From assembly GCF_008033235.1 (NCBI RefSeq), contig NZ_CP042432.1, positions 2,170,001 to 2,234,000 of the forward strand: DNA of 64,000 bases. The letters run 5' to 3'. Below the pieces are notes generated by a model. It was not told the DNA's origin. It saw nothing but the letters and a program-made list of their open reading frames with translations, and made no database searches. This DNA comes from Anseongella ginsenosidimutans. Its GTDB lineage: Bacteria > Bacteroidota > Bacteroidia > Sphingobacteriales > Sphingobacteriaceae. Below, piece after piece: positions 1 through 64,000 of this stretch (positions are counted from its first letter, which is position 1; every line of letters begins with the position of its first letter). The position numbers were made by a program, and so were the translations under genes.

Positions 1-2
1 AT

Positions 3-1040
3 AGCAAGCTGATCAAACTGGAGACATCCGATGAGTGCATGCTTGGAAGGGTGCAAAGTGTTCAGATTTTTGATGAAAAATTATTTATCGGCGATGCAGA
101 AGGTACAGTGCTAGCCTTCGATATGGATGGACAATTCCTTTTTAAACTGGGAAATAAGGGGAAAGGGCCGGGGGAGTATATTAATGTCACCTCCTGGTAT
201 ATTGACGGAATAAAAAACCAGGTTGTATTATTAGATAACGCGCAGCATAAACTGCTCTTTTTTAGTGGGGATGGAGAGTTTGTGTCGGAAGAGAATTTCT
301 CATCGGTTTATTCCTCCGATGCGGTGCCTGCAGGGAAAAGCCAGGTGATCTTTTATAACGATTTTAACCATGCAAACAGGGACACTCCCTTTGCTTTAAT
401 GGTTTATGACCTTGAATCAAAGGAGATGGTAGCGACCGCCTTTCCGATCGAATGGGTAGAACCCGGATCTTATTTGAGTGAATCACCTTTTGCCAAGGAC
501 GGGAATAACATTTATTTTAAGCAATGCCACTCCTACCAAGTTTTCCGGATTAATACGGCCAGTAATACAGGCGGTATCGATATTCAACCCTATTTTGAAG
601 TTGATTTTGGTGAACAGAACCTGCCTGCCGGCTTTATGACGAAGGAATTTGACAATAAGCGAATGGATATGGTGGAAAATGAAATTTACAAGCAGAAAAA
701 GTATATAAGGAATGTTGAGTACGATATGACGACTGACTATGTATTGTATTCTTTTTCGGTGGGCCGGAACGTTTTTTATGGAATCTATTCAAAATCAGAC
801 CGGAAGAATATACTGTTTAACGGTACCAAAAATGACGTTTATCATTTACCGACATTTGGCATAAAGCTACTGCCGAACAATATGGCCTATGCTGTCGTTT
901 ACCCTGAATTTGTATATAGCGCTAGGGAGAGCTATTTGAAAAATGACCATGAAATGCCGGCAAAGATGAAAAACTACCTGGATGAAGTAGCAATTTCTGA
1001 TAATCCCTCGATTATTATTGGAAAAATGGACCTGAACTAA
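3..1040 (+). CDS. 6-bladed beta-propeller protein (5' end outside window)
   Basis: The frame is already open at the first bases and no initiator is needed before the ATG at 39, so the gene almost certainly begins upstream of the window; no signal peptide is visible. The visible part is about 345 residues and contains propeller-like repeats: a blade ending in FDMDGQFLFKLGNKGKGPGEY, close to the GrGPgEY motif typical of the Bacteroidota 6-bladed beta-propeller families (DUF4934/DUF5128/BF3164-like). A second, divergent protein with the same motif lies convergently at 1122-2297. The family is usually a surface or periplasmic lipoprotein of unknown ligand. Family assignment is by motif; function is not known. 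Confidence 0.7.
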   Translation, partial: SKLIKLETSDECMLGRVQSVQIFDEKLFIGDAEGTVLAFDMDGQFLFKLGNKGKGPGEYINVTSWYIDGIKNQVVLLDNAQHKLLFFSGDGEFVSEENFSSVYSSDAVPAGKSQVIFYNDFNHANRDTPFALMVYDLESKEMVATAFPIEWVEPGSYLSESPFAKDGNNIYFKQCHSYQVFRINTASNTGGIDIQPYFEVDFGEQNLPAGFMTKEFDNKRMDMVENEIYKQKKYIRNVEYDMTTDYVLYSFSVGRNVFYGIYSKSDRKNILFNGTKNDVYHLPTFGIKLLPNNMAYAVVYPEFVYSARESYLKNDHEMPAKMKNYLDEVAISDNPSIIIGKMDLN

Positions 1041-1121
1041 GGGATCAGCGGTGAACACGACGGACAATGAAAGAGTTGGCCCCTGCATGCAAGACCATAG
1101 TCCCTCCCCATCTCCCGACTT

Positions 1122-2297
1122 TTAAAAAGCCCCCGGAGGTTTCACTTCGTAAATAAACAAAACCGGATTATCGCTGGCCTTAATCTTTGATGACAAGTCA
1201 TATAATGGGAGTTTTTGAGAAGACCGCTTTTTCAGGAGCCGTTCATGTGTTTTAATCGTGGCTGCGTATTCGATAAAGGCAATCTTGTTGGCGTCCACTG
1301 GCAGATAGTTCGATAGTGTAAAGTTAAACCGGTCGTTTGTTATACTTTTGAAGCCCTGCAATTCCTGCTTCTGTTTGTCATAAAGGAAAATACCCAGGTT
1401 GGTTTGAAATAGCAACAGCTGTTCGGTGTCAATAACATCGTAAATGGAATAGACATAATATTGGGCCTGGATTTCATCAACTGCGTCCTCCGGCGAATGA
1501 GCGTTAAACAGATTGTCAGGAATAGTATGCGGGCCGAAATCAATTGCATATTTAACGGAAATCTCGTTTTCACGGATGCTGTAAATACGGTTATCGAACC
1601 TTTTCGTGAAAAACAGCGAAGAATTTTTGTTTAGAAGCTGTCCTCTGTGAGAAAGGAACTTATTTATGGACGTGTAGTCGGGATTTATCGGCAAATGTCG
1701 TTCTATTATATTTCCCTCTGCATCCAATACCTCCAGGTGAAAGGGATTCGGCTCGTTGTTAAAAGCTTCAAAATTCCGACAGTAATAGTAGTTGCCGTCT
1801 CTGACGGCTTCGAGGTATAATTTTTTTGTATGAATTTCCTTTACAAATTTTCCTGAGTAGTCGTAGATCTGAATTTTATAGGGCTTGTCGCACAGAAGAA
1901 GAATCTGTTTGTTGATTCTGTCCAGAAAGAAACTGGTGAGCTGGAGGTATTCATTAGGGCCGCGGCCTATACGTTGAATATGGTTGAGGTATTTTCCATC
2001 CGTATTAAAGATCACGAGTTTTTTTAAGCCTTTATCGAATATAAACAACAGGCTGTCATCTAACCTGATAGTTTCTGCGCGCCTGATCAGCGATTCCTCC
2101 CTTGTTTCCAGGTAAATTGGACGGTAAGCTTCAAAATAGGCGCTGTCGATTACACTCCTTTCATACTTATCCAAAGAAATCGCGATTGCCTCCGAATCGG
2201 ACACCGGGGATGAATCCGAAGAACCGGTAGCGCAGGATACACTTAATCCTGCAATTAAAACGAGTAATGCAGCGATTAAATATGAGTGGATCTTCAA
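1122..2297 (-). CDS. 6-bladed beta-propeller lipoprotein
   Basis: A 391-residue exported lipoprotein. Residues 1-21 form a signal peptide ending in a lipobox (LSVSC, Cys22). Around residues 60-150 lies the hallmark segment in which a line about free-form data ('IFNTDGKYLNHI') is followed by GRGPNEYLQL, the GrGPgEY signature of Bacteroidota 6-bladed beta-propellers. No catalytic motif is seen. The start codon is TTG and overlaps the TGA stop of the small membrane protein upstream (2294-2479), so the two are probably translationally coupled. It converges on the related gene at 3-1040. Likely anchored in the outer membrane or facing the periplasm; ligand unknown. Confidence 0.78.
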   Translation of the reverse strand: MKIHSYLIAALLVLIAGLSVSCATGSSDSSPVSDSEAIAISLDKYERSVIDSAYFEAYRPIYLETREESLIRRAETIRLDDSLLFIFDKGLKKLVIFNTDGKYLNHIQRIGRGPNEYLQLTSFFLDRINKQILLLCDKPYKIQIYDYSGKFVKEIHTKKLYLEAVRDGNYYYCRNFEAFNNEPNPFHLEVLDAEGNIIERHLPINPDYTSINKFLSHRGQLLNKNSSLFFTKRFDNRIYSIRENEISVKYAIDFGPHTIPDNLFNAHSPEDAVDEIQAQYYVYSIYDVIDTEQLLLFQTNLGIFLYDKQKQELQGFKSITNDRFNFTLSNYLPVDANKIAFIEYAATIKTHERLLKKRSSQKLPLYDLSSKIKASDNPVLFIYEVKPPGAF

Positions 2298-2479
2298 GCA
2301 CTTCTACCGCTAGCGTCAAACATCCTTACGATCGCATAGCTAAGCGGAAGTACCAGGCTTATTACGATTTCTTTTGTTTCGAAATGAAAATTGAATATGA
2401 TAATGGATAGTCCGCATAGGAACCATAAAACGCCGGTTGCCAGGAAAAAATTCCTGAAAAGATCACCTAATTTTTGCAT
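2294..2479 (-). CDS. small two-helix membrane protein, hypothetical
   Basis: A 61-residue hydrophobic protein with two predicted membrane segments, roughly residues 10-30 (FFLATGVLWFLCGLSIIIF) and 37-52. The ATG sits just inside the IS1595-type element's flank and the stop overlaps the TTG start of the beta-propeller lipoprotein, which suggests one transcript. I recognise no family. Coding status rests on the tight overlap, the plausible membrane topology and the absence of a competing frame. Confidence 0.5.
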   Translation of the reverse strand: MQKLGDLFRNFFLATGVLWFLCGLSIIIFNFHFETKEIVISLVLPLSYAIVRMFDASGRSA

Positions 2480-2524
2480 GTTCGTATTTGTTACTCAAAT
2501 TTTGTTTCGTTTAAATATATAATT

Positions 2525-3529
2525 AAATGATTATCCGCAATTATACCTGGCCTTTCCGTACCATGTATCGGCAACAGCAGCAACTATAAGCCGATCAAAC
2601 AACTCTTTCCCAAAGTAGCGTCGGTTGACTTTATAGCAGAACTCATCGAGGTAGTTCTGAAGGTAGTCTGCTTTCACCTGATGGTTGATGCCCAAAAGGG
2701 CACGTTTAGCATTACTGATCATCGTATGCACCCAGGGTAGTACCTTGGAGGCTTCCTCAGGCTTAACGGTTCTCCGGACATGTTTGGAGACAATTTCGCT
2801 CAGTCTGTTAAAACCGCGCCACCCATCGCTCTTGATGGTCGTCACCGCCCGGGTACCACCCTGAACGGCTTGATTTACCGTAAGTGCTGAACTGTCAGGC
2901 ACCACCACCATTTTCACGTAACGGAATGAAGATGATTTCTTATGCTTCTTGGGACGGCCTACTTTGGGTTCCACCTTGGCCATGACCACGACTTTGCTCT
3001 GCCCCTGGCTGCCACGGCCTCTTTTGGGAGGTTCATCGTCTTTCTCCTCTGAATGGGTCTTGAAAAAAGCATCATCCAATTCCACCACCCCTTCAAAATC
3101 ATACTGCTCATCCCGAATGCCCATTACCGAGCGCAGCTTGTGCATCATGGCCCAAATGGGCTCATACCGTTTATGACCCAGCTGGCGCTGAAGTTCCAAT
3201 GCCGAAATCCCCTTCTTGGTCATCGTCATCAGGTAAATCGCATATAACCAGTATTGAAACGGAAGTTTGGAACTTTCCATCACCGTTCCGCTACGAAGCG
3301 TTAGCCGATAACGGCAGCGTTTACAGTCGTGCGAATTGTAGGTCGTATTCCAATAATGCTCCCGGCTACCACATTTCTTACACACGATGCCCTGACGTTC
3401 CTTTATTGCTCTAAAATGAGCAATGCAGCTCGCCTCGTCAGGATACCGTTTTACAAACTCTATAAAATTCATAATCGCTTCTTTGATGCCCTAATATAAG
3501 CATTTAGGTAGTATTACGGACAATCATTT
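2525..3529 (-). mobile_element. IS1595-family insertion sequence (about 1005 bp)
   Basis: The transposase gene is bracketed by 24-bp terminal inverted repeats at 2525-2548 (starting AAATGATTATCCGCAATTAT) and 3506-3529 (complement starting AAATGATTGTCCGTAATACT); 20 of 24 positions match. The transposase stop codon lies inside the left repeat. A 6-bp direct repeat ATAATT abuts both ends (2519-2524 and 3530-3535). IS1595 elements normally duplicate 8 bp, so the true duplication may be longer and masked by the AT-rich target. The single ORF is full length, so the element may still be active. Confidence 0.85.
2531..3472 (-). CDS. IS1595 family (ISXO2-like) transposase
   Basis: A 313-residue transposase. 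Residues 30-60 form a zinc ribbon with two CxxC pairs (CKKCGSREH and CKRCRY). A helical DNA-binding segment follows (SALELQRQLGHKRYEPIWAMMHKLR). The ISXO2-like catalytic domain begins at VVELDDAFF (first acidic residue); the second Asp is in TTIKSDGWRGF, and the third conserved block reads HTMISNAKRALLGINHQV, which carries the Asn that replaces Glu in many members of this family. The length is normal for the family. Its gene fills almost the whole element between the inverted repeats. All key residues are present, so I see no sign of decay. Confidence 0.92.
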   Translation of the reverse strand: MNFIEFVKRYPDEASCIAHFRAIKERQGIVCKKCGSREHYWNTTYNSHDCKRCRYRLTLRSGTVMESSKLPFQYWLYAIYLMTMTKKGISALELQRQLGHKRYEPIWAMMHKLRSVMGIRDEQYDFEGVVELDDAFFKTHSEEKDDEPPKRGRGSQGQSKVVVMAKVEPKVGRPKKHKKSSSFRYVKMVVVPDSSALTVNQAVQGGTRAVTTIKSDGWRGFNRLSEIVSKHVRRTVKPEEASKVLPWVHTMISNAKRALLGINHQVKADYLQNYLDEFCYKVNRRYFGKELFDRLIVAAVADTWYGKARYNCG

Positions 3530-3608
3530 ATAATTATTTACGTGGTTTTTCAATGAAAAATTACGACATTGATTTAATTGCACGACTGTCTGATGTATAG
3601 GAAACGCG

Positions 3609-3646
3609 TGTCCGATTCCGGACACGCTCCTGTTCGCAGGCGGACA
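3609..3646 (+). promoter_or_regulatory. two tandem palindromes, candidate sigma-54 enhancer sites
   Basis: Two palindromes share one design: TGTCCG-ATTC-CGGACA (3609-3624, perfect, extended to a 9-bp arm at 3606-3627) and TGTTCG-CAGG-CGGACA (3631-3646, one mismatch). Their centres are 22 bp apart, two helical turns, as expected for adjacent activator dimers. They lie about 60-80 bp upstream of a sigma-54-like promoter and of the permease gene. Binding by an NtrC-type response regulator is inference; no regulator gene is adjacent. Confidence 0.55.
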
Positions 3647-3697
3647 CGGCGCCCATAGAAACAAGGTTTATTGCCTCCGTGCGGACGTTTTTTCGCC

Positions 3698-3713
3698 TGG
3701 CCGCGTTATTGCT
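3698..3713 (+). promoter_or_regulatory. candidate sigma-54 promoter of the FtsX-type permease
   Basis: TGGCCGCGTTATTGCT matches the sigma-54 -24/-12 pattern TGGCAC-N5-TTGCW at the invariant GG and GC dinucleotides, which have the required spacing, and at TTGCT. Three positions of the -24 element deviate. The predicted transcript would begin near 3723, some 13 bases before the ATG at 3736. Confidence 0.5.
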
Positions 3714-3735
3714 TCTTCCTGGAAAACGCTAAACC

Positions 3736-6114
3736 ATGCTAAGGAATTACTTCAGAAGCGCCCTTAGAACTCTTTGGAAGAATAAGGTGTTCAGCCTGAT
3801 TAATATAGCCGGGCTATCGCTGGGGATGGCCAGTATTGCTACGCTGGCCGTATTGGTCAACCAATATGTCAGCACCGATGATTTCTTCGCAAATAAAGAG
3901 CGGATGTATTACCTGAAAACCTTTACGCCGGACGGTCAAAGCTACCGGCAGACAACCTTTCCCTTGCTTTATGAAATTGAGCGTACTTGCCCGGAGGTGG
4001 CGGCGGTGACGCATTGGCAGGGGTATGACGCGCCCTGGTTAACGTTTGGCGAAAAGGAGATACAGGAGCAGACATATTATGTAGATACGGCGTTTTTGGA
4101 GGTGCTTTCTTTTCCGATGAAGGAAGGAAATGCGGCGACGGCCCTGGATAAGGAATATTCGGTGGTCATCAGCGAAAGGGTTCGTCAGCAATTATTCGGA
4201 GAGGAACCGGCTGCGGGCAAGTTTATTTCCGTGAACGATACGCTCCAGGTAAGCGTAACGGGAGTTATAGCGATCCCGCCAAATTCCTCGTTAAAAGGCG
4301 ATGTGTTTTTCCCGATGGAATTCCTGAAAGGGCAGGTGCAAGGTTTTGATGAAATGGCCAACTGGTACAACACCTTCGCCGAGAGCTACCTGCTGCTGCA
4401 TCCGGATGCGGACATTGAACAATTGAACGCAAAGATCAATGGGTTAGTGCAGCGGTTTTATCATGAGGGCCACCGGGATGCGGAGGTAAGGGTAGCGCCG
4501 TTCAGCGACCTGAAAACGGAATCGGGAGATCTCGTGCAGAAAATAATTATCGGGGCGGGCGCATCGGCCGGGTTTATCCTGCTGATCATGGTCATTAACC
4601 TGATCAACCTGAACATGGCAACGGCCCTGGGGAGATCAAGGGAAGTAGCTGTTCGCCGAATAATCGGGTCCGGAAAAGGAACGATCGCGCTGCAGTTTTG
4701 CCTTGAGAACGCCTTGCTGATGGTCGCGTCCCTGGCGATTGCCTTCGGCGTTTTCAAAGGGATTTTGCTTCCCTGGACCAGCGAGATCGTGGGAGGTCAG
4801 CTGGGAGAACTTTATTTCCGGGAAGGCCAGGCGCTGCGTGTTTCCCTGCTAATGCTGCTGGTGGCTTGCTTCGTTGTATTGATCGCCGCGGGCCTGCCCG
4901 CTATGCGCTTAACCTCCCTGAAAGTAACCGAGGCGGTAAAAGGCCTTCGTGCCAGGGGGAACTATAGTTTACGGAACGTTTTTATTACACTGCAATTCGC
5001 TCTGGGGATCGTATTTCTTTGTATCGCTGTGGTACTCAACAGGCAGATCCATTACATGAAAGCGGCGGCTCCGGGGTTTAACAAAGAGAATTTGGCAGTG
5101 GTTGACCTGGACCTTGCTTTCAGGAACCGGGAACAGGCTGCAGGCCGCCTGAACGGTGTGCTGGCGGATCTGCGGGCAAACCCTTATGTGGAAGGTTTTT
5201 CCACTTCACAGGTAATACCTACGCGTTATGATCAGAATTACAATCAGTTCATGGAGCCGGGCGGGAATAAAGAGGTTCATCTGCGGCAGGTGACCGTTGA
5301 CGCCGGATTCGTATCTGCCTTCCAGATTCCCATTGTGGAAGGGCGGAATTTCAATGATGAACTGGAGGCCACCGAAGGAAATAAAGTGATCATCAATGAA
5401 ACGGCCGTCAAGGAATTCGGCTGGTCCGAACCCATCGGCAAGACGCTTGTCGAGGGGAGCAATACAAGAAACACCTTAACGGTCATTGGAGTGATGAAAG
5501 ACTTTCATTACAATAACCTGAAAGATCCCGTAGAGCCGCTGCTGCATTGGTATGGGGGGAAACAAGGCCTGAACTACAACCGGTACCTCAGTATCCGGGT
5601 AGGCGGCGGGCATTCGGCGGAAGTGCTGGCCGGCCTGGAACATGCATTTGCCGGAATACCTTCGCGAAAAGCCTTTTCCTTTCAACATATGAGCGATCTG
5701 GTGGACAAACAGTACTCCCTGGTGGAAGGCATACTCCGGATCACCAGCTACGTGGCGGTGCTTGCTATTCTTATTGCCTGCATGGGCATCCTTGGATTGG
5801 TGGTGCTGGTTGCCCGGCATCGCACCCGGGAAATCGGCATCCGGAAAGTCCTGGGCGCCACCGTGGCCAGTGTGGTTGCCCTGCTCGCGCGGGATTTTGT
5901 GAAGCTGGTGCTGATCGCCGTATTGATCGCAACGCCTTTAGCCTGGTACCTGATGCAGAAATGGCTCGAAGACTTTGCCTACCATGTTGATATCCACTGG
6001 TGGATGTTCGCGCTCGCCGGCCTGCTGGCGGTGCTGATCGCCTTGCTGACGGTGAGCTTCCAATCGATAAAAGCGGCCCTGGTGAACCCGGTGAATTCCC
6101 TGCGATCGGAATAA
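3736..6114 (+). CDS. ABC transporter permease, FtsX/MacB type
   Basis: A 792-residue inner-membrane protein of the large duplicated FtsX/MacB permease type common in Bacteroidota. It starts with LRNYFRSALRTLWKNKVFSLINIAGL, the usual N-terminal helix, followed by a MacB-like periplasmic domain (about 45-250) and a block of three helices (about 270-400). The second half repeats this: a helix at YSLRNVFITLQFALGIV, a periplasmic domain (about 450-670) and three C-terminal helices. The segment RTREIGIRKVLGATV is the characteristic cytoplasmic coupling loop. Such permeases need an ATPase, and none is adjacent. They probably move lipids, peptides or lipoproteins rather than importing substrate. The upstream region carries sigma-54-type sites. 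A 14-bp GC palindrome lies between its stop and the convergent gene. Confidence 0.88.
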   Translation: MLRNYFRSALRTLWKNKVFSLINIAGLSLGMASIATLAVLVNQYVSTDDFFANKERMYYLKTFTPDGQSYRQTTFPLLYEIERTCPEVAAVTHWQGYDAPWLTFGEKEIQEQTYYVDTAFLEVLSFPMKEGNAATALDKEYSVVISERVRQQLFGEEPAAGKFISVNDTLQVSVTGVIAIPPNSSLKGDVFFPMEFLKGQVQGFDEMANWYNTFAESYLLLHPDADIEQLNAKINGLVQRFYHEGHRDAEVRVAPFSDLKTESGDLVQKIIIGAGASAGFILLIMVINLINLNMATALGRSREVAVRRIIGSGKGTIALQFCLENALLMVASLAIAFGVFKGILLPWTSEIVGGQLGELYFREGQALRVSLLMLLVACFVVLIAAGLPAMRLTSLKVTEAVKGLRARGNYSLRNVFITLQFALGIVFLCIAVVLNRQIHYMKAAAPGFNKENLAVVDLDLAFRNREQAAGRLNGVLADLRANPYVEGFSTSQVIPTRYDQNYNQFMEPGGNKEVHLRQVTVDAGFVSAFQIPIVEGRNFNDELEATEGNKVIINETAVKEFGWSEPIGKTLVEGSNTRNTLTVIGVMKDFHYNNLKDPVEPLLHWYGGKQGLNYNRYLSIRVGGGHSAEVLAGLEHAFAGIPSRKAFSFQHMSDLVDKQYSLVEGILRITSYVAVLAILIACMGILGLVVLVARHRTREIGIRKVLGATVASVVALLARDFVKLVLIAVLIATPLAWYLMQKWLEDFAYHVDIHWWMFALAGLLAVLIALLTVSFQSIKAALVNPVNSLRSE

Positions 6115-6129
6115 GAAGAGCCCCGGGGC

Positions 6130-8847
6130 TCAGCCGCCTCTGAAATTACGGATACTATAGGTAAAGGAGAGCATGAAGAATTGCTGCAGCATATTGGTGC
6201 GTTGATCTTCAATATACAACTCGGTCACATTCCTTTCGATGCTGTTATTTTGTTTCAGCAGGTCATTGACCGCCAAACAGATTTCGCCTCGGTCGCGTTC
6301 AAACAGCAGTTTGCTGATACTCAGGTTCCAGAGGAGAAAGTTACTGTCGTAACCTGCCGATGTGCCTGCATTTACACGATGATTCAATTCGGTTCGGAAA
6401 ACGACACCTTTCCCAAATACAAAGTTGCCCCTGAAGTGAGTTGACTGGTTAAAATAATTTGTATTCAGCTGCGGGCGAACGGTGTTTTCAACAATGCGAT
6501 AGGCGGAACGGGTGGATATGTTAAAATCGACTTTTTCGCTGATATTGCTGCTCAGGGAAATGCCGAGCCCAAAGTTATTGGTACTGGAAAAGGTTAGTTC
6601 ATTATTGATCATGCCCGGCCTCCTGAAATAACCGGCCGAGCCGTTCAATTCAAGATTAGAAGCAATGAAAGGAACAGGTTGCCCATAGCTGACATGTGTT
6701 CGGACATCCCAGTTGCCTTCAGCAAGGTTCACCGGCCGGGTGAATTGTGAGCCTCGTTCCAGGACAATGTCTTTGCTGAGCTGTATGGGTTCTTCGGCAA
6801 TGATCGTGCTGTTTGAAATCGTGTTTTTAGTGACGGAACCCTCAATCCGTGCATAAAATAGTTTGTTCGTTTCCGCGTCAAAGCTTTTGTAGCGCAGGTA
6901 AAGCTGGTTCCGGTAAGATTGACGTAATTCCGAGTTGCCGGTACGTATGTGCAGGGGGTTGGCATTGTGAATCACTTCCTGCAGCTGACCCATAGATGGT
7001 TCGTCTGTGTCTGTCCGGTAATCCAGCCGGAGGTTTTCGGATTCCGAAAACCGGTATTCCACTTCTACAGATGGAAGCAGGCTGTGGAACGTACGCTCCA
7101 TATTGTATGGTTTGGGGAATACCTGGCTGTTTTCCAGGCTGGCCTGCTGGTATTCCGCTTCCAGTTCCACATTCAGTTGCTTAGTGCTGTACTGGTAGCC
7201 GGCTTCTATTTCCTGGCTTATGTAGTTGTTTTCAAATGTATTGCTAAGCAAGGTATCCAAAAGGGTATAATCGCCTGTTTCGGCTGCAAGATTGAATGCC
7301 TGCTCGTCCGAACGGTTCCGGTTATTGCCTGCGCCATACTCTATTTCTATTCTTGCGTTGTCTCCAACCGGCTCGGTGTAGGAGAAATTAAGATCCCAGG
7401 AAACCTGCCGGTTGTCAGGGTTTATAAACTGGTCCAATGTTTCATGAGGATCCTCACGGCTAAAAAAGGTGTTGTCTGCAAGGCGGAACGTTTCGCCTTG
7501 ATCCCTGTCAATCCCCGTTTCCAGCCTGGTGGAGAACGTACGGCCTTTCTTTGGAAACCGGTGACGGTAATGAATTTCGTTTTCGAATTCCAGTTCTGAC
7601 CCCTTGTAGGAGGAATTGTTTTCGGTTTGGTTAACCGGGCCCCGGTCATTGGCCGTATGTCCGAGGAAATAGGAAATGCCATGATCCTGTTCGACAGAAA
7701 AGCGGGGCTCAATTACGAGTTCGTTTTCTTCATTCGGGTCGTATTCCAGCCGCATCCGGAGCCGCTGCCCTGCCCAGGTGCTGTTCCGGTTGTTTTCTTC
7801 GGAATAAATCTGGCCGGAATCGCTGGAAAGAATGTAATCGCGGAATTGCAGGCGCTGGCTGAAGTTCTGGCGATGGTGGTAAGAATAATTGCCGCTTAAC
7901 TCAAGTTTCTCTCCCCATTCGTCATTGTAATTTACAGAAATACGGTTAGTGGTGGCGTTGCCTTCGGAGCCGCCCCGCAGTTCACCTCCTGGCGTTTCCC
8001 CTATGGAATAACCGGAAGTATTTATGTCGTTGCTTACACCGGTTACCGTGATCCTTCTCTCCTCATTAAAAAAATTTACGCTGGCCCCTGCCATGTACCG
8101 TTGGTCGGTGCCGTAACCCAGGGAGGCCTGCCCGAACTGACCGCGCCTGCGGTCGGGCTTGGTAACAATATTAATGGCCTTGGTTTTGTTTCCATCATCG
8201 AAACCGCTGAATTCAGCCTGGTCGCTTTGCTTGTCAAAGACCTGGATATTCTGAATGATTTCCGCCGGCAAATTTTTAAGCGCCGCTTCCACATCTCCCT
8301 CGAAGAAGGGTTTCCCGTCAACGAGGATTTCCTGCACCGTTTCTCCCTGTGCCTGTACCTGCCCGTTCAGGACCTGGATGCCCGGCATTTTTTCTATGAG
8401 ATTTTCAGCATTGGCGTTGTGCGATGTTTGAAAGGCGGAAGCATTAAACTGCGTGGTATCCCCCATTTGCTTTCCCATGGCAGGCGCGCCGGTCACCTGT
8501 ATGCCATCGAGGGTCAGGGATGCTTCCGGGAGAAAGATAATTCCCAGGTTCAGGTTTTGCGTGGCCCGGATCGTTTTGACAAAGGGTTCGAATCCCAGGT
8601 AATCTATCTTTATCGTGTATTCGCCGGGGAGTACCTTCTCAAAGCGAAAGGTGCCATCGGAGCCGCTGATAGCTACCATGGGTGAACTTGCGGAAGGTGT
8701 TCCGGGCTGCCCTTCCAGGCGAACCGCCGCGCCGGGGACGCCACTTGTATCCGCTTCGCTTTTTATCGAGCCGAAAAGGGAATAGGCCTGGGAGTACGCC
8801 TGGAGAACAGTCCATGAAAGAAAAAATACAAGTAAAAGAATTCTCAT
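6130..8847 (-). CDS. outer-membrane beta-barrel protein with carboxypeptidase-like domain
   Basis: A 905-residue exported outer-membrane protein. Residues 1-19 are a signal peptide ending near LQAYSQAYS. Residues 22-110 form a CarboxypepD_reg-like Ig fold (GEYTIKIDYLGFEPFVKTI). A TonB plug-like domain follows (AENLIEKMPGIQVLNGQVQA, then VQEILVDGKPFFEGD), and the remaining 650 residues are beta strands rich in aromatic and Asn residues ending in a C-terminal aromatic-containing strand. This is the TonB-dependent OMP beta-barrel family (PF14905-like), which is distinct from SusC and lacks a SusD partner here. The transported ligand is unknown. It converges on the permease gene, 16 bases apart, so the two are not co-transcribed. 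Confidence 0.85.
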   Translation of the reverse strand: MRILLLVFFLSWTVLQAYSQAYSLFGSIKSEADTSGVPGAAVRLEGQPGTPSASSPMVAISGSDGTFRFEKVLPGEYTIKIDYLGFEPFVKTIRATQNLNLGIIFLPEASLTLDGIQVTGAPAMGKQMGDTTQFNASAFQTSHNANAENLIEKMPGIQVLNGQVQAQGETVQEILVDGKPFFEGDVEAALKNLPAEIIQNIQVFDKQSDQAEFSGFDDGNKTKAINIVTKPDRRRGQFGQASLGYGTDQRYMAGASVNFFNEERRITVTGVSNDINTSGYSIGETPGGELRGGSEGNATTNRISVNYNDEWGEKLELSGNYSYHHRQNFSQRLQFRDYILSSDSGQIYSEENNRNSTWAGQRLRMRLEYDPNEENELVIEPRFSVEQDHGISYFLGHTANDRGPVNQTENNSSYKGSELEFENEIHYRHRFPKKGRTFSTRLETGIDRDQGETFRLADNTFFSREDPHETLDQFINPDNRQVSWDLNFSYTEPVGDNARIEIEYGAGNNRNRSDEQAFNLAAETGDYTLLDTLLSNTFENNYISQEIEAGYQYSTKQLNVELEAEYQQASLENSQVFPKPYNMERTFHSLLPSVEVEYRFSESENLRLDYRTDTDEPSMGQLQEVIHNANPLHIRTGNSELRQSYRNQLYLRYKSFDAETNKLFYARIEGSVTKNTISNSTIIAEEPIQLSKDIVLERGSQFTRPVNLAEGNWDVRTHVSYGQPVPFIASNLELNGSAGYFRRPGMINNELTFSSTNNFGLGISLSSNISEKVDFNISTRSAYRIVENTVRPQLNTNYFNQSTHFRGNFVFGKGVVFRTELNHRVNAGTSAGYDSNFLLWNLSISKLLFERDRGEICLAVNDLLKQNNSIERNVTELYIEDQRTNMLQQFFMLSFTYSIRNFRGG

Positions 8848-9019
8848 CGGGAATGCGCGCTTATTTAAGACAATTATACATAATTCTTCCGATGTGCCTG
8901 GTGATTACTACTGCTGTCATGGCGGCACAACTATTGCGACCTTTTGGCTGGCAGCAAAATCCTGCCTGCCGGCAAATCCTGCCTGCGAACAGAATTTTTG
9001 AAATCAACCATACAAAAAC

Positions 9020-10122
9020 ATGAAAGCCATTGCATTAGTTCCAGGAACCACTACTGTTTCATTGAAAGACGTACCCGAACCTGCTATTGAACATACGGAC
9101 GATATAAAGATTAAAATATCACAGGTGGGGATTTGCGGCACGGACCGGGAGCAGGCGGAAGGCGGGCGGGCGGACGCGCCTCCGGGCAGGGGGAACTGAT
9201 CATTGGGCATGAGATGTTCGGGCAGGTGCTGGAAACCGGATCTACCGTGGAAGATGTTCGGAAAGGGGACTTTGGGGTATTTACCGTGCGCAGGGGCTGC
9301 GGAAAATGCGCGGCATGCGAAAAGGGACGCAGCGATATGTGCCTTACCGGCGACTATACCGAAAGGGGGATTAAAGGCGCCGATGGGTTTCAGGCCGAAT
9401 TTGTGGTGGACAGGGAGGCGTACTTCGTGAAGGTACCCGGAAAGATTGCAGAGATCGGGGTGCTTACCGAGCCCATGTCCGTAGCGGCAAAGGCAATCGA
9501 CGAAGCGTTGCGGGTTCAGCAGGCACGGTTGAATGCCTTTGAGGATACGGACAAATGGTTCCGCGGAAAAAAGGCCCTGATAGCCGGCATCGGCCCTATT
9601 GGTTTGATGGCGGCCTTCGCACTGCGTCTGCGGGGCGCGGAAGTTGTCGGGATGGACATTGTGGATGAAGATACCTTGCGTCCCGAGGTTTTACGCCAGA
9701 TCGGCGGGAAATACATTGACGGGCGCATTACGGAAACGCGCGACCTGGATGAGGTGCTGGGACAGATCGATTTCGTCTTTGAGGCCGCCGGTATTGCAAA
9801 GCTTCAGATCCAGTTAATAGATACGCTTGGGATGAATGCCATTTATTTGGCTACTGGCATTCCCGCCGGTTCCCGGCCGCTGACGGTAAATGGGGCCGAA
9901 TTAATGCAGCAGCTGGTGTTGAAGAACCAGGTGTTGATAGGTAGCGTGAACGCGGGCATTGAGCATTATAAAGCAGCGGTAGCGTACCTGGAAGCGTCGC
10001 TGGAAAAATGGCCGGACGCGATCCGGCAGGTAATTACCGAGCGAATTCCGGCTTCGGATTTTAAGCGTGCCCTGGAGCATCATTCAAAAGATGAGATCAA
10101 AGTAGTTGTCGAGTGGGCGTAG
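9020..10122 (+). pseudogene. zinc-dependent glucose 1-dehydrogenase-type gene, frame broken once
   Basis: Two frames join into one protein of about 367 residues. The ATG at 9020 gives MKAIALVPGTTTVSLKDVPE and continues to VGICGTDRE (catalytic-zinc Cys39), then hits TGA at 9197-9199. The next frame resumes at ELIIGHEMFGQV with the zinc-binding GHE, the structural-zinc cysteines CGKCAACEKGRSDMC and a Rossmann motif GIGPIG. Adding one G to the G5 run at 9189-9193 restores a continuous frame. The family (MDR alcohol dehydrogenase, Sulfolobus-type glucose dehydrogenase) oxidises aldoses with NAD(P). If the missing base is a sequencing error the gene is normal; otherwise it is a pseudogene. Its downstream neighbour is another sugar-type oxidoreductase. 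Confidence 0.75.
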
Positions 10123-10151
10123 TGATCGCGACACGTCAGGTACCGGTACGG

Positions 10152-10355
10152 GAAGGCGGCCCCCTGAAGGCGGCTCCTTGAAGGCGGTCCTTGAAGGCGG
10201 TCCCTGAAGGCGGTCCCTGAAGGCGGCCCTGAAGGCGGTCCCTGAAGCGGTATTGCCAGGGGTCTTATCTGCCGCGGTTTTCAGGAAAAGAAGCCAATCA
10301 GTCCGAACTACTGCTCCTGGAAGAGAAGGCTTATCTGCCGCGGTTTCCAGGAAAA
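10152..10355. repeat. intergenic minisatellite and a 26-bp direct repeat
   Basis: The 295-base gap between the dehydrogenase and the Gfo/Idh gene holds no gene. At 10152-10250 about eight degenerate units of 12-14 bases follow one another, each beginning GAAGGCGG and ending in TCCCT or similar. Then a 26-base segment beginning CTTATCTGCCGCGGTTTTCA occurs twice (10264-10289 and 10330-10355) with one mismatch. There are no unique spacers as in CRISPR arrays. Purpose unknown. Confidence 0.75.
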
Positions 10356-10417
10356 AAACCTATTTTTAAGGCGGAGGCGTTGTGAATTAACCTGGATTTG
10401 AATTAACCTGAACAGAA

Positions 10418-11731
10418 ATGACCGTTGACCGGAGATCTTTTATAAAAATGACCTCGGCCATTGCTGCCGGAGGAATGATGGTTCCTGCATTCGCCCGCGG
10501 GGCCGGACACCTTATAGCGCCCAGCGACAGGCTGAATATGGCCCTGATCGGCTGCAGGAATATGGGATGGGCGGACCTGAGCGGTTTCCTTCAGCACAAG
10601 GAAGTGCGCTGCCTGGCGCTTTGCGACATTGATAAAAACGTACTTGCTTCACGGGCGAAAGAACTTAGTGAGCTGCAAGGCCAAAAACCTGACCTTTACG
10701 GGGATTATCGGGCCGTGCTGGACCGGAAAGATATTGACGCGGTGATCATCGGAACGCCGGATCACTGGCATTGCCTTCAGTTTGTGGATTCCTGCGAAGC
10801 GGGGAAAGATATTTATGTTGAAAAGCCCATTAGTAACAGCATTGCCGGGTGTGATGCGATGGTATCGGCTGCGGAAAAGTACAATACGGTTATTCAGGTG
10901 GGTCAGCAGCAGCGGAGCGGAAAGCACTGGCATGAGATGATCGGCTACCTCCGCTCGGGAAAGCTGGGCAACATTGGACGTGTTCACATATGGGCCAACT
11001 TCAATTATGCGGCAATAAAGTCGCCGGTTCCCGATTCCGGGATCCCCGAAGGCGTGGATTTCAATACCTGGTTAGGCCCCGCACCCGGGCGAACATTTAA
11101 CAAGCAGCGCTTTCACGGCTCCTGGAGAATGTTCTGGGATTATGGCGGCGGGCTCATCACTGACTGGGGCGTCCATTTACTCGATATGGGTTTATGGGGA
11201 ATGGATATTAAAGCCATGCCGCAGAAAATACTTTCCAGCGGCGGCAATTACCTGTACCCGGAAGGCGCCCATGAAACATTCGATACGCTGTCCGTCACCT
11301 ACCAGTTTCCCGATTTTATGCTCGAATGGGAAAATAACGCGGGGGTGGAAACCGGCCCCTATGGGAGGAATTACGGCGTGTTGTTCCGCGGCACAAACGG
11401 AACCCTGGTTGCTGACAGGAATAACTGGGCGGTCTATCCTGAAAAGGAAAAGATCGCGGAGCTAACCGTTCAGGCAGATGGCAGGGATCATCAAAACCAC
11501 ATCCGCAATTTCCTGGATCACGTTAAGTCCCGCGACCGGAACACGGCTTGTACGATTGAAAATGGCAGTCTTTGCGCCCGTTACGCCCACTTCGGAAATA
11601 TCGGCGCCCGGATCGGTGGGGCTGCCCTGACTTATGATCCTAAAAAGGGAAAATTTGATGTTTCAGCCGCCAATAAATACCTTCAGCCGGAATACCGGAG
11701 CCCCTGGAAATTCCCGGGACGCGGCCGGTAA
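10418..11731 (+). CDS. Gfo/Idh/MocA family oxidoreductase, Tat-exported
   Basis: A 437-residue exported oxidoreductase. The N-terminus carries a twin-arginine motif (DRRSFIKMTS) and a hydrophobic stretch ending at PAFARG, so the folded, cofactor-loaded protein is probably sent to the periplasm. Residues 40-160 form the NAD(P)-binding Rossmann domain, starting NMALIGCRNMG, with the characteristic EKP motif in YVEKPISNS. The C-terminal alpha/beta domain includes the segment WDYGGGLITDWGVHLLDMG, typical of Bacteroidota members. Family members act on sugars, inositols or glycosidic bonds (NAD-dependent retaining mechanism); the substrate is not predictable. It follows the glucose-dehydrogenase-type gene and faces the rhamnosidase, which suggests a sugar-processing context. 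The stop lies inside the first unit of a 71-bp tandem repeat. Confidence 0.88.
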   Translation: MTVDRRSFIKMTSAIAAGGMMVPAFARGAGHLIAPSDRLNMALIGCRNMGWADLSGFLQHKEVRCLALCDIDKNVLASRAKELSELQGQKPDLYGDYRAVLDRKDIDAVIIGTPDHWHCLQFVDSCEAGKDIYVEKPISNSIAGCDAMVSAAEKYNTVIQVGQQQRSGKHWHEMIGYLRSGKLGNIGRVHIWANFNYAAIKSPVPDSGIPEGVDFNTWLGPAPGRTFNKQRFHGSWRMFWDYGGGLITDWGVHLLDMGLWGMDIKAMPQKILSSGGNYLYPEGAHETFDTLSVTYQFPDFMLEWENNAGVETGPYGRNYGVLFRGTNGTLVADRNNWAVYPEKEKIAELTVQADGRDHQNHIRNFLDHVKSRDRNTACTIENGSLCARYAHFGNIGARIGGAALTYDPKKGKFDVSAANKYLQPEYRSPWKFPGRGR

Positions 11732-11884
11732 GGTCGCAATAACGATACGGATATTACGATTCCGGACAGCGAGTCCGGACATGGCCGGGACGCGGCGGTA
11801 GGTTCGCAATAACGATACGGGTATTACGATCCCGGACGGTGAATCCGAAAGTTCCCCGGACGCGGCCGGTAGCGATCGCAAGGC
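11714..11884. repeat. tandem repeat, about 2.4 units of 71 bp
   Basis: The segment beginning CCGGGACGCGGCCGGTAAGG recurs at a spacing of about 71 bases: units start near 11714 and 11785, and a partial third near 11856. The first unit covers the last codons and the stop of the Gfo/Idh gene, so the array seems to have grown from the 3' end of that gene. Both full units contain CAATAACGATACGG followed by TATTACGAT. Confidence 0.75.
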
Positions 11885-11931
11885 GGCTGAAAGATTCCAG
11901 AAGGACGAAAGGTTCAGCAGAATGAATGCGT

Positions 11932-14754
11932 TCAGTAAGCAACGGTAAAATCATAAGAGCCCGGAAGAACGGTCAGTACCAGTTTTTTGCCGGCTGGCCG
12001 GACGTGTTGAAGCCATTTCTGTTCCTTTATTGGTTGTCCCCCTTCGCGTACCTGGTCCAAAGCCGCGGCAGGCAGGTGAATATCCGCCCGGGTATTGGGG
12101 GGAATTGCTGTTTTTAGTCTGAATTCCTCTTCGCTTTTTTTCCAATGCACCGTGATTTTCCCGGAAATAGCATGGTAGGAGGCTTGTGCTTCGTCAATTC
12201 CTTCCACTGGCTGCGGCGCAATCTTTATTTCCCGGTAGGCGGTGCTTCCTTCCCGCTGGCCGATGCCCGCCAGCCCGCTGTAAAGCCATTCCATCAGGTG
12301 CCCGAGCATCATATGATTATTGGACACGTATTTCAGGGCAGCCCAGGATTCGGTCAGCGCCGTGGCGCCCCTTGCTATCTGGAAACCGTAGCCGGGCACG
12401 TCATCCCGGTTATTCATTTCATACAATAATTGGGAAGCGCCCCCTTGCTCCAGTACGCGTACCAGGTAGCGGTAGCCCACGTCGCCCGCTGTCAGGGCTT
12501 TGCCGCTGGCTTTGACAGAATCCAGCAGGTTGCTGAATACGTTTTCCCGGCGGTTTTCAGGAACCAACCCCATGTATAAGGGCATGGCAAAAGAGGTCTG
12601 GCTGCCGGTGGCATATACCGCGGCGGCGGAATTAAAGAACTTCGCGTTGAAGGCGTGTTTTATCGCGGCGGCCAGTTCCCGGTAACGGCGGCTGTCATCT
12701 TTCTTTCCCAACAGCTCTGCGACCTGGCTGAGGATATGCGCATCATAATAGTAGATTGCTGTGGCTGTCAGCGGGATGGGGGTTAACTGCGAAGGCCCCG
12801 GTGGTTCCGGGCCAAGGTCAAACCAGTCCCCAAGTCCGTGCGAGAGGATATGGCCTTCCGCTTTGCTGCCAAGATAGGCAAGGTAGCGGCACATCATGTC
12901 ATACGCCCTTACAAGCACCTCTTTATCGCCGTACCACTGATACAAGTACCAGGGGATGATCACCGAGGCGCTTCCCCATTCGGGCGAATCGCGGAACCCG
13001 CCTTCAAAGGGCACAAACTCCGGAGCTATGTCGGGAACCAGGCCGTTGGGCAGCTGTGCTTCGATCATGTCGTCCACTACTTTATTGTAGAGGTGCAGGA
13101 TATCGTAGCGGTATTTGATGGAGCTGCCCATCAGGTGGGCCTGTTCAAGCCAGCCAAGTTTTTCGCGATGGGGGCAATCAGTAGTTACGCTGGCCAGATT
13201 GCTTCGGATTGACCAGTCGATCAATTCATGGATCTGATTGAAGAGCGGACTGGAGCAACTAAATGTGCCAACCGTGGGGGTGCTGTTGCGTGTATGAAGA
13301 AACTGTAGCGAATGCACCCGGGTTTTGCCTGCTGTTATGCTTTTGGAAGGAGCCGGTATTTCGGCTTGAGGCGAGCCGTCGACCGGAACAGCCGCAACAG
13401 CCGGAACGGCGCCTTCCACCAGGGCGAAACGAAAGCCATAATAAGTAAAGCGGGCTTGCCAGGTTTCAAGGTCGTTTCCCTTTAAAACATATTCGAAATA
13501 ATAGGGGCCGCCCGAAGCGCGCTGCGTGGGTACTCCATTTTCATCCAGCAGCTCACCTGGCGTAATCCTGACCGTATCGCCTTTCTGTCCGCGAACTTGC
13601 AGCGAAATGATCCCGGAAGCATTTTGCCCGAAATCATAGACATACTTACCCGGAGCGGGTTTGGAAATGCGCAGGATTTCCAGCGTATCCATTACCTGTA
13701 AAGGATATTCTATCTGTGGCTTCATTTGGCCTCCCGGCCCCTGGCTGATCAATACCGGTTTCCAGCCGCTGTCATCAAACCCTTGCCGGTCCCAGCCGGC
13801 TTGTTCCAGGCGGGCATCATAACTTTCCCCACCGTAAATGCTTGAAAAGATCAATGGGGAAGGGGAGGTTTTCCAGCTCTCATCGGTAACGACCTCCCGC
13901 GAAGTCCCGTCGGTAAACCGCAGTACCAGTTTCAGCCTGAACATGGGATATCCCTGCGCAATGACCAGTTTCCGGTACCGCTCGCGGTTCACGTAAAAAA
14001 ATCCTGTGCCCACCAGTCCTCCCAGCACATTTTCGCCCTGCTGCAGCTGGCTGGTAACGTCGTAGGAATTATAAAGGCAGCGGTCCCTGTAATCGGTCCA
14101 GCCGGGAGTCAGAAAATCATCCCCTACCTTTTCCCCGTTCAGGTGCAGCTCGTACTGGCCGAGGCCCGATACAAACACAAAAGCAGCCTTCAGCGGCTTT
14201 TCGATGGAAAATGATTTCCGGAAATAAGGAATGTCCGCGCTTTTTACCGCTTTTTTGCCCAGTTCATTGCCGCTGCCATGAACACCAGGAATTACTTTCA
14301 GGGAATCGGGCAGTAATTCCAGGGCGATCCAATCGGCGTTCTTCCAGTCTTTTTCGCCCGCTAATCCGGTAGTAAAGGAAGCAGTTTCGCTCCAGGCGGA
14401 AAATTTGCCCGCCCGGTCCCGGATACGCACTTTCCAGTAGTACCGCCTGGCGGGTTCCAGCGGCGGCCCCTCGTAAAGCACCCACAAGTTTTCATCAGAA
14501 CGGACTTTGCCGGAATCCCAGATATCGGCTTCGCCTTTGCGAAGTTTTTCTTCCGAGCTGGCCACGAGCAGCTGGTAACCGCCCTGCATATAGCCCCGGC
14601 CGCTTGCCTGGATCCACCAGCTGAAATAGGGCTGATGGGTTTCCACGCCTACAGGATTGGTTTTATGATTGGTCCTGAGATTTACCGGCCTGGACGCCGC
14701 GTCTCCAAATGCCCAGGTAGAGATAAACAACAGGAAAAATAAGCATCCTTTCAT
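11932..14754 (-). CDS. alpha-L-rhamnosidase, GH78
   Basis: A 940-residue exported enzyme that releases terminal alpha-L-rhamnose by an inverting mechanism. Residues 1-18 are a signal peptide. A fibronectin-like Bac_rhamnosid N domain follows (about 20-130), then the rhamnosidase N-terminal lectin-like domain (about 180-350), and an (alpha/alpha)6 catalytic barrel from about 490. The catalytic block reads TDCPHREKLGW near residue 530; a second conserved acidic block, ALTESWAA, lies near residue 800; and the GH78 C-terminal signature YSGLAGI follows. The C-terminal beta-sandwich closes the protein. Length is normal for GH78. It is followed six bases later by an SDR dehydrogenase in the same direction, so both are probably one transcript; the released rhamnose may feed the neighbouring dehydrogenases. 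Confidence 0.92.
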   Translation of the reverse strand: MKGCLFFLLFISTWAFGDAASRPVNLRTNHKTNPVGVETHQPYFSWWIQASGRGYMQGGYQLLVASSEEKLRKGEADIWDSGKVRSDENLWVLYEGPPLEPARRYYWKVRIRDRAGKFSAWSETASFTTGLAGEKDWKNADWIALELLPDSLKVIPGVHGSGNELGKKAVKSADIPYFRKSFSIEKPLKAAFVFVSGLGQYELHLNGEKVGDDFLTPGWTDYRDRCLYNSYDVTSQLQQGENVLGGLVGTGFFYVNRERYRKLVIAQGYPMFRLKLVLRFTDGTSREVVTDESWKTSPSPLIFSSIYGGESYDARLEQAGWDRQGFDDSGWKPVLISQGPGGQMKPQIEYPLQVMDTLEILRISKPAPGKYVYDFGQNASGIISLQVRGQKGDTVRITPGELLDENGVPTQRASGGPYYFEYVLKGNDLETWQARFTYYGFRFALVEGAVPAVAAVPVDGSPQAEIPAPSKSITAGKTRVHSLQFLHTRNSTPTVGTFSCSSPLFNQIHELIDWSIRSNLASVTTDCPHREKLGWLEQAHLMGSSIKYRYDILHLYNKVVDDMIEAQLPNGLVPDIAPEFVPFEGGFRDSPEWGSASVIIPWYLYQWYGDKEVLVRAYDMMCRYLAYLGSKAEGHILSHGLGDWFDLGPEPPGPSQLTPIPLTATAIYYYDAHILSQVAELLGKKDDSRRYRELAAAIKHAFNAKFFNSAAAVYATGSQTSFAMPLYMGLVPENRRENVFSNLLDSVKASGKALTAGDVGYRYLVRVLEQGGASQLLYEMNNRDDVPGYGFQIARGATALTESWAALKYVSNNHMMLGHLMEWLYSGLAGIGQREGSTAYREIKIAPQPVEGIDEAQASYHAISGKITVHWKKSEEEFRLKTAIPPNTRADIHLPAAALDQVREGGQPIKEQKWLQHVRPAGKKLVLTVLPGSYDFTVAY

Positions 14755-14759
14755 GTTTG

Positions 14760-15548
14760 TCAGGCATTCGCAAGGGAACGGTCAAGGTGTACATATCCTC
14801 CGTCAACATGGATCAACTGGCCGGTGGTATGTCCGGAGCGTTCCGATAAGAGGAAGACGACCGCGTCCGCGATTTCAGAGGCCTTAGTCATGCGGTTTCC
14901 AAGGGGTATCCTGGCTTCGATCTCTGCAAGCTTTTTACCAGGGTCGGGCAAAGATTCTATCCATCGGGCATATAAAGGGGTCCAGCATTCAGCTACGACG
15001 ACGGCGTTTACCCGGATTTCGTATTTAAGCAGTTCAACTGCCCATTCCCGTGTAAGCGCATTCCTGCCCCCGTTAGCGGCAGCATATGCAGAAGTGTTTC
15101 CCTGCCCGGTTTCGGCTGTCTTTGACGTAATATTTACAATGGCGCCCTTGGTTTTCTTCAAAGCTGGCAAGGCATAATGCGCCATCAGGTAATAATGCAC
15201 CACGTTCTTATGGAGAGAAGCCATGAATTTTTCATAACTGCCTGCTTCCAGGCCAACGCCGTCATTCACGCCGGCGTTATTTACAAGGCCATGAATGGCC
15301 CCGAATTTCTCTAAAACTGCTGTTACTGCATTTGACGAGGCCTGGGGATCGGTTAGCTCTGCTACTACCTGGTGGCATTTCCCGCCGCCTGCTTCTATTT
15401 CTGCTACCGCTTTGCGGTTATCCTGCTCGTTTCTTCCTACGATAACCGGTATAGCGCCTTCTGCAGCAAGTGAATCTGCAATTCCCTTGCCGATGCCTTT
15501 TGCACCCCCGGTCACAATAATGATCTTGTCAGTAAGTTGGAGATCCAT
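14760..15548 (-). CDS. SDR family oxidoreductase with YxxxN active site
   Basis: A 262-residue classical short-chain dehydrogenase. The nucleotide-binding motif TGGAKGIG is at 13-20, NNAG at 90-93 and the catalytic Ser at 142 with Tyr at 155. The usual YxxxK motif reads YAAAN: Asn159 stands where the catalytic Lys is expected. The C-terminal VDGGY loop is present. Length and motif order are otherwise normal. It lies immediately upstream of the rhamnosidase in the same direction, which suggests action on a deoxyhexose such as L-fucose or L-rhamnose, but this is inference. The Lys-to-Asn change could mean a subfamily variant, altered chemistry or loss of activity. Confidence 0.85.
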   Translation of the reverse strand: MDLQLTDKIIIVTGGAKGIGKGIADSLAAEGAIPVIVGRNEQDNRKAVAEIEAGGGKCHQVVAELTDPQASSNAVTAVLEKFGAIHGLVNNAGVNDGVGLEAGSYEKFMASLHKNVVHYYLMAHYALPALKKTKGAIVNITSKTAETGQGNTSAYAAANGGRNALTREWAVELLKYEIRVNAVVVAECWTPLYARWIESLPDPGKKLAEIEARIPLGNRMTKASEIADAVVFLLSERSGHTTGQLIHVDGGYVHLDRSLANA

Positions 15549-15595
15549 GATATATCAGTTTGGTTCAACAGGCAGAAAGATAGCCATTAATACCG

Positions 15596-16039
15596 TCAGT
15601 CGCCGCGATTTTCAGCGAACCGGCGATAGTTTTCTTCGCTGGCGAAATACATCACTTTATCGTTATTGCCCGTTAAAACAATATAAGCAGTTGCCTTATC
15701 AACCGGTTTGGAGGTAAACGGGTCAATAGCTGTTCGCATGGAAGCATTCTTCGTAAGAAGTTCCTGACATTTCTCACAGCATCCGAAATAAGCTCTTCCT
15801 TCGAAGAGAACCAGCCTTTGTCTCATTTCCCGATACTCATCGGTCATCATGCACACAAACTCCGTGGGAACATAATCGCCTGGCTGATAGGTAAGGCGGA
15901 TGTGTGCCAGCGCTTCCTGGTCCTGAACCACCTGTGGCTGCTCCCGGCTTGCCGCTGTTTTTTCGGGTGCATTATTACAAGCGGTAAGAAGCGCCCCGCT
16001 AACTGCCGCGATGCAAAATGCATAAAGTATCCGTCGCAT
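15596..16039 (-). CDS. small lipoprotein with TRASH/YHS-like metal site
   Basis: About 147 residues from the preferred ATG at 16037-16039. A start at 16075 is possible but would overlap higA and put a hydrophilic leader before the signal peptide. The signal peptide ends in a lipobox (ALLTAC). The mature part contains VCMMTDEY and, some 25 residues on, YFGCCEKCQELL, a Cys arrangement like TRASH/YHS-type metal-binding domains, then a C-terminal YFASEENYRRFAEN segment typical of that fold. It is likely a periplasmic or outer-membrane-attached metal sensor or carrier. It directly follows the HigBA pair and is probably independent of it. Function is inferred from the Cys pattern only. Confidence 0.65.
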   Translation of the reverse strand: MRRILYAFCIAAVSGALLTACNNAPEKTAASREQPQVVQDQEALAHIRLTYQPGDYVPTEFVCMMTDEYREMRQRLVLFEGRAYFGCCEKCQELLTKNASMRTAIDPFTSKPVDKATAYIVLTGNNDKVMYFASEENYRRFAENRGD

Positions 16040-16061
16040 AGTATCTTCTAAAATGGCTTCC

Positions 16062-16427
16062 TTATGCATGTTCAAGAATGAATTTTGCGTCTATGTTAAG
16101 TTCTGAATGAACACTTTTTAGAAATTTAAGATCAGGTTTTTGTTTGCCTTTCATGATCAGGGAAAGTTTGGATTCGCTAATTTTGAGTCGTTTCGCCAGT
16201 TCTTTTTGCTTTAAGCGCATTTCGAACATACGCATTTCGATCATGCCGGTTAAGGTAGTCGGAGCCTCCAGGGTATACTTATGCTGCTCGTATTCCTGTG
16301 CAGCAAGGGCAAGTTTGCGGATTTCCGTTAACTGATCTTTGGAAACGTGATCACTTCCGAGAGCCATCAGGCCATCAATTTTCGCCATTATCTTCTCGTA
16401 GTCACTTTCACTGGTTATTTTTTTCAT
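16062..16427 (-). CDS. higA: HigA-type antitoxin, HTH-XRE
   Basis: A 121-residue DNA-binding antitoxin. The C-terminal half is a helix-turn-helix of the XRE/Cro type: MRLKQKELAKRLKISESKLS followed by LIMKGKQKPDLKFLKSVHSE. The N-terminal half is a helical extension that would contact the toxin. The gene follows the toxin 65 bases downstream; toxin-first order is typical of higBA and unusual among other type II pairs. The pair is expected to bind the palindrome at 16801-16815 and repress its own promoter. Start is the ATG at 16427. Confidence 0.85.
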   Translation of the reverse strand: MKKITSESDYEKIMAKIDGLMALGSDHVSKDQLTEIRKLALAAQEYEQHKYTLEAPTTLTGMIEMRMFEMRLKQKELAKRLKISESKLSLIMKGKQKPDLKFLKSVHSELNIDAKFILEHA

Positions 16428-16492
16428 CGTTTTATGCTAAAAAGTATAAATCTCCTGCGGACGTTTTTAAACGGCGATGAATGAACATCAAA

Positions 16493-16786
16493 TTAGATTG
16501 TTGAACAGTCAATAACATCGTAAGCCCTGTGAGTGCCTATAAACCGAACGTAAATAGTCCTGACATCAAAAAAGATCATCGCTACCAGCCGGTACTTATT
16601 CCCTCGAATGTTAAACACGAAACGGTCATTCCCAATAGCATCAACAGAATTAAACATTTCTTTTAACTCATGGAAACTTGCCCAATCGGCTTTCAATGTC
16701 AGGCGATACCAATTATTTAAGGCATCTTTTGCATTCGCATGTTCTTCAAAGAACTCCCGGATTTTTCCATAACTGATAACAACCAT
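16493..16786 (-). CDS. higB: HigB-type mRNA interferase toxin
   Basis: A 97-residue protein of the HigB_toxin family (RelE superfamily). Motifs include the N-terminal FFEEHANAKDALNNWYRLT, the DRFVFNIRGNKYRLVAMIFF strand pair and the C-terminal YVRFIGTHRAYDVID, where the conserved Tyr/His and Arg would form the RNase site. It precedes higA. The -7 promoter element TACCTTTG ends two bases before the ATG, so the message may be leaderless. Expected action is ribosome-dependent mRNA cleavage. Confidence 0.88.
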   Translation of the reverse strand: MVVISYGKIREFFEEHANAKDALNNWYRLTLKADWASFHELKEMFNSVDAIGNDRFVFNIRGNKYRLVAMIFFDVRTIYVRFIGTHRAYDVIDCSTI

Positions 16787-16788
16787 GA

Positions 16789-16815
16789 CAAAGGTAGTAA
16801 TTTAGAATTTCTAAA
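16789..16815 (-). promoter_or_regulatory. higBA promoter -7 box and palindromic operator
   Basis: On the minus strand TACCTTTG (16789-16796) matches the Bacteroidota -7 consensus TAnnTTTG. Just upstream, TTTAGAA-N-TTCTAAA (16801-16815) is a perfect 7+1+7 inverted repeat, placed between the -7 and -33 regions, where an antitoxin would block RNA polymerase. Operator function is inferred. Confidence 0.6.
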
Positions 16816-16987
16816 GAAAATTTTAATTTGATAGATATTCCGGCGTTAATTCACGCCAACAGATGTAACTGTAAAGCTAACAGAAGTACCGGGATAAGCA
16901 ATAAGGAAAGTCTATGTTCATTAAACCGAAAAGGTTTAAGAGCTGTAGAATAGGGACCATGTCTTCCCGCCCAAATCGTGTATAAAC

Positions 16988-17024
16988 CAAAAAAGCACCT
17001 ACGATCAATCTCGTAAGTGCTTTT
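16988..17024 (-). terminator. intrinsic terminator after tRNA-Asn
   Basis: On the minus strand AAAAGCACTTACGA pairs with TCGTAGGTGCTTTT across a 6-base loop and is followed by a T run. It lies just downstream of the tRNA-Asn gene and fits its 3' end. Confidence 0.7.
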
Positions 17025-17027
17025 CCG

Positions 17028-17104
17028 TGGCTCCTGCGGTTGGGCTCGAACCAACGACCCTCTGATTAACAGTCAGATGCTCTAACCAGCTGAGCTACGC
17101 AGGA
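17028..17104 (-). tRNA. tRNA-Asn (GTT)
   Basis: The minus strand folds into a full cloverleaf of 74 nucleotides plus an encoded CCA. The acceptor arms are TCCTGCG and CGCAGGA. The anticodon loop is CTGTTAA, giving anticodon GTT, and the T arm contains GGTTCGAGC. A terminator follows directly. Confidence 0.95.
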
Positions 17105-17191
17105 ATTTTTTGCCGGAAGGACCGGTTTTATGCCCCTTTTGCAAGGGACTGCAAATATCGCTCGAAAAAATGAATGATGCAAGAGTGGTTT

Positions 17192-17623
17192 TTATTTTTT
17201 ATTGCAGTTGCGGCAGGTGCCGGAAATTACCATGTTGATCATTTCGGGTTTAAAGCCGGCCGGCATGGTGAAGCCCGGGATATGAATGTCATTAAGGCAG
17301 TATAGTTTATTGCAGGCCGTGCAATTGAAGTGGATGTGTTCGTCGTGGTGTTCGTGTTCTGTGCAGGCGGAAGAGCAGGGGGCATAGTTGGCGGTGCCGT
17401 TCAGGTCAATAATGCGGTGAATGATCCCTTTTTCTTCGAATGTTTTGAGGATGCGGTAAAGCGTTACCCGGTTAATGTGCTGCCCAAGCAGCGATTCAAG
17501 CGTTGGCTGGCTGGTTGCCTCTTTCTTTGAAAAAAGGACGTTCAGCACATCCAGCCGCTGGCCGGTTTTTTTCAAATGGTGCTTTTCAAGTAATTCCCGA
17601 AATTTTTTTCCGTCCCTGTCCAT
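17192..17623 (-). CDS. Fur family transcriptional regulator, probably Zur-like
   Basis: A 143-residue metal-responsive repressor. Residues 1-80 form the winged-helix DNA-binding domain (HLKKTGQRLDVLNVLF, then HINRVTLYRILKTFEEKG). The dimerisation domain holds a His-rich metal site (CTEHEHHDEHIHF) and two structural CxxC pairs (CTAC and CRNC). The gene lies directly downstream of a His-rich lipoprotein and a TonB receptor that look like a zinc-uptake unit, which favours zinc sensing. A -7 box TAATTTTG (17631-17638) sits 7 bases before the ATG, so it has its own promoter. Metal identity is inferred from context. Confidence 0.85.
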   Translation of the reverse strand: MDRDGKKFRELLEKHHLKKTGQRLDVLNVLFSKKEATSQPTLESLLGQHINRVTLYRILKTFEEKGIIHRIIDLNGTANYAPCSSACTEHEHHDEHIHFNCTACNKLYCLNDIHIPGFTMPAGFKPEMINMVISGTCRNCNKK

Positions 17624-17630
17624 GCTGCCG

Positions 17631-17638
17631 CAAAATTA
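17631..17638 (-). promoter_or_regulatory. -7 promoter element of the fur-family gene
   Basis: Minus-strand TAATTTTG matches TAnnTTTG. It lies between the terminator of the upstream lipoprotein gene and the regulator's ATG, giving the regulator an independent transcript. Confidence 0.5.
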
Positions 17639-17673
17639 CAAAGAATTACAGGCTTTAAAAAGCCGGCGAATTT

Positions 17674-17710
17674 TAAAAAAAGGGCCCGCCGCCCGAAGGC
17701 GGCGAACCCC
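17674..17710 (-). terminator. intrinsic terminator of the zinc-uptake operon
   Basis: On the minus strand GCCGCC-TTCG-GGCGGC forms a UUCG-tetraloop hairpin, extended by GGG/CCC pairing, followed by seven T residues. It ends the transcript carrying the TonB receptor and His-rich lipoprotein. Confidence 0.75.
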
Positions 17711-17728
17711 GTGTTATGAAAGCTAATA

Positions 17729-18376
17729 TCAATGCTCTCCATGATCATCGTCATCGTGCCCGCCCTGGACAGGATGCAATTCGAAGGAGCCTTCAAAATC
17801 ATGATGGCCCACATCGGCAATTTTTCCGGCGTAACCGGCATCGTTCCAGGCAATCTCCGGTTTGCTGCCTGCAGAATGAAAGTGGACCAGGGCTAGTTTA
17901 AAGTCAAATCCTACCTCCGTAGCTGCAAGTACGGTGAGATAGCCTTCAAAGCCCACGCCCTTTTCCCCGCTGTCTTTGTCAATGTAAGCGTAATCAAGCA
18001 CATTGTCCGGTGCGCCGGTAAAGAAGAACTGGTGAAGGGCGGGATCGAAATCATCGTTTATAGTTTTCCCGTCATCAAGGATGCTAATGGTCTGCAGGAA
18101 GGTTTTGCCTGCGGTAAGGTGGAGATGGTCCGAACCGTCGATGACAACGGCCCCGTTCTCATACCGGAATTTTATCTCGGCCGTTTCCGGGTTCTCTATG
18201 TCATGGTGATGATCTCCATGTATTTCCACCTCGGTAAATGTAACGGTGACACCGTCATATTCTTCCAGCGGAGGTTCGGGGACGGGATCGTCCTTTTCGC
18301 AGGAACTGAAGAATAACGCCGGTGCGAGAATGGCAGCCAGCAGGATGCGGGAACGTTTGTGCATTGTTTTTTTCAT
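17729..18376 (-). CDS. His-rich lipoprotein, probable periplasmic metal binder
   Basis: A 215-residue lipoprotein. The signal peptide ends with the lipobox FFSSC. The mature protein has three His/Asp clusters: HGDHHHD near residue 53, HLHL near 84 and a C-terminal tail HDDDDHGEH, plus HFHS and GHHD in between. These are typical of periplasmic zinc-binding proteins. It sits 18 bases downstream of a TonB receptor and before a Fur-family gene; a terminator follows. A role in capturing or buffering zinc (or a similar metal) for the receptor is inferred. I do not recognise a named domain family with confidence. Confidence 0.75.
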   Translation of the reverse strand: MKKTMHKRSRILLAAILAPALFFSSCEKDDPVPEPPLEEYDGVTVTFTEVEIHGDHHHDIENPETAEIKFRYENGAVVIDGSDHLHLTAGKTFLQTISILDDGKTINDDFDPALHQFFFTGAPDNVLDYAYIDKDSGEKGVGFEGYLTVLAATEVGFDFKLALVHFHSAGSKPEIAWNDAGYAGKIADVGHHDFEGSFELHPVQGGHDDDDHGEH

Positions 18377-18394
18377 TTTTAATTAATTAACCTG

Positions 18395-20554
18395 TTAAAA
18401 TTTATAAGCCAGTCGGAGTGTGATGTTCCGGCCCTTGTCGTGCGCGTAGTACCGGAAACGATTCATATATTCCCTGTAAAGGATATTTGTTATGTTGTTT
18501 AAAGAGAGATGGACGCTGAGTGTGCCTGCGCCGGCAGACCAGTTCGTTCCTGCGTTTAAATTCCACATATGATAAGCGGGGGGCGGAGGAGCAAAGTCGC
18601 TTTCCGGCTCGTACCGCGTTTGGCTGGCAACGTATTCATGCTGCAGTTGCAGATAAGGGTCTTTGAATGGCTTTCCGTCCGCCGGGTTCCATTGGAGGCT
18701 CCCTGTTACACGGTCGGAAGGTATCCAGGGAAGATACCGGTCATGGCTAACATCTTTTGCGCGGACCAGCGATCCTTTTACTTCCAGGCGAAAGGCCGTG
18801 CTTAGCAGGTAGCTTCCGCTAATGTCCGTTCCGGCGAACCGCGCATGCGTTTGTTCATAGTTAAATGTGGGGAAGGCGCCCTGCATAGTGGTGACATATT
18901 CCAGGGAAGGGTTCAGGTAGATATAATTTTCAAACCAGTGAACATAGGCGCTGATCCCGGTTTCCCAGCGATCTCCCTGATGGCTTAGCGAAGTGATCCA
19001 TTTATAGCTTTTTTCACTTTGCAGGCGGCTGTCACCGAGTTCATAGGAAGCGGTGCCGTGATGGAGCCCATTGCTGTAAAGTTCATTGACCGTGGGCGGA
19101 CGCCAGCCCATTCCCAGGTTAGTTCGGAACTGCCAGTTCCCGAAGCGCCGTCGGCCGCCTGCTGATGCGGAAATGTGATGGAATTTCCGGGTTCCCCCGT
19201 AGAAATCCTGGTTGCGGTCATATCCCAGGGCGTCCAGGTAATTATAGTCGTAGCGAATACCCGCCTCCAGCTCATAGTCTTGTTCCAGGAATTGCTGGAT
19301 GAAATAGAGGCCGCCCTTATAGCTGTCAAAATTTGGGATCAGGGGAATGGCAAAGGTGCCGCGCCGGGTATTGTTTACCTGCATGACCCCGGACAGGCCC
19401 AGGGTGCTTTTCCAATGCTGCCCGCTGTATTTTTCCAGGAAGGCATCCAGGGATTGTGTGTTAAGGGCCAGGTCCATGGAGGGAAGGCTGTTCCTGCCCC
19501 CTCTCCGTATATCATATTCTTCCCGGTGATTGACCTGCAATCCATATTCAAGGCTAAGCTTCAGCAGGCTTGAAAATCGAAGCTGCGCCTTTAATTTCAG
19601 GAGGTTATGAGAGACTTCCTGCCGGGGTACGTCTATTTCGTAGGAAAATTTGCCCGTTGTACCCGGCCTTCCTCTTGCAATACGTGCCTGCAGGTCAGTG
19701 AGATTGCCGATGTGAGCGCCCCGGAAAATACCAAGCTCAGTTTTAAAATGGCTGAAATAGAGTTCAGCGGTCATTTTCCTCCGGGAATACCCGGCCGCAG
19801 CGGAGAACGCCATTTCTTTTACCCCGGTATTTTCCAGGTAATAATCGGCTGTGCTGATATTTCCCGCCCGCCTGGCCGTTCCCTGTACCCGCCATCCCAC
19901 TCCCTTCAGGCCCGGAATTCCGCCCCCAAGCATTCCGGACAGCGCACCCGCCCCTCCGTTCCCGGAAGCAGCCAGGTTCAGCGATCCATGCAGGCCCGCT
20001 GCCTGGGGCAGCGGAGCCGGTTCTATACTTATAACCCCGCCCAGCGCACCCGGGCCGAAGCGGATTGTTTCCGTTCCCTTTACTACACTGATCCGGTTGG
20101 CGATAAAGGGATCAATCCCGGGCGCATGTTCTGCGCCCCATTGCTGTCCTTCCTGCCTGATGCCGTTATTCAGGATCAGTATACGGTTACTGTGCATTCC
20201 GTGGATCACCGGCTTTGCAATGCTGGCGCCTGTCTGAAGCATGGTTACCCCGGGAATGCTTCGTATAACTTCGGCCAGCGTGCCTCCTTTTGCTTTTTCC
20301 AGTTTTTCGCCGGAAATAATACTCCGGGGGCTGAACGAGCCGGCTGCCGGCTTTATCGCGGTAACCGTAATGACCCGGAGTAACTGGCTTGTATCGCTGG
20401 CCACCGGGGATAAGCTGTCGGATGGCCATCCGGCCGTAGTTTCCTTTACCGCGGGGCTGTCGCCGGCCTGGTCCTGGCTGTAAAGCTCCCGGGCGAAAAA
20501 GCCGCAGGAGGCACAGAAAATTGTCAAAAGCAGGAACCCGGATTTTAATTGCAT
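18395..20554 (-). CDS. TonB-dependent receptor, probable metal (zinc) uptake
   Basis: A 719-residue outer-membrane receptor. A signal peptide is followed by a TonB plug domain (LAEVIRSIPGVTMLQTGASI, then VIHGMHSNRILILNNGIRQE with the gate loop WGAEHAPGIDPF). A 22-strand barrel of about 550 residues ends in TLRLAYKF with the required terminal Phe. The plug segment with HGMHSNR and GAEHAPGID resembles small-ligand metal receptors rather than SusC; no CarboxypepD_reg domain and no SusD partner are present. A palindromic site at 20574-20590 and the downstream Fur-family gene point to metal-dependent control. Zinc is the best guess because of the His-rich partner. Confidence 0.85.
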   Translation of the reverse strand: MQLKSGFLLLTIFCASCGFFARELYSQDQAGDSPAVKETTAGWPSDSLSPVASDTSQLLRVITVTAIKPAAGSFSPRSIISGEKLEKAKGGTLAEVIRSIPGVTMLQTGASIAKPVIHGMHSNRILILNNGIRQEGQQWGAEHAPGIDPFIANRISVVKGTETIRFGPGALGGVISIEPAPLPQAAGLHGSLNLAASGNGGAGALSGMLGGGIPGLKGVGWRVQGTARRAGNISTADYYLENTGVKEMAFSAAAGYSRRKMTAELYFSHFKTELGIFRGAHIGNLTDLQARIARGRPGTTGKFSYEIDVPRQEVSHNLLKLKAQLRFSSLLKLSLEYGLQVNHREEYDIRRGGRNSLPSMDLALNTQSLDAFLEKYSGQHWKSTLGLSGVMQVNNTRRGTFAIPLIPNFDSYKGGLYFIQQFLEQDYELEAGIRYDYNYLDALGYDRNQDFYGGTRKFHHISASAGGRRRFGNWQFRTNLGMGWRPPTVNELYSNGLHHGTASYELGDSRLQSEKSYKWITSLSHQGDRWETGISAYVHWFENYIYLNPSLEYVTTMQGAFPTFNYEQTHARFAGTDISGSYLLSTAFRLEVKGSLVRAKDVSHDRYLPWIPSDRVTGSLQWNPADGKPFKDPYLQLQHEYVASQTRYEPESDFAPPPPAYHMWNLNAGTNWSAGAGTLSVHLSLNNITNILYREYMNRFRYYAHDKGRNITLRLAYKF

Positions 20555-20573
20555 CAGTGTTGCTTTTTATTAA

Positions 20574-20590
20574 TTGCAGCAAAGTTGCAT
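20574..20590 (-). promoter_or_regulatory. candidate Zur/Fur operator upstream of the TonB receptor
   Basis: TTGCAGCAAAGTTGCAT contains a 15-bp imperfect dyad TGCA-GC-AAA-GT-TGCA (20575-20589), 21 bases upstream of the receptor's ATG. The size and symmetry fit a Fur-family dimer site. Assignment to the neighbouring regulator is inference. Confidence 0.4.
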
Positions 20591-20731
20591 TTAATAATTC
20601 TGTTCTGCAAATTTTATTGATTTTCCGCGGGCGGTCCATAGGGAGACGCCGGAGACTCGCCGTCGTGGCGGCTCTCCACAGGTTTTTGACTGCATGTGAA
20701 TTATTAAGCGAACAATTTTTACCTTTACCGC

Positions 20732-21697
20732 ATGAAAGCATCATTTGATTTTGAGCAGCCGCTGGTTGACCTGGAAGAACAGTTGGAGAAGCTGAAGCAG
20801 GTTGCTGACAAAAGTAAAGTGAACGTATCGGCAACCATCAGGGAGCTGGAGGAGAAACTGGTACAGACCCGGCAGGAGATATACGCAAATCTTACCGGCT
20901 GGCAGAAAGTACAGTTATCCCGGCACCCGGGAAGGCCTTACACACTGGATTATATTTCCATGCTTTGTGATGATTTCATTGAATTACATGGCGACCGCAC
21001 GGTAAAGGATGATAAAGCCATCGTGGGCGGATTGGGAAGTCTGGACGGTCAAACGGTGATGTTCATCGGCCACCAGAAAGGAAAGAACACGAAAGAACGT
21101 CAGTACCGGAATTTCGGAATGGCCAATCCTGAAGGTTACCGGAAGGCTCTTCGACTGATGAAGCTGGCCGAAAAATTCAATAAGCCTGTCGTAACCTTTA
21201 TTGATACCCCCGGCGCCTATCCCGGTCTGGAAGCCGAGGAAAGGGGACAGGGAGAAGCAATTGCCCGTAACCTGCTGGAGATGTCGGTCCTGAAAGTGCC
21301 GGTTATCTGTTTTATTGTAGGTGAAGGAGCGTCGGGAGGCGCCCTTGGCATTGGGATCGGGGATAAAGTTTACATGCTGGAATATACCTGGTATTCGGTG
21401 ATCTCTCCCGAATCCTGTTCTTCCATTCTCTGGAGAACCTGGGATTATAAGGAAAAGGCGGCGGAAGTGCTGAAGTTAACCGCAGAAGATATGCTAGCCA
21501 ATAAACTGATCGATGGTGTAATTCCCGAACCTGTGGGCGGGGCTCATCATGATCCGCAGGCAATGGCCGGCACTATCAAAGCGAAGATCCTTTCAGACCT
21601 GAAGGCATTGACCAAAAAACCTGTTAACAAACTGATCCAGGAGCGAATTGACAAATTCGGAGACATGGGCGTGGTGAACGAGCCGGCCGGCGAATAA
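20732..21697 (+). CDS. accA: acetyl-CoA carboxylase carboxyltransferase subunit alpha
   Basis: A 321-residue subunit (E. coli AccA is 319). It forms the carboxyltransferase with AccD and moves the carboxyl group from biotin to acetyl-CoA, the committed step of fatty acid synthesis. The N-terminal coiled coil spans roughly residues 8-50. The crotonase-like fold carries [33 protein letters not shown] and [17 protein letters not shown], the oxyanion-hole glycines. The start is the ATG at 20732; a -7-like TACCTTTA lies only three bases before it. accD is not in the window. The 5' region is shared with the divergent TonB receptor. Confidence 0.97.
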
Positions 21698-21709
21698 GCC
21701 GGCGGAAGG

Positions 21710-21861
21710 CCCATTATCGCTTCACGGCCCATTATTTGATTTTCACCGCTCCGCTTATCCACCCGCCGTCTTTATTCCGTTTTTACAGTCCCATTATCGC
21801 TTCACGGCCCATTATTTGGTTTTCACCGCTCCACTTATTCCACCCACCGGTCTTTATTCCG
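21710..21861. repeat. 80-bp-period direct repeat between accA and the DUF2723 gene
   Basis: A segment of about 70 bases starting CCCATTATCGCTTCACGGCC occurs at 21710-21779 and again at 21790-21861, with a few substitutions and two single-base insertions. It fills most of the 210-base gap between two convergent genes. Nothing else is seen there. Confidence 0.8.
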
Positions 21862-21907
21862 CATTCACCGGCCTTATTATTCAACCGCTGTCCTACCCGG
21901 AGCTTTC

Positions 21908-24079
21908 CTATTCAACCGGTTCCTGCATGCCGAATATCGACGCGTAAGAAGCCAGCTTTTCCTTTAGTTCCGCCGCTAATTCCGTACGCTGGTAACGTTG
22001 TACCGTTTCAGATGACTGGAATAGCAGGGTGATCGAATTCTGCAGGTCCATCCGGAAACTTATCTGCCTTCTTCCCGCATCGAGGGAAGCAAAATAATCA
22101 AGCTGATCTTCCAGGTATCCGGTAATGTCAGTCATCATTTTATCGCCCTTTTCAGGCTGCTCGCATTTATAATAAAGCTCCGCCATAAGCATATCCCGCT
22201 GCACGTAACCCATATCTGAATAAATATCGGGCAGAACCTCATCCATCCGGTCGATAACTTTTACGCAGGAATCAATTTTGCCCTGTTTGTAGAGCGTATC
22301 GGCCAGTTGGTTGAAAGTGAGCCTGAAATAGCCAAGCATTCTCCGGGTTTCCGGGTCAATGTAAATATCCCCAGATTCCAGGCCGCCCCAGGTGAATTTA
22401 TTCATCAGGTTATCGTAAAGTATACTGTCGTTAACGCTTCCCTGGAGGTAAGGATCTGTATTATTATAGACTACCGGGGTGATGCGCAGCGCCAGCCCGT
22501 CGTTACGCAGATAGGGATCCAGGCCCAGCATGTTGCGGCCGGGAATGGTCGAAGCAAAATAGACCGGCCGTTCCCAAAGGCTATTGGCAATGATATCCAG
22601 CTGAAGAAGATCATTCTTATAGAATGCACTGCGGTTAAGAGCCCATCTTACCGCGTCAACAATACTGTCCGCGGGGGTAGCCGCTCCGGATTCAATGGCC
22701 GTTTCCCGGTCCACAGGTATCTGGAAGCGGTTGGTAGGCACATAATTGGAGTATTCCTGGTTCGAAAGCTGAACCTGCGCCTCGCGTGAATCGCTTCCCA
22801 CAAAACTGATCACCTGGTCCAGGTTGGTATAACCTTCGATATTCCGGTCAAAGAAAGGCACGGCATCCCTGACCCCAGCGACAAACTTATCGTTTTCCCA
22901 GCTGATAGGCACGGGTGGGGATTCATTCATCTTATCCTTCATCTGCCGGCCGTACCAGTCGGTGCCTAGAAGGCTTAAATTGATCACGCGGACGTCGGGC
23001 CGTATGTATTCCACTTCCTGTGCATACCAGAGCGGGTAGGTATCGTTATCGCCATAAGTGAAAATGATGCCGTTCGGCGCCACGGAGTTCAGGTAGTTGG
23101 CGGCGATATCCCGTACCACGTATCTTCCGGAACGATCATGATCATCCCATTCCTGGCTGGCCATCAGAACCGGAACGGCCAGCAGGCAAATAAGCGTAGA
23201 GAGTATCGCGGAGACCTTCAGGTTGATCTTTTTAGCCAGAAACTGGCTTATACCCATGACTCCCAGGCCAATCCAAATACAAAATGCATAAAAAGAACCG
23301 GCGTAAGCATAATCCCGTTCCCTGGGCTGTATAGGAGTTTGGTTCAGGTAAAGTACGACGGCCAGCCCGGTAAAGAAGAACAGCAGGAACACAACCAAGG
23401 TGTCCTTTCTGTCCGCTTTATACTGGTAAAGCAATCCCACGATTCCCAGGAGTAGGGGCAGCAGGTAGAGCTTGTTATGGGCTGCGTTTTCCGAAATGCT
23501 GTCAGGAAGCTCGTCCATATTGCCAAGGCGGGCTTCGTCTAAAAACCGGATGCCGCTCATCCAGTTCCCGTCAATCTGGCCCTGGATAATTCCCTGTTCA
23601 TCATTCACTCTTCCGGCAAAATTCCACATGAAATACCGCAGGTACATATAATTGATCTGGTACTCCACGAAAAAGCGCATATTATCCCCAAAATCCGCGG
23701 TTGCGCCTTCCGGAATATTCAGCCACGTCCTGTACAGGGATACATGGTTGTCCTGTGAACTGTAGATCCTGGGGAATAAGGTCTTTGTGCCGCCATAAGT
23801 GTATTCGGGTTTATAGCCCGCCACTTCGTACTTCTCTTTTCCCTTGCGATAGATCTTGTCGCCATCTTCACTCGCGGTGATCTCGGAATCAAAGTACTGG
23901 CCGTAAATGAGGGGGCGGTCCCCGTATTGTTCGCGGTTGAGATAACTCAGCAGGTTAATGGCGTTATCGGGGTCGCTGTTGTTCAGATGCGGATCCGCTT
24001 TTGCCCTGATGACGATCATCGCATAGGAGCTGTATCCAATTATTATATAGGTAAGGCATAGCAAGGCGGTATTCAGCAA
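21908..24079 (-). CDS. DUF2723 membrane protein, C-terminal part (frame broken)
   Basis: This 723-codon frame is the continuation of the frame at 24073-24939. Read through upstream of its apparent TTG start it gives LVWAFRYSISKRKPLLNTAL, which joins smoothly to the N-terminal part if one C is added to the C5 run at 24122-24126 (G5 on the coding strand). Together they make about 1010 residues, the usual DUF2723 size. It contains further membrane helices (LLPLLLGIVGLLYQY, VVFLLFFFTGLAVVLYL) with the conserved QTPIQPRERDYAYAGSFYAF, then a large periplasmic domain with GIIFTYGDNDTYPLWYAQE. DUF2723 proteins are GT-C-like multi-pass proteins suspected to be glycosyltransferases; activity is unproven. 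Confidence 0.82.
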   Translation of the reverse strand: MLNTALLCLTYIIIGYSSYAMIVIRAKADPHLNNSDPDNAINLLSYLNREQYGDRPLIYGQYFDSEITASEDGDKIYRKGKEKYEVAGYKPEYTYGGTKTLFPRIYSSQDNHVSLYRTWLNIPEGATADFGDNMRFFVEYQINYMYLRYFMWNFAGRVNDEQGIIQGQIDGNWMSGIRFLDEARLGNMDELPDSISENAAHNKLYLLPLLLGIVGLLYQYKADRKDTLVVFLLFFFTGLAVVLYLNQTPIQPRERDYAYAGSFYAFCIWIGLGVMGISQFLAKKINLKVSAILSTLICLLAVPVLMASQEWDDHDRSGRYVVRDIAANYLNSVAPNGIIFTYGDNDTYPLWYAQEVEYIRPDVRVINLSLLGTDWYGRQMKDKMNESPPVPISWENDKFVAGVRDAVPFFDRNIEGYTNLDQVISFVGSDSREAQVQLSNQEYSNYVPTNRFQIPVDRETAIESGAATPADSIVDAVRWALNRSAFYKNDLLQLDIIANSLWERPVYFASTIPGRNMLGLDPYLRNDGLALRITPVVYNNTDPYLQGSVNDSILYDNLMNKFTWGGLESGDIYIDPETRRMLGYFRLTFNQLADTLYKQGKIDSCVKVIDRMDEVLPDIYSDMGYVQRDMLMAELYYKCEQPEKGDKMMTDITGYLEDQLDYFASLDAGRRQISFRMDLQNSITLLFQSSETVQRYQRTELAAELKEKLASYASIFGMQEPVE

Positions 24080-24939
24080 GGGTTTCCTTTTGCTGATAGA
24101 ATAGCGGAAAGCCCAGACGAGCCCCCTGCCAGCAACAGGATAAAGAAGATCATGCCCGAATCAAAAGGCAGCCCGAAGACGTTGACAAAAAGCAGGTCGA
24201 ATTTGGCGGCAAGGGAAACCAGACCGGGAATAATGCCGTACTGAACGAACAGAAGAATGATACAGCTTACTACGAAGGCCCAGAACGCGCCGCTCCGCGT
24301 GTATTTATAACGTTTGAAGTAATAGACAAGTGAAATGGCCGGAATAGCCAGCAGGTTCAGCAGGTGGACACCAATGGACAGCCCCATTACATAGGCGATC
24401 AGGACGAGCCAGCGGTCTGCGCCGGGCTGGTCGGCATGGTTTTCCCATTTGAAGATGGCCCAGAAAACGATGGCGGTACAAAGAGAAGAAAGCGCGTACA
24501 CCTCCGATTCAACGGCGGAAAACCAGAACGTATCGGAAAAGGTATAGGCAAGCGCACCTACCAGCCCGCTGCCAAGGATCAGGTAAATATTCCCTTCGCT
24601 GAGCGCGGCTTGTTGTTTCAATACCAGCTTTTTTGCCAGGGCGGTAATGGTCCAGAACAGGAACAGGATCGTGAAGCCGCTGGACAGCACAGAACCAAAA
24701 TTAGAATAGTAGGCAATTTTATCCAGGTTATCCCCTGCCAACAGGGTAAATACCTTGTAAAGCATGGTGAAGAGGGGAGCGCCGGGCTGGTGCGCCACCT
24801 GCATCCTGTAAATGCAGGAAATGAACTCCCCGCAATCCCAGTAACTGGCAGAGGGTTCCATGGTTAGAAAATAAGTAGTGCTAGCTACTGCAAAACAAAA
24901 CCAGCCTAAGATATTATTCAGCCTTTGGTAATTGGGCAT
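24073..24939 (-). CDS. DUF2723 membrane protein, N-terminal part (frame broken)
   Basis: A 288-residue frame holding the DUF2723 domain proper. It starts with a first helix (LGWFCFAVASTTYFLTM), then the conserved PSASYWDCGEFISCIYRM, whose acidic residues are typical of the first periplasmic loop of GT-C glycosyltransferases, and AHQPGAPLFTMLYK. Six or more further helices follow. The frame runs off at SAILSAKGNPC because of a one-base shift near 24122-24126, after which the C-terminal part continues in another frame. If the base is a real deletion, the gene makes a truncated protein; if it is an assembly error, one 1010-residue protein is encoded. Confidence 0.82.
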   Translation of the reverse strand: MPNYQRLNNILGWFCFAVASTTYFLTMEPSASYWDCGEFISCIYRMQVAHQPGAPLFTMLYKVFTLLAGDNLDKIAYYSNFGSVLSSGFTILFLFWTITALAKKLVLKQQAALSEGNIYLILGSGLVGALAYTFSDTFWFSAVESEVYALSSLCTAIVFWAIFKWENHADQPGADRWLVLIAYVMGLSIGVHLLNLLAIPAISLVYYFKRYKYTRSGAFWAFVVSCIILLFVQYGIIPGLVSLAAKFDLLFVNVFGLPFDSGMIFFILLLAGGSSGLSAILSAKGNPC

Positions 24940-25058
24940 TTTTGCTGCGTTGGTTAATGAGCCCCGAAAATAGTAAATATTTAGTTGCTTTATTAAACCG
25001 ATTCCCTAATTTTATTTTCAGCGATGTGAATACGTTTGCGCAAATGCTGTAGTATTTC

Positions 25059-25066
25059 TATATTTG
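25059..25066 (+). promoter_or_regulatory. -7 promoter element for tRNA-Gln
   Basis: TATATTTG is an exact TAnnTTTG match, 42 bases before the tRNA. A TTTG at 25035-25038 is placed about 20 bases upstream and could serve as the -33 element. Confidence 0.6.
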
Positions 25067-25108
25067 CGCTCCCAAACCCAGGGGGTTGGAAATGTTCTTT
25101 AATTAGGA

Positions 25109-25179
25109 TGCCCGATAGTATAAAGGTAGTACGACAGATTTTGGTTCTGTTTGTCCAGGTTCGAATCCTGGTCGGGCAA
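25109..25179 (+). tRNA. tRNA-Gln (TTG)
   Basis: The 71-nucleotide sequence folds as a cloverleaf: acceptor arms TGCCCGA and TCGGGCA, anticodon loop TTTTGGT with anticodon TTG, T arm CCAGGTTCGAATCCTGG. CCA is not encoded. prs follows 68 bases later and may be on the same transcript. Confidence 0.94.
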
Positions 25180-25247
25180 CGTAAAATGTTCCCATTGCGA
25201 GATACCAGGATTCAGCAGGTGTTTCGCATTTTTTTTAAAGGATAGAA

Positions 25248-26219
25248 ATGCCGTTACAATTTAACCCGGTTAAAGTTTTCTCCGGCTCAGCCTCCACAGC
25301 GCTGGCTTCCAAGATCGCCCGCTCAATTGGCAGGGACGCGGGAGAGGTGACCATCAACCGTTTCAGTGATGGAGAATTCCAGCCTTCTTATAATGAATCT
25401 GTAAGAGGTTGCGACTTGTTCATTGTGCAATCCACGTACGCGCCATCTGACAATCTCATGGAGCTGTTGCTCCTGATCGATGCGGCGAGGCGTGCTTCGG
25501 CGCATTATGTTACGGCGGTGATCCCTTACTTCGGGCTGGCCCGCCAGGACCGCAAGGATAAGCCCAGGGTTCCCATAGGATCCAAGTTAGTGGCTAACCT
25601 GCTGGCCGCTGCCGGCGCCAACCGGGTAATGACGATGGATTTGCACGCCGCTCAGATACAAGGTTTCTTTGATATCCCGGTGGACCATCTGGATGCTTCG
25701 GTGATCTTTGTTCCTTATTTGCGGAGCCTGGGCCTGAAACACCTCACCATTGCCTCGCCTGACATTGGCGGAGCCCTGCGGGCAAGGTTTTTTGCCAAGG
25801 CAATGAATGTGGAAGTAGTGATCTGCGATAAGCAGCGGAAGAGGGCCAATGAAATTGAGTCCATGAGCGTGATCGGGGATGTGAAAGGGCATGATATCGT
25901 CCTGGTTGACGATATTATTGATACTGCGGGAACACTTACGAAAGCGGCTCAGCTGCTTGTTGACAAAGGCGCCAGGAGTGTAAGGGCAGTTTGTACGCAC
26001 CCGGTGTTGTCCGGAAATGCGTATGAACGGATTGAAGATTCGGTGCTGGAGGAATTGATTGTGTGCGATACGATCCCTTTGCGGCAGAACAGTAAGAAGA
26101 TCCGGGTACTTTCCGTGGCTGAACTCTTTGCGAAGGCCATTTCGAGCGTGAACGAGCATGGTTCCATTAGCGAACTGTTCCGGATCAGTGACGAGTATCA
26201 ATCGAAGATCAATATCTGA
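25248..26219 (+). CDS. prs: ribose-phosphate pyrophosphokinase
   Basis: A 323-residue enzyme making PRPP from ribose 5-phosphate and ATP for nucleotide, His and Trp synthesis. The conserved blocks are in order: INRFSDGEFQPSYNESVRG, the ATP loop RQDRKDKPRVPIGSKLVANL, MDLHAAQIQGFF, SPDIGGALRAR and the PRPP-binding loop DIVLVDDIIDTAGT. The length is slightly above the E. coli enzyme (315) because of a short N-terminal extension. It lies 55 bases before rplY, an arrangement often seen in bacteria. Confidence 0.97.
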   Translation: MPLQFNPVKVFSGSASTALASKIARSIGRDAGEVTINRFSDGEFQPSYNESVRGCDLFIVQSTYAPSDNLMELLLLIDAARRASAHYVTAVIPYFGLARQDRKDKPRVPIGSKLVANLLAAAGANRVMTMDLHAAQIQGFFDIPVDHLDASVIFVPYLRSLGLKHLTIASPDIGGALRARFFAKAMNVEVVICDKQRKRANEIESMSVIGDVKGHDIVLVDDIIDTAGTLTKAAQLLVDKGARSVRAVCTHPVLSGNAYERIEDSVLEELIVCDTIPLRQNSKKIRVLSVAELFAKAISSVNEHGSISELFRISDEYQSKINI

Positions 26220-26274
26220 TATCAGTATCGGGTTTAATCGAGTATAAGTAAATAATCAGTAATTTTTATAAACA

Positions 26275-26853
26275 ATGAAATCAATAGCTATTAGCGGTTC
26301 TGCTCGTCAGAACGTAGGGAAACGTGACGCTAAGCAGTTGCGGTACGAAGGCAAAGTGCCTTGCGTATTGTACGGTGGTGAAGAACAATACCACTTTGCG
26401 GCGTCCGCTGCTGATTTACGGGATCTGATCTATACCCCGGAGGCCATGTTTGTGGACCTGGACATCGAGGGAAAGCAGTTTCGTGCCAGCATGAAGGATA
26501 TACAGTTCCATCCGGTAAGCGACCAGGTGCTGCACGTGGACTTTCTTCAATTATTTGAGGATAAGCCGGTGAAAATGGAAATTCCGGTGAAGGTGACAGG
26601 TGTTTCTCCCGGCGTTCGTTCGGGCGGTAAACTGACTCAGAATTTCAGGAAGCTGAAAGTGAAAGGCTTACCGAAAGACATGGTGGATAACATCGAAGTT
26701 GATATCAGCTCTCTTGAAGTGGGAGACGCCATCAGGGTGCAGGATATTAAAGCGGGAAACCTGGAATTGCTTAATTCCATGGAAAATACCATTGTAAAAG
26801 TGGATCAGTCCCGCGCTACCCGTTCTGCGGCTCAGGCTGGCGAAGCGGAATAA
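26275..26853 (+). CDS. rplY: 50S ribosomal protein L25/general stress protein Ctc
   Basis: A 192-residue protein of the two-domain TL5/Ctc type. The N-terminal L25 domain (residues 1-90) binds 5S rRNA: SGSARQNVGKRDAKQLRYEG and VPCVLYGGEEQYHF. The C-terminal beta domain starts near KMEIPVKVTGVSPGVRSGGK. It follows prs, and a strong terminator lies directly after it, so prs-rplY is one unit and pth is separate or read through. Confidence 0.96.
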   Translation: MKSIAISGSARQNVGKRDAKQLRYEGKVPCVLYGGEEQYHFAASAADLRDLIYTPEAMFVDLDIEGKQFRASMKDIQFHPVSDQVLHVDFLQLFEDKPVKMEIPVKVTGVSPGVRSGGKLTQNFRKLKVKGLPKDMVDNIEVDISSLEVGDAIRVQDIKAGNLELLNSMENTIVKVDQSRATRSAAQAGEAE

Positions 26854-26871
26854 ATTTTATTAAGTACAGCG

Positions 26872-26899
26872 AAAGGCAGCCGGGTTCCGGCTGCCTTTT
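26872..26899 (+). terminator. intrinsic terminator after rplY
   Basis: GGCAGCCGG-GTT-CCGGCTGCC is a perfect 9-bp stem with a 3-base loop, preceded by AAA and followed by TTTT. It lies between rplY and pth. Confidence 0.85.
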
Positions 26900-26912
26900 G
26901 TATTTTTACCTC

Positions 26913-27473
26913 ATGAAGTATCTAATAGCCGGATTGGGTAATATTGGACCTGAATATGCCGATACGCGGCATAATATCGGTTTTATGGTATTGGATGAAC
27001 TGGCGCGGCTGCATGGAGCTGCCTTTGGCCCGGATCGTCATGCATGGTACACCGAAGTCCGGGTAAAAGGCCGCGTGCTGCACCTTATAAAGCCCACTAC
27101 CTATATGAACCTGAGCGGCAAGGCCGTAAAATACTGGCTTCAGACGCTGAATATTCCCATGGAGAATATGCTGGTGGTACTGGACGATGTCGCCTTGCCT
27201 TTCGGGGCCGTCCGGCTGCGGCCCAAAGGAGGAGATGCCGGGCACAATGGTTTGAAACACATCAACTTAATGCTTGGGAGTACGGGATACCCCCGCCTTC
27301 GATTCGGTATAGGCGATAATTACTTTAAAGGACAGCAGGTGAATTATGTCCTAAGCGGTTTCGATGATGACGAATTAATGGAGCTTCCCGCCCTGGTAAA
27401 GCGTTCGGTGGACATGATCCTGAGTTATGCCACTATCGGGATCGAACTTACAATGACGCAATTTAACAAATAA
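26913..27473 (+). CDS. pth: peptidyl-tRNA hydrolase
   Basis: About 186 residues from the ATG at 26913 (the longer frame begins with a TTG inside the terminator region and is less likely). The enzyme frees tRNA from abortive peptidyl-tRNA. The sequence MKYLIAGLGNIGPEYADTRH carries the catalytic His20, and DDVALPFGAVRLRPKGGDAG plus HNGLKHI form the rest of the site. Length is typical. It has no visible SD; a TATTTTTAC lies just before the start. Confidence 0.96.
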   Translation: MKYLIAGLGNIGPEYADTRHNIGFMVLDELARLHGAAFGPDRHAWYTEVRVKGRVLHLIKPTTYMNLSGKAVKYWLQTLNIPMENMLVVLDDVALPFGAVRLRPKGGDAGHNGLKHINLMLGSTGYPRLRFGIGDNYFKGQQVNYVLSGFDDDELMELPALVKRSVDMILSYATIGIELTMTQFNK

Positions 27474-27498
27474 GCTTTTCCGGGTCGCGCAGGTTTCG

Positions 27499-27506
27499 TA
27501 ACTTTG
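27499..27506 (+). promoter_or_regulatory. -7 promoter element of trhO
   Basis: TAACTTTG is an exact match to TAnnTTTG and ends 33 bases before the chosen ATG. It makes the TTG at 27504 an unlikely start because it would lie within the promoter. Confidence 0.6.
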
Positions 27507-27539
27507 CGCATTCATTTTACGCTGTTTGCACCAGTATCA

Positions 27540-28478
27540 ATGAAATCCATGAAAAAATACAGAACACTTCTTTATTATTGTTATACGCCTATTGAGGATG
27601 CGGAACAATTCGCCGGCAGCCATCTTGACTTTTGCCGGTCCCTTGGTTTAAAGGGACGTATAATTGTGGCGCCAGAGGGCCTGAACGGCACGGTTTCCGG
27701 CACGGAGGACGCTTGTGAAACCTATATGACCACCCTTCACGCGATCCCGCAATTCTCCGGGATCGATTTTAAAGTAGACGAGGTAGACGCGCCTTCATTT
27801 GTAAAACTCCATGTCCGCTATAAGCCCGAAATTGTTCATTCCGGCCTGCGCGATCCCGAAGTGATCAATCCCATGGAGAAAACAGGCATCCACCTGGATC
27901 CGGCTGATTTCCAGCAAATGAAAGACCGCGATGACGTGGTAGTGCTGGATGTACGCTCCAATTATGAACACCAGCTCGGCCATTTCAGGAATGCCCTCAC
28001 CCTGGACATTGAGAATTTCCGGGATTTTCCCCGGAAGATCAATGAGCTGGCGCACCTGAAAGACAAGAAAGTGATCACCTATTGTACAGGTGGTATAAAG
28101 TGCGAAAAAGCTTCGGCCTTGCTGTTGCATGAGGGCTTCCGCGAAGTCTACCAGCTTAAAGGAGGAATCATCAAGTACGGAAAAGAGACGGACGGCCGCG
28201 ACTTCGAGGGAAAATGCTATGTGTTCGACAACCGCATTGCCGTTGACATAAACCGGCATAATCCTTCGGTGATCTCTGTTTGCCATAATTGCGGAAAAGC
28301 GTCAGCCCGCATGATCAACTGTGCCAACCCGGAGTGCAACGAACATTTCTCCCAGTGTGAAGAATGCGGCTGGGCCATGGACGGCTGCTGTTCTGATAGC
28401 TGTATGCAGCATTCCCGCAAGCGCCCCTATGATGGCACCGGCTATTACGTCAAACAGACGGACCCATCCATGCTTTAG
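27540..28478 (+). CDS. trhO: tRNA uridine(34) hydroxylase, rhodanese type (YceA)
   Basis: About 312 residues. TrhO performs oxygen-dependent hydroxylation of U34 in tRNA. The N-terminal acylphosphatase-like domain contains RIIVAPEGLNGTVSGTEDAC. The rhodanese domain follows with VVLDVRSNYEHQLGHFRNAL and the catalytic-Cys loop TYCTGGIKCEKASA. The C-terminus is a Cys-rich tail (CHNCGKASARMINCANPEC and CEECGWAMDGCC) that probably binds zinc. Start: the ATG at 27540; the ATG at 27549 is an alternative. A good -7 element lies upstream. Confidence 0.93.
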   Translation: MKSMKKYRTLLYYCYTPIEDAEQFAGSHLDFCRSLGLKGRIIVAPEGLNGTVSGTEDACETYMTTLHAIPQFSGIDFKVDEVDAPSFVKLHVRYKPEIVHSGLRDPEVINPMEKTGIHLDPADFQQMKDRDDVVVLDVRSNYEHQLGHFRNALTLDIENFRDFPRKINELAHLKDKKVITYCTGGIKCEKASALLLHEGFREVYQLKGGIIKYGKETDGRDFEGKCYVFDNRIAVDINRHNPSVISVCHNCGKASARMINCANPECNEHFSQCEECGWAMDGCCSDSCMQHSRKRPYDGTGYYVKQTDPSML

Positions 28479-28522
28479 TTCTGGCAAGGTTTTTCCACTA
28501 CTTTGGAAAAAACTCAAGCATC

Positions 28523-28897
28523 ATGGATATATCTGGTAACAAAAAAAGGCCGAATAATCCTGCTACCATCCAGTCAGACGCAGCGGGCAGTCCCGAAAAA
28601 CCTATTTATCAGGGCGAAGACGACGCTCATCATTTTGTTCCTGCCGATGAAGACAGGGATACCCTCCCTTTTTCTAAAAATAAGCAAGAGCAGGAACCCG
28701 CCGAAAAGGCCGGATCAGGAGAAAAAGAGGATCCCGCGATGAAGCCGGATGGTGGAAACGGACCGGAACGGGCGGACAAAGGAGAACAGGGAGATCGGGA
28801 AAACCGGGAAGGTGAGGCTGGCCGGGAAGGCCAGGACGAAGACAAGCCTAAAGACGACGTGCATTCAGCGCCCGAAAGCGGCGACAAACTACCCTGA
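28523..28897 (+). CDS. hydrophilic, intrinsically disordered protein of unknown function
   Basis: A 124-residue protein rich in Glu, Lys, Asp, Gly and Pro, with no signal peptide and no membrane segment. The second half is highly biased (for example EKEDPAMKPDGGN and NREGEAGREGQDEDKPKDD). No known domain is recognised. The start is the ATG at 28523, 25 bases after a TACTTTG promoter-like element. It converges on another low-complexity gene. Coding is likely but not certain because bias can create long open frames. Confidence 0.55.
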   Translation: MDISGNKKRPNNPATIQSDAAGSPEKPIYQGEDDAHHFVPADEDRDTLPFSKNKQEQEPAEKAGSGEKEDPAMKPDGGNGPERADKGEQGDRENREGEAGREGQDEDKPKDDVHSAPESGDKLP

Positions 28898-28942
28898 TGA
28901 TTGCAGCGCCTGATTGCAGCATCGCTTGCCATTTAAGGTAAT

Positions 28943-29671
28943 TTATTCCCCGGAATCCTTCTTCTTTACGGGCGTGACACCCGGCCTGAACCTTGGTTTG
29001 TAAGCCGGTTTGGGAGCCGGTTGCTGCTCCTCTGCTGATTTCCCGGATGTGCTTTCGGCGTTTTCCTGCGCGGGGGGCGTACCGTCCTGTGATTGGGGCT
29101 CGCTGCTCGCAGTCCTGCTTTCCGGAACGGAAGATTGGCTTTCAGGGGAGGATGGAACCTCAGAGGAAGAAGGAACCTCAGAGGAAGAAGGAACCTTAGC
29201 TGTATCAGCCGGTTTTTCGGGATTTGCTGAGGTTGGAAACGAAGCTTTATCGCCGGTTTGGCCTGATTCGGTGGGAGCGCCGCTCGGGGCTGCCGGGGTT
29301 TTTCCGGCTTTAAAGCGGGGTTTAAATCCAGGCTTGGGCATGACAGGAGGCGTTGTGCCGGCTGCTGTAGCTGGTGCAGGGTTCCCGCCGGCTGCGGAAT
29401 CGGGACTTGCACCGCCTGCCGGCTGGGTGTTTGCGCCAACCGCCGCGGAGGATGCTGGTGAGGCAGCGGGAGGGCGGGCTGCGGGAATTTCTTTTAGCGG
29501 GTAGCTTTTCCGGAGCTTATTGAACCAGTACTTCTTGGTATGGTCGAAGCTTTTTTCGCCCATTGCTCCGAAATGCTTTCTAAATTCTTCAAGAAGTGCA
29601 GCCCTTTCCTTTCCGAGCGCTTGCAGGTCTATTTTTTTCTTTTGAAAGAATTCCTCAAAGGTCATGTACAA
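28943..29671 (-). CDS. conserved N-terminal domain plus Pro/Ser/Ala-rich tail, unknown function
   Basis: A 242-residue protein. The first 60 residues are a charged helical domain (TFEEFFQKKKIDLQALGKER, HFGAMGEKSFDHTKKYWFN) that looks conserved. The rest is low complexity: Ala/Pro-rich stretches, KPGFKPRFKAGK, three copies of a SSEVPSS repeat and a second PAYKPRFRPG near the end. No signal peptide is seen, so it is likely cytoplasmic. Its start overlaps the tdh stop by 17 bases, implying co-transcription with tdh. The KP-FKPRF-type motif occurs twice and may be a short binding motif. Confidence 0.6.
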   Translation of the reverse strand: MYMTFEEFFQKKKIDLQALGKERAALLEEFRKHFGAMGEKSFDHTKKYWFNKLRKSYPLKEIPAARPPAASPASSAAVGANTQPAGGASPDSAAGGNPAPATAAGTTPPVMPKPGFKPRFKAGKTPAAPSGAPTESGQTGDKASFPTSANPEKPADTAKVPSSSEVPSSSEVPSSPESQSSVPESRTASSEPQSQDGTPPAQENAESTSGKSAEEQQPAPKPAYKPRFRPGVTPVKKKDSGE

Positions 29672-30626
29672 AAGTACGGTTTCGGCTTATATTTTCCAGC
29701 ATGGCGCTAGTTAAGCCGGGAAGGTCATAACCCGGCTCCCAGTTCCAGTCGCTGCGTGCGAAACTGTCATCAATGCTTTCGGGCCAGGAATCGGCAATTT
29801 TTTGCCTGGGGTCGTTTTCCAGATAGCTTATCCGGAATCCGGGAATATGTTTGCGGATGGCGGCCGCGAGTTCTCCGGGTGTAAAATTAATACCGGCGAT
29901 ATTATAAGAGGAACGAATGCTGATCTTTTCCTTTTCCGCCTGCATCAGCTCTACAGTTGCCCGTATGGCATCAGGCATACTCATCATAGGCAACCTTGTG
30001 TTTTCCGTAAGAAAGCAGTCGTACGCCTGGTTCTTTAAGGCTTCATGAAAAATATGAACGGCATAATCGGTGGTTCCTCCGCCGGGTTCCGATTGCCAGC
30101 CGATAAGCCCCGGAAAACGAAGGCTTCGTACATCCAGGCCGTGGTGAAGGGCATAATATTCACACCAGCGCTCACCTGCAAGCTTGCTGATCCCGTATAT
30201 GCTGTCCGGATTCATTATGCAATGCTGCGGCGTGTTTTCCTTAGGTGACAAGGGGCCGAAAACCGCAATTGAACTGGGCCAGAACACTTTTTCAACTTCA
30301 AATTCGAGCGACAGGCGAAGCATATGCAACAAGCCATCCATGTTCAGTTCCCAGGCTTTCTGCGGCTTCTTTTCGCCCACGGCTGAGAGCAGTGCAGCCA
30401 AATGATACACCTCACGAGGACGATAGGTATCCAAAAGACGCCGGAGGTTCTCCTGGTCAAGGACATTGAGGTATTCGAAGGGGCCGGAATCTCCCGAAGA
30501 AGTAGGATGCTGATCTATATCCGTAGCAATTACATTGGAGTTGCCGTGTATTTTACGCAAAGCGCTAACCAGTTCCGTACCCACCTGTCCGTTAGCGCCC
30601 GTCACAATAATTTTGTCCCTTGTCAT
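29655..30626 (-). CDS. L-threonine 3-dehydrogenase, SDR (epimerase-like) type
   Basis: About 323 residues from the ATG at 30626; the frame is open to 30659 but that would start in the promoter. It is an extended SDR with TGANGQVGTE at the N-terminus, the conserved HLAALLSAVGEKKP, the SIYGISKLAGERW catalytic Tyr-Lys motif and the distinctive RFPGLIGW plus PGGGTTDYAVHIF and LPMMSMPDAIRA of SDR-type threonine dehydrogenases known from Flavobacteria. It oxidises L-threonine to 2-amino-3-ketobutyrate. The partner Kbl is not in the window. A -7 box TATATTTG (30657-30664) supports the shorter start. Confidence 0.87.
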   Translation of the reverse strand: MTRDKIIVTGANGQVGTELVSALRKIHGNSNVIATDIDQHPTSSGDSGPFEYLNVLDQENLRRLLDTYRPREVYHLAALLSAVGEKKPQKAWELNMDGLLHMLRLSLEFEVEKVFWPSSIAVFGPLSPKENTPQHCIMNPDSIYGISKLAGERWCEYYALHHGLDVRSLRFPGLIGWQSEPGGGTTDYAVHIFHEALKNQAYDCFLTENTRLPMMSMPDAIRATVELMQAEKEKISIRSSYNIAGINFTPGELAAAIRKHIPGFRISYLENDPRQKIADSWPESIDDSFARSDWNWEPGYDLPGLTSAMLENISRNRTFVHDL

Positions 30627-30656
30627 ATGGTCTTTTTCGATTGGTAATTTCTTTAC

Positions 30657-30664
30657 CAAATATA
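30657..30664 (-). promoter_or_regulatory. -7 promoter element of the threonine dehydrogenase gene
   Basis: Minus-strand TATATTTG matches TAnnTTTG exactly and would start transcription about 20-24 bases before the ATG at 30626. The stretch from here to 30860 is AT-rich and shows no gene. Confidence 0.6.
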
Positions 30665-30859
30665 CAAATTCTCCGCTTTGACAGAATAAAATTTTGTAAC
30701 GTTTTTAAATTATCGCTGTATTCGAAATAAAATTTTTAGTCGTGATGTGAAGCAAATTTATTGCCTGCTTTTTCGGTATAAATTAAACTTTTATTTTACC
30801 GTGGTTTGCGCAGGTGTATTTGTATTTCGGCCGGCACAAAAAAGTTGATCGCCAGCTGC

Positions 30860-31045
30860 TTTTCCCGGCCCCACCGGCCGTTATTTCCGACCAGCCGCTT
30901 TTCCTGGCCCTGCCGGCCGCTTATTTCGGCTTGTCGTTTATTCCCGGTCGCGCCGGCCGCTTATTTCCGACCAGCTGTTTTTCCCGGCCTCCGTCGGCTG
31001 TTTATTCGCTGTCGCTATTCCCGTTGTCGCTATTCCCGGCGTGCC
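30860..31045. repeat. degenerate tandem repeat, about 39-bp units
   Basis: Four to five imperfect units of roughly 39 bases alternate TTTTCCCGGCC-type and CGGCCGCTTATTTCCGACC-type segments. They end just inside the 3' end of the lamin-tail gene at 31030. The rest of the 400-base gap to tdh holds only the AT-rich tdh promoter region. Confidence 0.7.
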
Positions 31046-33351
31046 AGCACACAGAATTTTTTAAATCGTTCCACCTGGCCGTTCTCTGAAAAGACTTCCA
31101 TAATGACCAGATAAGGACCGCTTTTGAGAGGAGTTCCCGAATCCCCGCTGCCGTCCCAGGCCAATGTGCCTTCCGTGCCTAAAAGCAGGTTACCGGCAAG
31201 GTGCCTTATCAAAAATCCATTTGCATTGAATATTCTGATACTGGCCACGCTGTTAGGCCGGGGGAAGCGATAACTGACCAGCAGCCGGTCATTCCGGCCG
31301 TCGTTATCGGGCGTAAAGAGCGAGTTGGAAAGTTTTACTGCAGAAAGACTGCCTGCCTGGATAAACTGGGAATTGCGGTAGCCCGGGGTAGCATAGCCTG
31401 CGGTAGCTGCCGCGGAGCGAAAGATGCCTGGTCTTGCGGCGGGAGGATCGAAATGGACTTTTTCAAGGGAAATGCCTTCGGGTTCCCGGAGCAGTTGAAA
31501 ATGCATGTTTTCCCGGTAGTCAAAGCGGTCGATGGGGCGGCCCCGGCTTATCAGGACACAGCTGCCGTTTTCATTATTATAGGCAGGAAAGCGGTCCATC
31601 GAAAGAAAGGTTTCCGGGGCTTTCGTGAAATGCTGGGCTTTTACCCTTTCGGGGTACTTGCTCAATAAGCAATATTGGCCCGGGTAAATTAAGCGGGTTC
31701 CGGCCGTAACGGGGATTACTTTGTTGAGCGAATCATTCCGGGGATGTGAAGCAAGGCCAAAATCCTTCAGGTCCAGGATCTTGTCAGAACGATTATAGAT
31801 TTCCACGAAATCCGCGCCTCCCGGCCGGGGGTTAAACAGGATCTCGTTAATTATCACGTCCCCGGGTTCAGCCAGCTGCGGAAGCAGGAATTCTTTTTCG
31901 CTGATTTCGAGCTGGTTGCCATAGCAGTCATGCAGCCCTGTCATTGTCAGCCGGTAAAGGCTGCCCCGCCGGAGCGTTTCCTCCAGGAATAGTACAACAC
32001 CCTGCCTGTCTTCTGTGAATTGGATGGCTTTTACCACCGCGCCGTTATTCAGAATGTAATTGCCGGCCGCAAGAGCGGAAACCGGTTCCGGAAATGTGTT
32101 GAAATTCACTTCCAGTGTCAGGCTGTCCTGTATGATCATATCCAGGAAAGCAAAATGACCACTGGAAATGGAGTCGCTGAGTGAACTGGCTGCCCCGGGT
32201 GTTCCCCCGGCGGGGGAAACAGAGGCGGCCCAGTTTGCTTCCTGGAAGCAAGGGAGCGAAAAGGCGATGCGTTCCAGCGAAAAACCGCCTTCTGCTTTTA
32301 GTGGATCGCGGTACCACTGATCGGAATAACTAAGCGTATCAATGAGCTTGCCCTGCGGCGCTGATAGTTGCAGGCGGTCCCCGGTATTATTTAAGGAGGG
32401 GAAGGGAGACAGGCCCGCCGCACGGCCGTATGGCGAAAACGCATCGAGGTTTTCTTCATCACAGATGATCAGGTATTCGCCGGGAGCAATACTATCCCTT
32501 CCAAAACCGGCCTCGGCATGCTTGTCCCGCCAGGTCCAGCCGGCCAGGTGAATGACCGTGTCGGACGCATTATACAGTTCGAAAAATTCCGCCTCCGGGA
32601 GATCTTCTGCCTGCGGGCTGGGATCCGCAAATACCTCTGTTATCAGAAGGCTGCCCCATTCAACCAGCGGCGGCGGAATGACCGCGCCGGGCCCCGGATC
32701 AGTAATAAGCAAGTCATCAAAGAAAAAGCGTCCAGAGCGGGTGGGCGTATAGGCGGCGAGCAGGCCGAAGTGCCCTGCCGGTTCATGGCTGGGGTCGCGG
32801 ACGGTTCCATAGGAAATAAAATTCTTGCCTCCCGCAGGGTCGGCGCTTATTTCCCAGTTTCCCCGGCTGTCCCGGCGAATGCTGAACCGGCAATTTAATG
32901 TATCCGGTGATGGCCTTTTTACTGCCGGGCCTTTGAAGATGCGGGTAACCGACAAGCTGTCCTGCCGGTAGAGGTCAAATCCATCTTCCGTTCCGCTTTC
33001 ACCCACCTGCAGGTAATAGCCGTTAAGCGGGCCTTTCAGCCCCGGCCTATCGGAAAAAAGATAGATTTTAAAGCGGTTAGCTGCCGAGGGATCAAAATTC
33101 ATTTGTAAAAGAAATTCCCATTTCGCACTTTTGCTGTTTGGGAGTGGTGTGGACAGGTAAACTTCCTGGCTTACAGCGGCATCTTTAGTGTTCAGCTGTA
33201 AATGTTCGTTTACCCGCCAGGCAATTGTATCGCCGTTCCAGGAAGGCGAGGAAGTAAAATTTCCGTCCGTAAAGGAGTCGTTCAGTAACTGGGCAGCGAT
33301 ATTGCCGCATAAGCTGAAAAAGGTGAAAAGGGTCAGATAAAACGTTTTCAT
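31030..33351 (-). CDS. exported lamin-tail-domain protein with C-terminal sorting-type domain
   Basis: A 773-residue secreted protein. A signal peptide (MKTFYLTLFTFFSLCGNIAA) is followed by a concanavalin-like N-terminal segment (about 25-210). Two lamin-tail domains follow: LLITEVFADPSPQAEDLPEA and VIINEILFNPRPGGADFVEI, each with the ELYN/EIYN core. The C-terminal 90 residues, from LFTPDNDGRNDRLLVSY through WDGSGDSGTPLKSGPYLV, form the CHU_C/FlgD-like domain commonly used by type IX secretion. It probably acts at the cell surface or in a secreted complex. Its 3' end runs into the tandem repeat. Nothing suggests an enzymatic role. Confidence 0.85.
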   Translation of the reverse strand: MKTFYLTLFTFFSLCGNIAAQLLNDSFTDGNFTSSPSWNGDTIAWRVNEHLQLNTKDAAVSQEVYLSTPLPNSKSAKWEFLLQMNFDPSAANRFKIYLFSDRPGLKGPLNGYYLQVGESGTEDGFDLYRQDSLSVTRIFKGPAVKRPSPDTLNCRFSIRRDSRGNWEISADPAGGKNFISYGTVRDPSHEPAGHFGLLAAYTPTRSGRFFFDDLLITDPGPGAVIPPPLVEWGSLLITEVFADPSPQAEDLPEAEFFELYNASDTVIHLAGWTWRDKHAEAGFGRDSIAPGEYLIICDEENLDAFSPYGRAAGLSPFPSLNNTGDRLQLSAPQGKLIDTLSYSDQWYRDPLKAEGGFSLERIAFSLPCFQEANWAASVSPAGGTPGAASSLSDSISSGHFAFLDMIIQDSLTLEVNFNTFPEPVSALAAGNYILNNGAVVKAIQFTEDRQGVVLFLEETLRRGSLYRLTMTGLHDCYGNQLEISEKEFLLPQLAEPGDVIINEILFNPRPGGADFVEIYNRSDKILDLKDFGLASHPRNDSLNKVIPVTAGTRLIYPGQYCLLSKYPERVKAQHFTKAPETFLSMDRFPAYNNENGSCVLISRGRPIDRFDYRENMHFQLLREPEGISLEKVHFDPPAARPGIFRSAAATAGYATPGYRNSQFIQAGSLSAVKLSNSLFTPDNDGRNDRLLVSYRFPRPNSVASIRIFNANGFLIRHLAGNLLLGTEGTLAWDGSGDSGTPLKSGPYLVIMEVFSENGQVERFKKFCVLARRE

Positions 33352-33424
33352 CGCAGATGTGTTTCAAATCAGTAGATGTTTCAGTAGGTGAGTTAAAAAT
33401 AACTAAATCTCAAATTATAAACAA

Positions 33425-34435
33425 ATGAAAGTAGCAGTAGTTGGGGCTACCGGCCTGGTAGGATCCCAAATGTTAAAAGTACTCGCGGAACGTGATTTCC
33501 CCGTAGATGAACTTATCCCGGTAGCTTCTGAAAGGAGCGTTGGTAAAGAAGTTGAATTTAAGGGAAAGAAGTACAAGGTGGTAAGCGCCGCGGATGCCAT
33601 TGCCATGAAACCTGCTGTTGCTTTGTTTTCCGCCGGGGGAGGCACATCTCTCGCACTTGCGCCGGCGTTTGCTGAAGCAGGTATTACCGTGATCGATAAT
33701 TCCTCGGCCTGGCGGATGGACCCGGACAAGAAGCTGATCGTACCCGAAATAAACGGCGACGTACTTACCGAAGAAGATAAGATCATTGCCAATCCTAATT
33801 GCTCCACCATCCAGATGGTGCTTGCCCTTGACCCCCTGCATAAAAAATACGGGGCTAAAAGGGTGGTTGTTTCCACCTACCAGTCCGTTACCGGTACCGG
33901 CGTTAAGGCCGTAAACCAGTTAATGGACGAGCGCGAAGGGCGCGAAGGCGAAAAAGCCTACCCGTATCCCATTGACATGAACGTCATTCCCCAGATCGAT
34001 ACCTTCCTGGATAACGGATATACCAAGGAAGAAATGAAAATGGTTAACGAGACGAAAAAGATCCTGGGAGACGATTCCATCCGGGTTACCGCTACCACGG
34101 TCCGTATCCCGGTTATGGGCGGCCATTCCGAGTCGGTAAATATTGAATTTGAGGAAGAATTCGACCTTGCCGAAGTGCGGGCGCTGCTGGCGGCCACTCC
34201 AGGCATTATTGTAAAGGATAATCCTTCAAAAGGAGAATATCCGATGCCGCTGCTGGATGCCCATAACAGGGATGAAGTATTTGTAGGGCGGATTCGCAGG
34301 GATGAGAGCCAGCCCAGAACCCTTAATTTATGGGTAGTAGCGGACAATCTTCGCAAGGGCGCCGCAACTAACGCGGTACAGATTGCGGAATACCTTCTTA
34401 AAAAGGGCATGCTTGCCCGGCCGGTGACTGCCTGA
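33425..34435 (+). CDS. asd: aspartate-semialdehyde dehydrogenase
   Basis: A 336-residue enzyme that reduces beta-aspartyl phosphate to the semialdehyde for Lys, Met and Thr synthesis and cell-wall diaminopimelate. The NADP-binding loop is GATGLVGSQM; the catalytic Cys is in IANPNCSTIQMV; later motifs include VSTYQSVTGTG and the substrate-binding IPVMGGHSESVNIEFEEE. The length fits the Bacteroidota type. The gene ends just before a 16-bp-stem hairpin and dacB. Confidence 0.96.
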   Translation: MKVAVVGATGLVGSQMLKVLAERDFPVDELIPVASERSVGKEVEFKGKKYKVVSAADAIAMKPAVALFSAGGGTSLALAPAFAEAGITVIDNSSAWRMDPDKKLIVPEINGDVLTEEDKIIANPNCSTIQMVLALDPLHKKYGAKRVVVSTYQSVTGTGVKAVNQLMDEREGREGEKAYPYPIDMNVIPQIDTFLDNGYTKEEMKMVNETKKILGDDSIRVTATTVRIPVMGGHSESVNIEFEEEFDLAEVRALLAATPGIIVKDNPSKGEYPMPLLDAHNRDEVFVGRIRRDESQPRTLNLWVVADNLRKGAATNAVQIAEYLLKKGMLARPVTA

Positions 34436-34450
34436 GGGCGGCGCGACAGC

Positions 34451-34498
34451 ATTCAGGCGGCCTGCCTTCTGCCAGCGGCAAGGGCAGGCCGCCTGAAT
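34451..34498. terminator. 16-bp perfect hairpin between asd and dacB
   Basis: ATTCAGGCGGCCTGCC (34451-34466) pairs perfectly with GGCAGGCCGCCTGAAT (34483-34498). No T run follows, so it may be a weak terminator, a processing or stability element, or a site limiting dacB expression. It ends 8 bases before the dacB ATG. Confidence 0.55.
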
Positions 34499-34506
34499 TG
34501 ATACAG

Positions 34507-35922
34507 ATGGCGTATTTTTACAGTATACTTACAGGTACACTCTTAATTTTTTCAGGAAATTTCCTGCTGGCGCAGCCGTCCCACTTGGCTGCCGCCTTTT
34601 CCCGTTTCGAGCAGGATGAACAAATGCGGTATGGGATTGCCGCGATATGCGTGCTGGACGCCCGGACAGGCGAAACTGTTTTCGCCCGTAATGCGCATAC
34701 CGGAATGGCAACCGCGTCTACCCTCAAGACAATTACTTCCATTACCAGTTTTAGCTTGCTGGGTCCGGATTACCGCTACCGGACACAACTCTCGTATACA
34801 GGAAAACTCGGGCCAGGCGGCGTGCTGCAAGGCGACCTCCTTATCCGCGGCAGCGGAGATCCTACGCTGGGCTCCTGGCGCTGGCCGCAAACCGCCGGGG
34901 CGGTAGTGCTGGAAACCTGGGTAGCTGCCGTAAAAAAGGCCGGCATACAGCGTATCGAAGGCCGTATCATTGGAGATGACAGCCGGATGGGTACCCAAAC
35001 CATCCCGGGCGGCTGGCAATGGGATGATATTGGCAATTATTACGGGGCGGGCAGCAGCGCGCTGAACTGGAGGGAGAACCAATTTGATATTTTGCTGGCG
35101 CCTTCCCAGGTAGGCGGGCCCGTGAAGATGAGCGGTACCCGGCCGCAAATGGACTACCTGGAATTTGTGAATGAATTGCAGACAGGGCCGGCTGGCAGCG
35201 GCGACAGAGCCTACGCATATCTTCCGCCTTACCGCAATATTGCGTACCTGCGGGGTACCTATGCCATTGATGAGCGCGAACGGGCCATTTCAGCTGCTAT
35301 TCCCGACCCGGCATTCGAGTGCGCTTACCGGTTTCTTGAAGCCCTGGAAAAGAGCGGCATTCCGGTCTCGGGGGAAGCCGGAACCAGCAGGCGCCTGCAA
35401 CTGGAAGGCGCTTCAACACCGGTTGTCGCCGCGGGTATCGCTGATTTTACATCTCCTTCCCTGGCAGAGATCATAAAGGAATTCAATCATAAAAGCATCA
35501 ACCTCTACGGGGAAAGCCTGGTCAAAACCCTGGCCATCGAAAGCGGGAAACGAGGCAGCACTGGTGCCGGCGTGCAGGTAATCCGCGAGTTCTGGGCCGG
35601 GAAAGGCATTGACTCAGCCAGCCTGGCAATGGTGGACGGAAGTGGGCTCAGTCCTGCGAACCGTATCACCGTTTCGTCAATGGCCAGGATTCTGCAGCAG
35701 GCCCGCAATGAGTCCTGGTTCAGTGATTTTTATCAAAGCCTTCCGTTACAAAACGGAATGCGGATGAAAAGCGGCTCTATCCAGGGCGTGCGGGGATATA
35801 CGGGTTATCATACCGCATCAGACGGGCGGAAGTATGTATTTGCATTTATTGTCAATAACTATAACGGAAGTTCCTCTGCAATACGCAGGAAAATTTGGGC
35901 TATTTTAGATTTATTAAAATGA
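34507..35922 (+). CDS. dacB: D-alanyl-D-alanine carboxypeptidase/endopeptidase (PBP4, S13)
   Basis: About 471 residues from the ATG at 34507 (the TTG at 34498 lies in the hairpin). A signal peptide precedes the mature protein. The penicillin-binding motifs of family S13 are in order: SxxK as STLK (residues 71-74), SxN as SIN in NHKSINLYGE, and the KTG-equivalent KSGSI near the C-terminus. The long insertion between SxxK and SxN is present, as in PBP4. It trims or cleaves peptidoglycan peptides in the periplasm. Confidence 0.93.
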   Translation: MAYFYSILTGTLLIFSGNFLLAQPSHLAAAFSRFEQDEQMRYGIAAICVLDARTGETVFARNAHTGMATASTLKTITSITSFSLLGPDYRYRTQLSYTGKLGPGGVLQGDLLIRGSGDPTLGSWRWPQTAGAVVLETWVAAVKKAGIQRIEGRIIGDDSRMGTQTIPGGWQWDDIGNYYGAGSSALNWRENQFDILLAPSQVGGPVKMSGTRPQMDYLEFVNELQTGPAGSGDRAYAYLPPYRNIAYLRGTYAIDERERAISAAIPDPAFECAYRFLEALEKSGIPVSGEAGTSRRLQLEGASTPVVAAGIADFTSPSLAEIIKEFNHKSINLYGESLVKTLAIESGKRGSTGAGVQVIREFWAGKGIDSASLAMVDGSGLSPANRITVSSMARILQQARNESWFSDFYQSLPLQNGMRMKSGSIQGVRGYTGYHTASDGRKYVFAFIVNNYNGSSSAIRRKIWAILDLLK

Positions 35923-36240
35923 GACGAAAATAAATTTGAAATAATTTTGAAGTAAATACTTTTTTTCCATACCTTCACTTTAGTATGATTTAAGACAACT
36001 AAGTCGCTTAAATTTTTAACCCCTAAACCTTTTGATATGATGTGCAAATTATTACTCCCTCTTCCCCGATTCTTTTTAAGAAAAACATTTTTCAATCCTT
36101 TTAATCCGCTGTTTTATTACAACATAGCATGAGTTTCTGTCTCAGGCATATGTAAACAGTAACCCAGATTTTCTTACAGTACTGCGTTAAGCTACTGATC
36201 CGGATACCCGGCCTAATTGCTTTACCTAAAATTATAGTAT
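35923..36240 (+). other. 318-base upstream region of the first SusC gene
   Basis: AT-rich spacer before the 16-kb Sus-like block. It contains one short candidate frame (listed separately) and no hairpin terminator for dacB that I can see. The segment AACCCCTAAACCTTTT lies just before the short frame. I cannot place a convincing -33/-7 pair. Confidence 0.4.
36037..36132 (+). CDS. candidate 31-residue leader peptide or 5' relic
   Basis: ATGATG opens a 31-codon frame ending TGA at 36130-36132. The product is hydrophobic and aromatic with basic residues (MMCKLLLPLPRFFLRKTFFN then PFNPLFYYNIA). It resembles the start of a signal peptide, so it could be the orphaned 5' end of a former SusC gene or an upstream regulatory peptide. 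Nothing beyond its position and composition supports translation. Confidence 0.25.
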   Translation: MMCKLLLPLPRFFLRKTFFNPFNPLFYYNIA

Positions 36241-39234
36241 ATGCATCCAATGCGTTCTTTTGGGATTGGTCTTACTTTATTACTTGTGAATTACACATTT
36301 ATATGTTCGGGGTCATCCCCGGGTTCCGGTTATACCGTATCCCTTCCGTCCGACACGATTGCCCCGGCGGATACCACGGCAAGTGACAGCACGGCAAACG
36401 ATTCCCTGTCTGTCAGCGCTTTTTATGAAGCGGCTGATTTTAACAGCATTATCGAACCCGTAACGGTAGATCCTGCGGATATACTGTATCCCGGTAACTC
36501 GGTTCAGCAATTACTGAAAGGGAATGCAGCGGGATTATATGTCCAGGAAGCAAGCGGGGAACCGGGAACGGACATGAATATTTTCATACGTGGCATTTCC
36601 CGTCCGCTGCTGGAAGCCCGTGACCTGGCCGCTTCCCGTCCGCTGGTGGTGATAGACGGGATTCCGCTTATAGGAGAACATCCTTTTGCTTACGATATCC
36701 AGCAATATGATTTTAACAGGATAGGGCCGGCTACCAACCTGCTGACAAATATTGATCCCTCTAATATTAAATCCATACGCATACTTAAAGACCTTGCTTC
36801 GGCGGGTCATTACGGCCCCAGGGGAGTGAACGGGGTGGTTGAAATAGAAACAAGATCGCCGGAATCCAGGCGGCGGATCACCTTTGATTCTTACGTAGGA
36901 GTCGTGCAGAAAGACAACGTACATACGATAAACGGCGTATTTGAAAATGACTTTCGCCAGCAATTCTACGAGCGGTATGCAGGAATAACCGAGCGCCAGC
37001 GGTACCCGCTGTATTTGCAGGATTCGCTTAATTCCGCTTATTACGGCCCCTCTAACTGGAACGACCTGTATTATCGCAATTCGATGGTACACTCAATAAA
37101 CGCCAGCATTACAGGAGGGTCAGCCAGGGCCAATTTCAGGTTTGCCCTGGGAACGCAGAAAACCAATGGGATTGCCGACAATACCGGGCTGACAAGATCC
37201 GGCGCCATGTTCGCCATGAACATGCTTCCTTTTGAATGGCTGTCAGTTTCTACCATGGTCAACGCAAACAGGCTTGACAGGGATCGTAACAGGAGCCTCC
37301 GCGACCGCTTTGCAGAGATGAAATACCTGCCGGACCTGAGTCTTCCCCTGGCGCCGAATAAGGCGAATTACCAGGAATACCTGGATGAATTTTCCAAATC
37401 ATTCGATGATAACAAGAACAATATAATTGACGGCTATTTCAGGGTAGGGCTTAACTTCGGAAAGTTTAATTTCTACTCAAGGTTTTCCGTTGATTACAAC
37501 GAAGGGATAAGGGATATTTTCTACCCGGGAACGCTGCTGGAAACCAATAGCTATGTTTCGAATTATTACGGCTATAACCAGCGTATGATGGTAGATAATG
37601 TAGCGTCCTACAGCTTTGACTGGAACGGGCGCCATCATCTTGACCTGGAGGCGGGTCAATCCTACCAGGCGGACCTGCACCGGTACAATTACGCTTACGC
37701 ATACAAGGGCCCCAATGACTTTATAAAGATCAACCTGCTGCACGCTGACCCTAACCTGGGAAATTACCTGGAGCCAACCGGTTTCAGCCGCTTTATGGTA
37801 TTTAAGTTCCTTGACCGGACTGAAAGCAGGCTCATTTCCTACTATGCACGGGGAGTATATGATTTCGAAGACAAGTATTCCTTTTCCTTATTGCTGAGGA
37901 ACGACGGCTCGTCAAACGCCCAGCCTGACAGCCGCTGGTTTGTGTCACCTGTTGTTTCCGCGGCATGGAATATTAAGAATGACCTCTTAAAGACCAATGA
38001 CCGGCTGGACGAACTGAAACTTTATGCCAGCGCGGGAAGAATGGGCCGGCTGCAGCTGAACGACCGTTATGCTCAGGGGCCTCAGTACACGGTAGACATC
38101 GGGTGGACAGGAAATCCCATTGCAAGTTCCTTCAATGCTTTTCCCACACTGAACCGGCCTTACAGCCTCGGCTACGTAGGCTATGATATTCCCTGGGCAT
38201 ATACGGACATGGTCAACGTGGGCGTAAATGCTGCCATCCTGGATAACAGGCTCCGGCTTTCGCTGGAAGGATATTATAAAACCGACAACGAACTATTGAT
38301 CGGGATACCCGCTTATGCGGAATACGGTTATAACCTTGCCTACGAAAGCGGGATGAAGGTGCTTAATACAGGCGTGGATCTGAGCGTTAGTGCCAACATC
38401 CTGCAGAAGCAAAGCGGCCTGAACTGGAATACTTCCCTGAACCTGAATTATAACAAGAATGAATTGCTGGCCCTGCCGGGCGGGCTTGACGAACTGGTGG
38501 TAGGGAACAGGCTGCTGAAAGTGGGTGAATCCATTGACCAGTACTGGCTGTATCAGAACGAAGGTATTTATAATAGTGATGAAGAAGTCCCGGTGAACCC
38601 TGAAACGAATCTTCCCCTTCATTATAACGGAATTTCACTAATGGCCGGGGACCCGCGCTGGAAGGACCTGAACGGCGATTACATGATCGATAACCAGGAT
38701 AAGGAACTCACGGGGCATTCCATGCCGCTTGTTTCCGGCGGGTTTATCAATGACCTGCAATACAAGAACTGGACGCTGCACCTGCATCTCTATTTTATGC
38801 TGGGCAGGGACGCGCTGAACCAGGCGATGGCCAACCGTTTTGATTTCATTAACCGGGAAGGCAGTATTGAAATGAACTCAGTAAAAGAGATCACTTTCTG
38901 GGAAAAGCAAGGGGACTACGAACAGTACCCGGTGTACAACCCCTGGAGCCCTGTGATCCCTTACAGAACCGATCAGGATTTATTCCTGGAAGATGCATCC
39001 TTCCTGAAACTCAGGACGGTTTCCCTCGGATACGATCTTTCCAACGCGGATTGGTTCACGGAGAAGGTTCCCGGGATCAGCCGGATGTTCCTTTACTTTT
39101 CAGCAAATAACCTGTTCACCCTTACTCCCTACTCCGGCCGTGACCCCGAGCTGATTGATTACACGGGTTACGATACCGGGTACGGCTTATCTATCCCCAG
39201 GACATACACCATTGGGGTTAAAATGGATCTGTAG
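36241..39234 (+). CDS. SusC/RagA-family TonB-linked outer membrane protein (first of pair)
   Basis: A 997-residue outer-membrane transporter. A signal peptide is followed by a Thr/Asp/Ser-rich stretch (about 35-60) instead of the usual CarboxypepD_reg domain. The plug domain has VQQLLKGNAAGLYVQEASGE, the RPLVVIDGIP loop and SIRILKDLASAGHYGPRGVN, which are SusC hallmarks. The barrel ends in TIGVKMDL. It is paired with the SusD gene 15 bases downstream. SusC-SusD pairs import oligosaccharides or peptides by a lid mechanism; no enzyme in this block reveals the ligand. The missing N-terminal Ig domain is unusual. Confidence 0.93.
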   Translation: MHPMRSFGIGLTLLLVNYTFICSGSSPGSGYTVSLPSDTIAPADTTASDSTANDSLSVSAFYEAADFNSIIEPVTVDPADILYPGNSVQQLLKGNAAGLYVQEASGEPGTDMNIFIRGISRPLLEARDLAASRPLVVIDGIPLIGEHPFAYDIQQYDFNRIGPATNLLTNIDPSNIKSIRILKDLASAGHYGPRGVNGVVEIETRSPESRRRITFDSYVGVVQKDNVHTINGVFENDFRQQFYERYAGITERQRYPLYLQDSLNSAYYGPSNWNDLYYRNSMVHSINASITGGSARANFRFALGTQKTNGIADNTGLTRSGAMFAMNMLPFEWLSVSTMVNANRLDRDRNRSLRDRFAEMKYLPDLSLPLAPNKANYQEYLDEFSKSFDDNKNNIIDGYFRVGLNFGKFNFYSRFSVDYNEGIRDIFYPGTLLETNSYVSNYYGYNQRMMVDNVASYSFDWNGRHHLDLEAGQSYQADLHRYNYAYAYKGPNDFIKINLLHADPNLGNYLEPTGFSRFMVFKFLDRTESRLISYYARGVYDFEDKYSFSLLLRNDGSSNAQPDSRWFVSPVVSAAWNIKNDLLKTNDRLDELKLYASAGRMGRLQLNDRYAQGPQYTVDIGWTGNPIASSFNAFPTLNRPYSLGYVGYDIPWAYTDMVNVGVNAAILDNRLRLSLEGYYKTDNELLIGIPAYAEYGYNLAYESGMKVLNTGVDLSVSANILQKQSGLNWNTSLNLNYNKNELLALPGGLDELVVGNRLLKVGESIDQYWLYQNEGIYNSDEEVPVNPETNLPLHYNGISLMAGDPRWKDLNGDYMIDNQDKELTGHSMPLVSGGFINDLQYKNWTLHLHLYFMLGRDALNQAMANRFDFINREGSIEMNSVKEITFWEKQGDYEQYPVYNPWSPVIPYRTDQDLFLEDASFLKLRTVSLGYDLSNADWFTEKVPGISRMFLYFSANNLFTLTPYSGRDPELIDYTGYDTGYGLSIPRTYTIGVKMDL

Positions 39235-39249
39235 TTTAATGCATGCAAT

Positions 39250-39750
39250 ATGAAAGATATCAGGTATCGTATTTTATTTCCGCTTGCTGTAATACTGTTT
39301 ATAGCTAGCAGCAGCTGCACCAAAGAACTGGAAATTGATTCTACCCGCGTAGTGGGCGAGAAAAATATGTGGAATTCCCTTCAGGATACCCGGGCTGCGC
39401 TAATGGGTACTTACGGGCTTACCCGGGCGGCGCTGGCGGATCATAACGCTTACTGGCTGCACGGAGAACTGCGTATGGGAAGCTTTGAAAGCCTGCGGCG
39501 CCAGGATCTGAAGGCGGTTATTGATAATAACCTCAATGCGGCCTATCCCTTTGTGGAGGCGGCTTCCAACTGGCGGCGATTTTACGCGGTCGTAAATTCC
39601 GCTAATATTTTCCTGGAACGCGTGCATGAGGTGAAGGCAAAGGACCCGCGGTACTCAGACCAGAATATGGCCGTAGATATCGCCCAGATACGCCTGCTCA
39701 GGGCATTCGCCTACTTTTACATGGTCCGGGTGTGGGGGATGTGCCGCTGA
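39250..39750 (+). CDS. SusD/RagB-family lipoprotein, N-terminal part (frame broken)
   Basis: This 166-codon frame holds the lipoprotein signal peptide (LFIASSSC lipobox), the SusD N-terminal region KNMWNSLQDTRAALMGTYG and the TPR-like helix IAQIRLLRAFAYFYMVRVWG. It then ends prematurely at MCR. The expected SusD continuation VWGDVPLI is found in the next frame at 39732. One extra G in the G5 run at 39734-39738 joins them into a 506-residue protein of normal SusD length. See the C-terminal part for details. Confidence 0.85.
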   Translation: MKDIRYRILFPLAVILFIASSSCTKELEIDSTRVVGEKNMWNSLQDTRAALMGTYGLTRAALADHNAYWLHGELRMGSFESLRRQDLKAVIDNNLNAAYPFVEAASNWRRFYAVVNSANIFLERVHEVKAKDPRYSDQNMAVDIAQIRLLRAFAYFYMVRVWGMCR

Positions 39751-40769
39751 TCACGACTTCGCATGACGGGGAGTTTGAGAATAAACCCCGGGATAGCAAA
39801 GAAGACATCCTTGCCTTCGTAGAACAGGAACTCCTTGCCGCGGCGCGGGACCTGCCTTATCAATACAGTCAGAATGACCCTCAGCAGGCCGGAAATTATT
39901 ATAACGAAGATTCCGGGCGCTGGGCAGGCGCGCTTGCCAGGAAGCTGTCGGCTTATGCGATACTGGCTCATGTGAGCGCCTGGCAGGGTAAATATGCCGA
40001 TGCCGCCGTATATGCAAAAGTGGTACTCGATAATTATACGCGCAGCGGGCATGCTTACCTGAACACGAATACGCTGACCAATTCAAACGGGTTCTTTATG
40101 GGAAGGCAGAACAATCACCTTTTTGCACTGAACTTCCTTTTCGAGCATCTTGAACAATCCTTTACCGGGCATATCGAAGAACTTACCCTGGCGCGGCCGG
40201 TGGTAAGCAAGCTGCTCCCTGATATTTACATTCCTAAAGACACCATACTGAGCATTTTTGACGAACCCCTGGATGAGCGCTTCAGCCTGGATACGCTTAC
40301 GGGCGAACCGGCTTCCGAGCGTTATTTCTCCGCCTTCAATACAAGCGTTCCCATTTTCAGCAAGATAAAAGTGATCCGTAACGGTGTGGCCGATCCTACC
40401 TTTCGTATGTATTCCAGCGCCGTTGTATTCACCAGGCTGGAAGATATAGCCTTGCTGAGGGCAGAGGCGCTTGCCGCGCTGAACGACCCGGCCGGCGCCA
40501 TTGAATTGCTGAACAGCATCCGCGGGCTGCGCGCCCTGCCTCCCTTCGAGGAAGGGGACGGCGACCTGGTCGATGCCATTTTCAAGGAAAGAAAAAGGGA
40601 GTTGCTCGGGGAAGGCTGGCACTGGTATGACATGGTGCGCTATATGAAGATCAAGCGCAACTCGGCTGAATTCCAAAAACTGATCGATGAGGGAGGTATT
40701 TACTGGCCCATTGCCGGCTCGCTGCTCACGCAGAACCCGGAACTGGTGCAGACTCCTTACTGGAAATAA
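39732..40769 (+). CDS. SusD/RagB-family lipoprotein, C-terminal part (frame broken)
   Basis: The 345-codon frame continues the SusD protein from GDVPLITTS. It contains the helical SusD body, including LARKLSAYAILAHVSAWQGK, the C-terminal SusD signature FKERKRELLGEGWHWYDMVR and an end at NPELVQTPYWK, the expected terminus. Without the frame repair only a truncated N-terminal lipoprotein would be made, which could not form a SusCD complex. It is followed 15 bases later by the fasciclin/CBM gene. Confidence 0.85.
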   Translation: MGDVPLITTSHDGEFENKPRDSKEDILAFVEQELLAAARDLPYQYSQNDPQQAGNYYNEDSGRWAGALARKLSAYAILAHVSAWQGKYADAAVYAKVVLDNYTRSGHAYLNTNTLTNSNGFFMGRQNNHLFALNFLFEHLEQSFTGHIEELTLARPVVSKLLPDIYIPKDTILSIFDEPLDERFSLDTLTGEPASERYFSAFNTSVPIFSKIKVIRNGVADPTFRMYSSAVVFTRLEDIALLRAEALAALNDPAGAIELLNSIRGLRALPPFEEGDGDLVDAIFKERKRELLGEGWHWYDMVRYMKIKRNSAEFQKLIDEGGIYWPIAGSLLTQNPELVQTPYWK

Positions 40770-40783
40770 TTAACCCTGAATGT

Positions 40784-42388
40784 ATGTTAAACCTGAAACG
40801 CTCATTTAAACATATGCTCGCGCTGGGCCTGGCCGCTGCGCTGGCGGGAGGCTGTGCCAAAAAGGAAGGTTTTTATGATTATGAAAACGTGGAGAAGACT
40901 TTTTCCGGCACAACCTGGGAATACCTGCAGAGCAAGGAAAACGTATTTGACTCGCTGATCTATGTCGTGGAGCGTCTGGATCTTGTCGATAGCCTGAACG
41001 AAGGAAAATTTACGCTCTTTGCTCCAACCAATCAAAGCTTCATCCTGGCGCTTACCAGTATGAATAATGTGCGGAAACAGCAAGGGCGCCCACCGGTTTA
41101 CCTGTCAAATGTGAACAGTACCCAGCTGGACACCATGATCTCCAAGTACATGGTGCGTGGCATTTACCCCAGTGACAGCCTGGCATTCCAGGATGGCCGG
41201 AACCTTTTTTCGGTAAACTACGGGCTGCCTATGCATGCGGGCCTGACGGATACCGATTCCGAAGGACAGATAGACGGCGGGCCTACCATTATTACCTACA
41301 GTGATACTAAGGATCGTTTATATACCAGGGAATGGACCAGTACGCCTACCGAATCCATAGATATACGGACCTCAAACGGGATGATACATATCCTTACTTC
41401 CGATCATGTATTCGGTTTTGACGAATTCGTGTACCGTCTTGTTTTTGTGCCCGCTGTGAAAGGGCCGTTCCTGGGCGCGCCCTTTGCCATACCGGGAACG
41501 ATTGAAGCGGAAGATTTCAACAATGGAGGCCCGGGCGGCGGATACTTCGATTATGATATTAACAATAATGGCGGGCAATACCGGCAAGACGAAAGCGTGG
41601 ATATTGAGGGTGCTTCCGAAGGTACCTTTAACATCGGATGGACCGCTTCCGGAGAATGGCTGGCGTATACCATTCACGTGGAAAAAGCCGGTGATTATGT
41701 GATCCACACCCGCACGGCCAGCCCAAGTGACGGCGGACGGATCCACTACAAACTGAATGGCGAAACGATCACGGAACAAATGATCGTGCCTAATTCAGGA
41801 GGTTACCAGAACTGGGCCACGATAAGCAGCGCCCCGGTGTATCTGGAGGCCGGAGAGCATGAACTTAGCCTGCATATTGAGATTGCCGGCTTTAACCTGA
41901 ACCGGATCCACGTTTCTCCGGCGCAACTGATGCCTTTCCACGGAGAGCCGGCGGTAATCCCCGGAACGATACAGGCAGCTGATTTCGATTTCGGCGGCGA
42001 AGGTGTAGCCTATCACGATAATGATTCGGGGAATAACGGAAGGCAGTACCGGCCTGGCGAAGCTGTGGATATTGGCAACACCGGCGGCGGCGAACCCAAA
42101 GTGGGCTGGACCGGTACCGGCGAGTGGATGAATTATACGGTGAATGTCCTCGAAACCGGCGATTATACGCTTACTGTGACAGCCGCGACCCCGAACAATG
42201 ATAAGTTCTGTCACCTGGCCATGGACGGTGTGGATATAACCGGCCGTATGGATATCCCCAATACGGGAGGATATGATAATATGACGGACATTTCCGTAAC
42301 GGTTCACCTGGAAGCAGGAGAACATGTGCTGACCTTCCATACCGACAGCGACAGTTTTGACCTGAAATCATTCACCTTTAGCCGATAA
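40784..42388 (+). CDS. lipoprotein with fasciclin domain and two CBM6/malectin-like domains
   Basis: A 534-residue surface-type lipoprotein (lipobox LAGGC, Cys24). Residues about 40-225 form a fasciclin (FAS1) domain: GKFTLFAPTNQSFILAL and later NGMIHILTSDHVFGF. Two similar beta-sandwich domains follow, each starting PGTIEAEDF or PGTIQAADF and containing VDIEGASEG or VDIGNTGGGE, then GWTASGEWLAYTI or GWTGTGEWMNYTV; these match CBM6/malectin-like carbohydrate-binding modules. It is probably the glycan-binding partner of the first SusCD pair. The two modules may arise from a duplication. No catalytic residues are seen. Confidence 0.82.
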   Translation: MLNLKRSFKHMLALGLAAALAGGCAKKEGFYDYENVEKTFSGTTWEYLQSKENVFDSLIYVVERLDLVDSLNEGKFTLFAPTNQSFILALTSMNNVRKQQGRPPVYLSNVNSTQLDTMISKYMVRGIYPSDSLAFQDGRNLFSVNYGLPMHAGLTDTDSEGQIDGGPTIITYSDTKDRLYTREWTSTPTESIDIRTSNGMIHILTSDHVFGFDEFVYRLVFVPAVKGPFLGAPFAIPGTIEAEDFNNGGPGGGYFDYDINNNGGQYRQDESVDIEGASEGTFNIGWTASGEWLAYTIHVEKAGDYVIHTRTASPSDGGRIHYKLNGETITEQMIVPNSGGYQNWATISSAPVYLEAGEHELSLHIEIAGFNLNRIHVSPAQLMPFHGEPAVIPGTIQAADFDFGGEGVAYHDNDSGNNGRQYRPGEAVDIGNTGGGEPKVGWTGTGEWMNYTVNVLETGDYTLTVTAATPNNDKFCHLAMDGVDITGRMDIPNTGGYDNMTDISVTVHLEAGEHVLTFHTDSDSFDLKSFTFSR

Positions 42389-42390
42389 TT

Positions 42391-43449
42391 ATGAACTGCA
42401 GAATATTTAGTCCGAAACTGGTTTACCTGCTCGCCTTCACGCTGGGGCTTGCCGGGTGTAAAGAATGGTACCCGCTGCCGGAGGACCTGGACTACCTGAG
42501 CGACAAGGCAAATTATACCCAGCGGGTTTTTACGCCCGTCCTGGGCCGTACCACCTTGTACAGCAATATTTTTAACGGGGACAATTCCACGATCCCCATG
42601 ACCTTTCAGATAGAGAACGTGCGGTTGAGGGATGGCACACCTTCTTCCGACCTGGACCAGGTGAAGCCCGTACTTGTATGGACAGCGGCCTATACCGGGG
42701 AAGAAACTTCGCTGGAGGAAATCGAATCAAAGCGGAAGCTGGAAGAACGACGCTTGTGGGAAGTGCGGGAAAAGTCCGGCGAGCTGGCCCTGATGTCGTC
42801 GGCGGGCAATAGCCTCGTACGGCATCAGCCTGATTCCGGCTACCTGTTTGACGTACGTTTCTTCAATTCAGGCGGCGAACGGGTGATTACGGATCTGGAA
42901 CTGATCCCCTTCCGCGAAAGGCCTTACGAACCTTCCGATAAGGACCCTATTACGGGAATCCAAAGAAAAGTATGGGACGGAACCCTGGGAGACAGCGTAC
43001 TTTTTTACGTGCATCCGGGGGTATCCAATATCATTGGCGAGGACACCGACCTGCCGCTTGAAAGCGAGGACGTACGGGTTTATTTCAGGAGAACCGGCGA
43101 CGGCAATTCGCTTCGTTTCCGCTTCCTGAATAAAGATTCCGTGGAGATCAATCCTGCGTTTTTTGATATTACCCGCTGGGACAAGCTTGTGCATGGATTT
43201 AACCGCCAGATGACGGAAGAATATGTGCAATATGACATCGCTTATCCGGTGCCGCTGATCAGGATGCCCACGAATTATACCACCAGCGACGGCTCGCAGG
43301 CGCGCGTGGAGTTCGGATACGACCGCCGCGGTTTCGGGGGCTTTACCCAGGTGGGGGAGCTTTCGCTGAACTTCAATATTTTTCAGAAAGGGGATTGGGA
43401 GATCGTATTCCATTTCTTTTATGATAACCCGAAATTTCAAGATGAGTAA
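42391..43449 (+). CDS. DUF5007-like lipoprotein
   Basis: A 352-residue lipoprotein (LGLAGC lipobox) starting two bases after the previous stop. The mature start KEWYPLPEDLDYLSDKANYT, the following VFTPVLGRTTLYSNIFN segment and the C-terminal IVFHFFYDNPKFQDE resemble DUF5007 proteins that sit between tandem SusCD/fasciclin units in Sphingobacteriia. It is largely beta-strand and has no enzymatic motif. A role as an accessory subunit of the uptake complex is inferred from position only. Confidence 0.7.
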   Translation: MNCRIFSPKLVYLLAFTLGLAGCKEWYPLPEDLDYLSDKANYTQRVFTPVLGRTTLYSNIFNGDNSTIPMTFQIENVRLRDGTPSSDLDQVKPVLVWTAAYTGEETSLEEIESKRKLEERRLWEVREKSGELALMSSAGNSLVRHQPDSGYLFDVRFFNSGGERVITDLELIPFRERPYEPSDKDPITGIQRKVWDGTLGDSVLFYVHPGVSNIIGEDTDLPLESEDVRVYFRRTGDGNSLRFRFLNKDSVEINPAFFDITRWDKLVHGFNRQMTEEYVQYDIAYPVPLIRMPTNYTTSDGSQARVEFGYDRRGFGGFTQVGELSLNFNIFQKGDWEIVFHFFYDNPKFQDE

Positions 43450-43452
43450 CCT

Positions 43453-46400
43453 ATGCCTAAACCGAATAGCATGAAAACAGGAATTATTGCATGGATTGGT
43501 TTTTTGATGGCCCTGATCTTGCCGGGCACGCTCATGGCGCAGAACAAGGTGACCGTCAGCGGAACGGTAACCGATTCCGAGGCGCAGACATCGCTGCCGG
43601 GGGTAGCTATTTACGTGGACGGGGATAAGATGGAGGGGATTGGTGTCACCAACCTGGACGGCGAATATACCGTTACCGTGGATGAAGGCGCACGGCTGAT
43701 CTTCCGCCTGCTGGGATACGCGGATTTCCGTGTAACCGCCAGGGCGGGAAGGACGCGCGTGGACGTACCGTTAAAACTATCAGAGTCATCATTGGACCAG
43801 GTGGTGGTAGTCGGCTACCGGGCAAAGGCCCGCGAGCTGACCACCGGCTCCGCGGTAGTGATCAGCGGAGATGAGCTGCAGGATGTGCCTGTTTCTAACG
43901 TGGAACAGCTCCTGCAGGGGAAAGTAGCCGGCCTGAATATCCAGGTAAATACGGGCGCTCCCGGTTTCCGCGGATCAGCGGCCCTGCGGGGATTATCGGC
44001 CCTGAGCGTAACCGGACAGGGAAATGAAACCTTTCTCACACCGACTTCTCCCTTATACGTGGTGGACGGGGTGCCCATTGAGTCCGACGGTAATTTTGAA
44101 TACGGCTTCCAGACGCCCAGCCCGGGAATGAGCCCGCTGTCGCTGATTCCCCAGCAGGATATTGAAAGCGTAGAGGTGCTGAAGGATGCCCAGGCAACCG
44201 CATTATACGGTTCGCGGGGCGCCTATGGAGTAATCCTGATCACCACCCGCCGGGGCATGTCCAAGATCCCGATCGTACGTTACAACTCGAATTTCTTTTT
44301 AAATACGCCGCCCCAGCTCAGGACAACGCTGGGCGGGAAATTCGAAAGGAATACCCGCATTCAGCAAATACTGGAAAACGGATATTATCATGATATCCTG
44401 AGGATATCCACCACTCCCTTTCTTGCGGACAGCCTGAATCCCTTTTATGCAAACTCCACCGACTGGCAGGATGTGTTTTTCGGGAATTCCTTTAATCACA
44501 GCCATAATATTTCCATCAGCGGCGGCGACCCCAAGTTCAATTACAAAAGCAACCTGGGTTATTATAATGAAAAAGGGGTACAGGAAAATACCGGCTTCAG
44601 CCGATATTCCCTGAATATGAATATGGAATACCGCCCCAGCGAAAAGCTAAGGGTTTACGGAGCCTTGTTCGGTGCGATGGGAAAAAGAAGCGTGGGCAGC
44701 GGCCAGGGACTCATAAACCGGGGAGTCGCGGAGAACGCGGCTACCTCTTCGCTGATGCCGGGCCCCTCTTACTTCCTGACAACCAGCAGTATTATTTCAT
44801 CGCTGAAAACCAGGAATAACAATAGTTCCAAGAACCTGCGGGCAAATGTGGACATTAACTACCAGCTTGTCCCGGGACTGAATGTGGCTACCAGCGGAAG
44901 CTATGACTATACCTCCGACACCGAAGATACCTTTACGCCGGCGGCGGCGAATAACCAGTTTTCGGAGGTGTACGGTTTTAACGGCAGGCGATCAACGATC
45001 TATAACCGCAACACGATTTCCTATTACCGGTCCTTTAACGAAACGCATAATTTCTACGTTTCGGGATTCAATGAATTTTATATTAAAAAGTTCCAGAACA
45101 GCGCCATCCGGCAGGAGAAAACACCGAATGACCAGTTCCAGGGCCCTCTTGGGTTTGACGGCTGGTATTCGAGGGGCGGCGGTTTAACCGGCTTCCGCGA
45201 TGAACGGATCGCCTCCTTCGCCGGAACCTTCTCCTATGATTACAAGAAGAAATACGTGCTGGATTTTTCCTATCGCTGGGACGGAACTTCCCTGAGCGGC
45301 CTGGAGAACCCTTATTCAAAAAACCCGGCTATCGGGTTCAGGTGGAACTTTAACAAAGAGAAAATATTTGAAAACGCCGACTGGCTTTCTTACAGTTCTC
45401 TCCGGCTCAGCTGGGGCAAGAATATTGTTCCCACCGGCAGCCTGCTTGCGCTTTACGGAAATTATGTCATCAGGGGTACTTACAATAATAATCCCCGCAT
45501 CGGAATTGATTATAATGAACTGCCCAACCTGAACCTGCTCCCAAAGACCACGACCCAGTACAACCTGGGACTGGAACTGGGTTTCCTGGATAACCGGCTG
45601 GAGATCATGTATGATACTTATTACCGCCAGGTGGACAATGAATTCCTCTATAAATTCCTGCCGGACGTGACTGGTTTCAATACCGTGGGAACCAATGAAG
45701 CGGCCATGGCCAACTACGGTCATGAAATATCATTGACCGTAAGACCACTTCCCCCTGCGAGCAAGCTGGTTTGGAGCCTTACCTTTAACGGCGCGATGAA
45801 CAAGGATGTCCTGCTGCAGCTTCCGGATGCGGCCAGGCAGCGGATCCACGTGGATAATGTGACCGGTCAGCATATCCTGTTCCGCGTAGGGCGGAATACG
45901 CTTACCAATTTCCTGATCGACTACCAGGGCGTATATGCCAGCGATCTGGACGTGCCGGTTGACCCGCTTACGGGCCTCCGCTATTCCACTAACCGGGGAA
46001 ACAATTCCTATTTTAAAGGCGGCGACCCTATCTGGGAAGATATCAATGGGGACTATGTGCTGAATTCGCTGGACAATAAGGCTTCCGGCAACCTGCAGCC
46101 GCTGTTCACGGGAGGTATCTATTCCTATCTTTCCTATAAGAAGTTCACCCTCGCTGTGAACGCGGCCATTACCTGGAGGCGTTCCATTTTGAATAACGCG
46201 CTGGCGGAACGGCTGGCTTATTTTTCAAATCCCTTTGACGCAAAAGCGCTGGTAGATATAGGGGCCATTGATTACTGGCGCCAGGAGGGTGACAACGCAG
46301 TTTATCCTTATCCTTTTGATTACACGAATTACGGTGCCAAAACACCTTTCAGGCCTGACCAGACCTTGTTCGAGGAAGATGGTTCTTACCTGAAGATCGC

Positions 46401-46611
46401 GAATGCTACCTTTTCCTACCTGTTTGACCAGAAGCTGATCAGCAGGTGGGGGATCCGTTCGCTGCGCCTGTATCTTTCGGCAAACAATATAATTACCTTC
46501 TCCAGGTACAGCGGGCCAAACCCTGAAAACGTGTCGGCGGTTGGCCGTGACATGTCAGCAGGGTACCCGGTGCCGAGGACGTATAATGTGGGGATAGATG
46601 TTGAATTTTAA
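43453..46611 (+). CDS. SusC/RagA-family TonB-linked outer membrane protein (second of pair)
   Basis: A 1052-residue transporter with full SusC architecture. A signal peptide ends near LMAQN; a CarboxypepD_reg domain follows (VTVSGTVTDSEAQTSLPGVA); the TonB box region is LDQVVVVGYR; the plug has VEQLLQGKVAGLNIQVNTGA and VEVLKDAQATALYGSRGAYG; the barrel ends TYNVGIDVEF. The start could be the first ATG at 43453 or the internal ATG at 43480. The stop overlaps the SusD start by one base. It is only moderately similar to the first SusC, so the two pairs are not a recent duplication. Confidence 0.94.
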   Translation: MPKPNSMKTGIIAWIGFLMALILPGTLMAQNKVTVSGTVTDSEAQTSLPGVAIYVDGDKMEGIGVTNLDGEYTVTVDEGARLIFRLLGYADFRVTARAGRTRVDVPLKLSESSLDQVVVVGYRAKARELTTGSAVVISGDELQDVPVSNVEQLLQGKVAGLNIQVNTGAPGFRGSAALRGLSALSVTGQGNETFLTPTSPLYVVDGVPIESDGNFEYGFQTPSPGMSPLSLIPQQDIESVEVLKDAQATALYGSRGAYGVILITTRRGMSKIPIVRYNSNFFLNTPPQLRTTLGGKFERNTRIQQILENGYYHDILRISTTPFLADSLNPFYANSTDWQDVFFGNSFNHSHNISISGGDPKFNYKSNLGYYNEKGVQENTGFSRYSLNMNMEYRPSEKLRVYGALFGAMGKRSVGSGQGLINRGVAENAATSSLMPGPSYFLTTSSIISSLKTRNNNSSKNLRANVDINYQLVPGLNVATSGSYDYTSDTEDTFTPAAANNQFSEVYGFNGRRSTIYNRNTISYYRSFNETHNFYVSGFNEFYIKKFQNSAIRQEKTPNDQFQGPLGFDGWYSRGGGLTGFRDERIASFAGTFSYDYKKKYVLDFSYRWDGTSLSGLENPYSKNPAIGFRWNFNKEKIFENADWLSYSSLRLSWGKNIVPTGSLLALYGNYVIRGTYNNNPRIGIDYNELPNLNLLPKTTTQYNLGLELGFLDNRLEIMYDTYYRQVDNEFLYKFLPDVTGFNTVGTNEAAMANYGHEISLTVRPLPPASKLVWSLTFNGAMNKDVLLQLPDAARQRIHVDNVTGQHILFRVGRNTLTNFLIDYQGVYASDLDVPVDPLTGLRYSTNRGNNSYFKGGDPIWEDINGDYVLNSLDNKASGNLQPLFTGGIYSYLSYKKFTLAVNAAITWRRSILNNALAERLAYFSNPFDAKALVDIGAIDYWRQEGDNAVYPYPFDYTNYGAKTPFRPDQTLFEEDGSYLKIANATFSYLFDQKLISRWGIRSLRLYLSANNIITFSRYSGPNPENVSAVGRDMSAGYPVPRTYNVGIDVEF

Positions 46612-48914
46612 TGATAGCAGCAATGAAAAAGTCTAAGTATATGATTTGCCTGCTGCTGGCCTTTGCCGCGGCCGGGCAGTACGGATGCAAGGAGTTCCTG
46701 GATGTGAAGCCGGTAGACAAGCTGACAGGAAATAATTTCTGGAAATCCCGGCAGGACGTGGAATCCTATATCTGGGATATTCATGGATTGTTCCGCGCCA
46801 AGATAGGCTCCACGCCTTTCTTGCCGGCTTCCGGGGATATCCGCTGCGGCATGATGGCTGAGACCCCGCAGATGGGGAACGGCCGTGATTATTTTGACCG
46901 CCTGGCGGCGAACGACCTGATGTATGCCTGCTACCCGACCGGGGGAGAATGGTGGCAGGCAACCTTTCATTTCGAGTACATTACCCGCTGGAAGGAATTC
47001 TACCAGGTGATCCAGGCCTGTAATATCCTGGATTATGAATTGGATAACCGCGAGGTGCCGGACCTTAGCGAAGCGGATATTAAAAGGTTCAAAGCCGAAG
47101 GGGCCTTTATGCGGTCGCTGAGTTATTTTTTCATCGTACGCTTATTCGGAGATGTGCCCTATTACCGGGAAGCCTACCAGCAGGATCCCCTGCCGCGGAC
47201 GGATATGATCACGGTGCTTAATAACTGTATAGAGGACCTGATGGCTGTGAAGAATGATCTCCCCTGGACCTTTGAAGATCCCGCCTACCAGGGCGTCCGG
47301 GTATCCCGGGGAAGCGCGCTGGCCCTGCTGATGCATATGAATATGTGGAATGCGGGCTTTGATCAGGGAAATAAGCAACATTATTACCGGCAAACTGCAG
47401 ACCTGGGCAAGGAACTGGTGGAAAGCGATGCCTACGAGCTGATGCCCATTGAAGACTTCCATCTTTTGTTCAAAGGAAGAACAAGAGAAGGCCTTTATGA
47501 AATCGCCCAGAATTTCAACTACGGGGAACTGGTGGGATATAATACATTTGCAGACATGGTGCTGCATTATCCGTATAAGCGGCCCGCCATTTCCCACCAG
47601 TACAGTTACAGTTATTTTCGTTCCGATTTCCTGCAGCGGCTTTATCCGCCCAGCCAGGCCGATGAGCGTACCGAAGTCTGGTTTGATAGCGGCATGTTCT
47701 CCGACGACGGAACCTTCCAGTTCCTGAAATTTACCAACGTTTACGCCATTGAAGATGGCGAAGACGTAAACCCGGACGGAAATATTATCATCTTCAGGTA
47801 TGCCGGCGCTATTTTGCTGAGGGCGGAAGCCCTGGCGGAACTTGGCGAAGAAAATGAGGCCATCCGTATGATGAACCTGGTCCGGCAGAGGGCCGGCGCC
47901 TCCAATTATAATGGTTCCGGCGGGCAGGCCCTCAAAGACGAAATATTTGCAGAAAGGGCACGGGAACTAATGGGAGAAGGGCATTATTTTTATGACCTGG
48001 TTCGTACCCGCCGGGTACTTGATTCCCGCTGGAGTTTTTACCCGCTTACCGAAGACCAGTTCAATCGCGGAGGATGGACCTGGCCCCTGGATCCTGCCGT
48101 TCAGAACAATAACCCGCTTATGACCCTCAATACTTACTGGCTGGGGGCGGACAGTAAGCCTTTACCAAAAAAATGTGCAATGAACAGATACAATAAGCAT
48201 TTGAAACGGACAGCCTGGCTGCTTTCAGGATTGATTCTCCTGGCCGCATCCTGTTCCAAAGATGAATATTATATGGATGGCGGCGTGTCGGACCCGCGGT
48301 TTGAGGGAAGCATTATCGAATACCTCGATTCCCAGCCCTTTCATTTTGATACCCTGGCCACTATTGTGCGGCTGGCAGGGCTGGAAGATGAATTTACCAA
48401 TGATTCGCTTACCTTTTTCGCGCCGACGGATAATACCATAAAGAATACGGTGGAAATCCTCAATGATCTCCTGTATTCGGGCGGGAAGGATACCATTAAA
48501 ACGCTTAACCAGGTGGACACCCTTTTATGGCGCAAGTATCTTTCGCGCTACCTGTTCGAAGGAGTCTTTGAATTGAAAGACTATCCGCAGATTGATTTTG
48601 AGGTGAAGCAGATCTACCCGGGACAGAATTTTTATTCCTATGACGGGGATGTGATGAATGTGGGCCTGATCTACCATGACCAAAACGGCGTGCAGTACGT
48701 GGGTTACCGGCAGCTTTCCATTTCCTTTATTCCGGATGTATCCCGGCCGGAGAGCAACTGGACCACGGCCCTGGTGGCTTCGGCCAATATCAGGCCGTTA
48801 AACGGGATGGTTCATGTACTGTCCGACGATCATACCTTCCTGTTTGACATGTTCAATCTCGCCAATGAGTTATCGATCGTGATGCCGGACGCAGGATCAA
48901 CGGCTGAACAATAA
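46611..48914 (+). CDS. SusD/RagB-family lipoprotein fused in frame to a fasciclin lipoprotein (as read)
   Basis: The frame as read is 767 codons. Residues 1-515 are a SusD protein (signal peptide with lipobox GQYGC, then FLDVKPVDKLTGNNFWKSRQ, the C-terminal FAERARELMGEGHYFYDLVR and NPLMTLNTYW). The rest is a second lipoprotein with its own internal signal peptide, which is impossible in one mature protein. Adding one G to the G5 run at 48143-48147 makes the SusD frame end LGGGQ-stop at 48155-48157, leaving the fasciclin gene to start at 48180. I therefore read two genes here. The start may be the ATG at 46623 (MKKSKYM). Confidence 0.8.
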   Translation: MIAAMKKSKYMICLLLAFAAAGQYGCKEFLDVKPVDKLTGNNFWKSRQDVESYIWDIHGLFRAKIGSTPFLPASGDIRCGMMAETPQMGNGRDYFDRLAANDLMYACYPTGGEWWQATFHFEYITRWKEFYQVIQACNILDYELDNREVPDLSEADIKRFKAEGAFMRSLSYFFIVRLFGDVPYYREAYQQDPLPRTDMITVLNNCIEDLMAVKNDLPWTFEDPAYQGVRVSRGSALALLMHMNMWNAGFDQGNKQHYYRQTADLGKELVESDAYELMPIEDFHLLFKGRTREGLYEIAQNFNYGELVGYNTFADMVLHYPYKRPAISHQYSYSYFRSDFLQRLYPPSQADERTEVWFDSGMFSDDGTFQFLKFTNVYAIEDGEDVNPDGNIIIFRYAGAILLRAEALAELGEENEAIRMMNLVRQRAGASNYNGSGGQALKDEIFAERARELMGEGHYFYDLVRTRRVLDSRWSFYPLTEDQFNRGGWTWPLDPAVQNNNPLMTLNTYWLGADSKPLPKKCAMNRYNKHLKRTAWLLSGLILLAASCSKDEYYMDGGVSDPRFEGSIIEYLDSQPFHFDTLATIVRLAGLEDEFTNDSLTFFAPTDNTIKNTVEILNDLLYSGGKDTIKTLNQVDTLLWRKYLSRYLFEGVFELKDYPQIDFEVKQIYPGQNFYSYDGDVMNVGLIYHDQNGVQYVGYRQLSISFIPDVSRPESNWTTALVASANIRPLNGMVHVLSDDHTFLFDMFNLANELSIVMPDAGSTAEQ
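48180..48914 (+). CDS. fasciclin-domain lipoprotein
   Basis: About 244 residues from an internal ATG within the fused frame. It begins with a lipoprotein signal peptide (RTAWLLSGLILLAASC) and contains a FAS1 domain: FTNDSLTFFAPTDNTIKNTV, then RKYLSRYLFEGVFELKDYPQ and LNGMVHVLSDDHTF. It is the counterpart of the first fasciclin protein but has no CBM modules. FAS1 domains mediate adhesion and are frequent next to SusCD pairs in this phylum. Its signal peptide is the main evidence that it is a separate gene. Confidence 0.78.
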   Translation: MNRYNKHLKRTAWLLSGLILLAASCSKDEYYMDGGVSDPRFEGSIIEYLDSQPFHFDTLATIVRLAGLEDEFTNDSLTFFAPTDNTIKNTVEILNDLLYSGGKDTIKTLNQVDTLLWRKYLSRYLFEGVFELKDYPQIDFEVKQIYPGQNFYSYDGDVMNVGLIYHDQNGVQYVGYRQLSISFIPDVSRPESNWTTALVASANIRPLNGMVHVLSDDHTFLFDMFNLANELSIVMPDAGSTAEQ

Positions 48915-48929
48915 ACCGCAAATAATCCA

Positions 48930-50513
48930 ATGATGAAAAAGACATACCTATTCCTTCTGGCGGCAATGACCCTTTTTGCAGGTTGCCAGGAAAAGGATGA
49001 AATATTTGAAGACCCTTACGCGGGCGGAAAGGAAGCGCTTGGCATTAAAATGGATCCTAACGTCCCCGCTTCGCCGGTAGGCGGACTGCCCGGAACAGAG
49101 GTTACCATCAGGGCGGCAGGCCTGGTTCCTTATAAGGATCAGCTGGAGTTTGCTTTCAACGGAACTCCGGCGGAAGTGCTGGAGGTTAGCGAAACGCAGA
49201 TAAAGGTCAAAGTTCCTTCATTTGCCAGTACGGGTGTGGTTTCGGTGTCTATCGGCAACCAGGTGTTCTTCGGGCCTAAGTTCACGGTACGGGGAAAGAT
49301 CAATATTGACCCTTCCTTCCGGGCGGTAGCCGGCACAGACGGAGGCATTAACCAGGTGCTTCCCCTGGTGGACGGGCGCTACCTGATCCTGGGAAATTTC
49401 ACGAATTACGATAACAAGGGCGTAGTGAAGAAGCTCAACCGGATCGTGATGACCACGAAGGACGGGGACCTGGATCGCTCGCCGCGGTTTGGAGAAGCTG
49501 CAAACGGCCAGCTGACCAGCGCGGTGCAGGCTTCGAACAAATTTGTGATTGCCGGCGGTTTCTCCGGCTTTGACGAACAGACAGGCAAGATCAGTAATAT
49601 CACCCGCCTGAACAACAACGGCACCATAGACACCATGTCAGTTACCACTTATACTGACTCCCTGATATGGGTGCCGGTTTTCAACGGCGGGACGGACCAG
49701 GGAATCAACGAGCTTTTCCTGCAGGGGGATAAGATCATCGGGGTGGGTAACTTCAGGTACCATGTAAGCCGCATTTACGATCAGCCGACCTATGACCTGG
49801 AAGCAGACAGCATTATACTTGACAGCGTGGAAATGAGGCAGGTGGTCCGTTTTAACATGGACGGTTCCCTGGATAAGACCTACCACTTTGATGATTCCAA
49901 AGAAATGGGTTTCCGGGCGGCCAACGGCCCTGTGCGGGACTCTTATATGGATGAAGAAGGCCGGCTGATACTGGTAGGTAACTTTACCACCTTTGACGGT
50001 GAACCGGCCGGGTCCATTGTCCGGCTGACGGCTGACGGTAAACTGGATGAAAGTTTCCAGGCCGGATCAGGAACCTCGGAAGCTATTTCATCCATTACCT
50101 ATAATGAACAAACGGAGAAATATCTGATAACAGGGAATTTCAGGAGCTACAACGGTACGGCTGTTTCCGGTATGGCGCTGCTGAACAAGGACGGGAGCCT
50201 GGATGCCTCCTTCCAGCCGGGAGAAATTGGCGGAGGTTATGTTTATTATGCCAAGCAATTGTCAGACGGAATGATCATTGCCAGCGGAGGATTCCAGGAG
50301 TATAACAAGGTACGAAGAAATGGTTTCATGATACTGGATAAGACGGGGAAGTTAATGGAAGGCTATAATTCCACCGGGCCGCTTAACGGCAGCCTGACAG
50401 GCGTTTTGGAAACCGAGGCCGGATCCGGCGAAAGGGCGCTGCTCCTGACCGGGTACTTCTACTATTTCGACGACAGGCAGGTAAATAATATTATCAGGGT
50501 CACATTGGATTGA
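48930..50513 (+). CDS. lipoprotein with IPT/TIG domain and delta-60-like repeats
   Basis: A 527-residue lipoprotein (lipobox LFAGC). Residues about 45-115 form an IPT/TIG Ig-like domain (GGLPGTEVTIRAAGLVP and VKVPSFASTGVVSVSIGN). The rest contains repeats of the delta-60 type: DGRYLILGNFTNYDN, EEGRLILVGNFTTFDGEP, TEKYLITGNFRSYNGT and DGMIIASGGFQEYN, each followed by a L(D)xSF-like segment, suggesting a beta-propeller of six or seven blades. TIG and propeller repeats commonly bind glycans at the surface. It lies between the fasciclin gene and the phosphatase-like gene, likely as a complex member. Confidence 0.8.
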   Translation: MMKKTYLFLLAAMTLFAGCQEKDEIFEDPYAGGKEALGIKMDPNVPASPVGGLPGTEVTIRAAGLVPYKDQLEFAFNGTPAEVLEVSETQIKVKVPSFASTGVVSVSIGNQVFFGPKFTVRGKINIDPSFRAVAGTDGGINQVLPLVDGRYLILGNFTNYDNKGVVKKLNRIVMTTKDGDLDRSPRFGEAANGQLTSAVQASNKFVIAGGFSGFDEQTGKISNITRLNNNGTIDTMSVTTYTDSLIWVPVFNGGTDQGINELFLQGDKIIGVGNFRYHVSRIYDQPTYDLEADSIILDSVEMRQVVRFNMDGSLDKTYHFDDSKEMGFRAANGPVRDSYMDEEGRLILVGNFTTFDGEPAGSIVRLTADGKLDESFQAGSGTSEAISSITYNEQTEKYLITGNFRSYNGTAVSGMALLNKDGSLDASFQPGEIGGGYVYYAKQLSDGMIIASGGFQEYNKVRRNGFMILDKTGKLMEGYNSTGPLNGSLTGVLETEAGSGERALLLTGYFYYFDDRQVNNIIRVTLD

Positions 50514-50538
50514 ACCGGGGATTTATAATCATAAGCGC

Positions 50539-52251
50539 ATGAAATACGTATTAATATGTTTGGCATTGCTGGGAGTACTGGTTGCCTGCAATGAAGGTTT
50601 TGAAAGGGTTCTTCCCGAAAGAGATTATACCGACACCACCAGCGCAATAGGAAAGCGCGCCAAGGTCCTTTACTTGATCGTTGACGGAGCCCGCGGACAG
50701 TCGGTCCGTTCGGCAGGCGCGGAAAATCTGCAATCTCTGCTTGACCACTCCATTTATTCCTTTAATTCGCTGAGCGATACGCTTGCGCTGAACGGAACTA
50801 CCTGGGCCGGCATGCTCACCGGGGTTCCCAAGGAGAAGCATGGCGTGCTGGACAATAATTTTACTTCGGACAGCCTGGATAAATACCCTGTGGTGTTTGA
50901 ACGGATCAAAGCGGCTTCCCCGGAGCGAAGAATAGCTGCATTTTCCACTTCAACGGCTTTCAAGAATAACCTGACAGACGGCGCGGACGTAAAAGAAGCC
51001 TTTTCAACGGACGAAGCCGTGAAAGATGCTGTTATTGAAGAGCTGGGGATGGACACCGCCTCGGTGGTGCTGGGGCAGTTCAGCCTGGTAGACGCCGCAG
51101 GCGCACAGTTCGGCTATGATGTTTCCGTGCCGCAGTACAAGGAGGCCATCCTGCAGTTTGACGAATACCTTGGCGAGATACTGACGGCCTTGAGAGCCCG
51201 GGAAGACTATGCGCAGGAAGACTGGCTGGTAGTAATTACCTCTAACCGCGGCGGTGACTTTCCCATTGATCCTTCGGAGGACGACAATACCATTTTCAGC
51301 GAACCGGCCGTCAATACCTTTGTGGTGCTGTACAACCCGGATTATCAGCCGACGTTAGTGGGAAAACCTTATACGGGTAACCGCTATGTGGGCGATTTTG
51401 TCCGGCTGAGAGGACAGGATGCCGGAGCCATTAACGCGATTGTGCCGGATGACCGCGGTTTGTATGATTTCGGCGATACGGTTGAATTCACGGTGGAGCT
51501 GAAGGTGAAAGTGATGCCCGGGAACCAGGGGAATTACCGCTATGCCTACCCTTCCATCCTGGCCAAGCGCGCTTCGTTCAATCCCGGGCAAGTTGGCTGG
51601 CTGATCTTCCTGGAACAGGATTACTGGATGATTAATTTCGGCCAGACAGGCAAAGGCAACCAACAGGTGAGGGGAACGCCTATCAGCGACGGCACCTGGC
51701 ACAGCATTGCGGCGGTGGTTCTTAACCGGGAGATCAGCGGTGTAAAAAGACGCGTGGTGCGCACCTTTACCGACGGGGTCTTTAATAACGAAATGATCCT
51801 GCCCGCCGACTGGGGCAATATTAATACTTCGGCCCCCTTAACGATGGGCTTTTTGCCGGGCTCCATTTCACAGGGGCCGGCCGATGTCTATATGGGCGAT
51901 GTCCGGATATGGCTTGCAGAGCTTCCCGACGAGATCATCAGCCAATATGCCTGCGATACCTTTGTGGATGAAAGCCATCCTTATTTCCTGTACCTGGCCG
52001 GTTACTGGCCCTGCAACGACGGCAGCGGAGGTGTATTTAAGGATTACAGCGCCGCGGAAAACGATTTTCAGTTGCAGGGCAGCTATGGCTGGGAGAATAT
52101 TAATGAGTTGATTTGCCCGCCCTCCTCCAGCGACCTGGCCGACCTTGTGCCAGGGAACCGGGATATCCCCCTGATCATTTTAAGCTGGCTAAACATTTCT
52201 TCCCGCCAGGAATGGGGCATGGACGGACGGGTATGGATTGATAATTATTAG
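50539..52251 (+). CDS. lipoprotein: degenerate alkaline-phosphatase-superfamily domain plus LamG-like domain
   Basis: A 570-residue lipoprotein (lipobox LLGVLVAC). The N-terminal part (about 40-300) is an alkaline-phosphatase/phosphodiesterase-superfamily fold: LIVDGARG with Asp49, NGTTWAGMLTG with the Thr nucleophile position (87-88) and KHGVLDNN. However the later metal ligands are altered: DxxGH reads DAAGA (185-189), and the usual SDHG reads SNRG (235-238). The C-terminal part (about 320-500) is a LamG/concanavalin-like sandwich, as in DUF4983 proteins. It is probably a binding subunit, not an active phosphatase. It is the last gene before a strong terminator. Confidence 0.78.
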   Translation: MKYVLICLALLGVLVACNEGFERVLPERDYTDTTSAIGKRAKVLYLIVDGARGQSVRSAGAENLQSLLDHSIYSFNSLSDTLALNGTTWAGMLTGVPKEKHGVLDNNFTSDSLDKYPVVFERIKAASPERRIAAFSTSTAFKNNLTDGADVKEAFSTDEAVKDAVIEELGMDTASVVLGQFSLVDAAGAQFGYDVSVPQYKEAILQFDEYLGEILTALRAREDYAQEDWLVVITSNRGGDFPIDPSEDDNTIFSEPAVNTFVVLYNPDYQPTLVGKPYTGNRYVGDFVRLRGQDAGAINAIVPDDRGLYDFGDTVEFTVELKVKVMPGNQGNYRYAYPSILAKRASFNPGQVGWLIFLEQDYWMINFGQTGKGNQQVRGTPISDGTWHSIAAVVLNREISGVKRRVVRTFTDGVFNNEMILPADWGNINTSAPLTMGFLPGSISQGPADVYMGDVRIWLAELPDEIISQYACDTFVDESHPYFLYLAGYWPCNDGSGGVFKDYSAAENDFQLQGSYGWENINELICPPSSSDLADLVPGNRDIPLIILSWLNISSRQEWGMDGRVWIDNY

Positions 52252-52263
52252 GAGTGAAAACCG

Positions 52264-52306
52264 ATGCCGTGCCAGGCTGCCTGGCACGGCATTACCGTTG
52301 TTTTTT
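52264..52306 (+). terminator. strong intrinsic terminator ending the Sus-like block
   Basis: ATGCCGTGCCAGG (52264-52276) pairs perfectly with CCTGGCACGGCAT (52280-52292) over a 3-base loop, followed after eight bases by six T residues. A new promoter starts directly after it. Confidence 0.88.
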
Positions 52307-52325
52307 ACGGCAAAATAGTTAACTT

Positions 52326-52333
52326 TATTTTTG
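52326..52333 (+). promoter_or_regulatory. -7 promoter element of the ECF sigma gene
   Basis: TATTTTTG matches TAnnTTTG exactly. The transcript would begin near 52340, leaving about 12 bases before the TTG start. Confidence 0.6.
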
Positions 52334-52351
52334 CGATAGAGTTTAATCCTT

Positions 52352-52978
52352 TTGATCCTAAACAGCAGCGAAGCAGTGGATAATCATTCAGACGATGAAG
52401 CCGGTTTAGTGAGTGGCGTCATTGATGGCGATGAACGTGCCTTTGCGCGGGTTTATGAAAAATATCACCGGCACCTTTATTTTTTCGCTCTGAAGTTTGT
52501 TAAGTCGGAAGAGCTGGCCGGCGAGGTGGTACACGATGTGTTTTTAAAAGTCTGGGAGAACCGGCGAAGGCTCAATAAAGAATTATCCTTCAGAGGGTAT
52601 TTGCTGACTATCTGCAAAAATCATGTACTAAACCTGCTGAAGCGGGCCAGCATGGAAACATCCATTAAGGCGGAGATCCTCCGAAATTGTCCGCCTTCCC
52701 ACGTGGAAACGGAGGATTCTATCCATTACGAAGATTATTATCAGTTTGCGCTCCGCGCAATTGAGCAGCTGCCGCCGCAGCGGCAGCTTGTGTTCAAAAT
52801 GTGCAGGATCGAAGGGAGAAGCTATGACGAAGTTGCCGCGGCCCTTGGCATTTCGAAGGGTACCGTAAGGGACCATTTGTTCAAGGGGAGCCGCTATGTG
52901 AAAGAATACCTTTCCGTGCATGCGGGTATTACTCTTCATCTGACTAGTGTTTTCTTGCTCATGCTGCCGTACCGGTAA
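52352..52978 (+). CDS. ECF-type RNA polymerase sigma-70 factor
   Basis: A 208-residue sigma factor. Region 2 is ERAFARVYEKYHRHLYFFAL with the -10-binding VVHDVFLKVWENR; region 4 is QLPPQRQLVFKMCRIEGRSY plus the helix-turn-helix DEVAAALGISKGTVRDHLFK. The C-terminal 18 residues are hydrophobic (LHLTSVFLLMLPY), which is common in Bacteroidota ECF10-type factors. No ATG is available, so TTG at 52352 is used; an in-frame stop lies at 52337. A FecR anti-sigma and an STN-containing SusC follow, the classic transenvelope relay: ligand at SusC, signal through STN to FecR, release of sigma. It presumably drives the downstream operon. Confidence 0.9.
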   Translation: MILNSSEAVDNHSDDEAGLVSGVIDGDERAFARVYEKYHRHLYFFALKFVKSEELAGEVVHDVFLKVWENRRRLNKELSFRGYLLTICKNHVLNLLKRASMETSIKAEILRNCPPSHVETEDSIHYEDYYQFALRAIEQLPPQRQLVFKMCRIEGRSYDEVAAALGISKGTVRDHLFKGSRYVKEYLSVHAGITLHLTSVFLLMLPYR

Positions 52979-53087
52979 CTGCCGCGCCTTCTGAACAGGC
53001 CCTAGTGTTCACCACACTAAAAAATATTTTCCGGCGGAGCATGCACTTTGCCTGCGCTGATTGTATAATCAGTACAAGCAGGTCAAG

Positions 53088-54215
53088 ATGGAGAACCGCA
53101 ATCAATTAAGAGCCTTACTGCGAAAGTATGTTTCGGGACAGAGCAGCCGGTCCGAATCGGAATTGGTATTGCAATGGCTACGGTCTCCCGAAGGCGGCCG
53201 GGAGTTAGCGCAGCTAATGGATGAGTTGTCGGAAACCGCATTTGAGAAACAACCGGGAATGGATCCCCGCAAAAGCGGCGAAATTTACAAGCGCCTTCGC
53301 GCCAGCATACAAGGTCTGGGCGAGCTGGAAGAGTTTGAAAGGCGCGAAAAACGAGAAAAACCGGAAATACCGGAAAGTCAGGAAAGTCAGGAAAGACCGG
53401 AAAAGTTAGAAAAGCCGGAAAGACCGGAAACCGGCCTGAGGCCGCTTAGCCCCGGGCGGGCCTATCACGTTAAGAAATGGCAGGCAGCTGCGTCCCTGCT
53501 TGGCTTCCTGCTTCTTTCAACGGCTGCTTTCTATGGGATAAGAGCTTATAATACAATTACCTATACAACGGGTTACGCGCAGCAGAAGGTGATCATCCTG
53601 CCCGATCAGTCCCGGGTGACATTAAACGGAAATTCCACCCTTTCCTTTCCCAGAAACTGGGATGACAAGGAAACCAGGGAGGTTCAACTGGAAGGGGAAG
53701 GCTATTTTGAAGTAAAGGAAAATAGAGAGAAAGCCTTTACTGTAAGCACTTCAGCAATCAGGATCAGTGTGCTGGGAACTACTTTCAACGTAAAATCCTA
53801 TGAAGAGGATAAAACCATTGAAACAACGCTGGTAGAGGGCAAAGTAGCGATCCGGAACCTTGGTAAAGGAGCCGCAAAGGCCGAAATAACCTTAGAACCA
53901 AATCAAAAAGCTACCTACGAAAAGGAATCTGCCGGTATAACGCTGGATAAGGTCAGGACTGAACTGTATACTTCCTGGAAAGACGGTCTCCTGGTCTTTG
54001 AGGATGAGCCTGTTGAAGAAATTGTCAGGGAACTGGAAAGATGGTATGGAGTAAGTATCGAGATAGAAGATAAAGCGTCGAAAAAGTGCAGGTTCACTAT
54101 TAAAATAAAAAATGAATCCCTTGATGAAGTGTTGAAATTGTTTTCATCAACGACTTCTGTAAGTTATTCAAATAAAAATGGAAAGATCCTCATCAAAGGA
54201 AAGCTGTGCAATTAA
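53088..54215 (+). CDS. FecR family anti-sigma regulator with extended charged linker
   Basis: About 375 residues from the ATG at 53088 (a TTG at 53061 gives nine extra). The cytoplasmic part binds sigma (residues 1-80). A strongly charged stretch then repeats EKPE/ERPE motifs (about residues 82-120), longer than usual in FecR. One membrane helix (AAASLLGFLLLSTAAFYGI) precedes the periplasmic FecR domain (VIILPDQSRVTLNGNSTLSF and TVSTSAIRISVLGTTFNVKS), which ends in a DUF4974/STN-like segment (SLDEVLKLFSSTTSVSYSNK). It senses the STN domain of the downstream SusC. Confidence 0.92.
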   Translation: MENRNQLRALLRKYVSGQSSRSESELVLQWLRSPEGGRELAQLMDELSETAFEKQPGMDPRKSGEIYKRLRASIQGLGELEEFERREKREKPEIPESQESQERPEKLEKPERPETGLRPLSPGRAYHVKKWQAAASLLGFLLLSTAAFYGIRAYNTITYTTGYAQQKVIILPDQSRVTLNGNSTLSFPRNWDDKETREVQLEGEGYFEVKENREKAFTVSTSAIRISVLGTTFNVKSYEEDKTIETTLVEGKVAIRNLGKGAAKAEITLEPNQKATYEKESAGITLDKVRTELYTSWKDGLLVFEDEPVEEIVRELERWYGVSIEIEDKASKKCRFTIKIKNESLDEVLKLFSSTTSVSYSNKNGKILIKGKLCN

Positions 54216-54260
54216 AAACCTAAACATAAAGAATGCGTATGAGCGAAATACTATAAGAAA

Positions 54261-54343
54261 GACCGGATCGTGCAAGGCATGATCCGGTCCGAAAAATTAC
54301 AGCGGATGTTATCCCGTCTCGCCAAAGATCATTGATAACATCC
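54261..54343 (+). other. two inverted repeats in the FecR-SusC spacer
   Basis: GACCGGATC (54261-54269) pairs with GATCCGGTC (54281-54289), and GGATGTTATC (54304-54313) pairs with GATAACATCC (54334-54343). Neither is followed by a long T run. In a 174-base leader between the anti-sigma and SusC genes they may regulate the large increase in SusC expression over FecR, for example by partial termination or RNA processing. Confidence 0.5.
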
Positions 54344-54389
54344 TGGCAGGAATCAACAAAACAAGTTTTATCAAAACCTATTCAAAATT

Positions 54390-54824
54390 ATGAAAAAAAT
54401 CCGTTTATCACCCTTATACGGAAATATCATGTTTGCGCTGCTGTTAGTTTCTATTTACGCCATCCCTTTACAAGCAGATACTCTTAAAGATTTAAAAATA
54501 TCGATCTCCATGGAGAACGCTCCTGTGAGAATGGTGTTGAATGAATTGGAAAAGGAAACACATTTAACGTTTTTCTATAGCAGCCAGGTAGTAAATACGT
54601 CCAAACGGGTTAGCATTCACCTTCGTAATGTAAGCCTCAATGATGCCTTACAGCATTTATTCGCCAAAACCAATATTACCTACCGCTATTCCGGCCGGCA
54701 AATTATCCTGGAAAGAAAGCGCATTACTGTAGGCGACCTGAGAAAGATCCCCCGGAAAGTGGAAAGGAAGAATAGCTCGCCCGGGAGGGAGTGGAGCTTT
54801 TGCGCCGCGGTATCACCCGCCTGA
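54390..54824 (+). CDS. STN domain part of a SusC protein (frame broken)
   Basis: The 144-codon frame contains a signal peptide (MFALLLVSIYAIPLQA) and a secretin/TonB N-terminal (STN) domain: SISMENAPVRMVLNELEKET, then FFYSSQVVN and NVSLNDALQHLFAKTNITYR. It ends at SFCAAVSPA because the SusC frame continues elsewhere. Joined to 54791-57772 by one added base, the protein is about 1127 residues, normal for an STN-containing SusC. The shift must lie between the in-frame TAG at about 54770 and the TGA at 54822; it is not at a G5 run, but one more G in CCCGGG at 54780-54785 would suffice. STN contacts FecR. Confidence 0.82.
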   Translation: MKKIRLSPLYGNIMFALLLVSIYAIPLQADTLKDLKISISMENAPVRMVLNELEKETHLTFFYSSQVVNTSKRVSIHLRNVSLNDALQHLFAKTNITYRYSGRQIILERKRITVGDLRKIPRKVERKNSSPGREWSFCAAVSPA

Positions 54825-57772
54825 TACCTATTTCCCTGCAGAGAACGATCACCGGGACAGTTACCGACGCGCAAACCGGCGAAGGCCTTCCGGGAGTGAG
54901 CGTGGTGCTGAAGGGCACGAATATAGGGACGGCCACTGATGTGAACGGTCATTACGAACTGGATTACTCCCGTACAGCGCTGGAAAACGTCCTCGTATTT
55001 ACATTCCTGGGTTATGTTAGCCAGGAAGAGCAAACCGGAAGCCGCCAGACGATCAACGTTCAGCTCAAAAAGGACATAACCGGCCTGGAAGAAGTGGTTG
55101 TAATAGGTTACGGGACGCAGCGAAAAGTAAATCTTACGGGTTCGGTTTCTACCGTATCGGGTGAAGATCTTGCCAGAAGGCCTGTTGGACAAACTACAGC
55201 CGCTTTGCAAGGCATGGTGCCCGGCCTTACCGTGACCCAGCGTTCCGGCCAGCCGGGAAAGGATGGCGGTAACGTGCGAATCAGGGGGATCGGGACCACC
55301 GGCGATTCCAATCCGCTGGTCATACTTGACGGGGTGGAATCCAGCCTTAACAATGTGGACCCGAACGAGATCGAAAGTATCACGGTTTTAAAGGATGCTG
55401 CATCGGCTGCTATTTACGGCGCCCGCGCAGCCAACGGGGTGATCCTGATCACCACCAAGCGGGCAAGCGCCAAAGGTTTCAGCGTAAATTACAACACCTA
55501 CGGGGGCTGGCAGACGCCGACGGATATGCCTGACATCGTAGGCGCCCTGGACCATATGGAGATGATGAATGAAGCCTATACCAATACCGGCCGGGCTCCG
55601 CTGTATTCGGCGGAATACATCGAAGAATACAAAAGCCAGGGGCCTTCCAACCGGGACCGCTATCCCAACACCGACTGGCAGGATCTGACGCTGAAAGACA
55701 ACGCATTTATGCAAAGCCATTACCTGGCGGTAAATGCCGGAAATGAAAAAATACGTGTGCTGGGTTCCTTAAGCTACCTGGATCAGGAAGGAATTATCCC
55801 AAATACAGGTTTTAAACGATATAATCTTCGCTTAAACTCGGACATAAAATTCAGTGATAAATTCACTACGGCCCTGGATGTGTTTTTGCGGCGAACAGAC
55901 CTGGAGGAGCCTACCGTAGGAACAGGATATGTTTTTCACTGGATGCGGCGCATTCCGGCTAACCAGGCGGGTATCCTGTCAAACGGCCTTTACGGCGAAG
56001 GCTGGAACGGGGATCATCCCCTGGCAAGAGCCCGGGACGGCGGAATGAGAAACCAGCAAATCCTGAGCGCGATCCTGAATATGAATGTAAAATTCAAACC
56101 GGTACAATGGCTGACGGCTGAGGTAAATTATGCCCCTAAATTCAATGAGCCGCATACGACCGCCTTCAGCAATATTATTCAGACCTATCGCTGGGATTTC
56201 TCGCCGAGCTACGCCATTCCGGGAAGGAATTCCCTGACGGAAGAGTTTTCCCGGGACTGGTACAATAACCTCCGGGCATCGGTTACCTACGATAATTTAT
56301 TGGCGGACAAGCATCAGGTTACAGTACTGGCCGGTTTCCAGCGGGAAGACCAAAGCAGTAATTTTATCAGGGCATACCGGGAGGTGTTTCAATTGCCGGA
56401 ATACCAGGAGATCAATTCCGGGAACGAGGAAAATCAGCAAACCGCGGGCTCGGGGTCGCATTGGGCTCTTCAATCTTTTTACGGCAGGATCAACTATAAT
56501 TACAAGGAAAAATACCTGTTCGAGGCCAATGGCCGCTACGATGGCTCATCCCGTTTTGCCACGGGCAATAAATACGCATTTTTCCCTTCCGTTTCGGCCG
56601 GATGGCGTATCAGCCAGGAGCCATTTATGAGCGGGATCGGGCATGTCGTAACCGACCTGAAGCTCCGGGCTTCCTGGGGGCGCCTGGGCAACCAGAATAT
56701 CGGCCTGTACCCCTTCGCTGCTTTCGTGGATATCGGGAACAGCAATTATGTTTTCGGGGAGCAGGTAACCACCGGCGCGGCCCTGAACGATATGGCCAAC
56801 CCGACAATACGATGGGAAGAGACGGAAGTTTCCGACATCGGCCTTGACCTGAACCTATGGTCAAAGTTCACCCTTACCGCAGACTACTATTACCGGAAAA
56901 CAAGCGGCATCCTGCTTCGGCTTGATATTCCGACCATGATCGGGCTTACGGCTCCCTTCCAGAACGCCGGGGTGGTTGAAAACAGGGGCTGGGAACTTTC
57001 CATGAACTACCGGGACCGCCTGGGCAGTTTCGACTACGGGGTCAGTTTCAATCTTTCGGATGTTCGGAACAAGGTGCTGGACCTGAAAGGGATCCGCAGA
57101 ACCGGCAGGCAGGTAAGCTGGGAAGGTCATCCGATCGACGCCTTTTACGGCTACCAGGCCATTGGCTTCTTCCAGGATGCGGCTGACGTTGAAAATTCGC
57201 CGGAGCAATTTGGTAACGTGGCTGCCGGGGACCTTAAATACAGGGACCTGAATAACGACGGTGTGATCAATACCGAGGACCAGGCGATTATCGGGAGTAA
57301 TATTCCCCGGTACACTTACAGCGCGAATATTGATCTGGGTTATAAGGGCATTGACCTTTCCGTTTTCCTGCAGGGCGTCGGAAAAGTGGACGGATTCCTG
57401 TACGGACAGGGAATTATGCCGTTTTTCACAGGGGGCACGGTGCAAGAGCAGCATAAAGACCGGTGGACGCCGGAAAACAGGGACGCTGCGTTTCCACGCT
57501 TTGCCTTTAACGAGAACAATAATGAGCAAAACTCGGATTTCTGGATGAAAAGTGCCGCGTATTTACGGCTGAAGAACATACAGCTGGGCTATACTTTTCC
57601 GGCTTCCCTGCTTAAAGGCAAGGTAGAGCGGCTGAGGATCTATGTAAGCGGGCAGAACCTTTTTACCGTCGAGGATTTCTGGCAAGGATATGATGTGGAG
57701 GCGCCTGCGAGCGACGGAGCATGGTACCCGCAAATGAAGACCTATAGCCTGGGGCTGGACGTGAAATTTTAA
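54791..57772 (+). CDS. SusC/RagA-family TonB-linked outer membrane protein (body)
   Basis: The 993-codon frame carries the CarboxypepD_reg domain (RTITGTVTDAQTGEGLPGVS), a TonB box (LEEVVVIGYGTQRK), the plug (TAALQGMVPGLTVTQRSGQP and SITVLKDAASAAIYGARAAN) and the barrel, ending YSLGLDVKF. The apparent GTG start at 54791 is an artefact of the frameshift; the true N-terminus is the STN frame at 54390. Together with the sigma and FecR genes it forms a complete signalling receptor. A SusD gene follows after 16 bases. The ligand is unknown, but the FAD oxidoreductases downstream suggest a small organic molecule or oxidised sugar. Confidence 0.9.
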   Translation: MELLRRGITRLIPISLQRTITGTVTDAQTGEGLPGVSVVLKGTNIGTATDVNGHYELDYSRTALENVLVFTFLGYVSQEEQTGSRQTINVQLKKDITGLEEVVVIGYGTQRKVNLTGSVSTVSGEDLARRPVGQTTAALQGMVPGLTVTQRSGQPGKDGGNVRIRGIGTTGDSNPLVILDGVESSLNNVDPNEIESITVLKDAASAAIYGARAANGVILITTKRASAKGFSVNYNTYGGWQTPTDMPDIVGALDHMEMMNEAYTNTGRAPLYSAEYIEEYKSQGPSNRDRYPNTDWQDLTLKDNAFMQSHYLAVNAGNEKIRVLGSLSYLDQEGIIPNTGFKRYNLRLNSDIKFSDKFTTALDVFLRRTDLEEPTVGTGYVFHWMRRIPANQAGILSNGLYGEGWNGDHPLARARDGGMRNQQILSAILNMNVKFKPVQWLTAEVNYAPKFNEPHTTAFSNIIQTYRWDFSPSYAIPGRNSLTEEFSRDWYNNLRASVTYDNLLADKHQVTVLAGFQREDQSSNFIRAYREVFQLPEYQEINSGNEENQQTAGSGSHWALQSFYGRINYNYKEKYLFEANGRYDGSSRFATGNKYAFFPSVSAGWRISQEPFMSGIGHVVTDLKLRASWGRLGNQNIGLYPFAAFVDIGNSNYVFGEQVTTGAALNDMANPTIRWEETEVSDIGLDLNLWSKFTLTADYYYRKTSGILLRLDIPTMIGLTAPFQNAGVVENRGWELSMNYRDRLGSFDYGVSFNLSDVRNKVLDLKGIRRTGRQVSWEGHPIDAFYGYQAIGFFQDAADVENSPEQFGNVAAGDLKYRDLNNDGVINTEDQAIIGSNIPRYTYSANIDLGYKGIDLSVFLQGVGKVDGFLYGQGIMPFFTGGTVQEQHKDRWTPENRDAAFPRFAFNENNNEQNSDFWMKSAAYLRLKNIQLGYTFPASLLKGKVERLRIYVSGQNLFTVEDFWQGYDVEAPASDGAWYPQMKTYSLGLDVKF

Positions 57773-57788
57773 TCTAAATCCTGAATCA

Positions 57789-59465
57789 ATGAAACTTCTG
57801 AAATATATACTTCTCCTGGGCCTGTTTTCGACTACCTGGTCCTGCCAGGATTACCTGGAACGATTTCCACTTGACAGCCCTTCCGATGAAACATTTTTAC
57901 GCAGCGAAGCCGAATTGGATATGGCCGTAACCGCCTGCTACAACAGGTTATGGTATAAACCTCCCGGTACGGATCAGCCATTTATGTTATCCCTGGAATG
58001 TGCTTCCGACCTGGGCTGGGACCGCAACAGCAGCGGTTTGCAGACGCTGGGAAGGGGGAGCGCCACCCCGGATAACGATTATACCGGCTCGTTCTGGGAA
58101 CATTTTTACCGCGGTGTAGGCCGCTGCAATTACATCCTGGCAAAGGCCGGTCCGCTGGCGGAAACAGTACCCGAAGAGAAATATAATCGGCTCCTTGCCG
58201 AGGTGCGTTTTTTACGCGCTTACTTTTATTCTTATCTGAATGAGCTGTTCGGGGGCGTGCCTTTACTCACCGAACCCGTGGAATTGGCGGAATCGGAAAT
58301 ACCGCGCTCATCCAGGGAAGAAGTAACGGACTTTATCCTTGCCGAACTGGACGCGGCGCTTCCCTACCTGCTTCCCGTTACAGATAAAAGCACGGCAGGC
58401 AGGGCTACACAGGGGGCCGCTCTTGCCCTTAAATCCAGGATTGCCCTTTACAACGAACGCTGGGAAACAGCCGCTCAGGCTGCCAGTCAATTGATGGAAG
58501 AAGGGAATTACCAGCTCCACGACCATTACGGGGAACTTTTTCAATACGCAGGCGAAGATTCCCCCGAAATTATTTTTGCCGTTCAGTACTTAAAAGGCAC
58601 GGCGGTCCATAGCCTTGCACGGCTTTATTATTCGCGGATAGCCCTGGGGCATTCCAATAAGATCCCGGTACAGCCCCTGGTGGACGCTTACGAATGCACA
58701 GATGGCTTAACGATTGACAAATCACCCGGTTTTGATCCGGACGAGCCCTTCGCCAATCGCGATCCCCGGCTGGGTTACACGGTAGTGCTACCTCAAAGCC
58801 GTTTCATTAACTACATTTTTGAGACCCATCCGGATAGCACGGAAACATGGAGCTACAATACAAACCCGCCTACCAGGGTGAATAACGTGGAGTCTTCCCA
58901 TGCCTATGCTACTTTTTCCGGCTACCTGTGGCGCAAGTATGCCGATGTCGCCGATAAGGATGACAGGGATAACAGCGAGCTGAACGTCACCCTGATGAGG
59001 TATGCCGAGGTACTGCTGAATTATGCCGAAGCGAAGATTGAGCTGAACCAGATTGACCAATCGGTGTACGATGCCATTAACGCCGTCAGGGGCAGGCCTT
59101 CTGTAGAAATGCCGCTAATTACGCCCGGAAAGAACCAGGCGGAAATGCGATCCATTGTGCGGAAGGAGCGGAAGTACGAGCTGGCAGGGGAAGGTTTGAG
59201 GCTGTTTGATATCCGCCGTTGGAAGATTGCCGGAGAAGTCATGCCGGGCAAGCTGCTGGGCCGGATTCCCGATGATTTCCTGGCGGAAGCTCCCGTGATC
59301 GACGAAAATGGCACACCGCATTATGAAAATGTGTCAAACGCCGGCCAGATGCGGGTAATTGAAAACCGGCTTTTTGATGAAGGCCGCGATTACCTTTGGC
59401 CCATTCGCCGCCTTGAACTGGAAACAAACCCGGCGCTGGAGCAGAATCCAGGATACGGGAATTGA
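57789..59465 (+). CDS. SusD/RagB-family nutrient-binding lipoprotein
   Basis: A 558-residue lipoprotein (lipobox TTWSC). It has the N-terminal SusD signature SPSDETFLRSEAELDMAVTA, the TPR-like helix LLAEVRFLRAYFYSYLNELF followed by GGVPLLTEPVE, and the C-terminal block VRKERKYELAGEGLRLFDIR with RRWKIAGE. It ends ALEQNPGYGN, the expected terminus, and the frame is intact. It pairs with the preceding SusC as the surface lid. Binding residues cannot be predicted. Confidence 0.94.
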   Translation: MKLLKYILLLGLFSTTWSCQDYLERFPLDSPSDETFLRSEAELDMAVTACYNRLWYKPPGTDQPFMLSLECASDLGWDRNSSGLQTLGRGSATPDNDYTGSFWEHFYRGVGRCNYILAKAGPLAETVPEEKYNRLLAEVRFLRAYFYSYLNELFGGVPLLTEPVELAESEIPRSSREEVTDFILAELDAALPYLLPVTDKSTAGRATQGAALALKSRIALYNERWETAAQAASQLMEEGNYQLHDHYGELFQYAGEDSPEIIFAVQYLKGTAVHSLARLYYSRIALGHSNKIPVQPLVDAYECTDGLTIDKSPGFDPDEPFANRDPRLGYTVVLPQSRFINYIFETHPDSTETWSYNTNPPTRVNNVESSHAYATFSGYLWRKYADVADKDDRDNSELNVTLMRYAEVLLNYAEAKIELNQIDQSVYDAINAVRGRPSVEMPLITPGKNQAEMRSIVRKERKYELAGEGLRLFDIRRWKIAGEVMPGKLLGRIPDDFLAEAPVIDENGTPHYENVSNAGQMRVIENRLFDEGRDYLWPIRRLELETNPALEQNPGYGN

Positions 59466-59492
59466 TTTAAAGAATTACATATTTTTAGGACG

Positions 59493-61148
59493 ATGATTAA
59501 AAAAGCAAGTTATTTTTTAGCCCTGGCAGTGTTCCTTTCTGTCTCGGCCTTTAAAGGCGGGGAAAAGCCCGCCGGATATGATATTGTGATCTACGGAGCA
59601 ACCTCCGGCGGCATAGCGGCCGCAATACAGGGCTCCAGGATGGGCAAACGCATTCTCCTGATAGCGCCTTCCCAGCGGATCGGCGGGCTCACTACCGGGG
59701 GGCTTGGCGCTACCGATATCGGGAATAAGGTCGCTATCGGCGGGATATCAAGGGAGTTTTACCAGCATATAAAGAAGTATTATGAAAACGATTCCCGCTG
59801 GAAATGGCAGGACCGTGCGGAATACATGGAGGGCAAGCAGGAGAGGACCGGTGAGGGAGAGGATGCCATGTGGACCTTTGAGCCATCCGCGGCCCTGCAG
59901 GTATTCAAGGACATGATCGCCGAAGAGAATATTGAGCTGGTATCCGGAGAACGGCTGAACCGCGAAAGCGGCGTGAAGAAGAAAGGAACGAAGATTACCC
60001 GGATTACCATGGAAAGCGGGAAATCCTACCAGGGGAAGGTGTTCATAGATGCGACCTATGAAGGGGACCTGATGGCAGCAGCCGGCGTATCCTATACCGT
60101 AGGGAGGGAATCGAACGAAATGTACGGTGAGACCCTGAACGGGATATACATGGCCGAATACCGGCAGCGATCCGGCTATCACCAGTTCCCTGATGGTGTA
60201 AGCCCTTATAAAATTCCCGGAAAGCCGGAAAGCGGATTGCTTTGGGGTATCAGCCCCGATTCCCTGGAGGCAAAGGGAACCGGGGATAAAAAAGTGCAGG
60301 CCTATAATTTTCGCATCTGCCTTACCGATAACCCGGGTAACAGGCTGCCCATTACCCGGCCGGAAGGGTATGATCCGCAGAAATACGAGCTGCTGGCCCG
60401 TTTGCTGGCTGCCCAGCCCAGCCTGCGAAAGATCAATGACTATTTTATCTGGACGCATATGCCCAACGGGAAAACCGATATCAATAACCGGGGCGGATTT
60501 TCCACCGATATGATCGGGATGAATTATCTGTGGCCGGAGGCAAGTTACGAAGAGCGGGAACAGATCTTCAGGGAGCATATGTCTTATACGAAAGGCTTGC
60601 TTTACTTCATGAAGACGGATCCGCGCGTGCCGGCTAACCTCCGCGAGTTTATTTCTTCTTGGGGTTACCCAAAAGATGAATATATTCGTACTGACCATTT
60701 TACCCCTCAGCTCTATGTGAGGGAGGGAAGGAGAATGATAGGAGAATATGTAATGACCGAACATAATTGCCGCGGAAAGGAAGTAGTCGAAGACCCGGTA
60801 GGGCTGGGCGCTTATAATATGGATAGTCATAACTGCCAGCGGATCGTCGTGAACGGCATGGTTAAAAATGAAGGTAACGTGGAAGTGGGTGTGCCGGGGC
60901 CTTACCCGGTGTCCTACCGTTCCATTACCCCGAAACGTTCGGAGTGCAGTAACCTGCTGGTGCCTGTATGCCTTTCATCTTCGCACATTGCCTACGGATC
61001 CATACGTATGGAGCCGGTTTTCATGGTACTGGGACAGTCGGCGGCCACCGCGGCCTCACTAGCGATTGACGGGCGAAGCAGCGTGCAGGAGGTGGATTAT
61101 GAAAAATTGCGGACGACCCTTTTGGAAGACAAACAACGGCTCAAATGA
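59493..61148 (+). CDS. exported FAD-dependent oxidoreductase (first paralogue)
   Basis: A 551-residue protein with a cleavable signal peptide (SYFLALAVFLSVSAFKG). The FAD-binding N-terminus reads IVIYGATSGGIAAAIQGSRM and RIGGLTTGGLGATDIG, matching the FAD_oxidored family (PF12831-like). A later FIDATYEGDLMAAAGVSYTV segment and the C-terminal HIAYGSIRMEPVFMVLGQSA are shared with the next gene. FAD proteins exported by Sec must gain FAD in the periplasm. The reaction is unknown; oxidation of a sugar acid or other organic substrate imported by the SusCD pair is plausible. The stop overlaps the next start by four bases (ATGA). Confidence 0.88.
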   Translation: MIKKASYFLALAVFLSVSAFKGGEKPAGYDIVIYGATSGGIAAAIQGSRMGKRILLIAPSQRIGGLTTGGLGATDIGNKVAIGGISREFYQHIKKYYENDSRWKWQDRAEYMEGKQERTGEGEDAMWTFEPSAALQVFKDMIAEENIELVSGERLNRESGVKKKGTKITRITMESGKSYQGKVFIDATYEGDLMAAAGVSYTVGRESNEMYGETLNGIYMAEYRQRSGYHQFPDGVSPYKIPGKPESGLLWGISPDSLEAKGTGDKKVQAYNFRICLTDNPGNRLPITRPEGYDPQKYELLARLLAAQPSLRKINDYFIWTHMPNGKTDINNRGGFSTDMIGMNYLWPEASYEEREQIFREHMSYTKGLLYFMKTDPRVPANLREFISSWGYPKDEYIRTDHFTPQLYVREGRRMIGEYVMTEHNCRGKEVVEDPVGLGAYNMDSHNCQRIVVNGMVKNEGNVEVGVPGPYPVSYRSITPKRSECSNLLVPVCLSSSHIAYGSIRMEPVFMVLGQSAATAASLAIDGRSSVQEVDYEKLRTTLLEDKQRLK

Positions 61149-62830
61149 AAAGAATGAAAACAATAAATATTGTTACGGTAATTGCTTCGCTTGTTTTTTT
61201 CTCCTGTAATTCCGCGGGAGAAAAAGAAGGGGAAGCGATAACCGCAGACATTGTTATTTACGGCGGTACCTCGGCTGCCGTAACGGCAGCCGTTCAGGCA
61301 AAAAAGATGGGCAAATCAGTAGTGATGGTTTCGCCCGATACCCATCTTGGCGGACTTTCTTCCGGAGGCCTTGGGTTTACAGACACCGGTAATAAAACCG
61401 TGATAGGCGGGCTTTCCAGGGAATTTTATCATCGCGTATGGATGCATTACAACCAGCCGGAAGCCTGGAAATGGCAGGAAAAATCCGAATACGGCAATAA
61501 GGGCCAGGGAACAGCCGCTATGGATAGCGTGTACAAGACCATGTGGATCTTTGAACCTCATGTGGCCGAACAGGTATTCGAAGATTTTGTGAAGGAGTAT
61601 GAAATCCAGGTGTTTCGCGATGAGTGGCTGAAGCGGGAAGATGGGGTAGTCGTGGAGAACGGCCGTATTGTGGCGATGGAAACCCTTAGCGGAAAGCTGT
61701 TCCGGGGGAAGGTATTCATTGATGCTACCTATGAAGGCGACCTGATGGCCGCGGCGGGGGTAAGTTATGACGTGGGAAGGGAAAGCGCGGATACCTATAA
61801 TGAAAAGTGGAACGGCGTGCAAAAAGGCGTAAAACAGCATAAGCATTATTTTGCATATGATATTTCCCCCTATAAGGTTGCCGGGGATTCCAGCAGCGGG
61901 GTTCTGCCCGAAGTGTCTGCCGGGCCTCCGGGGGAGCAGCTAGCCGGGGATGATAAGATCCAGGCCTATTGCTTTCGGACCTGTATGAGCAATCACCCGG
62001 AAAACCGGGTGCCTTTCCCCAAACCGGAAGGATATGATCCCCAGCGGTATGAATTGCTGGCCCGCCTGTTCGAGGCCGGCTGGAGGGAATGGTTTGAAAA
62101 ATTCGATATGATCCCTAACCGGAAGACCGATACCAATAATCATGGCCCTTTCAGCAGCGATTATATAGGCGGAAATTATGATTACCCCGAAGCGAGCTAT
62201 GAGCGGCGGCGGGAAATCATTAAAGAACATGAGAACTACCAGAAAGGGCTGCTCTGGTTTGTGGCAAATGATCCGCGGGTACCGGCGGAAATACAGTCCG
62301 AAATGAAAAAATGGGGCTTGGCAAAGGATGAATTTACCGACAACGGTAACTGGCCGCATCAATTGTATATTCGTGAAGCCAGGCGGATGATGGGCGAATT
62401 TGTTACGACCGAAAATGAACTGCTGAAGCGTTCGCCGGTGCCGATGCCTGTGGGAATGGGATCCTATGCAATGGATTCCCATAATGTGCAGCGTTACATT
62501 ACTCCGGAAGGTTATGTGCAGAATGAGGGTGATATAGGGGTTAGCACCAAGGGGCCGTATGCCATTTCTTATGGTTCCCTGGTTCCCAAAGCGGAAGAAT
62601 GCACGAACCTGCTGGTGCCGGTATGCGTTTCAAGCTCACATATCGCCTATGGCTCTATTCGTATGGAACCGGTATTTATGATCCTGGGACAATCGGCGGC
62701 TACTGCTGCGGCCATCGCGATTGATGACCAGGTTAATGTGCAGGAAGTAAATTATGACAAGCTGCGGAAGCAGCTGCTGGAAGATAAAATGGTCCTGGAA
62801 TCGCCTTCGGCGCCCGGGCAGAAACCCTAA
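61145..62830 (+). CDS. FAD-dependent oxidoreductase lipoprotein (second paralogue)
   Basis: A 561-residue paralogue of the previous protein, with a lipoprotein signal (VIASLVFFSC lipobox) instead of a cleavable one. The FAD motif is IVIYGGTSAAVTAAVQAKKM, then GGLSSGGLGFTDTGNK; the FIDATYEGDLMAAAGVSYDV and HIAYGSIRMEPVFMILGQSA segments align with the first paralogue. It starts in the stop of the upstream gene, so the two are translationally coupled and may form a heterocomplex. Anchoring one copy in a membrane and leaving the other soluble is unusual. Confidence 0.88.
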   Translation: MKRMKTINIVTVIASLVFFSCNSAGEKEGEAITADIVIYGGTSAAVTAAVQAKKMGKSVVMVSPDTHLGGLSSGGLGFTDTGNKTVIGGLSREFYHRVWMHYNQPEAWKWQEKSEYGNKGQGTAAMDSVYKTMWIFEPHVAEQVFEDFVKEYEIQVFRDEWLKREDGVVVENGRIVAMETLSGKLFRGKVFIDATYEGDLMAAAGVSYDVGRESADTYNEKWNGVQKGVKQHKHYFAYDISPYKVAGDSSSGVLPEVSAGPPGEQLAGDDKIQAYCFRTCMSNHPENRVPFPKPEGYDPQRYELLARLFEAGWREWFEKFDMIPNRKTDTNNHGPFSSDYIGGNYDYPEASYERRREIIKEHENYQKGLLWFVANDPRVPAEIQSEMKKWGLAKDEFTDNGNWPHQLYIREARRMMGEFVTTENELLKRSPVPMPVGMGSYAMDSHNVQRYITPEGYVQNEGDIGVSTKGPYAISYGSLVPKAEECTNLLVPVCVSSSHIAYGSIRMEPVFMILGQSAATAAAIAIDDQVNVQEVNYDKLRKQLLEDKMVLESPSAPGQKP

Positions 62831-62834
62831 TTAT

Positions 62835-64000
62835 ATGATCACATTTTCAATCGCGGTGCTTGTGTTGCTGCTGGGATACTTCTTTTATTCCCGGCTGGTG
62901 GAAAGGATATTTATCATTGATCCGGGAAAGGCTACTCCCGCGGTAAGCATGGCGGACGGCGTTGACTATGTGGTGATGCCGGGCTGGAAAATATTCCTGA
63001 TACAATTTCTAAATATCGCCGGACTGGGGCCCATCTTCGGGGCGGTAGCCGGAGCCATGTGGGGCCCGGTAGCGTTCCTCTGGATTGCATTGGGCTCTGT
63101 CCTGGCGGGCGGGGTGCATGATTATTTTTCGGGGATGCTGTGTCTTCGGCACAACGGGAAAAGCATTGCAGAAGTAGCGGGATACTATCTCGGGGGAGGG
63201 GTGAGGCAATTTATGAGGGCTTTCACCGTGGTGCTGCTGATCATGGTGGGGGCGGTGTTCCTGATCGGCCCGGCGCGCATCCTTGGAAATATGACGGCTG
63301 AGTTTGCCGGCTTTACCTTTTGGATATGGGCGATTTTCCTTTATTACATTCTTTCCACCGTCCTGCCCATCGATAAACTGATCGGAAAAATTTACCCTGT
63401 ATTTGGGTTTGCCTTGCTCTTTATGGCAGTCGGTATCCTGGTAATGATGGTATGGAAGGGCCTGACCGTACCGGAACTGACCATTGCTTCGCTGTCTAAC
63501 CAGCATAGCAGCCCTCAAAGCTTTCCCGTGTTTCCCATGCTCTTCATTACCATTGCCTGCGGGGCTATTTCCGGCTTTCACGCTACGCAATCGCCCCTGA
63601 TGGCGCGCTGCATGTCGAACGAGCGGCAAGGAAGAAGCATTTTTTATGGCACCATGGTTACTGAAGGAGTAGTGGCCATGATCTGGGCTGCGATCAGCAT
63701 GAGCTTCTTTGGCGGAATAGCCGAGTTGAACGGGGTCATGACCGCAAACGGCGGTAACGCAGCGGTTGTGGTCAATGAAATTTGCAGCTCTTTGCTGGGG
63801 CCTGTAGGCGGCATACTTGCGCTCCTGGGAGTAGTGGCTGCCCCCATCACCTCGGGCGATACCGCATTCAGGGGAGCGAGGCTTATTGTCGCGGATTTCC
63901 TGAAAATGGATCAGGGGCCGCTTAAAAGCCGCCTGCTGATCACGATTCCTCTTTTTCTTTGCGGTTACTTGCTGACCCTGGTTGATTTCGGGGTCGTATG
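62835..64000 (+). CDS. CstA-family carbon starvation permease (3' end outside window)
   Basis: The frame opens at ATG 62835, four bases after the oxidoreductase stop, and runs to the window edge (388 codons) without a stop. It is a multi-pass membrane protein: early PGWKIFLIQFLNIAGLGPIF and GSVLAGGVHDYFSGM match the CstA signature, followed by GFHATQSPLMARCMSNERQG. CstA-family members import pyruvate or small peptides. At the end of the SusCD/oxidoreductase operon it is likely to import the product made in the periplasm. The substrate is inference. Confidence 0.92.
   Translation, partial: MITFSIAVLVLLLGYFFYSRLVERIFIIDPGKATPAVSMADGVDYVVMPGWKIFLIQFLNIAGLGPIFGAVAGAMWGPVAFLWIALGSVLAGGVHDYFSGMLCLRHNGKSIAEVAGYYLGGGVRQFMRAFTVVLLIMVGAVFLIGPARILGNMTAEFAGFTFWIWAIFLYYILSTVLPIDKLIGKIYPVFGFALLFMAVGILVMMVWKGLTVPELTIASLSNQHSSPQSFPVFPMLFITIACGAISGFHATQSPLMARCMSNERQGRSIFYGTMVTEGVVAMIWAAISMSFFGGIAELNGVMTANGGNAAVVVNEICSSLLGPVGGILALLGVVAAPITSGDTAFRGARLIVADFLKMDQGPLKSRLLITIPLFLCGYLLTLVDFGVV

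Follow-up and report, generated by a model that had tools for sequence, protein, structure and literature searches.

The window, that is the whole 64,000-nucleotide stretch of Anseongella ginsenosidimutans DNA analysed here, carries nine + strand genes between positions 36241 and 52251, their frames separated by no more than 25 bp, according to the open reading frame listing and Pfam scans (Table 1). A sequence-only reading of this DNA had described a co-directional, tightly spaced surface and transport block with two SusCD pairs, two fasciclin proteins, a DUF5007 protein and a TIG/propeller protein; this arrangement, once the frames are repaired, and this gene content are both borne out. A FAS1 domain is found in the two fasciclin proteins, that of FAS1b scoring 21.7 bits, just below the Pfam cut-off of 22 bits. 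The lipobox pattern matches six of the seven lipoproteins of the unit, and the Pfam label of the fold domain in the last protein is Phosphodiest (type I phosphodiesterase).

Table 1. Genes and features of the nine-gene unit in the window
Feature	Position	Strand	Basis and remarks
SusC1, TonB-dependent channel	36241..39234	+	Pfam: Plug match only, without CarbopepD_reg
SusD1 lipoprotein, two frames (39250-39750, 39732-40769)	39250..40769	+	ORFs, Pfam; break at five-G run
FAS1a: fasciclin domain, then CBM6, then CBM35	40784..42388	+	Pfam
DUF5007 lipoprotein	42391..43449	+	Pfam; structure model
SusC2, TonB-dependent channel with CarbopepD_reg domain	43453..46611	+	Pfam
SusD2, in frame into FAS1b gene	46611..48179	+	Pfam; frame error at five-G run
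FAS1b, second fasciclin lipoprotein, own lipobox	48180..48914	+	Pfam; relatives
DUF5008/TIG domain and DUF5122 propeller repeats	48930..50513	+	Pfam
Alkaline-phosphatase-superfamily fold (predicted) without active site, LamG, DUF4983	50539..52251	+	Pfam, alignment, model
Hairpin, 14 pairs, terminator-like	52263..52293	+	starts 11 bp past last stop

The hairpin that follows the last gene has the longest stem of all terminator-like matches. As a class, such matches are no more frequent than in shuffled sequences (20 observed versus 21.7 expected). Upstream of the unit, from 25248, Pfam recognises general-metabolism genes, a lamin-tail/CHU_C protein and an S13 carboxypeptidase; downstream lies a distinct unit that combines ECF/FecR and SusCD with two FAD oxidoreductases. 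The regulator closest to the unit is an ECF sigma/FecR pair (52352-54215), located past the hairpin and ahead of another SusCD unit. The unit has the SusC/SusD pair of a PUL, twice, and lacks its linked carbohydrate-active enzyme: no glycosidase, lyase or M60 gene was detected by Pfam in the nine genes or in the scanned neighbours (25248-35919 and 52352-63998).

The unit has frame breaks at two sites. SusD1 is split in two, SusD2 and FAS1b share one frame of 767 amino acids (46611-48914), and the SusD1 break and the SusD2/FAS1b junction each sit at a run of five G. In all 80 relative loci described below (the best 80 of 129), SusD1 is a single frame and SusD2 is not fused to FAS1b. A SusD2-FAS1 fusion as a new architecture was rejected, since it occurs in none of these 80 relatives and the junction falls at a G run before the second lipobox. 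A SusC gene outside the unit appears to be split too (54390-54824 and 54791-57772, with the STN domain in the other frame), which makes sequencing error the likeliest cause of both frame breaks in the unit. The same genome holds a second copy of the cassette, at about G000:C1:4190891 to 4206465, in which the FAS1b gene seems disrupted, no frame being listed and a 162-aa open frame being present.

Relatives were collected by scanning the named genomes with an alignment of DUF5007 as the only seed; 129 loci were confirmed and the best 80 retained. All nine genes were found in the same order and on the same strand in 78 of these 80 DUF5007-recruited loci (the best 80 of 129), with median gaps of 4-32 bp between cassette genes and none above 191 bp. 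The two exceptions are L122, which stops at a contig end after SusD2, and L055, where a run of N takes the place of the last gene; in L089 that gene is truncated. The sequence-only reading had taken the cluster for a recurring one, and this co-occurrence search agrees with it: an order identical in 78 of the best 80 of 129 loci is not accidental in related genomes. With this constant content and order, the nine-gene cassette is more than a chance grouping. It should be noted that the counts do not stand for independent events, as many loci are close relatives and five of them (L075, L089, L116, L126 and L127) lie on contigs that also entered the analysis elsewhere.

The hosts of the 80 loci are mainly Pedobacter, Mucilaginibacter, Sphingobacterium, Parapedobacter and Olivibacter, with some Chitinophagaceae. 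DUF5007 matches were obtained in 175 of 399 genomes of the window's own family (173 above the Pfam cut-off, some weak and partial) and in 3 of 247 genomes of the class sample, all three, the window's genome included, from that same family. One genus outside this family also has matches, in 5 of 119 genomes; it is probably Bacteroides as judged by SGBP_B_XBD matches and gene content, and its copies amount to two near pairs plus one. The lipobox pattern, a crude one, matches 28/80 to 75/80 of the copies depending on the gene (28/80 for SusD2, 46/79 for the propeller proteins, 50/81 for FAS1a), and anchoring of each copy is a prediction.

The two transporters of the cassette are of unlike N-terminal make-up in each of the 27 pairs scanned, which come from the window and from 26 of the 80 loci, SusC1 having Plug only, with CarbopepD_reg in 0/27, and SusC2 having CarbopepD_reg_2 in 27/27. 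Among the 81 FAS1a proteins, the FAS1 domain was recognised in 76 and the C-terminal module varies: F5/8-C in 53, CBM6 in 10, tandem CBM6/35 modules in the window and in L055, and no recognised C-terminal module in L069. The PDB matches of the window's CBM modules belong to enzymes that act on plant polysaccharides and glucans.

DUF5007 has no sequence match in the PDB, and with its structure model Foldseek returned nothing at E <= 0.001. A second aligner gave one moderate match, between the N-terminal domain of the model and 4ak1 (Z 10.0 over 97 residues, rmsd 2.3; next match 8.7), to be read against best Z values of 7-8 that are common for models without a clear match. The N-terminal domain may thus resemble, to a moderate degree, that of the SusE-like SGBP BT4661, a likeness to SusE-like SGBPs that neither PDB sequence matches nor Foldseek alone reveals; the remainder of DUF5007 has no clear structural match.

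The AlphaFold2 model of the last protein (pLDDT 89.4) superimposes on SPAP (3q3q; Z 27.3, rmsd 2.7 over 259 residues) and on XaNPP (7n1s; Z 27.1, rmsd 2.5 over 247 residues), and the predicted fold is that of the alkaline phosphatase superfamily. Its active site was compared in 81 copies (78 from the 80 loci, the window, the genome's own second copy and one second-type copy of L044) and in the outgroup proteins of L049-L051, which retain all seven residues tested (3/3). At these positions the window protein has D, N, D, A, N, R and D, as against D, S, D, H, D, H and H in the outgroups. Only the first metal Asp is generally retained (80/81). Serine occupies the nucleophile position in 3/81 copies, N, D, I, E, P and others being found in the remainder; the DxxGH Asp is present in 34/81 and the TDHG His in 5/81, and the DxxGH His, the TDHG Asp and the GHGG His are each present in none. 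A second alignment, of 15 phosphatase-fold proteins from clade B (see below) and the probable Bacteroides genomes, one of which (L044) is also among the 81, gave a similar picture, with the nucleophile Ser, DxxGH His, TDHG Asp and GHGG His each in 0/15 and the TDHG His in 8/15. Judged from these alignments, the last protein has lost its active site and is a predicted pseudoenzyme. It shares the fold of the NPP/alkaline phosphatase superfamily and lacks the set of metal ligands and nucleophile that its enzymes possess, so that the description as a "phosphatase-like" lipoprotein is correct for the fold but not for the catalytic site. As this sole enzyme-like member is without an active site in 81/81 copies, the core of the cassette is enzyme-free.

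The last gene is not decaying. Its dN/dS lies between 0.02 and 0.09 in 12 pairs, several of them with dS above 1, which indicates purifying selection; values for the other eight genes are 0.00-0.10, save one of 0.29 at a dS of 0.03. A sequence-profile search of the PDB links the LamG part to a sialidase A chain (E 8.6e-6), which makes a binding role of this part, and with it of the last protein, plausible.

A SusC2 tree (FastTree, 85 rows) divides the cassettes into two clades. Clade B comprises 17 rows: 14 are named loci, where FAS1a measures 224-266 aa, and three come from the probable Bacteroides, where it measures 261-274 aa. The other 68 rows make up clade A, whose named loci have a longer FAS1a (363-742 aa). 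The FAS1a of clade A carries an exchangeable, predicted glycan-binding module, and the FAS1 of clade B is bare. The window sits on a long basal branch of clade A, which leaves its place in this tree unsure.

The surroundings of the cassette were read over 20 kb on both sides in 20 loci (15 of clade A, 5 of clade B), one each from 20 of 28 genomes that together hold 42 full-length DUF5007 matches. Genes were called contiguous when on the same strand with gaps of up to 400 bp, and the tally was made on the 3' side; Pfam labels were given to chosen 3' genes, whereas the GtaA-type gene of L140 and four of the five M60 proteins were labelled by cluster, the M60 proteins also by their HExxH motif. 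A glycosidase-type or M60 gene is contiguous 3' of the cassette in 12 of the 20 loci. Glycosidase-type genes account for 8/20: GH95 in L135, L145 and weakly in L137, GtaA/DUF4964 type in L139 and, by cluster, in L140, GH92 in L141 and L151, GH43 in L145 and GH2 in L150. M60 genes are found in 5/20, one of these with GH2 as well. Neither type is present in the contiguous 3' run of the remaining 8/20 (L136, L138, L143, L144, L146, L147, L148 and L153). The enzyme part thus varies between loci and the nine genes are constant. The claim that the block has "no enzyme" holds for the nine-gene core and the scanned genes of the window but not for the wider family, and adjoining clusters do not always include a glycoside hydrolase. 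Among the loci with neither type, L138 has a GtaA-type gene somewhat farther downstream, L143 a luciferase-like monooxygenase and an S51 peptidase, and L148 an MG2 protein; on the 5' side, an alpha-L-arabinofuranosidase gene lies just upstream of the cassette that L135 follows. A search for GH43 gave matches in 28/28 genomes among the matches listed, scattered over the genomes, and was not used for linkage.

The two clades have their own 3' neighbours. In clade A, lipoproteins of a single cluster, at least one per locus, come after 14 of the 15 cassettes, and the flank read for the fifteenth (L135) starts too late to show this; genes at this place in L033, L035, L037 and L040 match F5/8-C, PA14, DUF5013 and PKD. 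In clade B, an M60 protein lies directly 3' of the cassette in 9/9 rows read on that side, and a second phosphatase-fold protein follows it in 8/9, the stretch of G746 ending inside the M60 gene. The HExxH motif is present in 6/6 M60 proteins beside named clade B cassettes and missing in 4/4 complete copies of the probable Bacteroides, which form two near pairs. In the latter genus, an HTCS-cluster gene lies upstream in three of the five genomes, one such gene being confirmed by Pfam, with a shorter piece in the fourth and a contig end in the fifth.

The best reading of these data is a modular two-transporter capture-and-import platform whose degradation is outsourced, and we regard it as rather probable that the cassette is a conserved, enzyme-free capture and uptake system for a complex glycan or glycoconjugate. 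From the anatomy of the genes, the nine would be transcribed as one message and the lipoproteins exported to the cell surface, where the two SusCD pairs and the five further lipoproteins might assemble into one or two complexes. Two parts would catch the glycan, the exchangeable module of FAS1a (CBM or F5/8-C) and the LamG region of the last protein; DUF5007 would sit next to SusC in a SusE-like position, and the FAS1, TIG/propeller and dead-phosphatase folds would serve as scaffold. SusC1D1 and SusC2D2 would then import the ligand, or two kinds of ligand fragments. Degradation would fall to the locus-variable glycosidase or M60 genes 3' of the cassette or to genes elsewhere, the latter probably being the case in the window's genome.

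The levan and dextran utilisomes of B. thetaiotaomicron, as described in PMC7618045, offer a close point of comparison. Both systems combine SusCD with surface lipoproteins, the cassette being known from its genes, and the utilisome SGBP has Ig-like N-terminal domains. By contrast, the utilisome has an active surface glycoside hydrolase and one type of SusCD, whereas the cassette has two SusCD pairs and, as its only enzyme-like fold, one that lacks an active site; the dead phosphatase fold may occupy the place that the surface hydrolase takes in the levan utilisome. Relative to known PUL-type uptake systems, the conserved dead enzyme is the oddest part. A bolder version of the favoured reading, which we put forward tentatively and with more doubt than trust, is a pseudoenzyme-based utilisome: the dead phosphatase fold would stand in for the surface hydrolase and present the ligand or act as scaffold, the two SusCD pairs, unlike each other, would share one set of lipoproteins, and specificity would reside in the exchangeable module of the fasciclin protein. 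As M60 would likewise have been converted in the probable Bacteroides branch, enzymes would have become binding parts more than once. No account of the cassette stood out among the open-licence matches listed on its DUFs, on fasciclin-SusD or on glycan-binding pseudoenzymes.

Other readings have to be weighed against the capture-and-import platform. The cassette could be the transport part of an ordinary PUL, not autonomous, that has parted from its enzymes in this genome through their loss or relocation. The glycosidase-type genes contiguous in 8/20 loci, the M60 genes in 5/20 and, in one probable Bacteroides genome, an HTCS-type regulator and a GH43-type gene in the neighbourhood all point that way; with a contiguous enzyme gene in 12/20 loci, it is difficult to distinguish an enzyme-free machine from the transport half of a PUL. 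However, the nine-gene set is intact in 78 of 80 loci (best 80 of 129), whereas the enzymes change or, in 8/20, are missing, and we consider this explanation unlikely. The sequence-only reading had also thought of adhesion or particle attachment, in which FAS1 and CBM proteins would hold the cell to a surface and import would be secondary. Each cassette does encode two FAS1 proteins, and the domain is recognised in most FAS1a proteins (76/81), but it is from the name FAS1 that the idea is taken, and SusC and SusD genes make up four of the nine; the presence of two SusCD pairs speaks for import and leaves adhesion quite improbable.

It is less probable still, to the point of being hardly credible, that the last protein is an enzyme with an unusual active site and that the cassette carries its own hydrolase. 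The superfamily fold is complete (Z 27) and the first metal Asp persists in 80/81 copies; against this, the DxxGH His, TDHG Asp and GHGG His are missing in 81/81, and the nucleophile position is taken by N, D, I, E, P, S and others. If the favoured capture-and-import platform is right, some complex glycans enter Bacteroidota via a fixed enzyme-free surface machine to which varied degradative genes are attached, and predictions of PUL substrates would have to draw on the binding module rather than on linked enzymes alone. DUF5007, DUF5008 and DUF4983, three domains of unknown function, would then belong to a single machine, and it would become possible to test directly what a conserved dead phosphatase does in a nutrient importer.

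A lead to a substrate comes from the arabinogalactan PUL of B. thetaiotaomicron, whose name reportedly stems from Cartmell et al. 2018. In the literature, BT0262-90 is given as an arabinogalactan PUL (PMC3243724), BT0267 as HTCS and BT0268 as susC (PMC6874557), the latter being an arabinogalactan PUL gene induced by arabinogalactan in this species (PMC5061871, PMC6874557). In a table of PMC10434189, BT0269-75 are annotated as SusD, hypothetical, DUF5007, SusD and DUF5124, and BT0277-79 as carbohydrate-binding protein, alkaline phosphatase family protein and hypothetical. This annotated order of PUL5 (BT0262-BT0290), compared as annotation and not as sequence, fits the clade B cassette of the probable Bacteroides, and the PUL looks like a clade B copy. 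In addition, PMC3267712 reports an HExxH motif in three of the four M60 proteins of B. thetaiotaomicron, the exception not being named there, a count that fits the loss in the probable Bacteroides copies. BT2818-BT2826, a candidate counterpart in the same species, was dropped, since a published table has BACON and chitinase genes there. The window differs from the arabinogalactan PUL in belonging to clade A, in a FAS1a with CBM modules, and in having no M60, no second phosphatase-fold gene and no adjacent HTCS. Arabinogalactan is a weak lead for the window and a good one for clade B.

M60-type proteins adjoin cassettes of the clade B type, in which FAS1 is bare, and the HExxH motif is retained in all six of those lying beside the named clade B cassettes. 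It is missing from each of the four complete M60-type proteins found next to the cassette in the probable Bacteroides genus. Among clade A cassettes, which carry a longer FAS1a and include that of the window, 3 of 15 have a GtaA six-hairpin/DUF5127/DUF4964-type protein close by.

The window's own genome holds a second copy of the cassette, in which the second FAS1 gene is apparently disrupted; no glycosidase or regulator was detected in the subset of its neighbours that was scanned. In one genus of the same family, the cassette itself seems to have been multiplied, since single genomes carry up to five DUF5007 matches (for example G420, G463, G478, G484, G490 and G644).

Downstream of the cassette lies a separate ECF sigma/FecR-SusCD unit, whose SusC appears split, with the STN domain at 54390-54824 and the remainder starting from 54791. 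Pfam places two FAD_oxidored (PF12831) genes within this unit, and these are followed by a CstA-like gene. On the upstream side, the window encodes a 773-aa protein (31030-33351, minus strand) in which lamin-tail domains are accompanied by a type IX secretion signal of the CHU_C kind, the latter a weak match.

Coordinates of the features in the window, its genome and related loci (L)
Feature	Location	Basis or remark
ECF sigma/FecR-SusCD unit	window 52352-62830	Pfam
Second cassette copy, own genome	G000:C1:4190891-4206465 (L033, L034)	
GtaA-type protein	L138:2956-5430	
GtaA-type protein	L139:14751-17222	
GtaA-type protein	L140:10090-12546	cluster membership only
M60-type protein lacking HExxH, probable Bacteroides genus	L184:9518-11632	further copies in genomes G666, G674, G722
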